NCBI GenBank assembly: GCA_947589245.1
Contig: CANQBD010000004.1
Coordinates: forward strand, 1-64,000
Length of the DNA stretch: 64,000 nt
Direction: 5' to 3'
Origin: an uncultured Anaeroplasmataceae bacterium
GTDB taxonomy: Bacteria > Bacillota_I > Bacilli_A > Acholeplasmatales > Anaeroplasmataceae
The position numbers were made by a program, and so were the translations under genes. This document shows positions 1-64,000 of the stretch, piece after piece. Position 1 is the stretch's first letter, and each line of letters begins with the position of its first letter. The notes below the pieces were generated by a model. That model did not search any database and was not told the origin of the DNA. It saw only the letters and a program-made list of their open reading frames with translations.

Positions 1-222
1 GGTAGCGAATCACCGAGATTTTATGTGGTATTTCTACCTACATTCTTATTATATGCTAAAATTAAAAATATTACAATGGTAAATTTACTTTTTTATGAAA
101 ACCTGTTTAATATAGGCTTTAACAGGATTCTCAAATCCATGAGCTTTTAATTCGTTTTGAAACAAATCGAAATTCAAAGCTATTTTATCAGTTTATTGGC
201 GCTCTCGAGTTGCCATATTTTA

Positions 223-552
223 TTACCACTCTCCGTGCTTTTTGGCATCTTCAATAAAATCACCTGCAATTAAAAATTCTCCATTTTTTGATTTGGAATC
301 ATTTAAAAGATACCATTCTTCACAAGCATTTTTAAACCATTGTTGTTCCAGCAATTTTTCCCATATTAATCCGAAATATGCAAAATCCTTATCTGAATTT
401 GTCCCACGATAAATAATGTGGCCTTCTTCATTTAAATCTTCAATAAATCCAGCTTCCTTTAAACCATTACAAATGATTTTAATGGATTTGTCAAAATCAT
501 ATCCGGCATTTTCCAATTTCTCTTTACTCATTACAATTTCCATTTTTAACAT
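223..552 (-). CDS. hypothetical protein (109 aa)
   Basis: Open reading frame only; no family recognised. True start may be internal (MEIVMSKEKL...). Confidence 0.45.
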   Translation of the reverse strand: MLKMEIVMSKEKLENAGYDFDKSIKIICNGLKEAGFIEDLNEEGHIIYRGTNSDKDFAYFGLIWEKLLEQQWFKNACEEWYLLNDSKSKNGEFLIAGDFIEDAKKHGEW

Positions 553-617
553 TTTCTGATTCTCACTCTTCTAAATTTTTGTCTAATTCATCTGCCAAAG
601 CCTCGCTTGAATTATCA

Positions 618-803
618 CCCAGCGTTAATACTTCGGGGAGCATAACAACGACTGATGATGCCGGCATCTTCAAGCCATTCCAAAGCTCTTTTAAAATCTT
701 CATTTTTCCCGCTTGCTTTAATTTTTGAAAATTGAATTTTTTTATTTTCTTTAGCCAATTGATTGGGTATAGATTTAAACACAGAAAGAAGTTTCTCTTT
801 CTT
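618..803 (-). pseudogene. remnant of an AAA-family ATPase with DUF4143-type C-terminal region
   Basis: Reading the minus strand directly after the stop of the 804..1481 gene gives KKEKLLSVFKSIPNQLAKENKKIQFSKIKASGKNEDFKRALEWLEDAGIISRCYAPRS, resembling the DUF4143 ATPase segment (PxQLAKENKKF..S.IK..AR..DFE.AL.WL.DAGLI). No N-terminal Walker region; stop TGA at 615-617. Confidence 0.55.
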
Positions 804-1481
804 TTACTTAACGGATTTTTTTGCGTTTTTGCGAATCATCAACAACACCAATAATTTCAACCCGTTCAAAAGGATTGCCCCTACCGAATTGGCAAGCGTA
901 TTGACAAAAATAAAAAGAACCGCTTTTCCGTTCCATGCATTCGCAAAAGCGAAATAAAAAATATTTGCGATACAGTGATTGAGTTTCAGATAAACAAAGG
1001 TTCCGATCAACCCAATGACCAAAAGAATTCGGATTCCCAAAACCAATTTTTTGATTTTATAACTTTCGACCGCCGCATATACGAACATTCCGCAAAACAT
1101 TCCACTGAAAAACAAATCCCAAAAACGAAAATTTTCCAATTTGGATTGAACCGTTGTTTCATTTATGGAAAAAAGAGTGGTGTTTCTCAAAATGCCGAAT
1201 GCCAAATATCCGACGGCAAGCGCTCCGAACAAATTGCCGACGAACATCAACAAATATTCCCAAACGGAAAATTTTCTTTCTATCGCATAAGCAATTTTAC
1301 CTGTAAACAGCCACAATCCGAACACCAATACGAGAATCAGTCCGATACTAAACGCATAGGACGCAATCACATTCCAGTAAACTTGCGTTCCGACAGACTT
1401 GATTCCCAGAAAAACAATTCCGCCAAGCGCAATCGCCATACCGGCCAAAATCGATAAAATGCTTTTTTTATACCCTGACAT
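804..1481 (-). CDS. formate/nitrite transporter (FNT) family-like membrane protein (225 aa)
   Basis: Multiple hydrophobic helices with FNT-like LVLVFGLWLFTGKIAYAIE segment; internal GN.FGA motif. Confidence 0.55.
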   Translation of the reverse strand: MSGYKKSILSILAGMAIALGGIVFLGIKSVGTQVYWNVIASYAFSIGLILVLVFGLWLFTGKIAYAIERKFSVWEYLLMFVGNLFGALAVGYLAFGILRNTTLFSINETTVQSKLENFRFWDLFFSGMFCGMFVYAAVESYKIKKLVLGIRILLVIGLIGTFVYLKLNHCIANIFYFAFANAWNGKAVLFIFVNTLANSVGAILLNGLKLLVLLMIRKNAKKSVK

Positions 1482-1952
1482 ATTTACTCCTTACATTGTT
1501 CTATATTCGTTAAAAATTGTAAAGTCACTGTTGACTATGCGCTTGGCAAGAGTATCCGATTGTTCTTTATCCAAATTGTTTAGTAACTTAATACTATCCG
1601 TAAGCACCCTTCATAATTAAATTGGAAATCTCACCTTGAAGTTCGTTATACAAATTTTCGAGAGATAAATTCCATAATAAGTCAATTTTTGAATTCCAAG
1701 CTTTTACTACTGTTTTTATAACAGCTACGATAAGATTATCTATGGTACTAATATAATAAAATTTTCAATTTCATTGCGAGGAACAAAATAAAATTTGTCT
1801 CTATAATTGAGCGCCAAAAAACACCTCTCAACTATCATTGACTATATTATAGCATAGTTTTAATGCGAATGAAGTCAAAAATCTATAATTCAGACTTTAA
1901 TTTGGCAAAACAAAAGAGGATTCCATATAAATCCTCTTGAATAGCTATGAAA

Positions 1953-2027
1953 TGGCAGGACTAGCTAGATTCGAACTAGCGCATGAGGGAGTCAAAGTCC
2001 CTTGCCTTACCGCTTGGCTATAGTCCT
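1953..2027 (-). tRNA. tRNA-Gln (anticodon TTG)
   Basis: Minus strand AGGACTA...TAGTCCT acceptor stem, anticodon loop CTTTGAC (TTG), GTTCGAATC T-loop, CCA encoded. Confidence 0.93.
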
Positions 2028-2122
2028 ATAAAATGAGCTTAATTTTTTAGTCCTTTTTTATTTTACTTTATTTATCTTATAATTGCAAGTAAAATATTCA
2101 ATTTGACTGCTAAAAAATAAAA

Positions 2123-2155
2123 ATGAGCCTATAGGAATAGCTCCTATAAGCTCAT
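2123..2155 (-). terminator. rho-independent terminator
   Basis: ATGAGCTTATAGGA / TCCTATAGGCTCAT hairpin followed by a T-rich tract on the minus strand, just downstream of the 2163..2762 stop. Confidence 0.75.
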
Positions 2156-2162
2156 AAATTCA

Positions 2163-2762
2163 TTAAGCTGTCTTTTCAACTGAAATAGTCTTAGAACCTA
2201 ATAAATCACTTACTGTAATTGTATAAGTACCAGCAACTTTACACTTAATGTTTCCATCGCCTTCAAAATATTGTTTTGCAGCTTCATCAAGATTGCTAGT
2301 GTTTGCTTCATTACTCCAGTCAGCAGTAGCAATCTTCCACTCATCACCAACCTTAAATACGATACCTTCAATAGTTGCTGTAGCTTTATCAGTGTCAATA
2401 GTTAATTTAAACTTGTCAGGTGCACCCCATTCACTGTCCATGAATCCACCTCTTATATAGAATACAGGCATTGCTTTAATAGCTTCCTTCATTCTAAATC
2501 CACATACTTTGCAATCTCTATGTCTAGATCCATCTTTATTGTTGACATGGTCTGCTTCTTCATCAACTACCCAATTACCATAGTCATGAACGGCTATATC
2601 TAACATTTCATCGCAGCCTTCACATTCATGCCAATGTTGAGCAGAATCTCTTGACCAAGTTTCTTTTGCTTTGTGTTCATGTCCCTGTCCACAAGATGCC
2701 ATAAAGACAAGTGCGAAAACTCCTACGAAAGCAAATAATAAGCCCTTTAATACTTTTTTCAT
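2163..2762 (-). CDS. lipoprotein with Cys/His-rich N-terminal module and a possible SusE/F-like starch-binding region
   Basis: Lipobox MASC; HEHKAKETWSRDSAQHWHECEGCDEM...CKVCGF; C-terminal GDEWKIA...GDGNIKCKVAGTYTITV beta-rich segment; next to a pullulanase gene. Confidence 0.55.
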   Translation of the reverse strand: MKKVLKGLLFAFVGVFALVFMASCGQGHEHKAKETWSRDSAQHWHECEGCDEMLDIAVHDYGNWVVDEEADHVNNKDGSRHRDCKVCGFRMKEAIKAMPVFYIRGGFMDSEWGAPDKFKLTIDTDKATATIEGIVFKVGDEWKIATADWSNEANTSNLDEAAKQYFEGDGNIKCKVAGTYTITVSDLLGSKTISVEKTA

Positions 2763-2827
2763 TTTCTTTTTTTTCCTCCTATTTTATTAAAAAGACTAAT
2801 TTTTTTGAATCACTAAAATGATTCTAT

Positions 2828-5536
2828 TTATTCAACACTCTTAAATGCAATAATTGTTTGATAATCTTCAATTGTTGTTTGAGATGTTAAATTTAAATTT
2901 GTTTTGTTTAGTGTATCTAAATAAAGTGTATATCCTTCTAGATTAACAACTTTATCACCACTAACACCATTACTAAGAATAATACGATATTCTCTATGGT
3001 TTACACTGTCTGTTAAATCAAAATAAATTAGACTTGCATCGGCATTATATTGAATTAAGATGTTGGTTAATGATTCATTTGGTTTACCAAATAATTCTTT
3101 GTTTTGCTTTAAGGCAATAAGCTTTTGATAGTTGTTAAACATATCTAAGTGCTTAATCTTTAATGAATAATCCAATTTATTAACATCATATGATGCATCA
3201 TAAGAATTATCATTTCCACCCTTTGTTCTTAAGAACTCTTCACCTGCAAGCATAAAGGTTATACCTTGTGAGCAGAAAACAACTGAGTTAGCAAGCATTG
3301 CCATCTTCTTTATTGTTGCTTCATCGGTTATTCCTGCGGCTTTAATTCGATCATATAAAGTATAATTATCATGACAAGTTACATAATTTACACATTTATT
3401 TGCATCGAATGTTCCAAGCTCTAGAATTTTACCTATAAGTCCATTAGCAATGGCTGAAACATCCATAACATTTACTGAATTATTATCAGTGATCCATCCT
3501 TTTTCATCAACTCCGGATAAACCGCCTTTGATTAATGCATCACGCATCTTATCATTGAAGCAGCCATACCCATCAAATTTGTTCATGTTACTTTGATTTG
3601 CTGGATCAGCACCAAGTAATCCAATTGTTCCACCTGCCCAAGGCTCACCATAAATTGTAATTGCCTCGTTTACATTATCATGTAAATTCTTTGCAAGTTG
3701 ATTCATTGTTTCAACATCGTGAACGCCCATAAGGTCAAAACGGAATCCACCAAGCTTATATTCGCTTGCTAAGAATTCTGTTGAATCCTTCATAAACTTT
3801 CTAAACATATACATTTCAGAAGCTGTTTCATTTCCACAGCCAGAGCCGTTAGAAGCTACTCCCGAAGTATATCTAAAGTAATATCCTGGCATTAATACAT
3901 CGAAGTTACTACCTTCTAATCCATTGACATGGTTATAAACAACATCCATAATAATATTAATTCCAGCTTCATTATAAGCTTTAACTAAATTTTTAAATTC
4001 TTTGATTCTTTCATAACCATCATAAGGGTTAGAAGAATAAGCACCTTCAATAACATTATAATTTAACGGATTATATCCCCAATTAAATTCAACATTCACT
4101 TCATTATTTGCTTGATCGAATATAGGTAAAATTTGAACGGCATTTACTCCTAATTCTTTGATATGATCAAATCCAGTTTTAACAGTAATTGACCCTTCAG
4201 TATATGTAGTACCTGTTTCGTAGAAACCAGCATATTTTTTCGCATTTGCTGCAGTACCACCCCAAGTTTCACTACTTGTTAAATCTGCAATATGTGTTTC
4301 ATAAACTGTTAATTGTCTTGATTCATAATTGTGAACAGAGATATCCTCCCATCCTTCTGGGTTTGTTTTAGCAAAGTCAACAATCATACCTCTAAGACCA
4401 TTTATACCAGCAGATTTTGCATAAGGGTCAACAATTTCGGCATTTGTATGCTCTGAATTTGTAACAACATATGTATAGTATTTGCCTTCAAAATCACCAA
4501 CAAGCTCTTTAGACCAAACACCTTTTTCACCCTCTAGCATTGGATATTCTTCATAAAAATCACTGCCTTTAGTACTATCTACTGAAGTAGGTGTACCATT
4601 TTCGTAAATGCGCACTTTAATTGCTGTAGAGAACGGAGACCAAACTTTGAAGGTTGTTTTTTCTGCTTCATAGATTGCTCCTAAAGTGCCATCATATGCA
4701 TAAATTTCATTAAATGCTTTTGTGTTGTAAAGAGATGTCTTGTTTACCTCTTTTGTGATTTCGTTTCCTGTCTCAGCAAATTTAACCTTCAATGTATATT
4801 CTTGCTTTAAATCCGGAAATTCAGGAAGATTGTAAATAACTCTCTTCTTAGATTTAGAAGCAACATTAACATCATCATCTACCGTTTCATTAGAAACTAA
4901 TACTTTATCTCCTACCTTAATGCTAAATTCAGAAAAATCATGATTGGTTTGGAACCAAATTGTAATAACATCTGTTGTTTCATTGTAAGACATACTGAAA
5001 TGCATAACAGCATCATTAACTTCTAATTTTTCATTAGAATATATATTTGCATCACCTGTCATTAGATATGCATGGTAATAGCCATATTTATCCTTGTCCA
5101 TTGTACTGAAATCCAAAAATCTATCTTGCTCATAATCTTTTGAAGGACTATCTGCCCAAACCTTATTTTCTTTAACAATAAAGCCTATGCCCTTTGCGAA
5201 GGCATCAGCATTAACTTCTTCGAATTTATATTTAGCATAAACGCCAAAGTCATCTTCACCATTAAATTGGTAATCGGCACCTTCAGCATCCTTAACCCAT
5301 ATCCAAAGATTATACTTGTAAGCTCCACTACTTGTTGTTGATCTTAAATTAAAGTGAATAATGAATCCAACATTTTCCGTTGTTTCGGGATCATCTGTTG
5401 ATGGATAATTAGGTTTATCGGAATCATCAGTATCTCCAGGTACATCAGGTACATCTGGAGTATCAGTATTTCCTTTACAAGCAACCAAGGACAAGCACAT
5501 AAACAAACTTAGTATAAATAATAATAGTTTCTTCAT
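2828..5536 (-). CDS. type I pullulanase lipoprotein (GH13, CBM41-like N-terminus)
   Basis: Lipobox LVAC; FNWGYNPLNYN type I pullulanase signature; GINIIMDVVYNHV; GGFRFDLMGVHD; YGEPW; N-terminal FIIHFNLRS...YNLWIWVKD resembles CBM41. Confidence 0.9.
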   Translation of the reverse strand: MKKLLLFILSLFMCLSLVACKGNTDTPDVPDVPGDTDDSDKPNYPSTDDPETTENVGFIIHFNLRSTTSSGAYKYNLWIWVKDAEGADYQFNGEDDFGVYAKYKFEEVNADAFAKGIGFIVKENKVWADSPSKDYEQDRFLDFSTMDKDKYGYYHAYLMTGDANIYSNEKLEVNDAVMHFSMSYNETTDVITIWFQTNHDFSEFSIKVGDKVLVSNETVDDDVNVASKSKKRVIYNLPEFPDLKQEYTLKVKFAETGNEITKEVNKTSLYNTKAFNEIYAYDGTLGAIYEAEKTTFKVWSPFSTAIKVRIYENGTPTSVDSTKGSDFYEEYPMLEGEKGVWSKELVGDFEGKYYTYVVTNSEHTNAEIVDPYAKSAGINGLRGMIVDFAKTNPEGWEDISVHNYESRQLTVYETHIADLTSSETWGGTAANAKKYAGFYETGTTYTEGSITVKTGFDHIKELGVNAVQILPIFDQANNEVNVEFNWGYNPLNYNVIEGAYSSNPYDGYERIKEFKNLVKAYNEAGINIIMDVVYNHVNGLEGSNFDVLMPGYYFRYTSGVASNGSGCGNETASEMYMFRKFMKDSTEFLASEYKLGGFRFDLMGVHDVETMNQLAKNLHDNVNEAITIYGEPWAGGTIGLLGADPANQSNMNKFDGYGCFNDKMRDALIKGGLSGVDEKGWITDNNSVNVMDVSAIANGLIGKILELGTFDANKCVNYVTCHDNYTLYDRIKAAGITDEATIKKMAMLANSVVFCSQGITFMLAGEEFLRTKGGNDNSYDASYDVNKLDYSLKIKHLDMFNNYQKLIALKQNKELFGKPNESLTNILIQYNADASLIYFDLTDSVNHREYRIILSNGVSGDKVVNLEGYTLYLDTLNKTNLNLTSQTTIEDYQTIIAFKSVE

Positions 5537-5585
5537 TTGTTATATCCTTATAGTATATTGACCTATACCATATACTCCTTTCTTT

Positions 5586-6323
5586 TTATAATATAAATAC
5601 TTTCTCAAAATCTGTATTGTATGTAATTGTAGTTGTAGTTTCCATTTTAAGTCCTTTAGAATTATTTTTGGCTACTGAAGATAATCGAATCAGCATCCCA
5701 TATGCATTTATCGTAAAGCTATGCATATTTAAAATATCCGTATTGTCTTTATCCTTAGTTACTGTGTTAATACTATAGGTTAATTCATCTTTGGCTTCAT
5801 TCAAAGAGAAAAGTTCATAAAATTGTGCGCAATTCAATCGAACATAATCGCTATAATAAAATCCACCACGATATATACCAGCCTCTAATTCTGTATAAAA
5901 GAAATTACGAATAGATAATAAGACATCTTCCGGACTATACTGAATTGTATCTGGCATACCATCAGTAATTTGATAAGCAAATACCTCTGTTTCATCTTCC
6001 ATATAACAAAGTGTTTTTTGTGAATGGAAGCTATATTGTCCCTCTTTCGTTCCATAGAAATAGCCATCAACTTGACTTTCACTATAATAATAACTTGTAT
6101 TCTCTTTGTCGATAGTGATATCCATAATTAGATGTCCATCTTCTTTTCCATTTTCAAAGTGCTTTACTGTTGTATTACTTTGAGCCTGTTGGACAAAATC
6201 ATATGCCATCTCATAAGACAATTTTTCTACAAAATCTTTGATGTCTCCTTCTGGTATTTTCTTAGAACAAGAAGCTACTCCTACTACCATAACAAACGCA
6301 AGTAAAATGATAAGTTTTTTCAT
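5586..6323 (-). CDS. uncharacterised lipoprotein
   Basis: Start reassigned to MKKLIILLAFVMVVGVASC (cat at 6321-6323), giving a signal peptide and lipobox. Confidence 0.7.
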   Translation of the reverse strand: MKKLIILLAFVMVVGVASCSKKIPEGDIKDFVEKLSYEMAYDFVQQAQSNTTVKHFENGKEDGHLIMDITIDKENTSYYYSESQVDGYFYGTKEGQYSFHSQKTLCYMEDETEVFAYQITDGMPDTIQYSPEDVLLSIRNFFYTELEAGIYRGGFYYSDYVRLNCAQFYELFSLNEAKDELTYSINTVTKDKDNTDILNMHSFTINAYGMLIRLSSVAKNNSKGLKMETTTTITYNTDFEKVFIL

Positions 6324-6324
6324 T

Positions 6325-7032
6325 TTAAAAATATTCGTATGTTGCTTGTCCGTAGCAACATTTAGATTTGGTATCGGTCGAAGCATTTTCTTTGTTCTCA
6401 GGAGCATTCAAAGTTGAAAACTCCTCTTTCACCAAATAACCAGCAGCATCATATTCTACAGTAATATTCCATTTACCACTACATAATAGATCTACTAAAT
6501 CATCAACGAATCCTTCATTCCACAAATCATAATTACTAATTTTAAGTTCCTTATTAACACCAAAAAGTCTAACAATGAAGCCGCCTTCAGCTCTAGAATA
6601 GTAATATATTTTATCCATTCCAGAAGGACGATACAATTTAGACTCTAGCTGATATCTAGAAGACCAATTTGTATCTGTTTCATTCCAAGTTTCTTTTGTT
6701 ATATGCATAGGAAGTCGCAAATAGTAAGAAGCACAAGTTTTTGTATAATCATTTGTTTCATCTTCAGAAGAAGGTTTAACAGGATATTCTTTATAACTCA
6801 TCACCTGTTCCAATTTAGTTTTTAGCTTATTTTCAGATAAATTAAAGTAATTTATATATCCTGTTACTTCGATATCCTTAGGAGAAACACTATCTTCTAA
6901 ATTATTAATAATAGCTGCTAATTCTTCTTCACTTAAATAGTCTTTTGCAGGGGCTTTTCCATCAGAACATCCTGATAGAAAAACAGACAACAGAGCAAAT
7001 AAAACGAGAACAAAATATTTAATATGTTTCAT
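6325..7032 (-). CDS. uncharacterised lipoprotein
   Basis: Start reassigned to MKHIKYFVLVLFALLSVFLSGC (cat at 7030-7032), lipobox present. Confidence 0.7.
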   Translation of the reverse strand: MKHIKYFVLVLFALLSVFLSGCSDGKAPAKDYLSEEELAAIINNLEDSVSPKDIEVTGYINYFNLSENKLKTKLEQVMSYKEYPVKPSSEDETNDYTKTCASYYLRLPMHITKETWNETDTNWSSRYQLESKLYRPSGMDKIYYYSRAEGGFIVRLFGVNKELKISNYDLWNEGFVDDLVDLLCSGKWNITVEYDAAGYLVKEEFSTLNAPENKENASTDTKSKCCYGQATYEYF

Positions 7033-7054
7033 TTTTTCCTCCTTATTCACCATC

Positions 7055-9595
7055 TTAGTAAATCTTGATATCCATAGATTTTTCTGTAATATGGACCTTA
7101 GAAATATCGAAGGTTACCTTGATTGTTTCTTTATTTACTTCTTCATTTACTAAAATATAAACTTCAGAGGTTCCATAATCATCTTCATAGGAGCAATGTA
7201 AGTATTTCTTATTTTCAAAATCTAAAACATCTAATACCTTAAGCTCTAGACCCTCATCTCCTATTTGATATGCATCATGTGGTATTTCAATAATATATTG
7301 TTTTGTAAAGACTTTAATACCTAGACTTTGAATCATCTTATTAGAAATTGCATCACTTGATAATGTGATCAATTGATTTGTTTTCAAGAAGAAAATAATA
7401 TTTGCTAAATTCAATTTCGTTTGATATTCAGCATTTAAAGCTTTCATATCTTTTTTATAATCCCTAGTTAATGCCTTTACAGGATAAGCCTCATTCTTAC
7501 ACTTATGAACTAAATCCTTATGATCCTTCTTTAAACTGTCTACTGTACGCTTGTATGTACCCTTTAAAGCATTTAAATCGCTCTCATAAGAAACGGCCTC
7601 TAAATTAATACGCTTATCTAACTCATTCTTCTTTTCAATACCAATTGTTGCTTTAAATTCTCTCAATTCCTGATTTCTCTTACGGTAAGCATCCTTATCC
7701 TTGTTAATAAGCTTAAATTGTTCAAAGGAACTCAATTCATCTGCCTTAATCTTAGCATACATTTCATCAACTTCCTTGATAATTCTTGCGTTATTAGCTT
7801 GATGAGCTTCCTTAAGTCTTTTAGAACCAGTTTGTAGCTCTTCTTTTGCCTTTTTTAAAGCCTCCTGTAAGGTAAGTTTGCTTTGCTCTAACTCAGCAGC
7901 ATTCTTTGCTTCAACAGCCTTAGAATCAACCTTACTTGCTTCAGCACAATTTTGATTATATTCTTCTGTTCTTGCAGCAATTTTTGGTTCAAATTCAGCT
8001 TTTACAGCCTCAATTCGATCAGTTAATACTGAGTCATATTTAGTACCAACAAAGCTTTTTGCCGTTTGATAATTCATAAAGATTGCGTTAATTCTATCAT
8101 ATTCAGGAACAGCATCTAACACAACCTTGTTATTTTGAATGAATTTAATTTTCGTATAATCTAATTCAATTGCAATTTCTGTACCTTTTTCTAAAGGTTC
8201 AGTATGAGTTGCAAATAACAACTGCTTTCCAAATGGAATACCTACAAGATTTACAGTTCCAATTTGTTCTGAAAGGGAAACACTACAATTCTTTTCTTCG
8301 GAATTTGAGATTGTTACTGCAGATGTAGGCATTAACATATCATATGTTCCATCTTCTAAATGAATTGCTTTTGGTAAAGCAAACTTTGCTGTACCAAGTA
8401 CAATATTGCCATTCTTAATATCACAAGTAATCAAATTCTCAGATGGAATACGAGGATTAATTGTGCATTCTGTTTCTTTATCAAACATGTGCATTTTGTC
8501 AATAGTGACTGCACATTTAGTAATATCGCCTTTTTTCATGCCATAGCTAGATGTACCTTTTACAATAATGCGGGTAGAAGTTTCAGCAAAACCATCTCCT
8601 TGCATATTGATATCACCATAAATTAATGTTTCATTTCCTAACTCCTCAAAGTGAGAAATGCGAACATCTATAACATATTTTGATTTAGAAACAATCTCAG
8701 GATCAAAGGATAAATGTTCACAACGTAAGCCAATAATAACTTCTTTTTCACCATCAAAATATTGAGGTTGAACCTTAGCTAATAAAGATTGTGGAACATC
8801 TAAACTATTGTCGCTCCATTTAAAATCAATATGAATGTTATCTTTGTTTCTTGTCAAATTGGCATGAAAGAAATTCATTTGAGGAGTACCGATAAATCCT
8901 GCGACAAACAAATTGTTTGGATAGTCATAAAGATTCTTAGGATTATCAATTTGCATAATACGACCTAAACGCATGACAACAACTCTTGTTCCAAGTGTCA
9001 TTGCCTCTACTTGGTCATGTGTTACATAGATAAATGTTGTTTGCAATTCATCATGTAATTTTGCAATCTCGCTTCGCATTTGAGCTCTTAGCTTAGCATC
9101 CAAATTTGACAATGGTTCGTCTAGAAGCATTACCTTAGGATTTCTTAAAATAGCTCTACCTAAAGCAACTCTTTGTCTTTGCCCTCCAGACATTGCTCGT
9201 GGTTTACGGTCTAAGTATTCTGTTAAATCAAGAACCTTTGCAGCCCATAATACCTTTTCATGAATTTCAGCATTTGGAACATGTCTTAGCTTTAAACCAA
9301 ATGCCATATTTTCATATACAGTCATGTGAGGATATAGTGCATAGTTTTGGAAAACCATCGCAATATCTCTATCCTTAGGTTCAACATCATTTACGATACG
9401 ATCGCCAATGTATAATTCGCCTGCACTAATATCTTCCAATCCTGCAATCATTCTTAAAGTTGTAGATTTACCACAGCCTGATGGCCCAACAAATACAATG
9501 AACTCTTTATCTTCAATTTCCATTGTAAAGTCAGAAACGGCTTTTGTGCCATTCGGATAAACCTTATAAATATGCTCTAATCTTAATCCAGCCAT
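7055..9595 (-). CDS. MsmX/UgpC-type sugar ABC transporter ATPase with large C-terminal extension and coiled-coil insert (846 aa)
   Basis: Walker A GPSGCGKST, signature AMSGGQRQR, Walker B VMLLDEPLSNLDA, H-loop YVTHDQ; extension beyond ~aa 370 with K/E-rich coiled coil and C-terminal IKVTFDISKVHI TOBE-like segment. Confidence 0.9.
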   Translation of the reverse strand: MAGLRLEHIYKVYPNGTKAVSDFTMEIEDKEFIVFVGPSGCGKSTTLRMIAGLEDISAGELYIGDRIVNDVEPKDRDIAMVFQNYALYPHMTVYENMAFGLKLRHVPNAEIHEKVLWAAKVLDLTEYLDRKPRAMSGGQRQRVALGRAILRNPKVMLLDEPLSNLDAKLRAQMRSEIAKLHDELQTTFIYVTHDQVEAMTLGTRVVVMRLGRIMQIDNPKNLYDYPNNLFVAGFIGTPQMNFFHANLTRNKDNIHIDFKWSDNSLDVPQSLLAKVQPQYFDGEKEVIIGLRCEHLSFDPEIVSKSKYVIDVRISHFEELGNETLIYGDINMQGDGFAETSTRIIVKGTSSYGMKKGDITKCAVTIDKMHMFDKETECTINPRIPSENLITCDIKNGNIVLGTAKFALPKAIHLEDGTYDMLMPTSAVTISNSEEKNCSVSLSEQIGTVNLVGIPFGKQLLFATHTEPLEKGTEIAIELDYTKIKFIQNNKVVLDAVPEYDRINAIFMNYQTAKSFVGTKYDSVLTDRIEAVKAEFEPKIAARTEEYNQNCAEASKVDSKAVEAKNAAELEQSKLTLQEALKKAKEELQTGSKRLKEAHQANNARIIKEVDEMYAKIKADELSSFEQFKLINKDKDAYRKRNQELREFKATIGIEKKNELDKRINLEAVSYESDLNALKGTYKRTVDSLKKDHKDLVHKCKNEAYPVKALTRDYKKDMKALNAEYQTKLNLANIIFFLKTNQLITLSSDAISNKMIQSLGIKVFTKQYIIEIPHDAYQIGDEGLELKVLDVLDFENKKYLHCSYEDDYGTSEVYILVNEEVNKETIKVTFDISKVHITEKSMDIKIY

Positions 9596-9607
9596 ATTTT
9601 CTCTCCT

Positions 9608-11227
9608 TTACTTAAGTATTGCTATACTATATGGTGGCATTTTAATTGTTTTGCCTTCTATTATTCCTACATATTTTTCTTCTTCACCTGTTATAACAAT
9701 TTGACCAACTACTGAATCAAATTCAAATTCTTGAAAATCAATAGTTAAATCTTCTGTAGGTGAAAAATTAAATATGATACCAATTTCGCTACCATTGTAG
9801 GTTTTTTTAATTACTAATATCTTGTTATCTCTATCCTGTTTTAACAAAGAGACTTCGCCTCTTGCTATTTCAGGATTTTGATTACGAATGAGCAAAACCT
9901 TTTTATAATAGTTATAAATAGAATTTTTATCCTCCATCTGTTCTTTTACAGTTGGATAAGGATATTCTTTCTTTGTAGTTCCACTTGGAGCATTACAATT
10001 TCCTTCCTCATTTGCTTCACCCCATAAAATAGGAATGCGAACATTTTGATCTGGAGCATTTGCATTTGTTCCAACTAGGCCCACTTCATCTCCATAATAA
10101 GTAAAAGTTGCACCATTCATCATTTGCAATAAAGCAAATTGAAATTTAGAATTGGATAAATTGCCTGATGATGTAAATCTTGGCATGTCATGGTTGTCCA
10201 AGAATGGAGCAGGAATATGCGTTCCTGCTATCTCGATATTTGAAAGTAAGCCATCATAATATCGATTAAGCATTTTACCCTCAAGGTTTAAGCAATTAAT
10301 TAAATAGCTTGAAGGAGTAGATACGCTTGCTTCAAAATTGAAGAAGGAATCAATCCCGCTTGTATAATAGCTTTCTAAAATGCTTGAACTAGTTTCCCAA
10401 CATTCACCAACAACATAGGCATTTGAATTTTTTGCTTTTACCCATTTACTAATTTGATTTAATAACTCGATATTTTTTGTTTGACTATTAATATAGTAGT
10501 ACTTTACCGCATCTAATCTAAAGCCATCAACGCCCTTATCCATATAGAAATCTATAATAGACTTAAATTCTTGCCGTACATTTGGATTATCACAATTAAA
10601 TTCTGGCATATCTGAGGAGAAATTCGCTTCATAATAGAAACTTCTTCCTGGAACCTTTTGATAGCCTGAAGGAGGATTGTCTCCATCATAGAAACTATAA
10701 AAATCTTTAAATGCCTCTTCTTCTGAAGTTAGCGGCAATCCCATAATATATTTTTGATGAGCTGTAGCCGCCTTATTAAACCAAGAATGATTTAGGCTCG
10801 AATGATTCAAAACCAAATCTAAGATGATTTTTATATCTCTTTTGTGACATTCTGATATAAGTTCTTCTAAATCAGACATCGTACCATAGGAAGAATCTAT
10901 TTGATAATAATCCTTAACATCATACTTGTGATAGGATGGAGAGGAATTAATTGGCATAAGCCAAATTCCAGTAAAACCTAAATCTTGAATATAATCTAGT
11001 TTACTAGTTACTCCCTTTAAATCTCCCTTACCATCGCCATTTGAATCATAAAAGGATCCTACAAAAATTTCATACCAATTACGATAATTGTCATCAACTT
11101 TATTCAACGTAGTTAAGTCCTCTTCTATACGTTTTCCGTAAGGAGCATTTTCTTCTTTTGCACAGCTTGTACAAACCATAAGAACTATCAAGCAAACTAA
11201 AGATAAGTATCTTCTTAAACTTTTCAT
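9608..11227 (-). CDS. GH13 alpha-amylase family lipoprotein
   Basis: Lipobox CTSC; YEIFVGSFYDSNGDGKGDLKGVTSKLDYIQDLGFTGIWLMPI; DLVLNHSS; GVDGFRLDAVKYY; FLDNHD. Confidence 0.9.
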   Translation of the reverse strand: MKSLRRYLSLVCLIVLMVCTSCAKEENAPYGKRIEEDLTTLNKVDDNYRNWYEIFVGSFYDSNGDGKGDLKGVTSKLDYIQDLGFTGIWLMPINSSPSYHKYDVKDYYQIDSSYGTMSDLEELISECHKRDIKIILDLVLNHSSLNHSWFNKAATAHQKYIMGLPLTSEEEAFKDFYSFYDGDNPPSGYQKVPGRSFYYEANFSSDMPEFNCDNPNVRQEFKSIIDFYMDKGVDGFRLDAVKYYYINSQTKNIELLNQISKWVKAKNSNAYVVGECWETSSSILESYYTSGIDSFFNFEASVSTPSSYLINCLNLEGKMLNRYYDGLLSNIEIAGTHIPAPFLDNHDMPRFTSSGNLSNSKFQFALLQMMNGATFTYYGDEVGLVGTNANAPDQNVRIPILWGEANEEGNCNAPSGTTKKEYPYPTVKEQMEDKNSIYNYYKKVLLIRNQNPEIARGEVSLLKQDRDNKILVIKKTYNGSEIGIIFNFSPTEDLTIDFQEFEFDSVVGQIVITGEEEKYVGIIEGKTIKMPPYSIAILK

Positions 11228-11232
11228 ATGAC

Positions 11233-12171
11233 TTATCCTTTTACAGCTCCGCCTGTAACTCCCTCAACATAGTAGCTTTGTAATGCGAAGAATAGGATCA
11301 TAATAGGAATAGATACAATTACAGCTGCTGCACAGAAAATAGGAAAATAGGATGTCCCCGCTTCCTTGCTGAGCATTTGCTGTAAACCTACTGCAACGTT
11401 AAATAGCTTATTGTCGCCACCCGCCATTACAGAGGCTAGCATATAATCACCCCAAGGGGCAGTAAATGCTAATAATATAGTATAAACCACGATTGGTTTA
11501 GATAATGGCATAATAACACGCCAAAAGATTGTATTTTTATTTGCGCCATCAATCATGGCAGCCTCATCTAATGAGGTTGATATTGTATCAAAATAGCCTT
11601 TTGCTACATAATAATTCATTACACATCCAGAAATATAAACCAATACTAACCCAAATAATGCTGGCATGCCTTGATTTAAATTTACTTGTTTTAATATGTA
11701 ATAGGTAATAATCATACCTAAGAAGCCAGGGAACATACCAATAACTAAAATTAATCGCATATATCCCTTACGCATCTTAAATCTTAATCTAGAAAATGCA
11801 TAAGCACTAACTAAAGTTAAGACTGTATTTAATACTGAAACCACCAATGCAATAACGAATGTATTTAAATACCAACGCCAGAAAGGATAAGTTTTGGCTA
11901 AAGAAACATCCTTACCTCCTAGATTCAAAACAAGATTTTGATCAAATAAAGCACGATAATTATTTATTGTCCAGCTTCTAGGAACTATTAAAGATGCTTC
12001 ATAAGTTGTTGCAAAGGATTGAATAATTAAATACACAAATGGAACCAACCAAATAATTGACATGATTACTAAAATAATGTAAATAATTGTTTTACTAGTA
12101 ATTTCTCTGGCCTTCTTCCCCCCAGACATACGAGGGTCAGCAAATAAACTAAATTTTTTATCTGGCATCAT
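11233..12171 (-). CDS. malG: maltodextrin ABC transporter permease, MalG-like
   Basis: CUT1 permease with DEAAMIDGANKNTIFWRVIMPLSKP EAA motif. Confidence 0.85.
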   Translation of the reverse strand: MMPDKKFSLFADPRMSGGKKAREITSKTIIYIILVIMSIIWLVPFVYLIIQSFATTYEASLIVPRSWTINNYRALFDQNLVLNLGGKDVSLAKTYPFWRWYLNTFVIALVVSVLNTVLTLVSAYAFSRLRFKMRKGYMRLILVIGMFPGFLGMIITYYILKQVNLNQGMPALFGLVLVYISGCVMNYYVAKGYFDTISTSLDEAAMIDGANKNTIFWRVIMPLSKPIVVYTILLAFTAPWGDYMLASVMAGGDNKLFNVAVGLQQMLSKEAGTSYFPIFCAAAVIVSIPIMILFFALQSYYVEGVTGGAVKG

Positions 12172-13721
12172 TGGAAATCACCTTCATTCTTTACAGCGTT
12201 CGTACGATTATAAACAATAGTTGAAATAGATGCTAATACAATAAATATGATAATTCCAATTACGGAAGCAACACCATAATCTTTTGTATTAGATGTCATT
12301 ACCATCTTATATAACCAAGTAATCAATAGATCGGTTTGTCCTGCATTATAAATCTTTGATGCATCAATTAAGTTTCCATTGATATTTGTAAACATAGGGT
12401 TACCACCAGAAAGTAGATAAATTACATTGAAATTATTGATATTACCTACAAAGGTAGATATCAAATATGGCCCTGTAACAAAGAACATGTAAGGTAATGT
12501 AATTTTTGTGTACATCTTTACTGGATTTGCACCATCAATTCTTGCAGATTCATATAGGTCTGCAGGAATATTCATTAATATACCTGAGCACATCAACATG
12601 GTATAAGGAATACCAATCCACATGTTTACAACAATAATAGTAATTTTTGCTACTAAAGCATCATCTAAGAATTTAATTGGCGAAGAAATCCAGCCCCAAT
12701 CTAATAATAGAGAGTTAATTCCTCCTGTTTCCGTTAAAAGCTTAGATAAGAACAATAAGGAAATAAATTGTGGTACCGCAATTGTGGTAATAAGGATTGT
12801 CCGCCATAGCTTCTTGAAACGTATTCCTTTTTTATTAATGATCATCGCAACAATCATACCAAAGAAATAGTTTGTAAAAGTGGCAAATATGGCCCATATT
12901 AATGTCCACAATAAGATTTGACTAAATACATGTACGAATGCTTCTCCACCATCTCCTGCCAATCCGAATAACCGTTGGAAATTATATAATCCAACCCAGT
13001 CAAACAGATGCTTGGGGTTCATATAGGTAGAAGAGTAGTTTGTGAAAGCTACCAATATCATTACAAATAATGGTAATATCGTAAACAATACTAAGCCTAG
13101 CGTTGGGAAAGAAAGCAATACCTTATGAAAGTTTCTTCCAACCAAACTTTTCATTGTATCCTTATCTGTGATTCTTTTTCCTATTTTATTTAAATTTTCT
13201 AACTCATTATTTTCTCTAATTTGAATAGACCATAAGAAAATAAAAATCCCTATAAATATAAATGTTAGAACAAAGTTCATTAATAACAATAAACTATCAT
13301 CACCAATAGCTGTTGTAATTCTAACATATGCATCAGCTTCAGCATCGTAATATTCTGCTGCTTGACTGACAAATCCAAAAGTCCCTATTTTTGCAAACGC
13401 AGGTCCTCCTGTAGAAATCATAAAGTAGATGAATATAATTTCATATAATAGGTAAAGGAATCCTTTTATATATTGTTTTCTAAATATATGCCCAAATCCC
13501 ATTACAAAAAATGAAGTTTTTGTTTTCCAGTCTCCACTGACAAAAATTTCACCAGTATGAATAAAGAAATTTGCAATTCCTCTGCCAATACGCTTTAAAA
13601 AGTTTAAAACAGTGACAGATAAAAAATGCCAAATTCCTTTTGGAATAGCACATAAAAGACTCCATAGCTTATATAAAAATCTTTTATATGAAGGAAGGGC
13701 AAGATATTCGATTGTAGTCAT
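12168..13721 (-). CDS. malF: maltodextrin ABC transporter permease, MalF-like with extended N-terminus
   Basis: ESARIDGANPVKMYTKITLPYM EAA motif; N-terminal ~190 aa with extra membrane segments. Confidence 0.85.
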   Translation of the reverse strand: MTTIEYLALPSYKRFLYKLWSLLCAIPKGIWHFLSVTVLNFLKRIGRGIANFFIHTGEIFVSGDWKTKTSFFVMGFGHIFRKQYIKGFLYLLYEIIFIYFMISTGGPAFAKIGTFGFVSQAAEYYDAEADAYVRITTAIGDDSLLLLMNFVLTFIFIGIFIFLWSIQIRENNELENLNKIGKRITDKDTMKSLVGRNFHKVLLSFPTLGLVLFTILPLFVMILVAFTNYSSTYMNPKHLFDWVGLYNFQRLFGLAGDGGEAFVHVFSQILLWTLIWAIFATFTNYFFGMIVAMIINKKGIRFKKLWRTILITTIAVPQFISLLFLSKLLTETGGINSLLLDWGWISSPIKFLDDALVAKITIIVVNMWIGIPYTMLMCSGILMNIPADLYESARIDGANPVKMYTKITLPYMFFVTGPYLISTFVGNINNFNVIYLLSGGNPMFTNINGNLIDASKIYNAGQTDLLITWLYKMVMTSNTKDYGVASVIGIIIFIVLASISTIVYNRTNAVKNEGDFQ

Positions 13722-13912
13722 AAATCCACCTAGTATAATTAAAATTGTACTTAATAATTATACAATATCCTTCTTTAAGAGTTTCATTTTTAAAGTTATG
13801 AGTACAACATAACTTTTATATTAACACTTGAGTCAATATAATTTAGTTAAGCCTTGTAGCTTATTTCATTTTCTTACCTACAAGACACGCTTTTCTTCCA
13901 AAAAGAGTATAG

Positions 13913-13932
13913 ACAGGCCTATTTCAGCCTGT
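13913..13932 (-). other. intercistronic hairpin between malE and malF
   Basis: ACAGGC...GCCTGT inverted repeat downstream of malE; T-rich sequence follows on the minus strand. Confidence 0.4.
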
Positions 13933-13956
13933 TCCACACCCACATTTTAATTTTTA

Positions 13957-15219
13957 TTACTTAGCACCTTTTACACTATCATTAAATTGCTTAACAGCTT
14001 CTCTAATTTGAGCATCAGTTGATACAGTTCCATCAGCAAATGCAGTAGTTAAAGTTGCTGGAGCATTCCAGAATTGATCAGGTACTGCAGTTTGAGCATG
14101 AGCAAATGTTGCTTGTTCAACTAAGCACTTAACATTTTCATCATCTATAACTCTCTTTTCAGCAGCAGCTTCCTTATTACATGGAGCGATGCTTGCATGA
14201 TCAAATCTCTTTAATTGGCATTCCTTACCAGATAAGAATTTAGCTAATTCATGAGCAGCTTTCAAACGGTCAGTATCCTTACCAGCTCTTGAAGGATTAA
14301 CACCAAGTAACTTACCACCTAAGAAAGCACCAAGATGTCTTGTTTCACCGTCAATTGTAATTGTTGGCATTGGAGCACATGCATAGTTTTCATCTAATTC
14401 GTTTTTATAAGCAGCGATATCCCAAGTACCAGCAATACAACCAATAAATTTGTTGTCTGGTGTTGGAGCGGCCATATCATTAGACCAAGCTGGATGATCC
14501 ATGATTTGCTTAATTGCTTTTGCAGCTTTTACACCCTTTTCGCTATCAAAGTCAGCTGTAATTTCTTTGACACTTCCATCCTCATCAAATGACATTGAGT
14601 AGTCAGCACCGAATGTAAACATTGCAGCACCACCCCAGAATGCCTCCTTTAGATTATAGCCAAGCTTTAATCCTTTTGATTCAGCAATTTCTAAAATCTT
14701 TTCGATAGATGTAGCATCCTCTGGATTAGTAATAATAGACTTATCATATTGGAAATAATAAGTATTGTCACCTGTATAAGGATAAGCATATGTGCTTCCG
14801 TTGAATGAAGCTAAATCAAATCCTAAATCATTGTTGTTATCTTTTACCCATTTTGATTGAGTAGGGGTAAGTCTTGCTAAAGCACCTTTTTGATATAACC
14901 CTGTAATCTTATCAGATGCAAACTCAAATACATCTGGTCCAATAGTCCAGTCTTGAACTTCACTATCTACTTTATCTGGACCATGTTCAACATAAGTGAT
15001 ATTATAAGTATTTTTATCACCTGCAGCCTTTCTAGCGGCCTTGAAATCTTCAAATAAACCTACGTTAAAGTCACGGTCAGAAGCAGTACCAGAATATTCT
15101 AGTTCAATAGTCTTTCCCTCTCCGTCTAATAATGGATCATCAGTTGTTGTCTCATTGCCACAGCTAGCTAGTCCAACTGCAAGTAAAGAAACAGCACCTA
15201 GAGCAAATAATTTTTTCAT
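13957..15219 (-). CDS. malE: maltose/maltodextrin ABC transporter substrate-binding lipoprotein, MalE-like
   Basis: Signal and lipobox VGLASC; FEFASDKITGLYQKGALARL; YPYTGDNTYYFQYDKS; first gene upstream of malFG. Confidence 0.85.
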   Translation of the reverse strand: MKKLFALGAVSLLAVGLASCGNETTTDDPLLDGEGKTIELEYSGTASDRDFNVGLFEDFKAARKAAGDKNTYNITYVEHGPDKVDSEVQDWTIGPDVFEFASDKITGLYQKGALARLTPTQSKWVKDNNNDLGFDLASFNGSTYAYPYTGDNTYYFQYDKSIITNPEDATSIEKILEIAESKGLKLGYNLKEAFWGGAAMFTFGADYSMSFDEDGSVKEITADFDSEKGVKAAKAIKQIMDHPAWSNDMAAPTPDNKFIGCIAGTWDIAAYKNELDENYACAPMPTITIDGETRHLGAFLGGKLLGVNPSRAGKDTDRLKAAHELAKFLSGKECQLKRFDHASIAPCNKEAAAEKRVIDDENVKCLVEQATFAHAQTAVPDQFWNAPATLTTAFADGTVSTDAQIREAVKQFNDSVKGAK

Positions 15220-15364
15220 TTTTTCTTCCTCCTTGTTTTTTTAAATATTTGCTTTTAATAATAGAAATCTAAGAAATAAAAATAAAAACTATAACCCCTC
15301 TTAGAAATGATTTCTACTTCTTATTCTAAAATTTTCTATTAATTTATTAAAATAGGAATTTTTC

Positions 15365-16036
15365 CTAGTTCAATACACAATTAATCATCCAATGTAACCT
15401 CTTATAATTAAAACCAACTAAATCAGGAGTAATTGATTTCTTAAAGGTTAAATTAGATTGGATAAAGATTGTTTTTAAGCCTAATTCTTTGGCTGGTAGT
15501 ATGTCACATTCAATATCATTCCCTACCATTAAGGCCGTTTCCAATTTAAAATTCTTCATTGCTGATTGGAAGAATTCTAAGTTTGGCTTTTTTAGACCAT
15601 AAGCTGATGAAATTGCAATTCCATTAAAATATTTATCTATTTTCAATTTTTTCAATTCAGGTAAAGTAAATGCTTCTTGGGCATTAGATAGCACGTAAAG
15701 AAAATATCCCTCTTCCTTTAACTTTTTCAGCAATTTTTTTACCCCTCTATAAAGACGAATATATTTAGTAGATGCTTTTCTAAATTGCCAAGCTACTTCT
15801 ATTGCTTGTTGTTCTGTTATAGAAAGTAGTTCTTCAAACACCTCTAAAATAGCAGTTTCTTCTTTAGCTTTTCCTTTTTCTATACATATTTGGATATATT
15901 TGTTTTTCAATTCATCAGGAGAATAGTCATAATATTTTCTTACCTTTTTAGATATTCGCTTCCAAAACGTCATGCTAGCTTCATCTGTGTGAATATCAAT
16001 CAAGGTGCCATATAAATCAAATAATATAGCTTTCAT
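15365..16036 (-). CDS. HAD-superfamily hydrolase
   Basis: MKAILFDLYGTLID (motif I), VLSNA (motif II), KKPNLEFF and MVGNDIECDI (motifs III/IV). ATG at 16036 has an upstream GAGGAG. Confidence 0.85.
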   Translation of the reverse strand: MKAILFDLYGTLIDIHTDEASMTFWKRISKKVRKYYDYSPDELKNKYIQICIEKGKAKEETAILEVFEELLSITEQQAIEVAWQFRKASTKYIRLYRGVKKLLKKLKEEGYFLYVLSNAQEAFTLPELKKLKIDKYFNGIAISSAYGLKKPNLEFFQSAMKNFKLETALMVGNDIECDILPAKELGLKTIFIQSNLTFKKSITPDLVGFNYKRLHWMINCVLN

Positions 16037-16079
16037 ATTATACACAACTCCTCAATTTTTTCTTATAAACGCAAATATA

Positions 16080-16089
16080 CCCCCCCCCC
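16080..16089. repeat. C10/G10 homopolymeric tract
   Basis: Ten consecutive C on the plus strand in an AT-rich intergenic region, ~44 bp upstream of the HAD gene ATG. Confidence 0.9.
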
Positions 16090-16219
16090 AGTATATTTTG
16101 GGTTTAAAAATTAAAGCCTTTTTTGGCTTAGACAAAATAGCTGAGAGAGGATATCATTTCACATTATTTTATTTTCGGTTGGCTTCCCCCCCTCATAAAA
16201 GCAACGGGGGATTCCCATC

Positions 16220-16273
16220 AGATTAAGTGATGAGAACCCCCAAAAAGGAGAAAAAACTAACATCACTTAATCT
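16220..16273. repeat. perfect 13-bp inverted repeat AGATTAAGTGATG ... CATCACTTAATCT
   Basis: Arms 16220-16232 and 16261-16273, 28-nt loop, overlapping the malQ stop codon. Confidence 0.85.
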
Positions 16274-17771
16274 AATTTCGCTTATATTTCACAATATAAT
16301 TTCTAATTCGAGTTGCAAGCTTATCGGACAATTGATTTTTTAAAATTCGATAACTCCAGTTACTCGTTGAAACTGTAGCCGGTAGATTCATTCTAGATGA
16401 ACCATCTAAAGTAAGTAAATCTTGAACCGGTATGATGCAAGTATTTGCTACTGAAGCAAATGCAAGCTCTACAACCGTTTCCGTTACAGCTTCATAGTTT
16501 CCATTTTTCATTTCCACATTTAGTTTATTACATTCATCCTTTAAATCAGCAAGATATGTATGTAAACTATATGGATCAAGATCTAATATATATTGATATA
16601 GTGGCATATTATCATGGGTGCCCGTATAAACAATAAAATTTTCTTTGTAATTTGAAGGCTTATGTTCATTGTCTTTAGACCCGTCAAAAGCAAATTCCAA
16701 GATCTTCATTCCAGGATAATTGGTTTGCTTTAACAACTCTCGAACATCATCATCAATATATCCCAAGTCTTCTGCAACTATACGATAATCTAACTTATCT
16801 TTAAATAAATCAAATTTTGGGCCATCCATCCATTGGCCTACTTTAGCATTTTTCATACCATAAGGAATGGCATAATATTGGGCAAAGCCTCTAAAATGAT
16901 CGATTCTTAAAATATCATATAAAGCAAATGCTTTTTTGATTCTTTCGTTCCACCAAGCATAATTTGTTTTCTTCATATAAGACCAATCATAAATTGGATT
17001 TCCCCATAACTGACCTTCCTCTGTAAAACAATCCGGCGGACATCCCGCAACAAGCTTTGGTTCCTTTTCTTCTGTTAAAACAAATAATTCCGGATACTTC
17101 CATACTTCTACACTATCATGTGCAACATATAAAGGCATATCGCCCATAATTTCGATGCCTTTAGTCTTTGCATAGGTATGAAGCTTATTCCATTCTTCTA
17201 AGAACTCGTATTGTGTCCATATCCAAAATAAATAATCTTCTCTATGCTCTGTAAGAATCTCGGTTTCTAATTCTTTAGAATAGGACTGATACTTTTTTTC
17301 CCAAAGATTCCACTGCCGATATTCATGCATTGCTTTAATGGTCATGAATAATGCAAAATCCTTATATTCACCCTTAGCTTCAAAGAAAGTAAAGTCAGGA
17401 TCTTTCTTATCAAATTTATCATAGGCTAAATGTAAAACTTTTATCTTTTCTGTAAATAACAAGCTATAATTTACTTTTCCAGCATAGTCAAAAAACTTTC
17501 TTGTTTCATAATCCTTCTTCTTTAACAAACCTTTTTTGTGTAATATGTCAAAATCTATAAGATAATAGTTCAAGGCTGTAGAAGAAACAGATTGATACGG
17601 TGAGTCACCATAGTTAGTTGGCACAAGCGGTAAGACTTGCCATATAGACAATTCTGCTTTTTCCATCCAATCTATAAACTCATAGGCAGCAGCCCCTAAA
17701 GTTCCTACACCATGTGGAGAAGGGAGTGAAGTTACATGCAAAAGAATGCCGGCACTTCTTTTAAAATTCAT
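16272..17771 (-). CDS. malQ: 4-alpha-glucanotransferase (GH77)
   Basis: RSAGILLHVTSLPSPHGVGTLG; YGDSPYQSVSSTALN; LRIDHFRGFAQYYAIP; IVAEDLG; YTGTHDN. Confidence 0.93.
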   Translation of the reverse strand: MNFKRSAGILLHVTSLPSPHGVGTLGAAAYEFIDWMEKAELSIWQVLPLVPTNYGDSPYQSVSSTALNYYLIDFDILHKKGLLKKKDYETRKFFDYAGKVNYSLLFTEKIKVLHLAYDKFDKKDPDFTFFEAKGEYKDFALFMTIKAMHEYRQWNLWEKKYQSYSKELETEILTEHREDYLFWIWTQYEFLEEWNKLHTYAKTKGIEIMGDMPLYVAHDSVEVWKYPELFVLTEEKEPKLVAGCPPDCFTEEGQLWGNPIYDWSYMKKTNYAWWNERIKKAFALYDILRIDHFRGFAQYYAIPYGMKNAKVGQWMDGPKFDLFKDKLDYRIVAEDLGYIDDDVRELLKQTNYPGMKILEFAFDGSKDNEHKPSNYKENFIVYTGTHDNMPLYQYILDLDPYSLHTYLADLKDECNKLNVEMKNGNYEAVTETVVELAFASVANTCIIPVQDLLTLDGSSRMNLPATVSTSNWSYRILKNQLSDKLATRIRNYIVKYKRN

Positions 17772-17814
17772 AGCTACTCCTCCTTTTATTTATTTTATCG
17801 CACAACGTATATTT

Positions 17815-17852
17815 ATTGTAAAGCGTTTTCTCTTTTAATGCAAGCGTTTTTA
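17815..17852 (-). promoter_or_regulatory. malQ promoter overlapped by two LacI-family/cre-like operators
   Basis: Minus strand -35 TTGCAT (17838-17843), 17-bp spacer, -10 TACAAT (17815-17820); cre-like GTAAAGCGTTTTCT (17818-17831) and TGCAAGCGTTTTTA (17839-17852), 21 bp apart. Confidence 0.7.
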
Positions 17853-17923
17853 TAAAAAATACGAAAATTCTCAAAAAACAAATAATTTTTTCGAAAAAAT
17901 TTCGATTTAGTTACGAAAAAACA

Positions 17924-17952
17924 TTGAAATATCAATATAAAAAGCCTATAAT
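17924..17952 (+). promoter_or_regulatory. promoter for the lacI-family gene
   Basis: TTGAAA - 17 bp - TATAAT. Confidence 0.7.
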
Positions 17953-17971
17953 TAAGTAAGGGTGGGATAGA

Positions 17972-18955
17972 ATGAAAATTAAAGATATTGCAAAAGAACT
18001 TCATTTATCGGTATCTACGGTATCAAAAGCTTTAAATGGTGCCTTTGATGTTTCAAAAGAAACCAAACAAACTGTTATTGCCTATGCAAAAGCACATGGT
18101 TACAAGTCACGAGATGAAAGACTTACCGTAAAAAGTATCAGAAGGCTGTGCTTTATTTATGACAATGTAACTGCACAATTTAATATTATTATGCCTTTGG
18201 GCTTATCCTTTTCTAACTATGCACGTAAGAATAATTTTGAAGTAATACAAATAGATATTAAAAGTATCAATACTTCTTATAATGAATTTATGCAACAAAA
18301 TAACTTCGATGGAGCATTTATTGCAGGATTAAATTATAAAAGTCCATTATTAACTGAATTAAAAAACACCGTATATCCAACTGTGCTTTATGATAATATT
18401 ATGGTCGCAGATATGGTGGCAACCATTCATAATGAAAACATCAATACAATAGCCAATTTAGTAAGCCTCTTAAAACAAAACAATCATACAAAGATTGGTT
18501 TTATTCATGGAGATAAACATTCATTTGTAAGTAATGAACGCTTTGCGGGCTATATTATAGGACAAACAATGAACGATATTGAGTATAATCCAAGCTATGT
18601 CTATTATGGCGATTTCACAGAAACCTCTGGAATTGAAGCAGCCAAATACTTTATTCATACAGATGTTACTGCCGTCATCTGTGCTAGTGATTTAATGGCA
18701 ATCGGGCTAATTCATGGTCTTGAAGCGGCAGGAAAGCGCGTGCCTTTAGACATTTCAGTCACAGGCTATGATGATCTAGATGTATCTAAATATGTTAAAC
18801 CATCTTTAACTACTGTAAAACAAGACTTAGATTCAATTGGTGAAAAAGCATTCACTTTACTTACAAGTATTTTAATGAATCGATCTAGTCAAAGACTAGT
18901 TATCAGTGGCGAAATTAAGGTAAGAGAATCTATCGCAATGCATCAAGAGGCTTAA
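17972..18955 (+). CDS. LacI-family transcriptional regulator (likely maltodextrin regulator)
   Basis: N-terminal HTH MKIKDIAKELHLSVSTVSKALNGAFDVSKETKQTVIAYAKAHGY; periplasmic-binding-like effector domain; divergent from malQ. Confidence 0.9.
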   Translation: MKIKDIAKELHLSVSTVSKALNGAFDVSKETKQTVIAYAKAHGYKSRDERLTVKSIRRLCFIYDNVTAQFNIIMPLGLSFSNYARKNNFEVIQIDIKSINTSYNEFMQQNNFDGAFIAGLNYKSPLLTELKNTVYPTVLYDNIMVADMVATIHNENINTIANLVSLLKQNNHTKIGFIHGDKHSFVSNERFAGYIIGQTMNDIEYNPSYVYYGDFTETSGIEAAKYFIHTDVTAVICASDLMAIGLIHGLEAAGKRVPLDISVTGYDDLDVSKYVKPSLTTVKQDLDSIGEKAFTLLTSILMNRSSQRLVISGEIKVRESIAMHQEA

Positions 18956-18963
18956 TAATTATC

Positions 18964-18989
18964 CACCAGCTAGGCTGGTGTTTTTTTTT
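18964..18989 (+). terminator. rho-independent terminator
   Basis: CACCAGC TAG GCTGGTG followed by T9. Confidence 0.92.
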
Positions 18990-19044
18990 ACCAAAAAATA
19001 AATCTGTCAAAACAAATGACAGATTTACCAAACACTATTTAATA

Positions 19045-19995
19045 TTAATTTAAGCTTTCCTTGTATTCTTTAACTAACTTATCAGCTTTATTAACAAATT
19101 CTGCCAATAAAGACCAATTCCTTAGTTTGGCACCACTAGCTTTAGCGTGGCCACCACCCTCATATTCCTCTGCTAATTTATTAATAATAGGACCACGTGA
19201 TCTAAGCCGAATTCTAATCTCTTCTTTAGAATACTCTAATAAAATAGCCCATACCGGACAAAAGCCAATGCTTGAAATAGTAGATACTTGGGCGGCAGCA
19301 TCCTCATCACTAACTCCAAATCTTTCAATTTCTTCACGAGTAAGAGTAATATAAGCAAAACCATTTTCAGTAATTTTAAAGTTAGATAACACATAACCTC
19401 TTAACTTTAAATTTTCTAAAGTTTCAACAGAAAGTTGATTGTCCAGATAACCCAAATCAACTCCTTTATCAACTAATTCGGCAGCCACTTTAAATGTTTG
19501 GGATGTAACTGTTTCAAATTTAAATCTTGAAGTATCAGTTAGAATTCCCACATATAAAGCAGTAGCAGCTTCTTTCGTTAATACCCACTTATCCTTATTC
19601 TTTAAATATAATTCTGCAATAATTTGAGCACAAGCCGGAGCCTTAGTATCAACATATTGATAAGCCCCATAATCTTCAACAGGAATATGGTGATCAATCT
19701 TGATATATTCTTCAGCAAGATTATAACGCTTATCAGATAAACGTTCAGCAGTTGCACAATCAACACAAATTGATAAAGCACCTTTAAATAATTCTTCGCT
19801 AACCAATTCTGGTCTACCAATAAAAGCTACATAATCACTACTTTCACCAGTAATATAAACCTTTTTATTTGGATAATTTTCTTTAATTAAATAATATAAA
19901 CCATATTGACTACCAATACAATCGCCATCAGGTCTTACATGACCATGAATAATTATTGTATCATATTTTTCAATATATTCTTTTATCTTGTCCAT
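19045..19995 (-). CDS. DHH/DHHA1 phosphoesterase, NrnA-like (oligoribonuclease / pAp phosphatase family)
   Basis: IIHGHVRPDGDCIGSQYGL; CVDCATAERLS; IKIDHHIP; GILTDTSRF; EEYEGGGHAKASGAK. Start reassigned to MDKIKEYIEKYDTII at 19995. Confidence 0.88.
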   Translation of the reverse strand: MDKIKEYIEKYDTIIIHGHVRPDGDCIGSQYGLYYLIKENYPNKKVYITGESSDYVAFIGRPELVSEELFKGALSICVDCATAERLSDKRYNLAEEYIKIDHHIPVEDYGAYQYVDTKAPACAQIIAELYLKNKDKWVLTKEAATALYVGILTDTSRFKFETVTSQTFKVAAELVDKGVDLGYLDNQLSVETLENLKLRGYVLSNFKITENGFAYITLTREEIERFGVSDEDAAAQVSTISSIGFCPVWAILLEYSKEEIRIRLRSRGPIINKLAEEYEGGGHAKASGAKLRNWSLLAEFVNKADKLVKEYKESLN

Positions 19996-20003
19996 AAATC
20001 CTC

Positions 20004-22982
20004 CTATACACCATAAGCTGGCCATGTTCGCATTGGCCTAGTTATACCATTTAAAGTAATTATTGTATTAAACCATTCACTATCTTTTAAAATCGTATTA
20101 TTGTTAGAACAATTAACCTTTATTTCATTAACAGCATTAATAGTAACTGTAATGTTGCCGTTCATTGAAGCAAAATCAACAGCCTTTAAATATTCTTCAC
20201 CACCTTTTGTTGCCACTTCATAAATGGCTAAGGTTGTTACATAAATTTTATCAGTGTATTTTGCAACTCTATTTATAAAGTCTTGAGTTGGAAACATATT
20301 GTCCGTAGCATCTGTATATTCGTTAGATCCTGCACAACAACAAACACACACCACTTCCGGAGTAATTTCGGATAATAAAATTTCATTTGAAGAAGTTTTT
20401 GATCCGTGATGTCCACCTTTGAATAAACGACAATGAGGTAAATTATTTAACTCTACAAGACTCTTTTCACCATCCTCTTCTAAATCGCCTGTAAATAGAA
20501 AACGATTTTCACCATATTTCAATAAAACACAAACCGAATGGTTGTTTTCATCTGAACTTTTTTGATGATAAAATTTTTGATCTAATATTTCAAAGCTAAT
20601 CTTATCGTTGATTACAAATTCTTTTTTACCACCATTAGCGCCTGTTACACAATCTAACGCTGTATAATGCTTAGTGCCTGTAGCAACTAAGGCATCACGC
20701 TTATTTTCGTAATCCTTAGATATTTGACTTGAAGTATTTTTATAAGCATAATCAATAATAGTGTCACAATCATAAAGATCAAAAATTCCCTTATTAGACG
20801 TTCCCACAAAACCAGCTATATGATCCTCATGGGCATGAGTTGCAATGACATATTCTAATTTGCCGTCAGCTACACCATGTGTTTTTAAATAATTATCAAT
20901 TACCGTTGAGCTAGCTTTTCTTGAACCGGCATCAATTAAAATATCCGTATCGCCGGCTTTAATATATACACTATCACCAGCATAACGATTTCCTAATTCT
21001 AAGAAATGAATTTGTAAATCTTCTTCACTATAAATTGATGAGCTTTGAGCATATTCAGGATATAATACGGCAACCCATTCCGGATGATCAATAAATGGAT
21101 TACGATTCCCTTGATAGGATTGAACAACATTATTACGGTTTTTTTCTTTTTCACTGACAGGATCTTCATAGTGCCATTTTACTAATGTTTCTAATAAACC
21201 AAGTTCGCCATTCTTATCAGAGCTACCTGTTGAATGGTTAACCAGCTCTAAATCTAATTCATTGGCATCATCATAACGAACAACCATATACATTAAGGCT
21301 CTAGCAATATCACCTTTAACCTCATCTCTTGGTTCAAAATACGTGGAATTCCAACTATTTCCGTATTTATCGCTTGATCCATTAGACACTTCACCAAAGT
21401 CTTTATTATCTCGAATACCATTAATCGTTTTTTCAGAAGCAAATAAATGATGACAATCAGTATAAGCATAATAATTTTGATTGTTAAAACCATGACTCTT
21501 TGCCCAACTATGTTCACGATTCCAAACAATGCTTGAACTAGAAGCCCCGTCTCTATCACTCTTAGGAATAGATTGTCCTGTATAAATACAAATTATATTA
21601 TTTTGATTATTTGGATCTTCATCAGCATCTTGTAAAATTGTCCAGACATTTGCATAAGTATTTTTGGTGGTATGAGTGGATTTTAATAAAGTGTGTAGCG
21701 TTTCTTTAAAAGTGCTATCTAAATGCCCTACCATTGATTCATAATAATCTTCTAAATCAGGATTAGTTGGAGTATCAGGGTCTTCAGGTGTTTCTGGATC
21801 AGTAGGTTCACTTGGCTTTAGTGTGCTGCCACCCTCAACACCATAAGTAAAGGATAAAGAATAGAACCAAACAGTAAAATTTGATGATGAATTAATAAAA
21901 TATAAGTCCTCAGCATCTTCAACGACATAGGTGTAGGCAACACCATTAGTAATTTCACTAGTAGATGCCGTTTTTAAAATACCACTAGCATCTTTCCCTT
22001 GATAGAGTTTCATATTATCGTAGGTACCATAAACATTAGCAGATAAGGAATATAATACATAATCATCACCCTCAACTGTGAAGGTAATAGATTGTCCACC
22101 TAAAACACCAAATTCAGAATATTGACCATTTTCCGCAAAACCGGTCCATTTAATTTTTACTTTTGTTGTATCATTTAAGTAAATTACATATTCATCATCG
22201 GCAATAATGACTCCAAAAGGAATCGTTACAACCCCTTCTGATTTAGTAACTTTAGTCGTAATATCTACTGAATCCGAACTATCATCAGGAACATAGCCGT
22301 CATAATCACTACAAACAATAATAATCTTTTTAATATAGATAGCCTTTGAAGAGGTCTGAGTATAGTCAAAGGCTACTTTCCCATCAACACTATTAAATGT
22401 AAACAGATATTCTGTAGAAGTTGAAGTTAAAGTAGTTGAAGCCGATTTATTATCACCAACAGATACTGTAAAGGAACCACTTATTTGCGATGCACCAGAG
22501 GTCTCGATAGTAAGACTATTAACACCTTTAAATTCAATCTCTGAAATTAATTTTAAAGATTTAAATGGCTTATTACCAGAACCAAATTGTTGACCTTTTG
22601 CATTACTTGAATCATAACCCCAATAACCACCATCGCCACTAAGAGTCCATTCTACACCACCTAAATCAACAGTACCATTAGTACTAAATTTAGTAGAATC
22701 AAACATATAACTATATGTCTTTGTTGCTGGCTCTACAGGCTCCTCAGGAGTCTCTTTTGAAACTTTATAACCACAAACAAGACAAGTATCTTCTAAATAA
22801 GTATGCTTACCATAATTAGAGATCTCACTTTTATGTTCACATGTAGCATCATGCCAATGGTAATTTTCATCATAATTCCATTCGGTTTCAAATGTGTGTT
22901 CGTGAGCTGGAGTAAGTAAATTACAAGAGCACAGCATTATTAATGTCAATACTAAAATCAGGAATGTAAAAAACCTCTTCAT
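20004..22982 (-). CDS. secreted lipoprotein: Cys/His-rich N-terminus + endonuclease I domain + ComEC-like metallo-beta-lactamase domain
   Basis: Lipobox MLCSC; HEHTFETEWNYDENYHWHDATC...CLVCGY; SSSIVWNREHSWAKSHGF..YTDCHHLFASEKTINGIRDNKDFG (endonuclease I-like); LEYVIATHAHEDHIAGF, FLFTGDLEEDG, KGGHHGSKTSS (ComEC-like MBL). Confidence 0.85.
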   Translation of the reverse strand: MKRFFTFLILVLTLIMLCSCNLLTPAHEHTFETEWNYDENYHWHDATCEHKSEISNYGKHTYLEDTCLVCGYKVSKETPEEPVEPATKTYSYMFDSTKFSTNGTVDLGGVEWTLSGDGGYWGYDSSNAKGQQFGSGNKPFKSLKLISEIEFKGVNSLTIETSGASQISGSFTVSVGDNKSASTTLTSTSTEYLFTFNSVDGKVAFDYTQTSSKAIYIKKIIIVCSDYDGYVPDDSSDSVDITTKVTKSEGVVTIPFGVIIADDEYVIYLNDTTKVKIKWTGFAENGQYSEFGVLGGQSITFTVEGDDYVLYSLSANVYGTYDNMKLYQGKDASGILKTASTSEITNGVAYTYVVEDAEDLYFINSSSNFTVWFYSLSFTYGVEGGSTLKPSEPTDPETPEDPDTPTNPDLEDYYESMVGHLDSTFKETLHTLLKSTHTTKNTYANVWTILQDADEDPNNQNNIICIYTGQSIPKSDRDGASSSSIVWNREHSWAKSHGFNNQNYYAYTDCHHLFASEKTINGIRDNKDFGEVSNGSSDKYGNSWNSTYFEPRDEVKGDIARALMYMVVRYDDANELDLELVNHSTGSSDKNGELGLLETLVKWHYEDPVSEKEKNRNNVVQSYQGNRNPFIDHPEWVAVLYPEYAQSSSIYSEEDLQIHFLELGNRYAGDSVYIKAGDTDILIDAGSRKASSTVIDNYLKTHGVADGKLEYVIATHAHEDHIAGFVGTSNKGIFDLYDCDTIIDYAYKNTSSQISKDYENKRDALVATGTKHYTALDCVTGANGGKKEFVINDKISFEILDQKFYHQKSSDENNHSVCVLLKYGENRFLFTGDLEEDGEKSLVELNNLPHCRLFKGGHHGSKTSSNEILLSEITPEVVCVCCCAGSNEYTDATDNMFPTQDFINRVAKYTDKIYVTTLAIYEVATKGGEEYLKAVDFASMNGNITVTINAVNEIKVNCSNNNTILKDSEWFNTIITLNGITRPMRTWPAYGV

Positions 22983-23053
22983 AGTTTTACCTCCATTATA
23001 ATTAATTATAACATATTACCCTGGTTTAACCAAAGGTTAATTTATTTTTGGAT

Positions 23054-23086
23054 AAAAAAAGAGATAAAGCATTACGCCTTATCTCT
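23054..23086 (-). terminator. rho-independent terminator
   Basis: Minus strand AGAGATAAGGCGTAATGCTTTATCTCT followed by T7. Confidence 0.75.
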
Positions 23087-23146
23087 AGATTCATATAATT
23101 TATTAAAATTATTCAGCATGTAATTTGAGCAGACTCTTTATTAATA

Positions 23147-25225
23147 TTAATTAATAAAAGCTCCACCAACACTTACATTATAATAGTTTCCTTCTGCGGA
23201 TGGGTAACCAGTCATCACAATTTTAACTGATACAATTCCTACACCTGTTAAGGCTACACTATTATTACCAACACTTACATTGTTTATTACAGCAGTTGCA
23301 ACTTCCTCACCAGCTGCATTGTAACCATAAACTGTGAAGCAGTTTTGACTTGCTGCTGAAGTTTTTGAATTTTTATTTAAAGAGTTAATAATAATTACTA
23401 CATTAACCTCTGATTGAGCTGCAAACGTTGCAGATTGTAATCCCATATTCTCATAATTAAATTTTAAGCCACCATCACCATAGAAGCTTGGATTAGGATA
23501 TGAAGCGTTGTTTGTAAGATATGTGAAATCACCTTGAACTGCACTTTCAAATACAGAACTTGCTAACATGTCTGGTCTACCATTTAACCAATTTTCATCA
23601 ACTGGAGTTATTTGTGGATTTTTATACCAGTTTAAGAAACCATATACTGTAACTGTTGCACCAGCAGTTAATTTTTCTGATAATGTAACACTATATGCAG
23701 CAGCATTTGCATAAACTTGAATTTGCTTGTCAGCATCAACCTTAACATAATAGTTGTTACCGTCAACTACTACTTCACCAGTAACCTTTACAAGCTTACC
23801 TTGAATCTTCTCAAGCTCTTCAGTATTACCTACTAAAGAATTAATATCAGCATAAGAAGGTAATATACCAGCACCATCTACAGTAACATCATCTAATTTT
23901 TTAATAACAAATTCATTTAGACCATTATATGCTGATATAGTTGCATTAGTAACAGAAATTAATTTACCAACAACAACCTTTTCTTGCCATGTAGCTAATT
24001 CAGCTGCTTTTGTATCAGCGTCTTTGCTTCGTACGAAATATAAATAAATTGATTCACCGGCATAGTTTTGAACTGTTGCTGCCAAATATGAATTATTTAC
24101 AAGAGCTGCAGTTACAACACCTTTAAATTCATTTACTTCTGGCTCTGGCTCTGGTTCTGGTTCTACTGTACCTTGAGAAACAAGTGTGATTGAATCAGCA
24201 GCTAATGGATGAATTTGAGCAGCATTATACCAACCTAAGACACCACTAACACTAATAACTGCACCAACTTTAATTTCTAATGCCTCATAAGCTTTATAAG
24301 CATCACTATCAGTTGGTGTAATATAAGTATTAATTCTTACAACAATTTGCTTATTAGCATCTTCAGCATCACCAACAGTGATATTCCATCTGCCAGATGA
24401 ATCCTTAGAATCAACCTTAACAACTGTTAAATTAGTAAAATGAACTAATTGATTTTGATAATCTAAAGAAACGCCTGTTCCGTTAGTTACCAAAGAAGTA
24501 ATATCTGTATCCTTTGGAGTAACCTTTTCACTAGAAACTAGGTTATATGTACAACCAGCTGAACTGAATTCTCTTAAACCATTATATAATGCCTTTTCGC
24601 CAGTAACTATAATTGTATTACCAACTACTAATTCATTGGCATATTGATCTGCAGTACATTTTAATCTATAAGCATAAACACCACCAACACCACTAATGTC
24701 TTGTAAATAAACAGAAGTGTTGCCGTATGATTCAGCATATGGCTCTTTAGCTACAATAACACCTTCCATTGTTACTACTTTGCCACCACTTTCTTCATCA
24801 TATTCTTGAATAGTAGTTGCTTTAAATTTAGGTACAGTGAATTCAAATTCCTTAACATAAGAATCTGTCTTATCTGGATTTTCTAATTTAGCAGATAATT
24901 TGACTGCCTGATTACTATCAAAATTAGTAATATAATTAACTGTGATAGTATAGAAATTTCCATCTTCAGTAGCATCACCTACAGAAGCAACAGCATTTGA
25001 AGATGTCCAAGTAACAGTATAAGTTACTTTGTCATCTCCGGTAACCTTAGCAGGAACATCAAAATCACCTGTTACAGAATCTGACTTGTCTTGAGGTAAA
25101 ATAATTTTCTTAGCAGCTAATTCAGCACCGCTAGGAGCTTTGTCATTACTACCACAAGATACAAGCGTAAATAGTCCTAAAACTAAAGTTAAAACTAAAA
25201 CACTTAATTTTTTAATGCTTTTCAT
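23147..25225 (-). CDS. lipoprotein with repeated OB-fold-like (nuclease-associated) domains
   Basis: Lipobox LVSC; at least three segments of the form VTMEGVIVAKE...YLQD..GVYAYRL..VGNTIIVTGEKALYNGL, as in OB-fold domains of secreted nucleases. Confidence 0.65.
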   Translation of the reverse strand: MKSIKKLSVLVLTLVLGLFTLVSCGSNDKAPSGAELAAKKIILPQDKSDSVTGDFDVPAKVTGDDKVTYTVTWTSSNAVASVGDATEDGNFYTITVNYITNFDSNQAVKLSAKLENPDKTDSYVKEFEFTVPKFKATTIQEYDEESGGKVVTMEGVIVAKEPYAESYGNTSVYLQDISGVGGVYAYRLKCTADQYANELVVGNTIIVTGEKALYNGLREFSSAGCTYNLVSSEKVTPKDTDITSLVTNGTGVSLDYQNQLVHFTNLTVVKVDSKDSSGRWNITVGDAEDANKQIVVRINTYITPTDSDAYKAYEALEIKVGAVISVSGVLGWYNAAQIHPLAADSITLVSQGTVEPEPEPEPEVNEFKGVVTAALVNNSYLAATVQNYAGESIYLYFVRSKDADTKAAELATWQEKVVVGKLISVTNATISAYNGLNEFVIKKLDDVTVDGAGILPSYADINSLVGNTEELEKIQGKLVKVTGEVVVDGNNYYVKVDADKQIQVYANAAAYSVTLSEKLTAGATVTVYGFLNWYKNPQITPVDENWLNGRPDMLASSVFESAVQGDFTYLTNNASYPNPSFYGDGGLKFNYENMGLQSATFAAQSEVNVVIIINSLNKNSKTSAASQNCFTVYGYNAAGEEVATAVINNVSVGNNSVALTGVGIVSVKIVMTGYPSAEGNYYNVSVGGAFIN

Positions 25226-25251
25226 TTTTCTTCTCCTTAATTTTTTTTATT

Positions 25252-26568
25252 TTAACGAATGACTACGTCACTCATTGAAATAAGCTTAATTTGATATGCA
25301 CCTTCGTATTTTTCGACAATGCCTGTTACATCAAGAGTTTTACCTTCAAAATTTGAAGCTAAAACAATTTTGTTAAGATCTACATCATATTGTCCACTAC
25401 GATCAACAATAATTACCGTTCTAACTGTAATTTCAACACCATCAACTTCACAATAAATAGAAATTGCCCCATTACTGCTACTACCAGGTGTATTTGTAGT
25501 ATAAGTACTCTTAACTACTAAATTTTTTAATGTAACTAAATTAAATTCAATAGCGTGATTAGCAATATCAAGATCACTAACACTAATTTCTTGAGGAACA
25601 ACAGGTACGTTTTCTTCAACAGCTCTAAGATTATTAACATCGTTTGATAATTTTTTATCAACAACATCCGTTATTTGATAAACACCAGCCGCCTCATAAT
25701 AAGTAACGGTACCAGTAAGTTTAACTCTAACTCCAATCTGCATAATACCTGTGCTTGTTTTGTGATATACTTGAATACCATAGGTAACACCAGTTTCTAA
25801 ATCTGTATCAATTAAATAGTATTCATCACCAGCAATTCTGGCTACGGTAGCTGTTAAAGCCACCTTTTGAAGATAATATTCACTTTCATTGCCTTTTTCA
25901 GCAAGACTATCTTTTAATTCCTTTAAAGAAATTTCAGATGCTCCATCATAACAATAGCCAGGCTCTTTTTCACCCCAAATTTTAATCTTTTGGTTACGAG
26001 CTTGATTAGCCGCTTTAGCAATAACTTCTGCATAACGCTTTGAGTCACTATTGTTATTAGAAGGAGATAAGCCTTCTTGAACAAGCTCAAGATTTAACAA
26101 ACGATAATCAGCCGTTTCAGTAGCTTTATACCATACCCAAACTAGATAACGACCATAACCATCTAAGTTAGTTTTATTGCCATCTGATTCAAGTACAATT
26201 GAAACCGCATTGTTAACGATACCTTTTGTAAAAGCAGAGGCTGTTACACCCCAAGGTTCAACTTTAGCTGTTGATTCAGGGGTGTTAATGCCTAAAAATC
26301 TAAGTTTTAATATTGTGCCAGTACTATCTGTAACATGAATTGTATCACCATCAATGGCCTGAAGAAGCTTAACCTCGCCCATGCCATCTCTTTGAAATTC
26401 TTTTCCTGTAATACTAGCTGTTAATTTTGTTTCTTCTACATAATCTACTATTTCAGTAGAATTCACTGGAGGTTCTTTTTCTTCATTGTTTTCGCCACCA
26501 CAACTCATTAATTGCAATGAGAATAAGGCTACAAGAAGAAAAATTAATAAATACTTTAATTTCTTCAT
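25252..26568 (-). CDS. thermonuclease (SNase)-like lipoprotein with C-terminal OB-fold-like region
   Basis: Lipobox LMSC; VKLLQAIDGDTIHVTDSTGTILKLRFLGINTPES...NLDGYGRYLVWVWYK...LNLELVQEGLS matches the staphylococcal nuclease catalytic framework. Confidence 0.88.
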   Translation of the reverse strand: MKKLKYLLIFLLVALFSLQLMSCGGENNEEKEPPVNSTEIVDYVEETKLTASITGKEFQRDGMGEVKLLQAIDGDTIHVTDSTGTILKLRFLGINTPESTAKVEPWGVTASAFTKGIVNNAVSIVLESDGNKTNLDGYGRYLVWVWYKATETADYRLLNLELVQEGLSPSNNNSDSKRYAEVIAKAANQARNQKIKIWGEKEPGYCYDGASEISLKELKDSLAEKGNESEYYLQKVALTATVARIAGDEYYLIDTDLETGVTYGIQVYHKTSTGIMQIGVRVKLTGTVTYYEAAGVYQITDVVDKKLSNDVNNLRAVEENVPVVPQEISVSDLDIANHAIEFNLVTLKNLVVKSTYTTNTPGSSSNGAISIYCEVDGVEITVRTVIIVDRSGQYDVDLNKIVLASNFEGKTLDVTGIVEKYEGAYQIKLISMSDVVIR

Positions 26569-26584
26569 ATTTTTTTATTTAATC

Positions 26585-27964
26585 TTATAAACCTGATTGA
26601 TAATAACACTCATCAATTGCATTTTGGAAAATACGTTCAATGTCAGCGTCATTATTGCTAGCTAATTGCATAATTTGGATAAATAAAGCACCAACTTCAT
26701 CACGAGCAGTAGCTGAACCAACAAATACAGCTGAAGTGAAATAATTTTCTCTTTGAGCTAATGCTTGCTTTGCAGCAGCTGCAGCAATACCAGTTGAATA
26801 ACCATTAGCCTTAGCTAGTTCTTCTTGATATGCAGGTAAATTAGCTGCAGAATTAGTAACAGGTAAGTAACCAGTTGCTAATGCAAATCTTGCTTGAACC
26901 TGATTATTTAATAAATATTGAGTCCATAACCAAGCAGCTAATACTTGTTGAGGATTTTCATTTTTGAATAAAACTAATGATGGACCTTGAGAAATAACCT
27001 TTAAATCCTTATTAGGTGCATGAGGAATTGGGGCAACGCCTGTTTCAAATGCGCCTGCTGAATTTGCTTGATATGTAGCACCAGCTGTAGAACCAATACA
27101 CATATAAGCCTTAACTTCTGCAGATAAATCAGTCATTAAGCTGTTTGTATAAGAACCACCATTTAATTCCTGAGTTGTAAAATAACCTAAATCATACTTT
27201 TCTTTAAAAGTCTTCATAAGGCCTCTCATACCTTCGTTGTTGAAATCAAATGAGTTTGGTGAAGTATAACCATAACCATAGGTTTCAGCTAAAGTGATGA
27301 ATAAATTACCTTCACTATCATAGCCTAGAGGACAAGCGTTAGGATCAATTTGCTTAATAGCTGCACATACATCCCACATTTCATCCCAAGTTGTAGGAAC
27401 AGTTAAATGATTTTCTTCGAAGAATGTCTTATTATAGAATAATGCTTCTGTTGATCTTAAGAATGGCACTGTATAAGTAAGACCATCACCAAATTGAGCG
27501 CCTTCTTCAAGGAATGCTGTAACGAAATCCTCACGGGAAGGTGTGTCAAAAGCTACTTCAGAACCACCAAATCCATACTTAGAATTGCTCATAACATCAT
27601 CTAATGAAACAGTAATTTGAGCTTCATTATATAAAGCTACGTGGTCAGGATAGCAATAAGCCACATCTGGATATTGTTGTACACCCATATTCATAAGAAT
27701 TTGGTCACGTACATCATCATAACCACCAATGTATTCTGATTCAATTGTGATGTTTGGATAATAAACCTTAAATTCATCAATTGTCTCATTTAAATACACT
27801 TGAAGATTCTGACCCATTGTGTTCCAGAATTTAACTGTTACTGGTGTTTCTGTGTCAAATTCTTCTGGACAAGTAAAGTTTGGTCTTGCCTTTTGACCAC
27901 CACATGAAGCTAAAGTAGCAACTGTAGCAACTCCTAATAATGCTGTAATAATTTTCTTTTTCAT
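26585..27964 (-). CDS. ABC transporter substrate-binding lipoprotein (CUT1, UgpB-like)
   Basis: Lipobox LASC; VTVKFWNTMGQNLQVYLNETIDEFKVYYPNITIESEYIGGYDD; LFYNKTFFEENHLTVPTTWDEMWD. Confidence 0.85.
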   Translation of the reverse strand: MKKKIITALLGVATVATLASCGGQKARPNFTCPEEFDTETPVTVKFWNTMGQNLQVYLNETIDEFKVYYPNITIESEYIGGYDDVRDQILMNMGVQQYPDVAYCYPDHVALYNEAQITVSLDDVMSNSKYGFGGSEVAFDTPSREDFVTAFLEEGAQFGDGLTYTVPFLRSTEALFYNKTFFEENHLTVPTTWDEMWDVCAAIKQIDPNACPLGYDSEGNLFITLAETYGYGYTSPNSFDFNNEGMRGLMKTFKEKYDLGYFTTQELNGGSYTNSLMTDLSAEVKAYMCIGSTAGATYQANSAGAFETGVAPIPHAPNKDLKVISQGPSLVLFKNENPQQVLAAWLWTQYLLNNQVQARFALATGYLPVTNSAANLPAYQEELAKANGYSTGIAAAAAKQALAQRENYFTSAVFVGSATARDEVGALFIQIMQLASNNDADIERIFQNAIDECYYQSGL

Positions 27965-27985
27965 TTTCTTCTCCTATTTCTTTTT

Positions 27986-28915
27986 TTATCCCTTAGTACC
28001 GCTTCTAGCTACGCCCCTCATGATATATTTTCTAAAGAAAACAAATATCAAGAATAGCGGAATAGAAACGATAGTAACGGCCGCCATGTTTAATGGATAA
28101 TCAATCATGCCTGTTGCTGTATCTGTAAAAGCAGACCGTAATCCATTTGTGATAAGCCAGTAGCTACCATCTGTTCCAGATGATACAAGTCTTGGCCAAA
28201 TATAAGAATTCCATGCCCCCATCATTTTCATAATGGTAATTGTAATAATTGTAGGCATAGCAAGTGGAATCATAACCTTAGTTAGATATTTAAAATCGCT
28301 TGTTCCATCAACCTTAGCAGCATAATATAAGGAATCTGGAATTTGCTTGAAGTTTTGTCTTAATAAATAAATATAGAAGACACTCACTAAGAATGGAACA
28401 ATTAATACTACATAAGAGTTTTTCCAACCCCATAAAGTAACTGTATTAAAGTTTGTTAAAGTAAACATTTCACCTGGAATCATCATTGTTGCAAGTAAAA
28501 GACTAAATAATAAATCGCGCCCTTTAAACTTCAACCTTGAGAAAGCGAAAGCTGATAAAATTGTAATAATTAAAGATAGAAATGTTGAAACAACGCCAAC
28601 GATTACGGTATTTAACATATATCTACCAAAATCTGCACCATTAGCTGTCCAAGCTCTAGCATAATTATCCCATCTAACATCAAGTGGAACAAATGTTGGT
28701 ACTGCCTTGTTATATTCTTCTAATGTTTTTAGTGATGAGTTAATCATCCAATAGAATGGGAATATCATAATTAAGGCAACCAAAATCAATAGTGCATAAA
28801 TAATAACAAGTCTTACTACTTTAAAAATCTTTTGATTTCTTTCTGCTCGCTTAAGTTGATCGGCAGATTTAATGTAAGATGATAATAGTTGTTCGTTTTC
28901 TACTGTCTTTTGCAT
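27986..28915 (-). CDS. CUT1 ABC transporter permease (UgpE/MalG-like)
   Basis: PDSLYYAAKVDGTSDFKYLTKVMIPLAMP EAA motif, six hydrophobic segments. Confidence 0.85.
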   Translation of the reverse strand: MQKTVENEQLLSSYIKSADQLKRAERNQKIFKVVRLVIIYALLILVALIMIFPFYWMINSSLKTLEEYNKAVPTFVPLDVRWDNYARAWTANGADFGRYMLNTVIVGVVSTFLSLIITILSAFAFSRLKFKGRDLLFSLLLATMMIPGEMFTLTNFNTVTLWGWKNSYVVLIVPFLVSVFYIYLLRQNFKQIPDSLYYAAKVDGTSDFKYLTKVMIPLAMPTIITITIMKMMGAWNSYIWPRLVSSGTDGSYWLITNGLRSAFTDTATGMIDYPLNMAAVTIVSIPLFLIFVFFRKYIMRGVARSGTKG

Positions 28916-28927
28916 CAGCGTTACCTC

Positions 28928-29854
28928 CTAATAGTGTACTCTCTTCTTACTTACAAGGAATTGAATGCCTGTAAATAGAAGGATAACTAAAAATAGAACT
29001 ACAGCACCGGCAGCAGCACGACCTGTAAATTGACCTGTCATGGAATCATAAATGAAGCCAACCATTGTATTCATATTATAAATTCTTAAATTTTCACCAA
29101 AAATACCTACAACTGAAGAATATTCCTTAAAAGCCCCAATAAAACCGGTAACTACAACATATAGCACCATTGGTGAAATAAGTGGAACAGTTATCTTTGT
29201 GAATACTCTTCTTTGAGGAGTACCATCAACTTTGGCAGCATCATAATATTGCTTATTAACTGATTGTAAAGCTCCCATAAAAATTAAAATCTTAAATGGC
29301 AAGGCATTCCAAACAGAATAAATGCATAATACAAATAGGTTACGAAGGTGTTGGGCACTAAATAAATCAACCGCACTAGCAATCCAAGTTGGTGAAGATT
29401 CAGCAGGCATCCCAAACGCATGTAGTAACATATTGAATAAACCATCGTTGTTTACAGTTTTATCAAAAATCATTGCAAATACCATACCGATAGCAACAGA
29501 GTTGGTTACATATGGTAAGAAGTAGATTGTTTGTAAAAAGCTTCTTAATGGTTTAATACTATTAAGTCCAACAGCTATTAGAAGACTTAATATTGTTGAA
29601 ATTGGAACAGTAATAAAAGCAATTAACATGGTGTTAGTAAAACCCGCAATAAATTGTTTATTACCAGTAATAACATCAACATAATTTTGAACACCGACAG
29701 CAAAATCTACTCCCGCTGCGGCAAAGGTTGTCTTATAACCATTTAAAAATGAAATACCGATTGTATTTATCATTGGATAAAAGGTAAAGACTAACAACAA
29801 TAGGACTGCTGGACCTAGATAAATCCAAGCCTTCCATTGATTTTTTGTTTCCAT
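28928..29854 (-). CDS. CUT1 ABC transporter permease (UgpA/MalF-like)
   Basis: NKQYYDAAKVDGTPQRRVFTKITVPLISP EAA motif. Confidence 0.85.
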   Translation of the reverse strand: METKNQWKAWIYLGPAVLLLLVFTFYPMINTIGISFLNGYKTTFAAAGVDFAVGVQNYVDVITGNKQFIAGFTNTMLIAFITVPISTILSLLIAVGLNSIKPLRSFLQTIYFLPYVTNSVAIGMVFAMIFDKTVNNDGLFNMLLHAFGMPAESSPTWIASAVDLFSAQHLRNLFVLCIYSVWNALPFKILIFMGALQSVNKQYYDAAKVDGTPQRRVFTKITVPLISPMVLYVVVTGFIGAFKEYSSVVGIFGENLRIYNMNTMVGFIYDSMTGQFTGRAAAGAVVLFLVILLFTGIQFLVSKKRVHY

Positions 29855-29867
29855 AGGCTTCCTCCTC

Positions 29868-31001
29868 CTAGTTTTCTAAAGTAGCTTCAGTAGCTTCTGT
29901 TTCACTAACTTCTTCTGGTTTAACTAGTGGTTCTTTGCCTAAGCGATATTCAGTCTGTCTGTTAAATAAATAGACCTTATTAGGTTTAAGGTTAAATTTA
30001 ACAATTCCTGAAGCAGGAACCTTAACATCCGCATCTACAATTGAACGAATAGTAGGTTTTTCAGAAGCCGGATTCTTAGAAATAATTGAAATATCTCTAC
30101 CCATTACCTCTAACTGATAAATTTCACAAGATAAAACGCCTTTATCAGAAACCACAAATCCTTCTGGACGAACACCAACATAAACCTCTTGGTCTTCAAA
30201 CTCAGTATCCATAATTGGTTCGTTATTAATATAAACTTTATGATCTCTAATTTCACCTAAGAAAACGTTAATAGGCGGTGTTCCTAAGAACTTAGCAACA
30301 AATAGATTTACAGGATCATCATAAACCTTTTGAGGAACATCAACTTGTTGCATAACGCCTTCTTTCATAACAACTATGAAATCAGAAATACTCATCGCTT
30401 CTTCTTGGTCGTGTGTTACGAAAACAGTTGTAACGCCTGTCTCTCTTTGAATTCTCTTAATTTCTTCTCTTGTTTGTAATCTTAATCTCGCGTCAAGATT
30501 AGATAATGGTTCATCTAATAATAAAACATTTGGATTTTTTACCAATGCACGAGCGATAGCAACTCGCTGTTGCTGACCGCCTGATAACTCATTAGGCTTT
30601 CTATCCAAAAGGTTGTCAATCTGAACTAAACGAGCTGCATTTAGACACCTTTCATCAGCTTCTTTTTTACTAACCCGCATATTAGTAAGTGGAAACTTAA
30701 TGTTTTGTTCAACAGTCATATGTGGATACAAAGCATAATTTTGGAATACTAACCCAATTCCACGCTTCTCGGGAGCTAACTGTGTAACATCTAAATCCCC
30801 AAAATAAATTTGACCAGCTGTTGGGGCTTGTAAACCACTTATCATAAATAAAGTAGTAGATTTACCACAGCCAGAAGGACCTAAAAGACCAACTAATTTT
30901 CCATCAGGAATCTCAATGTCCAAATTATCAACTGCTCTTACCTCTGACTTAGTCTTCTTGTTAACAAAGACCTTCGTTAAATTCTTAAGTACAATCTTCA
31001 T
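29868..31001 (-). CDS. CUT1 ABC transporter ATPase (UgpC/MsmX-like)
   Basis: GPSGCGKST, ELSGGQQQRVAIARAL, VLLLDEPLSNLDARLR, FVTHDQEEAM; normal-length C-terminal domain. Confidence 0.9.
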   Translation of the reverse strand: MKIVLKNLTKVFVNKKTKSEVRAVDNLDIEIPDGKLVGLLGPSGCGKSTTLFMISGLQAPTAGQIYFGDLDVTQLAPEKRGIGLVFQNYALYPHMTVEQNIKFPLTNMRVSKKEADERCLNAARLVQIDNLLDRKPNELSGGQQQRVAIARALVKNPNVLLLDEPLSNLDARLRLQTREEIKRIQRETGVTTVFVTHDQEEAMSISDFIVVMKEGVMQQVDVPQKVYDDPVNLFVAKFLGTPPINVFLGEIRDHKVYINNEPIMDTEFEDQEVYVGVRPEGFVVSDKGVLSCEIYQLEVMGRDISIISKNPASEKPTIRSIVDADVKVPASGIVKFNLKPNKVYLFNRQTEYRLGKEPLVKPEEVSETEATEATLEN

Positions 31002-31114
31002 TTTTTTACTCCTTAGTTCTTAAATTATCTAATTTTTTTAAGACGTTAGATTTTTCTTTTAATTTTTCTATAAAAACCCCTCTAGAAAAACAAGCAAAAA
31101 ACACACGCGCTTAC

Positions 31115-31130
31115 ATGTTAATTTTAACAT
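31115..31130. promoter_or_regulatory. candidate operator palindrome ATGTTAA-TT-TTAACAT
   Basis: 7-bp perfect arms, 2-nt centre, ~115 bp upstream of the transporter/nuclease cluster. Confidence 0.35.
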
Positions 31131-31294
31131 AAGCTTACTAAAAATTAAATAGAATAAACAGAAAAAAAACAAAAAAGAACACATTTTCCTAAAAAAATTC
31201 CTTATTTTAAATTCAATTGTAAAGAATAATTAACATTAATTACCATTTTTAGTTATGACTAACTATTTTTTTGAGTTTTTTTGGCAAAGAAAAA

Positions 31295-31314
31295 GCCAAA
31301 AATTTATTTTGGCC
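31295..31314 (-). terminator. probable rho-independent terminator of asnS
   Basis: Minus strand GGCCAAAATAAATTTTTGGC followed by TTTTTC. Confidence 0.6.
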
Positions 31315-31374
31315 AAAGTAAAATACTAAAGTAAAATACTAATGTAAATATTATATATATTATATTTATATTTG

Positions 31375-32757
31375 TTAGAACTCACAATTTTTTGGTGTTC
31401 TTGGGAAAGGAATAACATCTCTAATATTTTCTATTCCCGTAAGATACATAATCAGTCTTTCAAAACCCATACCAAAGCCCGAATGAACACAGCCACCATA
31501 CCTTCTAGTATCTAAATACCAATCAATATTGTTAGCATCAACCTTTAATTCTTTCATTCTAGTCAATAATTTTTCTAAATTTTCTTCTCTTTGTGATCCA
31601 CCCATTAATTCCCCAGCTTCCGGTACAATTAGATCAACTGCCGCAACAGTTTCATTATCAGAATTTAATTTCATATAATAGGCTTTAATATCTTTAGGCC
31701 AATTGGTAATAAAAACAGGACCATTAAAATATTCTGTAATATACTTTTCATGTTCTTTAGCTATATCGCCATTATAAGTTGGTTCAAATTCCCATTTAAT
31801 ATTCGCTTTTTGTAAAATATCAATAACTTCCTTATGAGTAATGCGGGTAAAATTAGAAGATAATAATCTCTCTATTTTAGCTTTTAAGCCCTTAGCTACA
31901 AATTGATCACAAAAAGCAATTTCTTCAGGACATCTTTCAATGACATATTGAATAACAAACTTAAGCATTTCTTCTTCAATATCCATTAAACCATTTAGAT
32001 CACAAAAGGCCATTTCAGGTTCTATCATCCAAAATTCATTTGCATGAACCTTAGTGTTAGAATTTTCGGTTCTAAAAGTTGGACCAAAAGTATATATATC
32101 TCCAAACGCCATAGCAAATGTTTCGCCTTGAAGCTGACCTGAGCCGGTTATAAAGGCTTGCTTACCAAATAAATCTTTAGAATAATCAACTTTTCCTGCA
32201 TTTAAAGGTAGATTATTTAAATCTAGCGTTGTGATTTTAAACATTTGGTCTGACCCCTCACAATCAGCACAAGTGATTAGCGGTGTATGGACATAAAGAT
32301 AGCCACGATCTTGAAAATAAGTATGAATGGCCATAGCTGCTACACTTCTAATTCTAAACACAGCTGAAAAAAGGTTGGTTCGTGGTCGAAGATGAGCAAC
32401 CTCTCTTAAAAATTCTCTTGTATGTCGTTTTGGTTGAATTGGATAGGTTTCTGGACAATCACCAAGCATTTCAACCTTGCTGGCATGAAGCTCAAGAGGC
32501 TGTTTCATTTCTGGTGTCAAAACAACCTTTCCTCTAATATTAACAGATACGCCAACACCAAATTTAGAAATTTCATCAAAATTAACTAAATCATTTTCAT
32601 AAACAACTTGTAAATTATTTAAAAAAGAACCATCATTAACATTTAAAAAACCAAATTGAGCTTGAGCTCGATTAGTTCTAACCCAACCCATAATAGTAAC
32701 CTCTTGATCCTTAAATTTACTTTGACATCTAAATATTTCCTTAATCCTTGTACGCAT
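31375..32757 (-). CDS. asnS: asparaginyl-tRNA synthetase
   Basis: Class II aaRS: VRTNRAQAQFGFLNVNDGS OB domain; FGPTFRTENSNTKVHANEFWMIEPE; GGCVHSGFGMGFERLIMYLTGIENIRDVIPFPRTP. Confidence 0.95.
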   Translation of the reverse strand: MRTRIKEIFRCQSKFKDQEVTIMGWVRTNRAQAQFGFLNVNDGSFLNNLQVVYENDLVNFDEISKFGVGVSVNIRGKVVLTPEMKQPLELHASKVEMLGDCPETYPIQPKRHTREFLREVAHLRPRTNLFSAVFRIRSVAAMAIHTYFQDRGYLYVHTPLITCADCEGSDQMFKITTLDLNNLPLNAGKVDYSKDLFGKQAFITGSGQLQGETFAMAFGDIYTFGPTFRTENSNTKVHANEFWMIEPEMAFCDLNGLMDIEEEMLKFVIQYVIERCPEEIAFCDQFVAKGLKAKIERLLSSNFTRITHKEVIDILQKANIKWEFEPTYNGDIAKEHEKYITEYFNGPVFITNWPKDIKAYYMKLNSDNETVAAVDLIVPEAGELMGGSQREENLEKLLTRMKELKVDANNIDWYLDTRRYGGCVHSGFGMGFERLIMYLTGIENIRDVIPFPRTPKNCEF

Positions 32758-32777
32758 CTTTTTTCCTCCTAAAATAT

Positions 32778-33025
32778 AAAAAAGTCCTTAAATTTAAAAA
32801 TTTAAGGACGATTTGCTCGCGGTGCCACCTTAATTCTATAAATTGTTTGAAAAATTTATAGCTCTTAATTTAATCTTTAACGCAGAAAATACGAATGGTT
32901 CTACTCTAATTTCTTCCATCACTCAGAGGTGTTAAATACTATCATTCATTACCTATTTTTCACCAACCATAGATTCTCTTAAAATGAATTTTGATAGACC
33001 CTTCCTCATCTTAGTTTTAACAATA
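32778..33025 (-). promoter_or_regulatory. T-box leader upstream of asnS
   Basis: Minus strand AAGGTGGCACCGCGAGC T-box motif, GTCCTTAAATTT...AAATTTAAGGAC terminator with U tract, specifier-like AAC (Asn) at 32931-32933 before CCTCTGAG. Confidence 0.92.
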
Positions 33026-33205
33026 CTATTTTATAACAATATAAAGGCTATTGTCAAATAAAATTTTACTTAAAATTCTTTAAAAAAATAACTTAAAATT
33101 TCTAAAATTTTGCAAGTAAAAAATAATTATTTTAAGATGTTTCTAAGTTCTAGGAATAAATTTTTCTTCTTATTAATATTATTCTAATGTAAGGAGTGAT
33201 ATTTC

Positions 33206-33625
33206 TTGGCAGTTATAGCCCACAATAGTAAGGAGCTTGATTTACTTGCTAGATTAATGCGTGCTGAAGCTGAAGGTGAAGGTAAAACCGGTATGCTGCT
33301 TGTTGGTAATGTCTGTGTTAACAGAGCCTTAGCAAATTGTCTTGATTTTAAAAAAATCAACACCGTTGAAAAGGCGGTCATGCAAAAACCTGGTGGTTTT
33401 GAAGCAACTTCAAAAGGATATTTCTACCAAGCGGCACGTTCTCAGGATAAAGCCTTAGCAAAAAGAATCTTAAATGGGGAAAAATTTCATCCCGCATCTT
33501 ATGCTTTATGGTTTTATAACCCACATGGGCAAGAATGTCGAAAAACGTGGTGGAATCAACAACAAAGTGGAGCCTATAAAAACCATTGTTTTTATGCTCC
33601 AAGCTCAAATGAAAATTGTTATTAG
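33206..33625 (+). CDS. cwlJ: cell wall hydrolase, CwlJ-like (SleB/Hydrolase_2 family); TTG start
   Basis: LDLLARLMRAEAEGEGKTGMLLVGNVCVNRA...FYQAARS...ALWFYNP; upstream AAGGAG; followed by a gerQ-like gene as in Bacillus. Confidence 0.82.
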   Translation: MAVIAHNSKELDLLARLMRAEAEGEGKTGMLLVGNVCVNRALANCLDFKKINTVEKAVMQKPGGFEATSKGYFYQAARSQDKALAKRILNGEKFHPASYALWFYNPHGQECRKTWWNQQQSGAYKNHCFYAPSSNENCY

Positions 33626-33640
33626 AAAGGAACTTTAAAA

Positions 33641-33985
33641 ATGAATTATTTTTATCCAAATCCCTATGGTTATTATAGTGGTGGTTATGGTGGAGGATTT
33701 TATCCTATGCAGCAACAACAGGCTGATATGTCAGATGAACAATCATATATTGAAAATATCTTAAGATTAAATCTTGGAAAAATCGTTTCTGTTTACATGA
33801 ATTTTGAAAATTCTCAATGGGGTTCAAAAATTTTTAAAGGTAAGCTAGAAGCTGCCGGAAAAGACCATATTATTATCTCTGATCCTAATAATAATATGCG
33901 TTATCTTCTCTTAACTATTTATCTAAATTATGTAACATTTGAAGAAGAAATTAACTATTATTATCCATATCAAAATCAAAAATAA
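33641..33985 (+). CDS. gerQ: spore coat/germination protein GerQ-like
   Basis: QSYIENILRLNLGKIVSVYMNFENSQWGSKIFKGKLEAAGKDHIIISDPNNNMRYLLLTIYLNYVTFEE; Gly/Tyr-rich N-terminus. Confidence 0.88.
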   Translation: MNYFYPNPYGYYSGGYGGGFYPMQQQQADMSDEQSYIENILRLNLGKIVSVYMNFENSQWGSKIFKGKLEAAGKDHIIISDPNNNMRYLLLTIYLNYVTFEEEINYYYPYQNQK

Positions 33986-34008
33986 ATGCCGTATTTTTTT
34001 TAAATAAA

Positions 34009-34052
34009 AAAAGTCCAATTTAACTTGAAATTTCAAGCTGATTTGGACTTTT
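34009..34052. terminator. bidirectional terminator between convergent gerQ and jag
   Basis: AAAAGTCCAA...TTGAAATTTCAA...TTTGGACTTTT extended hairpin. Confidence 0.8.
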
Positions 34053-34057
34053 CATTT

Positions 34058-34660
34058 TTATTGATTTTTAGGTTTAATAACGATTGCTCGTTCTTCCCCT
34101 TCACCCTCTGATTCAGTATAGACATCACGCCATTCACTTAGCTTTTCATGAATGATTCGCCGTTCATATGAATTCATTGGCTGAAGCTTAACACTAACTT
34201 TAGTTTTAGCCACAGATTTAGCTGTTTTAGTTGCTAAAATTTCTAGTTGCCGATTTCTATTACTACGATAAGCACCAATGTCTAATGTAGTTACAATTTT
34301 ATCCTTTGTATATGTACTGATTAATGTTCTAATTAGGACTTGCAAAGCTTCAAGAGTCTTTCCTTTAATACCAATTAATAATGGATTTTCATTACTATCA
34401 ATATTGTAATAAATTTGCGAATCACCAACAGTACGAGCTTCAATTTGGTAACCAATATCTAAAGAATTTAAAATATTTTTTAAATATTTTTGCCCTTCCA
34501 AAGTTAAATTAACATCAACTAACGCTTCACAGTTTAATCCCTCAGGTAATTCTCCTAAGACATTAATAAATATTTTATCACTTGATAAATGCAATCTTTT
34601 AATGGCTTCAGCCATAGCTTGTTCTTGATTTTCAGCAATAAACTCAACTTTCTTTTGCAT
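34058..34660 (-). CDS. jag: Jag/KhpB RNA-binding protein (SpoIIIJ-associated)
   Basis: Jag-N start, KH region NPLLIGIKGKTLEALQVLIRTLIS, R3H-like PMNSYERRIIHEKLSEW; located downstream of yidC. Confidence 0.92.
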   Translation of the reverse strand: MQKKVEFIAENQEQAMAEAIKRLHLSSDKIFINVLGELPEGLNCEALVDVNLTLEGQKYLKNILNSLDIGYQIEARTVGDSQIYYNIDSNENPLLIGIKGKTLEALQVLIRTLISTYTKDKIVTTLDIGAYRSNRNRQLEILATKTAKSVAKTKVSVKLQPMNSYERRIIHEKLSEWRDVYTESEGEGEERAIVIKPKNQ

Positions 34661-34676
34661 CTACATCACCTCATCA

Positions 34677-35672
34677 TTAAATTACAGTGCTCTTTTTTTG
34701 AGCCTTATTATAATTTATCTCATTAATTTTTCGACCAATAAAGCTTTGGAATAATTGATAAATAGAACCAATTAACCAATATAAAGCAAGCGACGTTGAA
34801 GATAATGACATAAAAATAAACATAATAGTCATTATAATATTCATCATTTTCATTTGCTTTTGTTGTTGTTCTTGTTGAGCGGTTGATGGCTTATTACGAT
34901 TGTAATCCTTAACATATTTAGGCTTTTTTTGAGCTAACTTTTGGGATAAAAGTGTCATACCTGCAAAGCTTAAAGCTAAAACAACCGCAAATATCTTATC
35001 GCGAATTAATCCTGCTTCAAAAAATGAAGTATTTAATTCAAAATAACCAAAAATCTTTGTGTTTTTTAAAGCAAATGTGCCATATTGAACGACATCTACA
35101 CCATTAACATTGACAATACTAGTAGCATTGATACGTCTTACAACCTCATACATGGCCATAAAGATTGGAAATTGAAGAAACATAGTACCAACACAACCCA
35201 AAGGGCTAATTTTATATTTTTTATATAGTTTCATCATTTCTATTTGCATCTGTTGTTGAGATTGAGGATCTTTTCTACTACCATATTTTCTTTGAATTCG
35301 TGTCATTTCTGGTTGCATAAGACTCATCTTTAAACTCATGCTATTTTGCTTAGAATAAATTGGCCAAGCTAAAGTTCTAACAATTAAAGTTGTAAATAAA
35401 ATACCCCAAAAGAAAGAATTTCCTAAACCTTTACCAATATTAGAACATATCCAAGCTATTGGCCAAGACAAAATAGATATTGGCCAGCCCCATAATCCTT
35501 CCCAAAAGTTTTCAAAATGAAACTCTTGGGCATAACCAGCCCAATTATCTACATAAGGTTTAGCTTGCCATGTAGCTGTATTAGTACGACAACCAGTTAA
35601 AGTTACTAGTAATAAACCTAAAAAAACCACTAAAATAAACTTATATTTATTACGACAGATGAAATTAATCAT
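34677..35672 (-). CDS. yidC: membrane protein insertase YidC/OxaA
   Basis: Lipobox LTGC; WGILFTTLIVRTLAWPIYSKQ; ARIQRKYG-like segment; GCVGTMFLQFPIFMAMYEVVRR. Confidence 0.93.
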   Translation of the reverse strand: MINFICRNKYKFILVVFLGLLLVTLTGCRTNTATWQAKPYVDNWAGYAQEFHFENFWEGLWGWPISILSWPIAWICSNIGKGLGNSFFWGILFTTLIVRTLAWPIYSKQNSMSLKMSLMQPEMTRIQRKYGSRKDPQSQQQMQIEMMKLYKKYKISPLGCVGTMFLQFPIFMAMYEVVRRINATSIVNVNGVDVVQYGTFALKNTKIFGYFELNTSFFEAGLIRDKIFAVVLALSFAGMTLLSQKLAQKKPKYVKDYNRNKPSTAQQEQQQKQMKMMNIIMTIMFIFMSLSSTSLALYWLIGSIYQLFQSFIGRKINEINYNKAQKKSTVI

Positions 35673-36015
35673 TTTTTTCTCCTTTTCTTAACAATTTTTG
35701 TTTTTGAAGTAGATAATTCATTTCATTTTTTAGGCTATTAAAATTCAATTTTAAAGTTTTAGCTCTTACAATTATAAAAAAATCTACACCATCAACTATT
35801 TCAAATTGTCTAATTAAAGCTCTTACCTGTCTTTTTAAGCGATTGCGCACAACGGCATTGCCTAATTTTTTACTTACGCTCACCGCATATCGAAAATGGT
35901 TGGTTTCGTTTGTTTTTATACTATAGATAATAAAACAAGAATTAGAAGAATGATTCTTATTATTTAAAATTTTTTCTATTTCTTCGTTTTTCTTTACGCG
36001 ATATATTTTTTTCAT
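35665..36015 (-). CDS. rnpA: ribonuclease P protein component
   Basis: RYAVSVSKKLGNAVVRNRLKRQVRALIRQ signature. Confidence 0.94.
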   Translation of the reverse strand: MKKIYRVKKNEEIEKILNNKNHSSNSCFIIYSIKTNETNHFRYAVSVSKKLGNAVVRNRLKRQVRALIRQFEIVDGVDFFIIVRAKTLKLNFNSLKNEMNYLLQKQKLLRKGEKND

Positions 36016-36118
36016 AAGTTTTTTAAATTAATTAAATAATAAACAAAAAAGTACAACCAAAAATCGCATTTATTAATTGATCTGGTCGTACTAGTTATGT
36101 CAATTGTTTATTATTTAA

Positions 36119-36253
36119 TTAAACAGTTAATTGCTTTCTACCTTTTTTACGTCTACGAGCTAATACTTGACGGCCATCTTTAGTAGCCATTCTAGCTCGA
36201 AAACCATGAGTAACTTTTCTTTTACGTTTATTAGGTTGATAAGTTCTTTTCAT
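36119..36253 (-). CDS. rpmH: 50S ribosomal protein L34 (44 aa, absent from the supplied ORF track)
   Basis: Translation [44 protein letters not shown]. Confidence 0.97.
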
Positions 36254-36410
36254 TGACTCCTACCTGCCTTTCTTACGAAACCATGCCTTATTATTCTAGC
36301 AAAAAACCTAATTGATGTCAATTATTTTTTGGTTTTTTAATTGGTTATTTTTCAGCAAAAAAGAAAATTGTTTATAAATATAAAAATTTGTCAATAAAAT
36401 TTTTTTAAAA

Positions 36411-36551
36411 TGTGGATAACTTAACTACATATTTATCCACAGGTTAATTTGTTGAAAAATAGTAAAAATTGGCTAAAAATCCGTTTATTTTTACCTATTT
36501 ATCCACATTTTTAGACTTTTTTTTACGCTTTATTCTTCAAAGTTATCCACA
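36411..36551. other. oriC: oriC part 1: DnaA boxes between rpmH and dnaA
   Basis: Perfect TTATCCACA boxes at 36433-36441, 36499-36507, 36543-36551; inverse TGTGGATAA at 36411-36419. Confidence 0.92.
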
Positions 36552-36624
36552 TTTTTAGTGGAAAACTTGTTCTTGTTATTTTAAAAAATTATGCTATGAT
36601 AATCTAAGAAATGTAGGTGTTAAT

Positions 36625-37941
36625 ATGGATTTTTATCAAGATTTATGGAATAAAACACGGGATAAATTAGCTTCAAGGTTTGCAGAAAAAACTTTTGAAG
36701 AAATGTTTGATGATGTAAAAAAAGTTTTAAAATGTGAAAATGGGGTTATTTATGTCCTTACACCATCTACCTATATTAAAACAAAAATTAATAATGTCTA
36801 CAGTAAAACAATAAGTGAAATTTTAAATGAATTGACAGATCAAAAACTTAAATTTAAATTTATTTGTGAAGATGAAATACCAGCAAAACCTACTATTAAA
36901 GCCCCTGTTAAATTAAATAAAAACAATTTAAAAAGTAATTTTACCTTTGAATCTTTAGTTGTAGGAGAATCTAATCGTTTAAGCTATATAACAGGTATGA
37001 AGGTAGCTGAACAACCGGGTGTTTTTATTAATCCTTTATATATATTTGGTGGGGTTGGACTTGGTAAAACTCACCTTATGCAAGCTATTGGTAATTTTAT
37101 TTTAGAAAATGATCTTAATACTAATATATTATATGTTCAAGCTACTGATTTCATGGATGACTATATCAAAGGTATTAAAAATGAAAATATGGCAGCATTT
37201 GAACAAAAATATGAAAATTTAGATGTTCTTTTAGTTGATGATATTCAAATGTTAGCTATGGGAAATAAATCCCAGCAAGAATTTTTTAAATTATTTAATG
37301 ATATGACAACAAGACAAAAACAAATTGTTATCACATCTGATTGTCCAGCTTCTAAATTGACCGGAATTATGGATAGACTTACCTCAAGATTTCAAATGGG
37401 AGTAAGTGTTGATATTCATCAACCAGACTTATCACAAAGAGTTAATATTTTAAAAAGAAAATTAGCTGAGAATTCTAATAAGGTTATTGATGAAAAGGTA
37501 TTAACCTTTATTGCTGAAAATTTTGTTGATAATGTAAGAGAACTTGAAGGTGGTCTAAACCGTGTTTTATGGTATAGTGAGATGAACAATGAAACACCTA
37601 CTTTAGAACTGGCAAAAGAGGCTCTAGATGTCTTAATTAGAGCGAAAAAACCTAATTCAAAAGATAATTATGAAACAGCCTTAAGTGTAATTTCTAATAC
37701 TTATAGTATTAGTACAGCTGATTTATTGGGTAAATCACGCAATTCTAAGTATGTTTTACCTCGCCATATTGCAATGTATATTTTGAAAAATCATTATAAT
37801 CTTACTTATTCTAAAATTGGCTCTATTTTAAATGGTAGAGATCATACTACAATAATGAATGGTTGTAATAAAATTGAAGAAGAAATTAAAACTAATTCAC
37901 AATTAAAAATGGCAATTGATACAATTTTAAAAAAAGTTTAG
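36625..37941 (+). CDS. dnaA: chromosomal replication initiator protein DnaA
   Basis: NPLYIFGGVGLGKTHLMQAIGN; LLVDDIQMLA; GRDHTTIMNGCNKIEEE. Confidence 0.98.
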   Translation: MDFYQDLWNKTRDKLASRFAEKTFEEMFDDVKKVLKCENGVIYVLTPSTYIKTKINNVYSKTISEILNELTDQKLKFKFICEDEIPAKPTIKAPVKLNKNNLKSNFTFESLVVGESNRLSYITGMKVAEQPGVFINPLYIFGGVGLGKTHLMQAIGNFILENDLNTNILYVQATDFMDDYIKGIKNENMAAFEQKYENLDVLLVDDIQMLAMGNKSQQEFFKLFNDMTTRQKQIVITSDCPASKLTGIMDRLTSRFQMGVSVDIHQPDLSQRVNILKRKLAENSNKVIDEKVLTFIAENFVDNVRELEGGLNRVLWYSEMNNETPTLELAKEALDVLIRAKKPNSKDNYETALSVISNTYSISTADLLGKSRNSKYVLPRHIAMYILKNHYNLTYSKIGSILNGRDHTTIMNGCNKIEEEIKTNSQLKMAIDTILKKV

Positions 37942-37945
37942 AAAT

Positions 37946-38085
37946 TGTGGATAAATTACATAGATTTCCACATAAAAATATGGTATAATTATATCGATAT
38001 TTGAGGCTATTTTGGACTTTTCCACAAATCCACATCTATAATAATAACAATAATATATATAATTAATTAAATTTTTTTATCCACA
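37946..38085. other. oriC: oriC part 2: DnaA boxes and AT-rich candidate unwinding element
   Basis: TGTGGATAA 37946-37954, TTATCCACA 38077-38085, near-matches TTTTCCACA 38018-38026 and AAATCCACA 38026-38034, AT-only run ATAATAATAACAATAATATATATAATTAATTAAATTTTTTTAT. Confidence 0.85.
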
Positions 38086-38102
38086 CATGGAGGTACAAAA
38101 AC

Positions 38103-39242
38103 ATGAATTTTACAATTGATAGAGAAATTTTACTTGAAAACCTAAACGTAATTGCTAGAGGCTTACCAGCCAAAAGCCCAATGCCAATTTTAACAGGAAT
38201 AAAATTAGATGTTACCGATAGTGATTTATATATGACATCATCAAATACTGATATTTCTGTTGAAACATTTGTAAGTGATAGTTCATTACAAGTTCTAAAA
38301 CCTGGTAAAACAGTTGTTCCAGGTCGTTTCTTTATTGATATTATTCGTAAAATAAATTCTAAAAAAGTAAGTTTAACTTTAGTTGATGAAAGAATTTTAT
38401 TAATAAAAGCTGATCGTGGTGAATATAAATTACATATTATGGATCCACTTGATTATCCTAATATTGATTTTGTTACATTAGAAAATCCTTTAGTTCTTCC
38501 AGCTGAAAGAATTAAAACAATTATTAGGCAGACTTGTTTTGCCACCGCAACAAGTGAAAAGAAGCCAATTTTAACAGGTGTTCATTTAAAATTAGAAGGT
38601 AATAAATTAACTGCTGTTGCTACTGATTCATTTAGATTATCCCAAACTATTTTAGATGTTGGGGAATATAGTCCTTTTGCTATCACAATTCCTAATAAAT
38701 CCTTAGATGAATTATTAAAAGCATTGGACAATTATAATGAAAATGTAACATTATATTTTTCTGTTAATAAATTATTAGTAAAATTTAGAAATGTTTTATT
38801 CCAAACAAGATTATTAGATGGTAATTATCCCGATACATCACGTTTAATACCAGCTTCTTATCCAATCATTATTAAGTTTAATAAAGATGAATTATTAGAT
38901 GCTGTTGAGAGGGTATCATTATTATCCCCACGTGATAAAACTAGTGATCGAGAATTAGCTTATAGTATTATCAAATTAACAGTTGCTAAAGATCATACTG
39001 TTGAAATTTCAACAACTAATGCCTCTGTTGGTGATGCAAATGAGGAATTAATACCAACTGATACTCAAGTTGCCGGTCCAATTACAATTGGTTTTAGTTC
39101 TCGTTATTTAATTGAAGCTTTAAGAAGTTTTGAATCAACCGAGATAGCTTTAAATTGTTCTGAGGGAATTCGACCTTTTGTTATTACAGGTGAAAAGGAT
39201 CATAATTTAACACAATTAATTTTACCTGTCAGAATGGATTAA
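38103..39242 (+). CDS. dnaN: DNA polymerase III subunit beta
   Basis: Sliding clamp sequence MNFTIDREILLENLNVIARGLPAKSPMPILTGIKLDV...LILPVRMD; follows dnaA. Confidence 0.97.
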   Translation: MNFTIDREILLENLNVIARGLPAKSPMPILTGIKLDVTDSDLYMTSSNTDISVETFVSDSSLQVLKPGKTVVPGRFFIDIIRKINSKKVSLTLVDERILLIKADRGEYKLHIMDPLDYPNIDFVTLENPLVLPAERIKTIIRQTCFATATSEKKPILTGVHLKLEGNKLTAVATDSFRLSQTILDVGEYSPFAITIPNKSLDELLKALDNYNENVTLYFSVNKLLVKFRNVLFQTRLLDGNYPDTSRLIPASYPIIIKFNKDELLDAVERVSLLSPRDKTSDRELAYSIIKLTVAKDHTVEISTTNASVGDANEELIPTDTQVAGPITIGFSSRYLIEALRSFESTEIALNCSEGIRPFVITGEKDHNLTQLILPVRMD

Positions 39243-39252
39243 TAATAAATTT

Positions 39253-39285
39253 ACATGCTTCTTTAATTAGAGGCATGTTTTTTTT
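39253..39285 (+). terminator. probable rho-independent terminator
   Basis: ACATGCTTC...GAGGCATGT hairpin and T-run after dnaN. Confidence 0.6.
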
Positions 39286-39393
39286 ATAGATAATAATTTT
39301 AAGTAATTAAGTTATTTATTCACATAAATAATGCTATTTTTCTTGAAAAATTGTCCTCTATATGATATAATCATATAGAATGTGGGTGTAAAA

Positions 39394-39596
39394 ATGGAAA
39401 GTGTAAAAATTAATTCAGAATTTATTACTTTACAGCAACTTCTAAAACTTAAAAATATAATTAGTAGCGGTGGTGAAGCAAAATATTTTTTGAGTTCTAA
39501 TGCCGTTTTGGTTAATGGAGAATTAGAACAGCGTCGTGGTAAAAAGCTTTATCCTAACGACATTGTTAAAATTGAAACTAAAGAATTTGTTATTAA

Positions 39597-39600
<4 letters not shown>
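39394..39600 (+). CDS. yaaA: S4 domain protein YaaA/RlbA
   Basis: FITLQQLLKLKNIISSGGEAKYFLSSNAVLVNGELEQRRGKKLYPNDIV; between dnaN and recF; ATG at 39394 preferred over the GTG at 39382. Confidence 0.9.
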
Positions 39601-42550
<2,950 letters not shown>

Positions 42551-42564
42551 TAAGGAGTAACAAG

Positions 42565-45099
42565 ATGGAAAAGGATAAAGAAAATTTTGTTGAGTTAGAA
42601 AAACAAGAGTTTGATAAAATTGAACAATTAGATATTAATAATAAAGTTAAGACATCTTTCCTTAATTATGCAATGTCAGTTATTATTGCTAGAGCGTTAC
42701 CAGATGCTAGAGATGGTTTAAAACCAGTTCAAAGACGTATTTTGTATGGAATGAATGAATTAAAAATTTTTTCGAATGTAGCTCATAAAAAATCAGCTCG
42801 TATTGTTGGTGATGTCATGGGTAAATATCACCCTCATGGTGATTCATCAATTTATGAAGCAATGGTTAGAATGGCTCAACCATTTAGCTATCGTTATACT
42901 TTAGTTGATGGACATGGTAATTTTGGTAATATTGATGGTGATGGGGCTGCAGCTATGCGTTATACCGAAGCTCGTATGAGTAAAATTGCGATGGAAATGC
43001 TTAGAGATATTGATCGTAATACAGTTGATTTTACTGATAATTATGATGCAACAGAACAAGAACCAGTTGTTTTACCAGCAAGATTTCCTAATTTATTAGT
43101 TAATGGTACAACAGGGATTGCGGTAGGTATGGCAACTAACATCCCACCTCATAATTTAGGTGAGGTTATTGATGGTGTTATTGCTGTTATTCATAATCCT
43201 GAAATAACTAGTGAAGAATTAATGGAATATGTTAAAGGTCCAGATTTTCCTACCGGTGGCCAAATTTTAGGTCGAACAGGCTTATACAATGCTTACACAA
43301 CTGGTAATGGTTCAATAGTTATTCGTTCTAAGGCAGAGATTGTATCTTTAAAAAATGGTAAGAACGAGATTGTTGTCACTGAAATACCTTATATGGTAAA
43401 TAAAACGAAACTAATTGAAAGAATTGCTGAAGTAGCTAAAAATAAGATTGTTGAAGGTATTACGGATTTAAGAGATGAATCTGGTCGTGATGGAATTAGA
43501 ATTGTTATTGAATTGCGTAAAGATGTCAACGCCGAGGTAATGCTAAATAATTTATATAAATATACACAGCTTCAAACCGGATATGGTATAAATATGATTT
43601 GTTTAGTTAACAATCAACCAAAAGCTATAACCTTAAAGGAAGCCTTAGATGTCTATTTGAAGCATCAAATTGAAATTATTACTAGAAGAACTCAATTTGA
43701 TTTAGATAAGGCTTTAACTAGAATTCATATTTTAGATGGTTATATAATTGCTCAGGACAATATAGAAGAAGTTATTAAGATTATCCGTCAAACTAATGAT
43801 GGTAGCGAAAAAGAAAAGCTAATGGAACGGTTCAAACTAGATGATATTCAAGCTCAAGCCATTCTTGATATGCAATTAAGAAGATTATCTGGTTTAAATA
43901 GAGAAAAGATTTTACAAGAACATCAAGAATTAAATGAGGCCTGTGCTGAATATCGTTTGATTTTAGCTGATGATACTAAAAAGGAAACAATTATTGAACA
44001 AGAATTGTTAGAAATTAAAAATAAATATAATGATGATCGAAAATCAGAAATTTGTTTAAGTGAAGATTTAACAATTGAAAATGAAGATTTAATTCCTCGT
44101 GAAGATGTTGTTATTACAATTACTTCAAATGGCTATGCTAAACGAATGAAACAAAATTCTTATAAAACACAAGGTCGTGGTGGTGTTGGAATGAGTGGTA
44201 TAAAGACAAATGAAAACGATGATGTTCATTTCTTTATTCCAACTAACACCCATGATTACCTCTTATTCTTTACTAATAAAGGTCGTGTTTATGCTTTAAA
44301 GGGTTATAATATACCAGAAACCTCAAGAACGGCAAAAGGATTACCAATCGTTAATATTGTAACCTTCCAAGATGATGAGAAGTTAGCTGCCATCACAAGA
44401 GTAAAGAACTTAGATGATGAGAATTCATACTTATTTTTTGTTACTAAGCATGGTACTGTTAAGCGAACAGTTGTCTCTCAATTTAAAAATATTAGGACAA
44501 AGGGTATTATAGCTATCAACTTAGCTGAAAATGATGAGTTATTACAAGTTGAACTTACAGATGGTACAAAGGAAATTGTCTTAGGTGCTTCTAATGGTAA
44601 AGCAATTAGATTTAATGAAAATGACGTAAGACCAATTGGGCGTGCCGCTGCGGGTGTAAGAGGTATGGAGCTACCAGCTGGGGACATCATTGTCGGTATG
44701 GCAGTAGCAACAAAGGAACAAAATGAAATTTTAGTTATTTCAGAAAAAGGCTTTGGTAAACGTTCATTAGTTGATGATTATCGTTTACAAAATCGTGGTG
44801 GTATGGGTGTTAAAACTTTAAATATCACGGAAAAGAACGGTAAGCTTGTGACACTAAGAAGTGTTAATGAAAATAATGATTTAATTATTACAACAGATAA
44901 AGGTGTTGTTATTAGAATGCACGTTTCTGATATTTCTCAAACAGGCCGTAACACTCAAGGTGTTATCTTGATTAGAGTTAAAGAAAATCAACACATCGCA
45001 ACAATTGCTATTGTTGATAGAAGTGAAGAAGAGAATTTAGAAGAAGAAAATGCATCATCTGAAACTTCAGCTTTAGAAAATGTAGCTACTCAAGAATAA
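42565..45099 (+). CDS. gyrA: DNA gyrase subunit A
   Basis: [46 protein letters not shown]; GyrA box QGRGGVG. Confidence 0.98.
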
Positions 45100-45116
45100 A
45101 ATAAATAAGAAAAAAA

Positions 45117-45157
45117 GGCTGTTAAGAAACTAAGAAGTTTCTAGCAGCCATTTTTTT
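45117..45157. terminator. terminator between gyrA and the convergent pectate lyase gene
   Basis: GGCTGTTAAGAAACT...AGTTTCTAGCAGCC followed by T7; A-run on the other side. Confidence 0.8.
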
Positions 45158-48100
45158 ATTTAACTATAATTCCAAATAAAACAATTCTATTTGAACTTGC
45201 AGTTATATTATATGTTTGACCTTGAGTTATTGTCAAAGTATAGGCATAAGCAATCTCTGAAGATTTATTACCTGAATTTGTAACATTTGAACCATTTATT
45301 TGTAATTCTCCACTTTTTGAAGTAACCTGACTACTAAAATTTTTATCAGTACAAGTAAAATAGATAGTTATTTCAACATTTTCTTTGGCAACAATTTCAA
45401 GTATTCTGCCTGTACCACTAGGTAGTAGTGCTTTATCAAATGTTAGATTAGAACCATCGTTTGCTGTTGCAGTAGTAAAGTTTGTAGCTACTGCGATAGC
45501 ACCACCAGAAGATTCTGTATTTTTAAGAGTGTAATATTGACACTCATAAATCAAAGTATTCTTTTCATATTTTGTTGTACCTACATCCAAATCTTCTACA
45601 TCAAATACATCCTTTGTTTCAGCCTCAGGGGTATTAGTACTACCCTGATTATTATTATTATCAGAACCGCCTTTAAATGCCCCCTTTAATGTGCCCGAAT
45701 AAGCTTTACAATAAGCAGGGATTTTTTCGGCACCTAGTAGTACTGAAACATCTGATTTGCCGTTTTTATAATAGAATAGCACTGGGTTTGTATCGAAATT
45801 AGTATAATCTGTGCTACCATCAGGTTTACAGGTTGGACCAGTTAATGATTCTGTTCTACTAGTAACTGTGTTACCTTTTGTATAGCCACTTGATAAATTA
45901 GGAATATTATTATAAACATTATTGAACGCTTTAATAGAAGAATTTTTATTTTCATATGGATTCTTGGCTTGATCATAATAATTATTTTCAGCAAACACAA
46001 AGGCTCCAGCTCTTACACTTGAACAATAGCTTGTTGATTTATAATAATAATTGTTATAAATATGAATGTTAGATTGTCTTACTAAAGGCATTCTTGATCC
46101 ACATTCATTATAGTAATTATGATGTAGTGTAATATTATATTGTAATGATGAATCACTTGAACCAATCAAATTAGTTTTATGGGTGTGATTATATTGACAA
46201 TAGCTAATTGTTTCATTGTGACAATATTTAATATCTGTAGAACCGTCACCATCACCCTTGTCAGCTTCATAGGTAACATCCCAATTATTTACACCTATAT
46301 CAAAGGTACAATTATGAATCCAATAATGACCATAATCTAAATCGGAGTTACTTTTACCTTCAAATCCTACGGCATCTTCGGTATAGTTATAAAATCTTAT
46401 GTTTTTAACTTCTATGGAATTACACATTTTAAATGCGAAGCCCCATTGGAAGATAGCTGCATCAGAACCAATACCTTCAATAGTAATATTATAACCACCA
46501 GAAACATCTAACATATTAAAATATGAATCGTATTCATAAATACCATTTTCGTTGGTTTTCTTGGCTCTCGTAACGAAAGTAGTTAAACCTTTTAATTGGG
46601 TAATTCCCTTAGCCAGATCATTAGACATAGAATTTATGCCTTTCGCAATGATTTGATCTTCATATAAGCGTGAATAATTACCTGAAGATTTTTCATCCCA
46701 ACCAGAAGAATTAGAAGTATAGTTAAATAGATTTTCTAAGTTGTTTTGTCTAGCAGCAGTATTACCAGTACCATGCGATTTAGCATTCCACTGAGTAGTT
46801 TGAATTTCACCGACAATTCGAATATCTAAGGCATATTTTTTATCAGTACAAGCCTTAATTATTTCAACCAAACCAGTATAAGTCTTATTACCAATTTTAG
46901 CGCTAACTGTATTTTTGGTGGCATCTGTAACATAAACAACGACAGCATTTGCTTTTAAGGTACCATCATTATTGTAGGCACCAATGCCATCAGTGTAATT
47001 AAAATGAGCATAGCCAGAACGATCATCAGCTGAAACTTCTACCGTTACTGTTTCTTCAATTACAGATCCCGCTTCAAGCTTTATTTCATAAGTACCAGGA
47101 GTCAATGCAATTATGTCAGCTCTACCAGCGGAAGTACCAATTCGAACTAAATTTGAATCAACAGAAGTGTAGGCAGATTCAGAAGTCTTTTTATAATAAA
47201 CTTTATAATTTGCCGCTAAAACATTAGAATTTAAATTAAATTCAATATAAGCACCTTCCCGGTATCCACCATAATCAGAAATAAGGACAGTTTCCTCATC
47301 GCCTAAATCACGCCATTTTGCAACTAATGTTAAATCGGAATCAATTGGTGTGTTGATATTAAATTTAGTATTACCAACATACCAACCTACAAAGGCTTTA
47401 CCTTCTTTAGTAGGTTCAGGAAGAGAAGTAAGAAGCTCACCCTCATCAACTGTTACTTTTTCGTGGGTATTATATTCATCTTCAAAAGTAATAACATAAA
47501 CTCTTACCCAACCAGCATACAATGTAATATTTTCCGTTATTTTAGTATTGAAATTGAATTCATGTTCACATTCTTCATCAGTAAACCAACCTAAGAAACG
47601 ATGTTTTTCATAAGTAGGGTCGGTTGGTCTTGTAACAGTAGTATTTTCCTCAACTATTGCTTTTTCTACCGAAGTACCACCATGAGAATTGAATGTAACG
47701 GTATATTTTTCAGTTTCTTTCGTAGACCATTTAGCATAAAGGGTAGTATCTTTAGTTACGACACTACTATTAGTCCATTTTTTAGTTTCTGTAAAGCTAG
47801 AATCTTCATACCAACCCTCAAATATTTTATTAGTTGCTTGAGGGATTGGCAGATTGTTGATAGTTGAACCACTATCAACTGTTAATGAAGCATGAGTGTT
47901 ATAATCATCAACAAAAGACACTGTAAATGTTTCAATCCACCCAGCATATAATGTCATATTTTCCGTTATTTTAGTATTGAAATTGAATTCATGTTCACAT
48001 TTTTCATCAGTAAACCAACCTAAGAAACGATGCTTTTCATAAGTAGGATCTTTAGGCTTTGCAACAGTTTTATCCTTTTCCACTTTTATTGAATCAATCT

Positions 48101-48452
48101 TACTACCACCAACCGTATTAAAGGTTACAGTATAATAAATATTTTGTTTTTCTTCTTCCCATTTAGCATAAAGAGTAATGTCTTTAACAACCTTATCAGT
48201 TGTAAAATTCCATTTAGAATCAGCATCATACGTAGAAGTAGAATACCAACCAGCAAACTCATAGTCGGCTTTAATAGGGTCAGTTGGTTTTTCAACAAGA
48301 CCATCTTTAATAACTTTTTGTTCTTCTATAACGGTATTAGAATTTGTTACAAAAGAGACGGTATAATATACCGGCATATCAACTGTCAATTTGCAGCCTA
48401 CTAAGAAAATTAAAAAAGTACTTAATAAAGCTGTTAATAAAAACTTCTTCAT
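45156..48452 (-). CDS. secreted pectate lyase (PL1-like) lipoprotein with five InlB/Listeria-Bacteroides-type repeats
   Basis: Lipobox LVGC; repeated ...GW(Y/F)....TLYA(K/G)W units; GINSMSNDLAKG..., ITIEGIGSDAAIFQWGFAFKMCNSIEVKNIRF, WIHNCTFD, HHNYYNECGSRMPLVR, YNNYYY. Confidence 0.85.
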   Translation of the reverse strand: MKKFLLTALLSTFLIFLVGCKLTVDMPVYYTVSFVTNSNTVIEEQKVIKDGLVEKPTDPIKADYEFAGWYSTSTYDADSKWNFTTDKVVKDITLYAKWEEEKQNIYYTVTFNTVGGSKIDSIKVEKDKTVAKPKDPTYEKHRFLGWFTDEKCEHEFNFNTKITENMTLYAGWIETFTVSFVDDYNTHASLTVDSGSTINNLPIPQATNKIFEGWYEDSSFTETKKWTNSSVVTKDTTLYAKWSTKETEKYTVTFNSHGGTSVEKAIVEENTTVTRPTDPTYEKHRFLGWFTDEECEHEFNFNTKITENITLYAGWVRVYVITFEDEYNTHEKVTVDEGELLTSLPEPTKEGKAFVGWYVGNTKFNINTPIDSDLTLVAKWRDLGDEETVLISDYGGYREGAYIEFNLNSNVLAANYKVYYKKTSESAYTSVDSNLVRIGTSAGRADIIALTPGTYEIKLEAGSVIEETVTVEVSADDRSGYAHFNYTDGIGAYNNDGTLKANAVVVYVTDATKNTVSAKIGNKTYTGLVEIIKACTDKKYALDIRIVGEIQTTQWNAKSHGTGNTAARQNNLENLFNYTSNSSGWDEKSSGNYSRLYEDQIIAKGINSMSNDLAKGITQLKGLTTFVTRAKKTNENGIYEYDSYFNMLDVSGGYNITIEGIGSDAAIFQWGFAFKMCNSIEVKNIRFYNYTEDAVGFEGKSNSDLDYGHYWIHNCTFDIGVNNWDVTYEADKGDGDGSTDIKYCHNETISYCQYNHTHKTNLIGSSDSSLQYNITLHHNYYNECGSRMPLVRQSNIHIYNNYYYKSTSYCSSVRAGAFVFAENNYYDQAKNPYENKNSSIKAFNNVYNNIPNLSSGYTKGNTVTSRTESLTGPTCKPDGSTDYTNFDTNPVLFYYKNGKSDVSVLLGAEKIPAYCKAYSGTLKGAFKGGSDNNNNQGSTNTPEAETKDVFDVEDLDVGTTKYEKNTLIYECQYYTLKNTESSGGAIAVATNFTTATANDGSNLTFDKALLPSGTGRILEIVAKENVEITIYFTCTDKNFSSQVTSKSGELQINGSNVTNSGNKSSEIAYAYTLTITQGQTYNITASSNRIVLFGIIVK
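47512..48049 (-). repeat. near-identical ~100-bp direct repeats within the pectate lyase gene
   Basis: Units near 47512-47620 and 47941-48049 encode DPTYEKHRFLGWFTDE(E/K)CEHEFNFNTKITEN(I/M)TLYAGW with only a few base differences. Confidence 0.85.
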
Positions 48453-48584
48453 CTAAAACACCTCCTAATATAATTAAATTTTATCATAAAATTTAAAATA
48501 ATGGTAGAGAAAAAATTAACCAACTTTGGCTATTTAATTTTTAGTAGGTCTCGTGGTATAATAGCCTAATAAGGAGGTGGCATT

Positions 48585-50906
48585 ATGGAACTTAAAATTG
48601 CAGTTAAAGAATTGGCTTGTTTTGTCTGTCAAAGTGGCAATTTGACAAATGAATTTTTTTCTAATCGAGATTTAGAACTTGGTACCAAAGTGCATCGCTT
48701 CCTTCAAAGTAAATATAATGAAAAAAGTCAAAGTGAGGTCTATATTAAAAAAGAATTTTTTTATCACAATCGAAAAATTATTTTACATGGTTTTATCGAT
48801 GGTGTTTTAAATGAAAATGATAACCCGATTATTGAAGAAATAAAATCAACATCTAAAGAGTTAGATGAAATAGATTTAAATGAAAGAAAAGAATATTTAG
48901 CTCAATTAAAAATTTATGGTTATCTTTATGCTTTAGAGCATAATGTTAATCCAATAAGTTTAAGATTAACGTTTGTTTCTTTAATTGATTATCAAGTAAA
49001 AAGTTATAACTTTGTCATAAACCTAGAAGAACTAGAAAATTTTGTTTTTAATGTTTTAGAAGAATATATGATTTGGCTTGACCTACAAGAAGAAGCTAAT
49101 GTTTTAAAAGAAGAAACAATAAAAACTATCAAATTTCCTTTTGAAACAATGCGTAAGGGTCAAAGAGATATGATGAGAGCTTGTTTTCAAACTATGAAAA
49201 ATGAAGAAATTTTATATATTGTGGCACCAACAGGAATTGGTAAAACAATGGCCTCTTTATTTTCAACGCTTAAGACCTTAGATAAGAATGACAAGCTCTT
49301 TTATTTAACAGCTAAAGGTAGTGGTAAAAACGCACCGATTAAAGCAATCAAATTATTAGCTCAAAGAGGTTTAAAAATTAAAACAATTGATTTGATTGCT
49401 AAAAAGAAAATTTGTAATGCTAAATTAAAAAATTGTAATCCTGAAGAATGTCCGTTTGCTGTTGGCTATTTTGATAGATTAAAGGATGCCACCTTAGAAA
49501 TATTTGCTAATAATGACATTTATGATGAAGAATTGATAACAAAAGTATCTAATAAGCATAAGGTTTGTGCTTTTGAATTTAGCTTATATCTTTCCTATTA
49601 TTGTGATGTTGTCATTGCTGATTATAATTATGTATTTGATCCGCGTGTACATCTTATTCGCTATTTTGAGGATGACACTTATCACCCAAAAGTTTTAGTT
49701 GATGAAGCTCATAATTTGATTGCCCGTAGTAAAGATATGTATTCAGCCAATTTAAATGAAATTGATATTAGAAATTTAAGAAAAGCTTTAAATGGGTATA
49801 AACCATCTATTAGAAGTGATTGTAATCAAGTAATTGAAAAATTTGATTCTTATCAGGATTTAATTGTTGATAAAGCCATTTATGTATCACAGATAAATGA
49901 TCATGAATTAATTGTGATGTTAAAATCTCTTTTAGCCAAGTGTGATAATTTATTTTTAGAAAACAAAAAGATTCCTCATAAAGACGAAGCGTTGGAATCT
50001 TATTTTAAAATATTAGATTTTGTTTTAATAGCTGAGTATTTTGGACCAAATCATCGGTTACTTGCCAAAGTAGTTGATGAGGCTGTTGAACTTAATTTAT
50101 TTTGTTTAGATGCTTCTAATTTTATTTTAGATACAATAAAATCAAGTATTAAAGGAATTGTTTTCTTTTCAGCCACTTTAAAACCTTTTAATTATCATGC
50201 TAATCTTTTGACAAAAGGTGAAGGGAAATTTTTGGAATTAGCTTCCCCTTTTGATCCTAATAAGCTTGATATAATAATTAATTCAAGAGTATCAACCAAA
50301 TATAAACAAAGAAGTCAATCAATAGATTATATATTAGAAGCTATCGAAATTTTAACCAAAGTTAAACAAGGTAATTATATTGTTTTTTTTCCTTCCTACC
50401 AATATTTGAATATGGTAGTTGATTCTTTAGGAGAAACCGATTATGAAACACTTGTTCAAAAAAATAATTTTACAGAATTAGAACGAAGTGAAATAATTGA
50501 CCGGTTTAAAGAAACAACAACTTGTAAAGTGGGCTTTTTTGTTTTAGGTGGTGTTTTTGCTGAGGGAATAGATTTAATTGGGGATTTATTAAATGGAGTT
50601 ATTATTGTTGGTGTAGGACTCCCAATGATCTGTGATGAAAATAATATTTTAAAGGATTATTTTGAAATAGAATACGGCAACGGCTTTGAATATGCCTATA
50701 CTTATCCAGGCTTTACAAAAGTTGTTCAAGCAGCTGGTCGAGTAATTAGAAGCGAAGAGGATAGAGGTGTAGTCATTTTAATTGATGAAAGGTTTAGGGA
50801 AGACCGTTATCAAGAACTGATGCCTAGTCATTGGCAAAATAAAAAATATCTTGCTGATGCCTATCATTTAAAAAAAGAATTAGAAATTTTCTTTAATAAA
50901 AAATAG
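48585..50906 (+). CDS. PD-(D/E)XK (RecB/Cas4-like) nuclease fused to Rad3/DinG-type Fe-S helicase
   Basis: N-term LHGFIDGVLNENDNPIIEEIKST...YLAQLKIYGYLYAL; helicase VAPTGIGKTMAS, KICNAKLKNCNPEECPF...KVCAF Cys cluster, VLVDEAHNL, VVQAAGRVIRSEEDRGVVILIDERF. Confidence 0.85.
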   Translation: MELKIAVKELACFVCQSGNLTNEFFSNRDLELGTKVHRFLQSKYNEKSQSEVYIKKEFFYHNRKIILHGFIDGVLNENDNPIIEEIKSTSKELDEIDLNERKEYLAQLKIYGYLYALEHNVNPISLRLTFVSLIDYQVKSYNFVINLEELENFVFNVLEEYMIWLDLQEEANVLKEETIKTIKFPFETMRKGQRDMMRACFQTMKNEEILYIVAPTGIGKTMASLFSTLKTLDKNDKLFYLTAKGSGKNAPIKAIKLLAQRGLKIKTIDLIAKKKICNAKLKNCNPEECPFAVGYFDRLKDATLEIFANNDIYDEELITKVSNKHKVCAFEFSLYLSYYCDVVIADYNYVFDPRVHLIRYFEDDTYHPKVLVDEAHNLIARSKDMYSANLNEIDIRNLRKALNGYKPSIRSDCNQVIEKFDSYQDLIVDKAIYVSQINDHELIVMLKSLLAKCDNLFLENKKIPHKDEALESYFKILDFVLIAEYFGPNHRLLAKVVDEAVELNLFCLDASNFILDTIKSSIKGIVFFSATLKPFNYHANLLTKGEGKFLELASPFDPNKLDIIINSRVSTKYKQRSQSIDYILEAIEILTKVKQGNYIVFFPSYQYLNMVVDSLGETDYETLVQKNNFTELERSEIIDRFKETTTCKVGFFVLGGVFAEGIDLIGDLLNGVIIVGVGLPMICDENNILKDYFEIEYGNGFEYAYTYPGFTKVVQAAGRVIRSEEDRGVVILIDERFREDRYQELMPSHWQNKKYLADAYHLKKELEIFFNKK

Positions 50907-50917
50907 GAGGAACAAAC

Positions 50918-52057
50918 GTGCGAAACCTTTATTATTTTGTAAAAAAATTTGGTAAACAAAGCTTTAAACAATTTCCATTTAATGAAGTTGACAGCTTAAT
51001 TTTAAGTCAATTATCTTATTTAAATCTGGAAAATTTTGTTCCTAAGTTAGAAGAAAAGCTATCAGATTCGCTAAGCTTAATTGACAAACTTAATGCGAAA
51101 ACCATTTATGAGCTATCTTATGACACTTTAGATGAAAAACGCAATAAAAAACTTTTAAAACTCTTGCTGAATACAACAAGATATCAAGGCTTAAAGGTTA
51201 ATTATTACCAAAATCAATTTTGTCCAGAAAAGATTGAACAATTCTGTGCTTTAACCTTTGTTTTTGATGAGTTTATTTATATTGCTTATAGGGGAACAGA
51301 TTTAACCTTTGTTGGTTGGCAAGAGGACTTTAATTTAGCGTTATTGGATGTCATTCCTGCCCAAGCCGACGCCTATAATTATTTAGATATTGTTGCCAAA
51401 TTATCTGATAAGTCACTCTATTTAGGAGGTCATTCTAAAGGTGGTAATTTAGCTTTATATGCGGCCTTAGCTAGTAGTGATTCAATAAAGGATAGAATAA
51501 TTAAGATTTACGACCATGATGGGCCAGGCTTCAGCAGTGATATTTATCATAGTCAAGCCTTTTTGAAGTTGAAAAATAAATTAGATAAAACAACTTGTCG
51601 GGAAGCTATGGTTGGTATTTTATTATATCATAGTGGAAAGATGCGGTTTGTTGATTCTAGAAGCATTGGTATTTTTCAACACGATCCTTATAATTGGAAG
51701 GTTACTAAAGATGGAAAATTCAAATTGGTTAAAAATTCTAATTTAATGTCAAGAACCTTTGAAAAAACAGTAAGCATGTTTATTGAAAAAACATCTATCG
51801 AAGATCGGAAGAAATTTATTGAGATTGTTTTTAAATTGGCTAAAGAAAAGCCTAAATCAACCATTTTTGATTTTAAAAAACATCCAATTAGTTATATTAA
51901 AGGGATTCATACAAGATATAAGGCTTTAACACATGAAGAAAGAATCTTTTTCAAAAGTATTTTAAAGGGCTATCAGAAACTTTGGAGTCAAAATTTTAGA
52001 TATTATTTAAAAAGAAGTTTAAGCTTTAGAAAAAAATTCGTTTCCAAGCGAGTATAA
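50918..52057 (+). CDS. Mbeg1-like/DUF2974 alpha/beta-hydrolase protein (GTG start)
   Basis: FIYIAYRGTDLTFVGWQEDFNLA; LYLGGHSKGGNLALYAAL nucleophile elbow; DGPGF. Confidence 0.8.
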   Translation: MRNLYYFVKKFGKQSFKQFPFNEVDSLILSQLSYLNLENFVPKLEEKLSDSLSLIDKLNAKTIYELSYDTLDEKRNKKLLKLLLNTTRYQGLKVNYYQNQFCPEKIEQFCALTFVFDEFIYIAYRGTDLTFVGWQEDFNLALLDVIPAQADAYNYLDIVAKLSDKSLYLGGHSKGGNLALYAALASSDSIKDRIIKIYDHDGPGFSSDIYHSQAFLKLKNKLDKTTCREAMVGILLYHSGKMRFVDSRSIGIFQHDPYNWKVTKDGKFKLVKNSNLMSRTFEKTVSMFIEKTSIEDRKKFIEIVFKLAKEKPKSTIFDFKKHPISYIKGIHTRYKALTHEERIFFKSILKGYQKLWSQNFRYYLKRSLSFRKKFVSKRV

Positions 52058-52095
52058 CTATTTTATTTAAGGCTATTTTATGATAAAATAACACT

Positions 52096-52860
52096 ATGAA
52101 AAAGATATTTAAAATGATTTTAATAAGCATAGAGTCAATATTGCTTTTTATAGTGGTTGGTGCTTTAACGACAGCCATTACTAAAAACATCTATGCCAAC
52201 ATTTTAATAGAGCAGTTTAAAGGAAGCGCTCAGTTTGAAGAAGAACGTTCCACACCCACGAAAAAGTTTTATCGTGTTCCTAAAGAAGAAGATGAACTTG
52301 AAGCTTTCGAAGAAATCAATGATGTTGTTTGGCCGGGAAAGACAGGCGATATTTTGATTAGTTTAAGATCAGAACTTACTATTCCATTTGTTGGTGATTT
52401 TGTTTCGTTTTTTGCGGGAGGACACGCCGCTTTTGTGTTGGGGGATTATCGCGATAAAGAGTGCAATTTATCTGAACATCGTACTTTAGAATCTTCTGGA
52501 TTAACAGAAAACAATAATCAAGCCAATATTTATGACAAAAAATATTGGACAACTGCTACGCCTTATCAGGCTTGTATCGGGGTTAGAGTTAAATTGACAG
52601 AAGCTGAAAGACACTTAGTTTTGGCTGAGGCAATGGGACTTTGGAAAGATCCATATAATTATACTTTTATTTTTAATACTAATAATTCCTCTTATTGTAG
52701 TGATTTAATCAATAAAGCCTATAATAAAGTAGGTGTTAATTTGAATAAAGATGGCTTTACAACTTCAATTTATGATATTGTGGTTAGTGGGGAAACTTAT
52801 ATTTTTTATTATCATTATTTTGATAATAATGGAGTTCAACATGTTTATTATTTGGGTTAA
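52096..52860 (+). CDS. YiiX/YebB-like NlpC/P60-type cysteine hydrolase, membrane-anchored
   Basis: N-terminal TM helix; PGKTGDILIS...GGHAAFVLG...NSSYCSDLINKAY (Cys/His pattern). Confidence 0.65.
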   Translation: MKKIFKMILISIESILLFIVVGALTTAITKNIYANILIEQFKGSAQFEEERSTPTKKFYRVPKEEDELEAFEEINDVVWPGKTGDILISLRSELTIPFVGDFVSFFAGGHAAFVLGDYRDKECNLSEHRTLESSGLTENNNQANIYDKKYWTTATPYQACIGVRVKLTEAERHLVLAEAMGLWKDPYNYTFIFNTNNSSYCSDLINKAYNKVGVNLNKDGFTTSIYDIVVSGETYIFYYHYFDNNGVQHVYYLG

Positions 52861-52872
52861 AGGAGAAAAAAT

Positions 52873-54624
52873 ATGGCATATGTAGCATTATATCGAGCTT
52901 ATCGACCTCAGCGATTTGCTGATGTTGTAGGGCAACAGCATATAATTAAAACTTTACAAAATGCAATAAAATTAAATAAAGTAGCCCATGCCTATTTATT
53001 TTGTGGCCCACGTGGAACTGGTAAAACAACTTTAGCTAAAATCATGGCTAAGGCTTTAAATTGTGAACATGGTCCAGCTATTGAGCCATGTGATGAATGT
53101 GCAATTTGTCAAGGAATTACCAAAGGCGCTATTTCTGATGTTGTTGAAATTGATGCTGCCTCAAATAATGGGGCTGATGATATTAGAGCCTTACGTGATA
53201 GTGTAAAATATTTACCGTCAGTTGGTAAATATAAGGTTTATATTATTGATGAGGTACATATGCTTTCTAATGCCGCTTTTAATGCGTTATTAAAAACACT
53301 AGAAGAACCACCTCAGCACGTCATCTTTATTTTAGCAACAACCGAACCTTATAAATTACCTAATACAATTTTATCTCGTTGTCAAAGATTTGATTTTCAA
53401 GCTGTTTCAATTGAGGACATTTTAAAAAGATTAAAAATAGTGGCTGAAAGCGAAAATATCAAGATAAGTGATGAGGCATTAAATCAAATTGCTTCCTCAG
53501 CTGAAGGTGGAATGCGCGATGCGTTATCGTTATTAGATCAAACAATCTCTTATAGTGTCAATGAAACAATTACTTTAGATGATGTTTTAGCGGTTAGTGG
53601 CAATGTTTCTTATGTTAAATTATTAGAGTTGTTAAATTCTTGTCTAGCAGGTGATGGAGCTACAGCTTTAAAAATTGTTGATAGTATTTTAAAAGAAGGT
53701 AAGGAAGTACCTAGAGTTATTAATGATTTAATCTTTTTCTTAAGAGATACTTTATTATTTAAGAATAATGCTGTTATTGAAGATCGTTTAGAATACCATA
53801 ATCCAGAATTTAAAAATTTTTGTGATAAGGCCGCCAAACATGTTATTTATGAGTGGTTAAATCATTTAAATGAAGCGGCTAATAATATGCGTTTTTCTAA
53901 TCAAAAGCGTGCTTATTTAGAATTAGTAATTCTTAAGATGAGTGATCTTAAATTAAACGAAGAAGCAAACCTTTTAGAAAGAATTGATCAATTAGAACAC
54001 ACAATTGATTTGCTTTCAAATAGACAGCCAGTTACTTTAAAGGAAGAAAAGCCTTTAAATGTTCAAGTTAATATTCCAACTAAACAGGAATTAGAAGAAA
54101 TAAAGGCTGTACCACCGGTTGTTAAAACAGCAAGCTCCAACAACGAGGTTCAAATAAGCGAGATTGAAAATATCTTAAATACAGCCTCTAAACCAGCTAA
54201 GCTAAAGCTTCAAAATATTTTTAAAAAGCTTGGCGAAGAATATTCAGGGCTCTTTATTGTCCAAATTTTAGTTGCCGGAGAAATTGCGGCGGTAAATGAA
54301 GATAATTTTATTGTCATTTTAAAGGATTTAGGCTTCTGTAATCGATTGATGTGTTATGAAAGCTATGTTAAAATTATAGAAATTTTAGAACAATATGACA
54401 GCGGTATTAAGGATTATATTTGTTTACCAAAGACTGTATGGAATAAGATTCGCTTAGATTATAAAGCTAAATATTCAGTCGAAAACCCAATAGTTCATTT
54501 AGAAGAATTTAGTATAGGAGTGCTTAAACGGCAAACTCCTCAAAACAATCAACAAGAGGACACAGCTTTAGAGAAATTAAGTGAATTTATTGATAAAGAT
54601 TTGATAGAAATAATGGAGGATTAA
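52873..54624 (+). CDS. dnaX: DNA polymerase III subunit gamma/tau
   Basis: YRPQRFADVVGQQHIIKTL; FCGPRGTGKTTLAKIMAKALNC; CDECAICQ; IDEVHMLSNAAFNALLKTLEEPP. Confidence 0.97.
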   Translation: MAYVALYRAYRPQRFADVVGQQHIIKTLQNAIKLNKVAHAYLFCGPRGTGKTTLAKIMAKALNCEHGPAIEPCDECAICQGITKGAISDVVEIDAASNNGADDIRALRDSVKYLPSVGKYKVYIIDEVHMLSNAAFNALLKTLEEPPQHVIFILATTEPYKLPNTILSRCQRFDFQAVSIEDILKRLKIVAESENIKISDEALNQIASSAEGGMRDALSLLDQTISYSVNETITLDDVLAVSGNVSYVKLLELLNSCLAGDGATALKIVDSILKEGKEVPRVINDLIFFLRDTLLFKNNAVIEDRLEYHNPEFKNFCDKAAKHVIYEWLNHLNEAANNMRFSNQKRAYLELVILKMSDLKLNEEANLLERIDQLEHTIDLLSNRQPVTLKEEKPLNVQVNIPTKQELEEIKAVPPVVKTASSNNEVQISEIENILNTASKPAKLKLQNIFKKLGEEYSGLFIVQILVAGEIAAVNEDNFIVILKDLGFCNRLMCYESYVKIIEILEQYDSGIKDYICLPKTVWNKIRLDYKAKYSVENPIVHLEEFSIGVLKRQTPQNNQQEDTALEKLSEFIDKDLIEIMED

Positions 54625-54929
54625 TGATGAATCAACAAGCAATGATGCGTTTGAAGAAAATGCAAAAACAAATGATGGAAGCTCAAGAACAATTAGAGGC
54701 TACTGTTTTTACAGGGACAGCTGGCGGTGGCATGGTAACTGTTGAAGTTAAAGGGTCTCACGAGGTCGTATCTGTAAAAATCGATCCCGAAGCCTTAGAA
54801 TCAAAAGAAGACATTGAAATGATTGAAGACACATTAGTTGCGGCTTTAAATGATGCCAATAAGAAAATTGATGAAGCAAGCTCTAAAGCTTTAGGTGGCT
54901 TTGGTGGCGGTCTTGGTGGCTTGTTCTAA
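54624..54929 (+). CDS. YbaB/EbfC family nucleoid-associated protein
   Basis: MKKMQKQM-like start, TAGGGMVTVEVKGSHEVVSVKIDPEAL; between dnaX and recR. Confidence 0.93.
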   Translation: MMNQQAMMRLKKMQKQMMEAQEQLEATVFTGTAGGGMVTVEVKGSHEVVSVKIDPEALESKEDIEMIEDTLVAALNDANKKIDEASSKALGGFGGGLGGLF

Positions 54930-55531
54930 TGCTTAAATATCCTAAGGCTATCGAAAACCTTATCGAAGATTTTGCTAAATTGCCATCTGTTGGTAAGAAA
55001 ACAGCTGAACGCTATGCTTTATACATTTATACGAGAATGAATGATGAGCAGATTGGTTCTTTTGCCAAGCATCTTAATGACCTTAAGGAGAATGTTAAGG
55101 TTTGTAAATGCTGTGGTAATATTTGTGAGGGTGAAAAATGTCTGATTTGTGAAGATGAATCAAGAAATCATCGACAAGTTTTAGTTGTTGAAACCATAAA
55201 AGATTTATATACGATTGAAAACGTTGATGAATTTAAAGGTATTTATCATGTTTTGAATGGGGCAATAAGCTTTTCTAAGGGAATAGGTATTAAAGATTTA
55301 AATATTGATACTTTGATTGCCAAAGCTAAAGCTAAAGAATATGATGAAATTATTTTAGCTACCAATGCTACTCTTGAGGGTGAAACAACAGCTCGTTATC
55401 TAAAAGAATTACTTGCGGACTGTGATGTTAAAATTACCCGGATAGCTCATGGTTTACCGGTTGGAGGAGAAATGTCATATGCTGATGAAATGACATTACT
55501 TAAAGCTATGGAAGGGCGCCACGAATATTAA
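54929..55531 (+). CDS. recR: recombination mediator protein RecR
   Basis: LPSVGKKTAERYALY; CKCCGNICEGEKCLIC zinc finger; Toprim; HGLPVGGEMSYADEMTL. Confidence 0.96.
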   Translation: MLKYPKAIENLIEDFAKLPSVGKKTAERYALYIYTRMNDEQIGSFAKHLNDLKENVKVCKCCGNICEGEKCLICEDESRNHRQVLVVETIKDLYTIENVDEFKGIYHVLNGAISFSKGIGIKDLNIDTLIAKAKAKEYDEIILATNATLEGETTARYLKELLADCDVKITRIAHGLPVGGEMSYADEMTLLKAMEGRHEY

Positions 55532-55565
55532 AAAATTTTAAAGCATATAATTACTTGGTGATTTT

Positions 55566-55748
55566 ATGCTAAAAATGTTCAAATACGTAGTAAAGTCTTT
55601 AGTCATAGGGATAGCTTCAATTTTATTATTTAATTTAGTTGGTCAATTTTTTAATTTAGCATTGCCTTTTAATTTATTATCAATTATATTAATTGGTTTT
55701 TTTAGATTGCCGGGTTTTATTGTCTTGTTAATAGTATTAATATTATAG
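55566..55748 (+). CDS. bofA: BofA-like (pro-sigma-K processing inhibitor family) small membrane protein
   Basis: 60-aa hydrophobic protein ending LPFNLLSIILIGFFRLPGFIVLLIVLIL; located downstream of recR as in Bacillus. Confidence 0.6.
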   Translation: MLKMFKYVVKSLVIGIASILLFNLVGQFFNLALPFNLLSIILIGFFRLPGFIVLLIVLIL

Positions 55749-55755
55749 GTGTATT

Positions 55756-56118
55756 ATGAAAGTTAATTTTTTAAGCTTTGATGAGAATAATAACAAAATA
55801 TATTTTACTAGTGATTATGTTAAAGATGACAACAAAATAGTCTTTTTGGACAAGTCTACTTTAAATACAGAAATCCATTTACAAATTAAGGATAAAGAGG
55901 TTGTTTTAGAAAGAATTGGCTCAACTAATATGCAGATGATTTTTAATTTAAAAAAGTTAACAAAGGGTTTTTATAATAATGATTTAGGACTTGAATTTAA
56001 TTTTCAAATTAAATGTTATAAGCTTTTGTGTCGAGATAATAAATTAAATGTCGAATATGACTTAATTATGGAAGATGGCCAAAAACATGGTCATAAAATC
56101 GCATTATTATTTAATTAA
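55756..56118 (+). CDS. hypothetical protein (120 aa)
   Basis: Intact ORF in the recR-rpoE run; no recognised motif. Confidence 0.6.
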   Translation: MKVNFLSFDENNNKIYFTSDYVKDDNKIVFLDKSTLNTEIHLQIKDKEVVLERIGSTNMQMIFNLKKLTKGFYNNDLGLEFNFQIKCYKLLCRDNKLNVEYDLIMEDGQKHGHKIALLFN

Positions 56119-56183
56119 ATGCTTGCATAATTTATTAAACTTTAGTAAAATATCAAGTGTTGCAAAAAGTTGGAGGAATTATT

Positions 56184-56741
56184 ATGGAAAGTATTTCACA
56201 AATGTCACTTTTGGAAGTGGCTATCTATTTAATGGAACAAAAGAAAACCAAGCAACCAATAAGAGCTCTAATTCAAGAAGTATTAGAAATTAAAGGATTA
56301 GATGATTCTGATAGTTCGCTTGCAACCCAATTATATATAGATATAACTACTAGTTCAAAATTCGTTTATATGGGCGATGAAGAATGGGATCTAAAGGTTC
56401 GTCAATCCTTAGATGAATATGATAAGGATGGTGCAGCATTTAATTCTAAGAACGATGAATATGAAGATGAGGATGAATTCCCAGATGATTTAGATGATGA
56501 AGATCTAGATGAATATGCTGATGAAGATGACGAAGAAGAAGATGAAGATGAGGACGAATCAGATGAATATGATGATGAATATGAATCAGAAGATGATGAA
56601 GAAGATTCTGAAAACGAATATGATGAGGATGATTTAATTATCGATGATGAAATGACAGAAAGATATTCAGAAGATGATGATTTCAACGAGGATAAATATA
56701 ACGACCTTATGGATGATTATGAGGATATGTACGAAGAATAA
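56184..56741 (+). CDS. rpoE: DNA-directed RNA polymerase delta subunit
   Basis: MSLLEVAIYLMEQKKTKQPIRALIQEVLEIKGL...DITTSSKFVYMGDEEWDLK then long Asp/Glu tail. ATG 56184 with upstream GGAGG. Confidence 0.9.
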   Translation: MESISQMSLLEVAIYLMEQKKTKQPIRALIQEVLEIKGLDDSDSSLATQLYIDITTSSKFVYMGDEEWDLKVRQSLDEYDKDGAAFNSKNDEYEDEDEFPDDLDDEDLDEYADEDDEEEDEDEDESDEYDDEYESEDDEEDSENEYDEDDLIIDDEMTERYSEDDDFNEDKYNDLMDDYEDMYEE

Positions 56742-56746
56742 AAAAC

Positions 56747-56785
56747 AGGCCTATTGGTAGAATTGTTCTACTTAGGCCTTTTTCA
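56747..56785 (+). terminator. rho-independent terminator after rpoE
   Basis: AGGCCTATTGGTAGAA...TTCTACTTAGGCCT then TTTT. Confidence 0.8.
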
Positions 56786-56836
56786 CATAATTTCACATAA
56801 TTATATGATAATATTACATTATTTTTATTTTATAAT

Positions 56837-56965
56837 ATAGGTGTCTTAAGGGACAGTATCTATCTAAAAATCCCTATATAGATAGAAACTTTTTTCATAA
56901 GCAAACTATAACTCTCCCAATTTGAGTAAAGGGCAGCCTAACTTTAGGTTGCCCTTTATTCGTTT
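56837..56965 (+). ncRNA. candidate small RNA or leader with two hairpins
   Basis: TATAAT at 56831; TCTATCTA...TAGATAGA hairpin (56859-56886); GGGCAGCCTA-ACTT-TAGGTTGCCC terminator (56931-56954) before the response regulator; no ORF. Confidence 0.35.
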
Positions 56966-56968
56966 TTT
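56931..56968 (+). terminator. rho-independent terminator
   Basis: GGGCAGCCTA ACTT TAGGTTGCCC TTTATTCGTTTTTT. Confidence 0.82.
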
Positions 56969-56999
56969 GTTATATAATATTGTCTAAAGGGGTGATATT

Positions 57000-57665
57000 T
57001 TGTATAAAATTGCAGTTGTTGAAGATGAAAAGAATTTAGCAAGCCTTGTTGCTAAATATCTTGAAAATGAGGGCTATAACGTTGTGTGTTATGCAAACGG
57101 TGAAGAGGCTCAAAAGCATCTTGATGATGACATTGAGCTTTGGATTTTAGACATTATGCTTCCTGGAATCATCAGTGGTTATGATTTAATTAAAGAAATT
57201 CATCTCCACAATATCAATACCCCTGTTATTTTCACTTCGGCACGTGATCAAACAATTGATCGAGTAATGGGACTAGAGCTTGGTAGTGATGATTACATTT
57301 CTAAGCCGTATTCAATTAGGGAATTAGTATTACGTGTTAAAAATCTTTTAAATAGAACCTATGGAAACAATACTTCTACTAAAGAATATATAATAGGTGA
57401 TTATTTAATTGATAAAGATAAAAGGAGCGTTTATTTTAAAAAAGAGTTGATTCAATTAACCTCTAAAGAATATAATTTGTTTTTATATCTAGCTGAAAAT
57501 CCTGGTAAGGCATTTTCGCGAGAACAAATTTTAAATGCTGTTTGGGGTTCTGATTATTTTGGTAGTGATCGAGTGGTTGATGATTTGTTAAGAAGATTAC
57601 GCCAAAAGCTACCTAATTTATTTATTGAAACAATTTATGGTTATGGGTATAGGTTATTAGTATGA
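57000..57665 (+). CDS. OmpR-family response regulator (TTG start)
   Basis: VVEDEKNLASLVAKYL; ELWILDIMLPG; SKPYSIRELVLRVKNLL; winged-helix C-terminus DRVVDDLLRRLRQKL. Confidence 0.92.
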   Translation: MYKIAVVEDEKNLASLVAKYLENEGYNVVCYANGEEAQKHLDDDIELWILDIMLPGIISGYDLIKEIHLHNINTPVIFTSARDQTIDRVMGLELGSDDYISKPYSIRELVLRVKNLLNRTYGNNTSTKEYIIGDYLIDKDKRSVYFKKELIQLTSKEYNLFLYLAENPGKAFSREQILNAVWGSDYFGSDRVVDDLLRRLRQKLPNLFIETIYGYGYRLLV

Positions 57666-58951
57666 GGAAGATTTCAATATCAAGTCAGATAATTATTTTA
57701 TTCGTTTTAATTATGCTAGTAGCTTCTTCGGTTTTTTCCTCCCTTGTAATACTTGGGGTTAGAAGAACAGCGGAAAAAGAAATATATGCTCGCCTTTATA
57801 ATTATTGTTTAATAGCTGAATCTTTCGATTCGGATCATGATTCAACAAATTTTCGTGATATAACTATTTATTTTATAAAAGTTAGTGAAGACACTCTTCT
57901 AAAAAGTGCTAATATTGAAACGATTATTAGTGAAAGTGATTATAATAATATTATCTCAGAACTAAATAAAAGTGAAGAACAGGCGATTTTTTCTAAAAAA
58001 ACCAAGAACTTTGAAGGACAAACCATATATTTTGTCATGCGGAGCACTAACTATGGTCAAGCCTTTACTTTAGTTATGGCCAATGACAGTTATGTGCACA
58101 ATCTAGTAAGAAATCTATCACTTCAGTTAATTGCTATCTTTTTGGTTATTATCTTTTTGGCTGTCTTAGTAATCATTATTTGGAGTCGATTTTTTATTAA
58201 AAGAATTAACACACTTAAGGATCATATTAGGCATTTACCTCAAGGGGGCTATGATTTAACCCTTGTTGATGATGGCTTAGATGAAATAGGCGATTTATCT
58301 AGAGCGGTTGAGGAAATGCGTATAGAAATCCAGCATAATGAAAAAATAAAACAGGAGATGCTTCAAAATATTAGTCATGATTTTAAGACACCAATTGCGG
58401 TTATAAAATCTTATGCTGAAGCTCAACAAGATGGCATGGCTGGGGAAGATAGTAGTAAAATAATTATTAATCAAGCTGAAATTTTAAAAAATAAAGTCAA
58501 TCGGTTATTACAATATAATTCTTTAGAATATTTGGCTAAAGACCATGAATTTGAAGATGTAAACATGAAAAATGTTGTTTTAGATGTCATTGATAATTAT
58601 CGTTTTCAAATAAACGTTAATATTGAATTAGATTTGACTGAAGATATTTATTTTAAAGGCTATTATGAAAATTATTGTACAGTTGTTGATAATATTATTG
58701 ATAATGCTCGAAGATACGCCAAGAGTAAAATTAAAATCATTTTAAAAAAGGATCGGTTAAGAATCTATAATGATGGTGAGGCAATTAATGAGGAATTTAT
58801 CAAAAATGGTTTTAAGCCTTACGAAAAAGGCAGCAAAGGTGAATTTGGATTAGGAATGTCCATTGTGCAAAAGATTGTTGATTTTTTTGGTATGACTTTA
58901 ATTGTTAAAAATGAACCGGTTGGTGTGTCAATAATTATAACTAAAATGTAG
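57662..58951 (+). CDS. sensor histidine kinase
   Basis: Two TM segments, HAMP-like region, NISHDFKTPIAVIKSYAEA H-box, NIIDNARRYAK N-box, GEFGLGMSIVQKIVD. Confidence 0.92.
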   Translation: MRKISISSQIIILFVLIMLVASSVFSSLVILGVRRTAEKEIYARLYNYCLIAESFDSDHDSTNFRDITIYFIKVSEDTLLKSANIETIISESDYNNIISELNKSEEQAIFSKKTKNFEGQTIYFVMRSTNYGQAFTLVMANDSYVHNLVRNLSLQLIAIFLVIIFLAVLVIIIWSRFFIKRINTLKDHIRHLPQGGYDLTLVDDGLDEIGDLSRAVEEMRIEIQHNEKIKQEMLQNISHDFKTPIAVIKSYAEAQQDGMAGEDSSKIIINQAEILKNKVNRLLQYNSLEYLAKDHEFEDVNMKNVVLDVIDNYRFQINVNIELDLTEDIYFKGYYENYCTVVDNIIDNARRYAKSKIKIILKKDRLRIYNDGEAINEEFIKNGFKPYEKGSKGEFGLGMSIVQKIVDFFGMTLIVKNEPVGVSIIITKM

Positions 58952-58971
58952 GATTAAGGGTTGGTGATCAA

Positions 58972-60516
58972 ATGACACAAAATGAAAGAAGAGGCTTACC
59001 GCTTTGGAAAAGAATAATATTTTTAATTTTAACGTTGATTATATTTGCTATCCAAATAAGCTTATTCACTTTATTATTTCAAATTAATTTTTCTAATCGC
59101 TTAAATATCTATATCTATTTATTAATTGAGCTTGGAGCTTTTTTGGTGGTTTTACATATCATTCATAAACCAATTTTAGCTAGCTATAAGCTTACATGGT
59201 CAATTTTAATTTTGGTGTTGCCATTACCATTTCTTTTGTTATATTTTTTAAATTCAAGAAGTAGAAAGCTACCAAAGCGTAAACAGCATAAGTTGAATGA
59301 AGCTCTAGAACTTTATACTGTGGATAATAAGATGATAACTAAATTACAAGAAATTGATCCTATGGCAGCCAAAACAGCAAGAATTATTCATAGTAATACA
59401 AACTATCCCCTTTACAATAATACAAAATTTACTTTCTTAAATGATGGCGAAGTAAAGTTTCTCGATTTTATTGAAGAGCTTAAGAGGGCTCAAAAATATA
59501 TTTTTATTGAAACATTTATCATTGGCGAAGGCTTCTTGTTAAATGAGCTATTACAGGTTCTAAAAGCTAAAGGCGAAGCTGGTGTTGAAATTAAAATTAT
59601 CTATGATGATTTAGGATCTAAAGCAACAATAAAATCAAAAACAATTAAAGACATAACCAAAATTCCTAATTGTAAAATAGTAAATTATAATCCTTTAGGC
59701 TTGAACATAAACCCCGCATTTAATTATCGTGATCACCGCAAGATTACGATAATTGATGGTAAAATTGCTTATTGTGGTGGTGATAATTTAGCTGATGAAT
59801 ATATTCATAAAAAAACGCGTTTTGGTTTTTGGCGGGATAATTGTGGCAAATATGAGGGCGATGCCGTAAACAGTTTTATTGGAATGTTTATTGAAACATG
59901 GTATATGTCAACAAAGGAAATACTCCAATTAGGAGATTATCTAGCCACTTTAGAAACAGAAGAACAATCAAGCTATATAATGCCTTTTGGTGATGGACCT
60001 TCCGATAAAAGTGATTGTGCATATGATGTATTTAGATCTTTAATTTCCAATGCAGGCAAAACCTTATATATCTCAACACCTTATCTTGTTATTGATGATG
60101 CAATGATTGAAGGCATTGTTTTAGCTTGTAAAAGTGGTGTAGATGTAAGAATATTAATGCCAGGCATACCAGATAAAAAAACAGCCTTTTATTTAGCTAG
60201 ATTTCATTATCGTGAAATCTTAAAGGCTGGTGGTAAAATATATGAATTTACAAGAGGCTTTAACCATGCTAAAAACATTATGGTAGATGGAAAATATGCT
60301 TTTATTGGCACAATCAACATGGACTATCGTAGTTTATTTCTTCACTACGAATGTGGTGCTTTAGTTTTTTTAGATGATGAAATAAAGAAAATGCAAGAAG
60401 ATTTCTTAAAAGCTTGTCAAGAAAGCAAGCAAATTACTTATGAATATTGGCATAAACGACCATTTTATCAAAAACTAGTGGCATATATAATTTATTTATT
60501 TGCCCCAATGTTTTAG
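58972..60516 (+). CDS. cls: cardiolipin synthase
   Basis: Two PLD motifs: YRDHRKITIIDGKIAYCGGDN and FNHAKNIMVDGKYAFIGTINMD; N-terminal TM helices. Confidence 0.93.
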   Translation: MTQNERRGLPLWKRIIFLILTLIIFAIQISLFTLLFQINFSNRLNIYIYLLIELGAFLVVLHIIHKPILASYKLTWSILILVLPLPFLLLYFLNSRSRKLPKRKQHKLNEALELYTVDNKMITKLQEIDPMAAKTARIIHSNTNYPLYNNTKFTFLNDGEVKFLDFIEELKRAQKYIFIETFIIGEGFLLNELLQVLKAKGEAGVEIKIIYDDLGSKATIKSKTIKDITKIPNCKIVNYNPLGLNINPAFNYRDHRKITIIDGKIAYCGGDNLADEYIHKKTRFGFWRDNCGKYEGDAVNSFIGMFIETWYMSTKEILQLGDYLATLETEEQSSYIMPFGDGPSDKSDCAYDVFRSLISNAGKTLYISTPYLVIDDAMIEGIVLACKSGVDVRILMPGIPDKKTAFYLARFHYREILKAGGKIYEFTRGFNHAKNIMVDGKYAFIGTINMDYRSLFLHYECGALVFLDDEIKKMQEDFLKACQESKQITYEYWHKRPFYQKLVAYIIYLFAPMF

Positions 60517-60575
60517 TTTATAAATATATATCATTATCTAACAATCTAGTCAATTAAACTTATCAAAACAAAAAA

Positions 60576-60610
60576 GGGATTAATCCTCGCGGATTAAATC
60601 CCTTTTATTT
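60576..60610. terminator. bidirectional terminator between cls and the convergent pectinesterase gene
   Basis: AAAAAGGGATTAATCC TCGC GGATTAAATCCCTTTTATTTT. Confidence 0.82.
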
Positions 60611-60629
60611 TAGCTTAAAATTATCAAAT

Positions 60630-63600
60630 TTAAGCAACAGGCTTTAAATTAATAGCAAATATATTAATGCCGCCTGTGAAATTTTCAAGAGTATATGATT
60701 TACCACAAGTTAATTCAAATGTAAATGAAACAGCATTATTTTCTGTAATTGTACATGTTTGAAGTTCTTGTGTGCCATCTAAAACTTTAAAACCTCTTGT
60801 AAAATCGTCTGATGTTGCAGTAGCGCACCAAACAGTAACTTCAACGGTACCTGTATATTGTGATAAGTTGATAGTTAATTTACGACCAGCACCATTTAAT
60901 TTTAATCTACCAGTAGTAGTTAAATCGTTGCCATCAACATCTTTTACTTTTTTGCCACTTGCAGCGTCCATGGTAAATGCTTTGCCAGAAGTACCATTTA
61001 AAACAACAATACCTTTGTTATCCCAATCATAATCTTCTGTTATACTACCAGCAGTAATTGTGTCAACTGAGAAAGTAAGTTTAGGAGCAGCATTAGGCTC
61101 AGGATCAGTAGTAGAATCTTTTACAGCCACCATTTCAAAGGCATAGAAGTTAAATGTATTGTCTACATCAACATTATAAATCTTTCCACATTCTAAGTCA
61201 GCTTCTATAGTAAATACAGTTGATTTATCAGCAATAGTTTTAGAAGCAAGTGTCTCACTGGTTGGAGAAACTATAGAAATAGTACGTGTTGTATCACCAG
61301 AACCTACAAAGAAAATAGTTAATTTTACTTTTCCTTCATAGCCTGTTAGATCAATCTTTAATGTATTGGCTTTATTTTCTTGTCTAATTCGACCAGCTGT
61401 TTTTAAAGAACGATTACCAATTGTTAAACTCTTACCACTTGCTGCTTCATAATTCCAACCTTTTCCATCGTTACGAGCAGTGAATTGAATAATGCCATTT
61501 GCAGCAGGATAAACTTGGCCACCCTTATCTGCTAAATCTAAGTCAGACAAATCATCTGCTGTGATTTCAAATTCTGGAGTATTAACTGAATTTGCCCACT
61601 TAATATAGACATCAGTAGTTTCTGCGGTTAATTTAGCATTGGTATCAAATGCAGTTGTTAAAGTAGAATCAGTATAGAAGCCATCAAATGTTTTTCCTGC
61701 AGGGATTCTTTCTTCTTTAATTGCTAAATCAATTGCAGTCTTTAGTTGTGTCTCAGTTACATATGAACCAACGTATGAAACATATGATAATGTTGTGCTA
61801 TCAAATTCTGAACCATCTGGATTCTTTAATACAATACTAGCATTTGGTAAGATACCTCTATATTCTTCCCTGCCTTCTCCAATTTGCGCAGAAGTAAGAG
61901 TTGCACCAGCCCAAGCAGAAGTATAAGTAGTTGTACCATTATATGGGCCAAATACCTCAAGTAAGCTATCGTATAATTCAGCTTGTGCAGCAGTTGCATA
62001 AGTTACAGTGTTCTTATAAGTATCACCTTCAAAATCAGCAGGAACTAAAGCACCAGCACCCTCATTGTTATATTCAAATAATTGAGAAGCTACTGGGTCA
62101 GCATTCATCTTGGTATAACGATCATTTAATTTACTTTCAGTATTACCATAAGCCTCTTTAGAAATATGAGCGCCTAAATTAGAATTCATAACCATAACAG
62201 TCATGCCAGATTCCCAACCACGAGCGATTGATACAGAACCATCCATAACATTTTCATCAGCAACAAAATCACAATTATTGAAAATATAACCATATTTGAT
62301 ATTATTGCTGCCAACAACATTACCCTTAGTAGCTACGACATAACCACCATTAGTTACATCTTTTCCAGCGCCAATAGAACGGATTGTTGAGTTATCAAAG
62401 TAAGCTGTTGCATCATCACCGAAAATGTAATCGGTACGACCTTCAATATCACAGTGTACATAATATTGACGACCTTTTCTAGCATACAATGTATCATGAT
62501 ATGAAGAGAATACACAGTCTAAGAATACGGCTTGATCTGCTTCAACTAATGCAGCTACAGCTTGAGTATCAGAGGTCATAGTTAATGATTTATTATATAA
62601 TTCATTAGTATTATAATAATTCATAAATTTTACGTTATAGGCAAAAAATCCAACTGCATCAGCTCTAACAGAGACAGTAGCAGAACCATCTGTTGAATAA
62701 GCAACAGATTCACTAGGATCAACAAGACCATTTAAGGCATCAAACACAATAGTTGCAGGAGTTGCGCCTGGAGTAGGATCTGAAGCTGTCGGATCCATAG
62801 TAACAATTGTCAAATTAGGAACGTTGAATTCAACCTTTTCCCAATATTCTACTCCACTAACTAAGTAAATTATGAATTGAGTGTAGTCAGTATATTCTAA
62901 CAAGTTGAAAATTTGCATTGCTTGATTAATTGTGTTTACTACAACTGGTTCACTACTAAATCCATGCTCAACTGCAAATGTAGCGCTTGGATCAACTAAA
63001 GCGGAAGCATAATCACCAATTTCAGTATCGATAGTTATAACTTCAATATCATAATTAGCTGTTAATTCTGTATCTCTTGAATAAGTGATTGCTACACTTT
63101 GATTACCAGGAGTATTTAAATTTAATTCACTAGAATTAATTGAATATTCACTCTCAGCTAATAAGAATTCAATATAATCATCACTTTCAGGCAATTTACA
63201 TTTTGCCTTAACTACTAAATTATCAGCTTTAAATTGACTGCCAGTTAAATATATAACTTGAACATGTTGAGTAACACGGTTACTTGACAATGTATAATCA
63301 TATAATACTAGTTCTTCTGGCTCACAAACATTAACTGTATATGTTTGAGTGTATGTCTTATCTGCACTAACATTATATTTGACAGTTACAGTTTTCTTGC
63401 CGGCTGTAGTGAAGTCATCGTTGGTGATTGTTAATTTATCAACATCGATAGGATCTTCTCTACCATTATCATAAGTTAAATAGGCATTTAATCCCTCAGC
63501 ACTAAATTCTCTACCTAACAAGAAGTTAGTAGTTACACCAGAAAGATTAAGTCTAATTCCGGTTGTAGGACCTTGAGGTAATTTTTCTGTGATAGAAATA

Positions 63601-64000
63601 GCTGTGAAACGTACAGAACTAGCACTACCGATAGTATATTCGCCAGCAGGTAAATTAGCAACAACTTGGGCATCACATTTTACACTGTTAGCTACTTCAA
63701 CTGTGTGGACAACTTCGCCAGCAGCATTTTTTACAGTAACAGTAGTATTGCTACCTGCACCTTTAGCAATGAAAGTAATTGTATTACCAGTGCCTTCACC
63801 TCTAAGAGTTACTTTAATATTCTTTTTTTGGTTATTTAAACAATCATCACCACTTGAAACATCAAAATAAACACCGGCTTCAACAGTAAATCTACCAAAG
63901 GTTGTATCTTCAGTAGTTTTTACCTTATCGCCCAATAATTCTCTTGGTGCTTTTAAATCAAACACTGTTGTTACAGTATCATATGCTTGATCCCATTTAG
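60630..64000 (-). CDS. large secreted pectinesterase-like (CE8) multidomain protein, 5' end beyond window
   Basis: VFLDCVFSSYHDTLYARKGRQYYVHCDIEGRTDYIFGDDATAYFDNSTI (pectin methylesterase motifs); Big-like and other beta-rich modules. Frame stays open to 64000 upstream of the GTG at 63965 (..KWDQAYDTVTT VFDL..). Confidence 0.82.
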   Translation of the reverse strand, partial: KWDQAYDTVTTVFDLKAPRELLGDKVKTTEDTTFGRFTVEAGVYFDVSSGDDCLNNQKKNIKVTLRGEGTGNTITFIAKGAGSNTTVTVKNAAGEVVHTVEVANSVKCDAQVVANLPAGEYTIGSASSVRFTAISITEKLPQGPTTGIRLNLSGVTTNFLLGREFSAEGLNAYLTYDNGREDPIDVDKLTITNDDFTTAGKKTVTVKYNVSADKTYTQTYTVNVCEPEELVLYDYTLSSNRVTQHVQVIYLTGSQFKADNLVVKAKCKLPESDDYIEFLLAESEYSINSSELNLNTPGNQSVAITYSRDTELTANYDIEVITIDTEIGDYASALVDPSATFAVEHGFSSEPVVVNTINQAMQIFNLLEYTDYTQFIIYLVSGVEYWEKVEFNVPNLTIVTMDPTASDPTPGATPATIVFDALNGLVDPSESVAYSTDGSATVSVRADAVGFFAYNVKFMNYYNTNELYNKSLTMTSDTQAVAALVEADQAVFLDCVFSSYHDTLYARKGRQYYVHCDIEGRTDYIFGDDATAYFDNSTIRSIGAGKDVTNGGYVVATKGNVVGSNNIKYGYIFNNCDFVADENVMDGSVSIARGWESGMTVMVMNSNLGAHISKEAYGNTESKLNDRYTKMNADPVASQLFEYNNEGAGALVPADFEGDTYKNTVTYATAAQAELYDSLLEVFGPYNGTTTYTSAWAGATLTSAQIGEGREEYRGILPNASIVLKNPDGSEFDSTTLSYVSYVGSYVTETQLKTAIDLAIKEERIPAGKTFDGFYTDSTLTTAFDTNAKLTAETTDVYIKWANSVNTPEFEITADDLSDLDLADKGGQVYPAANGIIQFTARNDGKGWNYEAASGKSLTIGNRSLKTAGRIRQENKANTLKIDLTGYEGKVKLTIFFVGSGDTTRTISIVSPTSETLASKTIADKSTVFTIEADLECGKIYNVDVDNTFNFYAFEMVAVKDSTTDPEPNAAPKLTFSVDTITAGSITEDYDWDNKGIVVLNGTSGKAFTMDAASGKKVKDVDGNDLTTTGRLKLNGAGRKLTINLSQYTGTVEVTVWCATATSDDFTRGFKVLDGTQELQTCTITENNAVSFTFELTCGKSYTLENFTGGINIFAINLKPVA

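Follow-up and report, generated by a model that had tools for sequence, protein, structure and literature searches.

An endonuclease I and ComEC-like metallo-beta-lactamase fusion lipoprotein in a probable nucleic-acid scavenging locus of an uncultured Anaeroplasmataceae bacterium

In Mycoplasma, a thermonuclease (SNase) is co-transcribed with a sugar-type ABC importer that has been proposed to take up nucleic-acid precursors (PMC3585158), and an ABC permease of M. bovis annotated for glycerol has recently been implicated in nucleoside uptake (PMC12838404). DNA-degradation loci of the Izemoplasmatales encode several secreted nucleases together with ABC transporters inferred to import nucleosides or nucleobases (PMC8289736). 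Two cultivated Izemoplasmatales grow better when supplied with DNA or with DNA plus RNA (PMC8397711, PMC10470597), and many genes of a Hujiaoplasma locus containing NrnA and ABC transporters respond to DNA plus RNA by induction (PMC10470597). The metallo-beta-lactamase (MBL) domain of ComEC is a Mn2+-dependent DNA nuclease (PMC8579336; PMC12455585) that displays both endo- and 5'-3' exonuclease activity in vitro (PMC12455585).

Here we describe a locus within a 64,000-nucleotide stretch of DNA (the window) from an uncultured Anaeroplasmataceae bacterium, a gut-dwelling relative of the mycoplasmas. A single gene of this locus joins an endonuclease I (EndA) domain to a ComEC-like MBL domain (Table 1). 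Read along the minus strand, the genes encode an ABC ATPase, two permeases, a solute-binding lipoprotein, an SNase, an OB-fold lipoprotein, the fusion protein and NrnA. The segment from 25252 to 31001, where the SNase lies beside the ATPase, both permeases and the solute-binding lipoprotein, has the composition of the Mycoplasma-type operon. Over the longer interval from 19045 to 31001, several secreted nucleases are combined with an ABC transporter and further nucleases, a composition that resembles the published description of the Izemoplasmatales loci.

Table 1. Predicted features of the locus and of the fusion protein, in order of position in the window.
Feature	Position	Strand	Basis
NrnA (DHH/DHHA1 oligoribonuclease/pAp phosphatase), cytosolic	19045..19995	-	Pfam, NCBIfam
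EndA-MBL fusion lipoprotein, 992 aa	20004..22982	-	ORF list; Pfam; no second fusion found
ComEC-like MBL domain, residues 650-992 (Lactamase_B core 667-881)	20007..21035	-	Pfam, NCBIfam, fold, ligands
Fusion joint LYPEYAQSSSIYSEEDLQIHF: EndA C-terminus, linker of ~9 residues, start of MBL core	21003..21065	-	Alignment
Endonuclease_1 (EndA/Vvn-type) domain, residues 424-635; WNREHSW and INGIRDN motifs	21078..21713	-	Pfam, motifs, alignment
N-terminal region of the fusion protein: Cys/His-rich and two beta-rich stretches	21828..22904	-	Without Pfam family
Lipobox LCSC, residues 17-20, after hydrophobic signal helix	22923..22934	-	Motif position; predicted helix 2-18
Terminator-like hairpin with T run, strong, between the OB and fusion genes	23060..23086	-	Hairpin scan
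OB-fold lipoprotein, 692 aa, putative nucleic-acid binder	23147..25225	-	Pfam PF01336; fold matches
Thermonuclease (SNase) lipoprotein with C-terminal OB/DUF5689-like part	25252..26568	-	Pfam, NCBIfam, alignment
ABC solute-binding lipoprotein (SBP_bac_8; sugar/UgpB-like)	26585..27964	-	Pfam; similarity search
ABC permease, UgpE-like	27986..28915	-	Pfam, NCBIfam
ABC permease (BPD_transp_1)	28928..29854	-	Domain search
ABC ATPase	29868..31001	-	Domain search

The transporter is classed by its sequence as a CUT1-type importer. The SNase and the EndA of this locus are the only ones encoded in the genome. At the position of SNase Asp40 the window SNase has Asn (LGINTPE), which may weaken the enzyme, and six relatives (L002-L007) have Asp. 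The model of the OB-fold lipoprotein matches OB proteins that bind single strands (Teb1, CST, SSB, RPA and HIN-200) with modest scores. NrnA likely starts at 19995, eight bases past the stop codon of the fusion gene, and has a good ribosome-binding site of its own. Because of the hairpin upstream of the fusion gene, the locus may be transcribed as two units, with the fusion gene and nrnA on their own transcript. An Rfam scan of positions 15000-33000 yielded no match, and a promoter scan returned 47 candidates against 58.6 expected, which is not above chance. Also nearby, between 7055 and 17771, is a maltodextrin-type cluster comprising genes for an ABC ATPase, two permeases, an alpha-amylase, a solute-binding protein and a 4-alpha-glucanotransferase-like protein.

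The gene order is the same in relatives L002-L007, and variants of it occur in three further genomes (G034, G038 and G050). In these three, the SNase, OB and MBL genes adjoin the ABC importer, as does the EndA gene in G034 and G038; NrnA is not adjacent to the locus in G034 and G038. The G034 locus (L059) includes an additional lipoprotein gene (4592-5935, minus strand) whose product has a barnase-like C-terminus (PF00545, E 0.0059, under the Pfam cut-off) and which would widen the locus to RNA. In the G038 locus (L060), the SNase (6589-7812, minus strand) carries a fused lamin tail domain (PF00932, with an E value of 5e-8 that lies just below the cut-off), and in this it resembles a large lamin-tail nuclease protein described from the Izemoplasmatales.

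The fusion gene begins with ATG and remains open for 992 codons with no internal stop. A first-pass annotation made from the letters alone had proposed a single ORF of this length with a lipobox, a Cys/His-rich module, beta-rich domains, an EndA-like nuclease and an MBL domain; each of these elements is present, its domain coordinates hold to within a few tens of bases, and the motifs that it quoted were all located (WNREHSW at residues 487-493, TDCHHLFASEKTINGIRDN at 508-526, THAHEDH at 715-721, FTGDLEE at 830-836 and GGHHGS at 856-861). The protein is predicted to be a surface lipoprotein on the outer face of the cytoplasmic membrane. Its Cys/His-rich stretch covers residues ~27-72 and its beta-rich stretches residues ~86-228 and ~245-385, the latter taken from a structure model of low confidence; similar N-terminal stretches occur in EndA paralogues, and relatives have them in a neighbouring lipoprotein as well. 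In the model of the whole protein, the MBL part alone is reliable, and the EndA domain and N-terminal region are of low confidence.

Both catalytic domains score above the Pfam cut-offs, as the first-pass annotation would lead one to expect. Endonuclease_1 (PF04231) matches with an E value of 6.1e-47 and 160.8 bits against a cut-off of 25, covering positions 4-235 of the 235-position profile. Candidate counterparts of the catalytic Glu-His pair and the metal-binding Asn of Vibrio vulnificus Vvn are present in REH (residues 489-491) and NGIRDN. The NGxRxN and QGNxNPF segments align with the Vvn structure (PDB 1oup), an alignment that stopped short of the EH motif. The window protein shares with the endonuclease I family the Pfam domain and these two aligned segments, and differs from it in being predicted to be lipid-anchored and in being joined to an MBL.

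The second domain, Lactamase_B, was identified at residues 667-881 (E 2.1e-15; score 57.6 bits, cut-off 22.7). The best NCBIfam match of this region is ComEC_Rec2 (E 6.9e-20), which falls under the full-length cut-off of that model, as expected because the MBL domain comes without the channel; the Competence transmembrane domain (PF03772) had no Pfam match in the 992-residue protein. Among solved structures, ComEC chains gave the strongest sequence matches (9vc6, E 3e-10; 9ic4, E 5e-7), and the best match was again ComEC when a profile of eight relatives was used. The MBL region of the structure model is mostly confident, with pLDDT block means mostly between 70 and 95, and its first Foldseek match is the MBL of Moorella glycerini ComEC (9ic4, E 2.4e-13, target TM 0.76). 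The earlier assignment of a ComEC-like MBL is therefore upheld by sequence and by predicted fold.

The putative metal ligands H716, H718, D720, H721, N813, D833 and H858, with S861, make up a ComEC-type set. The ComEC residues H598-x-D600-x-D602-H603, D700, H725 and S728 (PMC12455585) correspond to H716-x-H718-x-D720-H721, D833, H858 and S861 of the window protein. The ligands are kept in 27 of 30 loci, and the third position of HxHxDH alternates between His, as in the window protein, and Asp, as in several relatives (27 loci tabulated). Taken at the level of sequence, the active site of the MBL looks intact, and that of EndA probably is too.

Foldseek placed the phosphorylcholine esterase Pce of pneumococcus second (E 5.9e-11), and the His-rich motif II, HAHEDH, is Pce-like in a published comparison (PMC8579336). 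The MBL could accordingly be an esterase acting on phosphorylcholine or other phosphodiesters of surface polymers or lipids, in which case its joining to EndA would be accidental and EndA alone would act on DNA. We consider this unlikely, given that ComEC outranks Pce by fold, that no Pce sequence was matched among solved structures at an E value of 0.01, and that the neighbouring genes all point to nucleic acids. Anaeroplasma also lacks a cell wall and hence teichoic acid, which counts against an esterase of this kind. Finally, motif III carries Asn (N813) as in ComEC, where Pce has His (PMC8579336). Since the MBL of ComEC is a Mn2+-dependent nuclease, the MBL of the fusion protein is most simply read as a nuclease too. 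For the same reason, the pairing of an endonuclease with an exo- or endonuclease that the first-pass annotation had suggested appears sound, by analogy with the activity since published for ComEC. The MBL of ComEC is a better nuclease with the OB fold that its own chain carries, and the separate OB lipoprotein encoded beside the MBL of the window parallels this arrangement.

We next consider how the two domains came to be joined. In five of eight close relatives (L003-L007, Anaeroplasmataceae MAGs), EndA (~335 aa) and MBL (~510 aa) are encoded by neighbouring separate genes; L002 and L009 have the MBL gene alone at that position, and L008 begins at the MBL. The separate MBL of relatives is usually preceded by a DUF2188 domain, a membrane helix and a Listeria-Bacteroides repeat, and the region coding for this anchor is missing from the window fusion, where the EndA C-terminus (...NRNPFIDHPEWVAVLYPE) passes through about nine residues directly to the MBL core (...DLQIHFLELGN). 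Most likely, two genes that lie side by side in relatives were joined in this lineage alone, and the membrane anchor of the MBL itself was replaced in the process. No other ORF with both domains was found among 55 genomes of the family or 160 of the order, and a literature search, of incomplete coverage, returned no published EndA-MBL fusion.

The single occurrence among the 160 genomes of the order, and the draft state of the source genome (35 contigs), would also be expected if an assembly or sequencing artefact had united two adjacent genes. This is extremely unlikely: the joint is in frame and falls exactly at the domain borders, the ORF is open across its whole length, the N-terminus differs from that of the EndA of relatives, and the sequence coding for the anchor is absent rather than shifted. 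A frameshift that merged two genes was likewise ruled out, because the anchor is gone and EndA runs straight into the MBL core.

The EndA domain of the fusion is closer to the operon EndA of relatives (59-64%) than to larger EndA paralogues (44-50%), which the N-terminal beta region of the protein resembles. The fusion protein is therefore a mosaic, its EndA domain being nearest to the operon copy and its N-terminal beta region paralogue-like. In another genome (G042:C32:10233-12994), tandem genes encode larger EndA lipoproteins of ~680 aa that have the N-terminal beta region of the window protein, an apparent sign that domains have been shuffled between the surface nucleases of the genus.

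PurC, PurH and PyrB were not found in the source genome, a draft in 35 contigs that is 92.6% complete and in which absences could be gaps. Counting the source genome, 10 of 11 genomes in the genus lack the same three genes, an absence that recurs in several near-complete relatives, and they are present in 40, 39 and 40, respectively, of the 44 genomes from the rest of the family. Judging from this gene content, the source bacterium is apparently unable to synthesize nucleotides. No BMP-type nucleoside receptor and no NCS2 permease was found in the genome, which encodes two proteins with a 5'-nucleotidase C-terminal domain. G044 is the sole genome of the genus with PurC, PurH and PyrB, and offers a natural comparison for timing the loss of nucleotide synthesis.

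We propose that the fusion is probably a surface-anchored two-nuclease protein in a locus for nucleic-acid scavenging. The domains and motifs, the gene order and its conservation, and the missing nucleotide-synthesis genes were observed directly, and from them we infer what the enzymes do, in which order they act and what is transported. The SNase and the EndA domain would cut extracellular DNA, and perhaps RNA, internally, and the OB-fold lipoproteins would hold the strands. The MBL, tethered to EndA, would trim the fragments, at 5' ends or by internal cuts, to short oligonucleotides and nucleotides. The resulting small molecules would enter through the CUT1-type importer, either as they are or after surface 5'-nucleotidases have taken off phosphate, and cytosolic NrnA would finish any short oligonucleotides. 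A bolder version, in which the fusion makes oligonucleotides of a set size that the importer takes in whole and that NrnA, produced directly after the fusion protein, converts to nucleotides, is doubtful, but if true it would constitute an ABC route of nucleotide salvage that skips dephosphorylation outside the cell.

Given this apparent inability to synthesize nucleotides, digestion of external DNA and import of the pieces seems the most likely use of the locus. Auxotrophy is only part of the reason for such loci; it is not required, because relatives that keep nucleotide synthesis, such as G034 and G038, carry the same locus type. The solute-binding protein resembles binders of sugars and of glycerophosphate (UgpB-type), so the cargo could be something other than nucleic-acid products. 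The terminator-like hairpin that parts the OB gene from the fusion gene also counts against this reading.

The first-pass annotation had in addition hinted at a ComEC-like strand removal in competence. This part was not supported: another contig of the genome encodes ComEA and a ComEC that has an MBL of its own, and the scavenging locus therefore need not serve competence, which was rejected as its main role on this ground. The annotation had mentioned neither the operon nor the fact that close relatives encode the two domains separately. The company of the fusion gene, with an ABC importer, an SNase, an OB-fold protein and NrnA, points to nutrient scavenging rather than to a competence-type role. 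The fusion could nevertheless assist competence if EndA nicked DNA, as it does in pneumococcus, and the MBL then removed the second strand to give ssDNA for ComEC-mediated transformation. The ComEC-like character of the MBL, the presence of ComEA and ComEC, and the degradation of the non-transforming strand by pneumococcal EndA (PMC8579336) would fit such a helper; we hold it to be quite improbable, as the ComEC of this genome already has an MBL, and comEA and comEC lie apart from a fusion/MBL locus whose company of ABC importer, SNase and NrnA is also found in relatives.

In several bacteria, S. sanguinis among them (PMC4118848), surface nucleases dissolve neutrophil traps or biofilm DNA, and the nucleases of the window could act against host or competitors in this way rather than in feeding. 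The constant linkage to an ABC importer and, within the genus, to cytosolic NrnA fits feeding better, as does the missing purine and pyrimidine synthesis, and we give the anti-host role very little credence as the alternative to it; the two roles are compatible and not mutually exclusive. If scavenging is correct, the parts of a likely nucleic-acid import route can be named in gut Anaeroplasma relatives that lack purine and pyrimidine synthesis. The natural EndA-MBL fusion is itself evidence that both enzymes share a substrate, and the importer encoded next to it offers a clear way to test which form of nucleic acid is imported, a question shared with the mycoplasmas.

Among known systems, YhcR of B. 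subtilis is a Ca2+-dependent endonuclease that is sorted to the cell wall, has a different domain set, and reclaims DNA for phosphate. It has in common with the fusion protein that it is a large surface-anchored nuclease for reclaiming extracellular DNA (PMC11458576). The SNase-ABC operons of Mycoplasma (M. agalactiae MAG_5040; M. hyopneumoniae mhp379) share with the window an SNase beside a sugar-type ABC importer and binding lipoprotein, though the gene order differs from that described for MAG_5030-5070 (PMC3585158), and to their one nuclease the window locus adds EndA, MBL, an OB protein and NrnA. The Ca. Izemoplasmatales loci (Wasmund et al. 2021, PMC8289736) likewise cluster several secreted nucleases, nucleic-acid-binding proteins and ABC transporters, include further 3'-5' nucleases or phosphohydrolases, and belong to wall-less relatives of Bacilli. 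Relative to that description, the window differs in coming from a gut/rumen family and in having a ComEC-like MBL and EndA fused in one lipoprotein; unlike in those loci, no phosphate transporter was identified among the flanking genes examined. The nucleic-acid locus described for Hujiaoplasma nucleasis zrk29 (PMC10470597) also combines NrnA and ABC transporters with secreted nuclease genes, and an extracellular ribonuclease is named there where the window has EndA-MBL.

Compared with the MBL of ComEC (M. glycerini BLACT, PDB 9ic4; PMC12455585, PMC8579336), the MBL of the window has the same fold, metal-ligand set, motif III Asn and HHGS. It differs in having no channel domain, MBLs of this type being anchored by lipid or by a membrane helix of their own, in the His that replaces Asp at the third position of motif II in most MBLs of these loci, and in that its candidate partner OB fold sits on another protein. 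Collectively, the window locus belongs to a published kind, that of the Izemoplasmatales loci, with a minimal nuclease and ABC version in Mycoplasma. What is apparently new, with respect to a literature covered incompletely and in part, is the ComEC-like MBL as a regular stand-alone component of such loci in Anaeroplasmataceae and its fusion to EndA, which would tie a ComEC-type nuclease domain, known from DNA uptake in transformation, to feeding on DNA.
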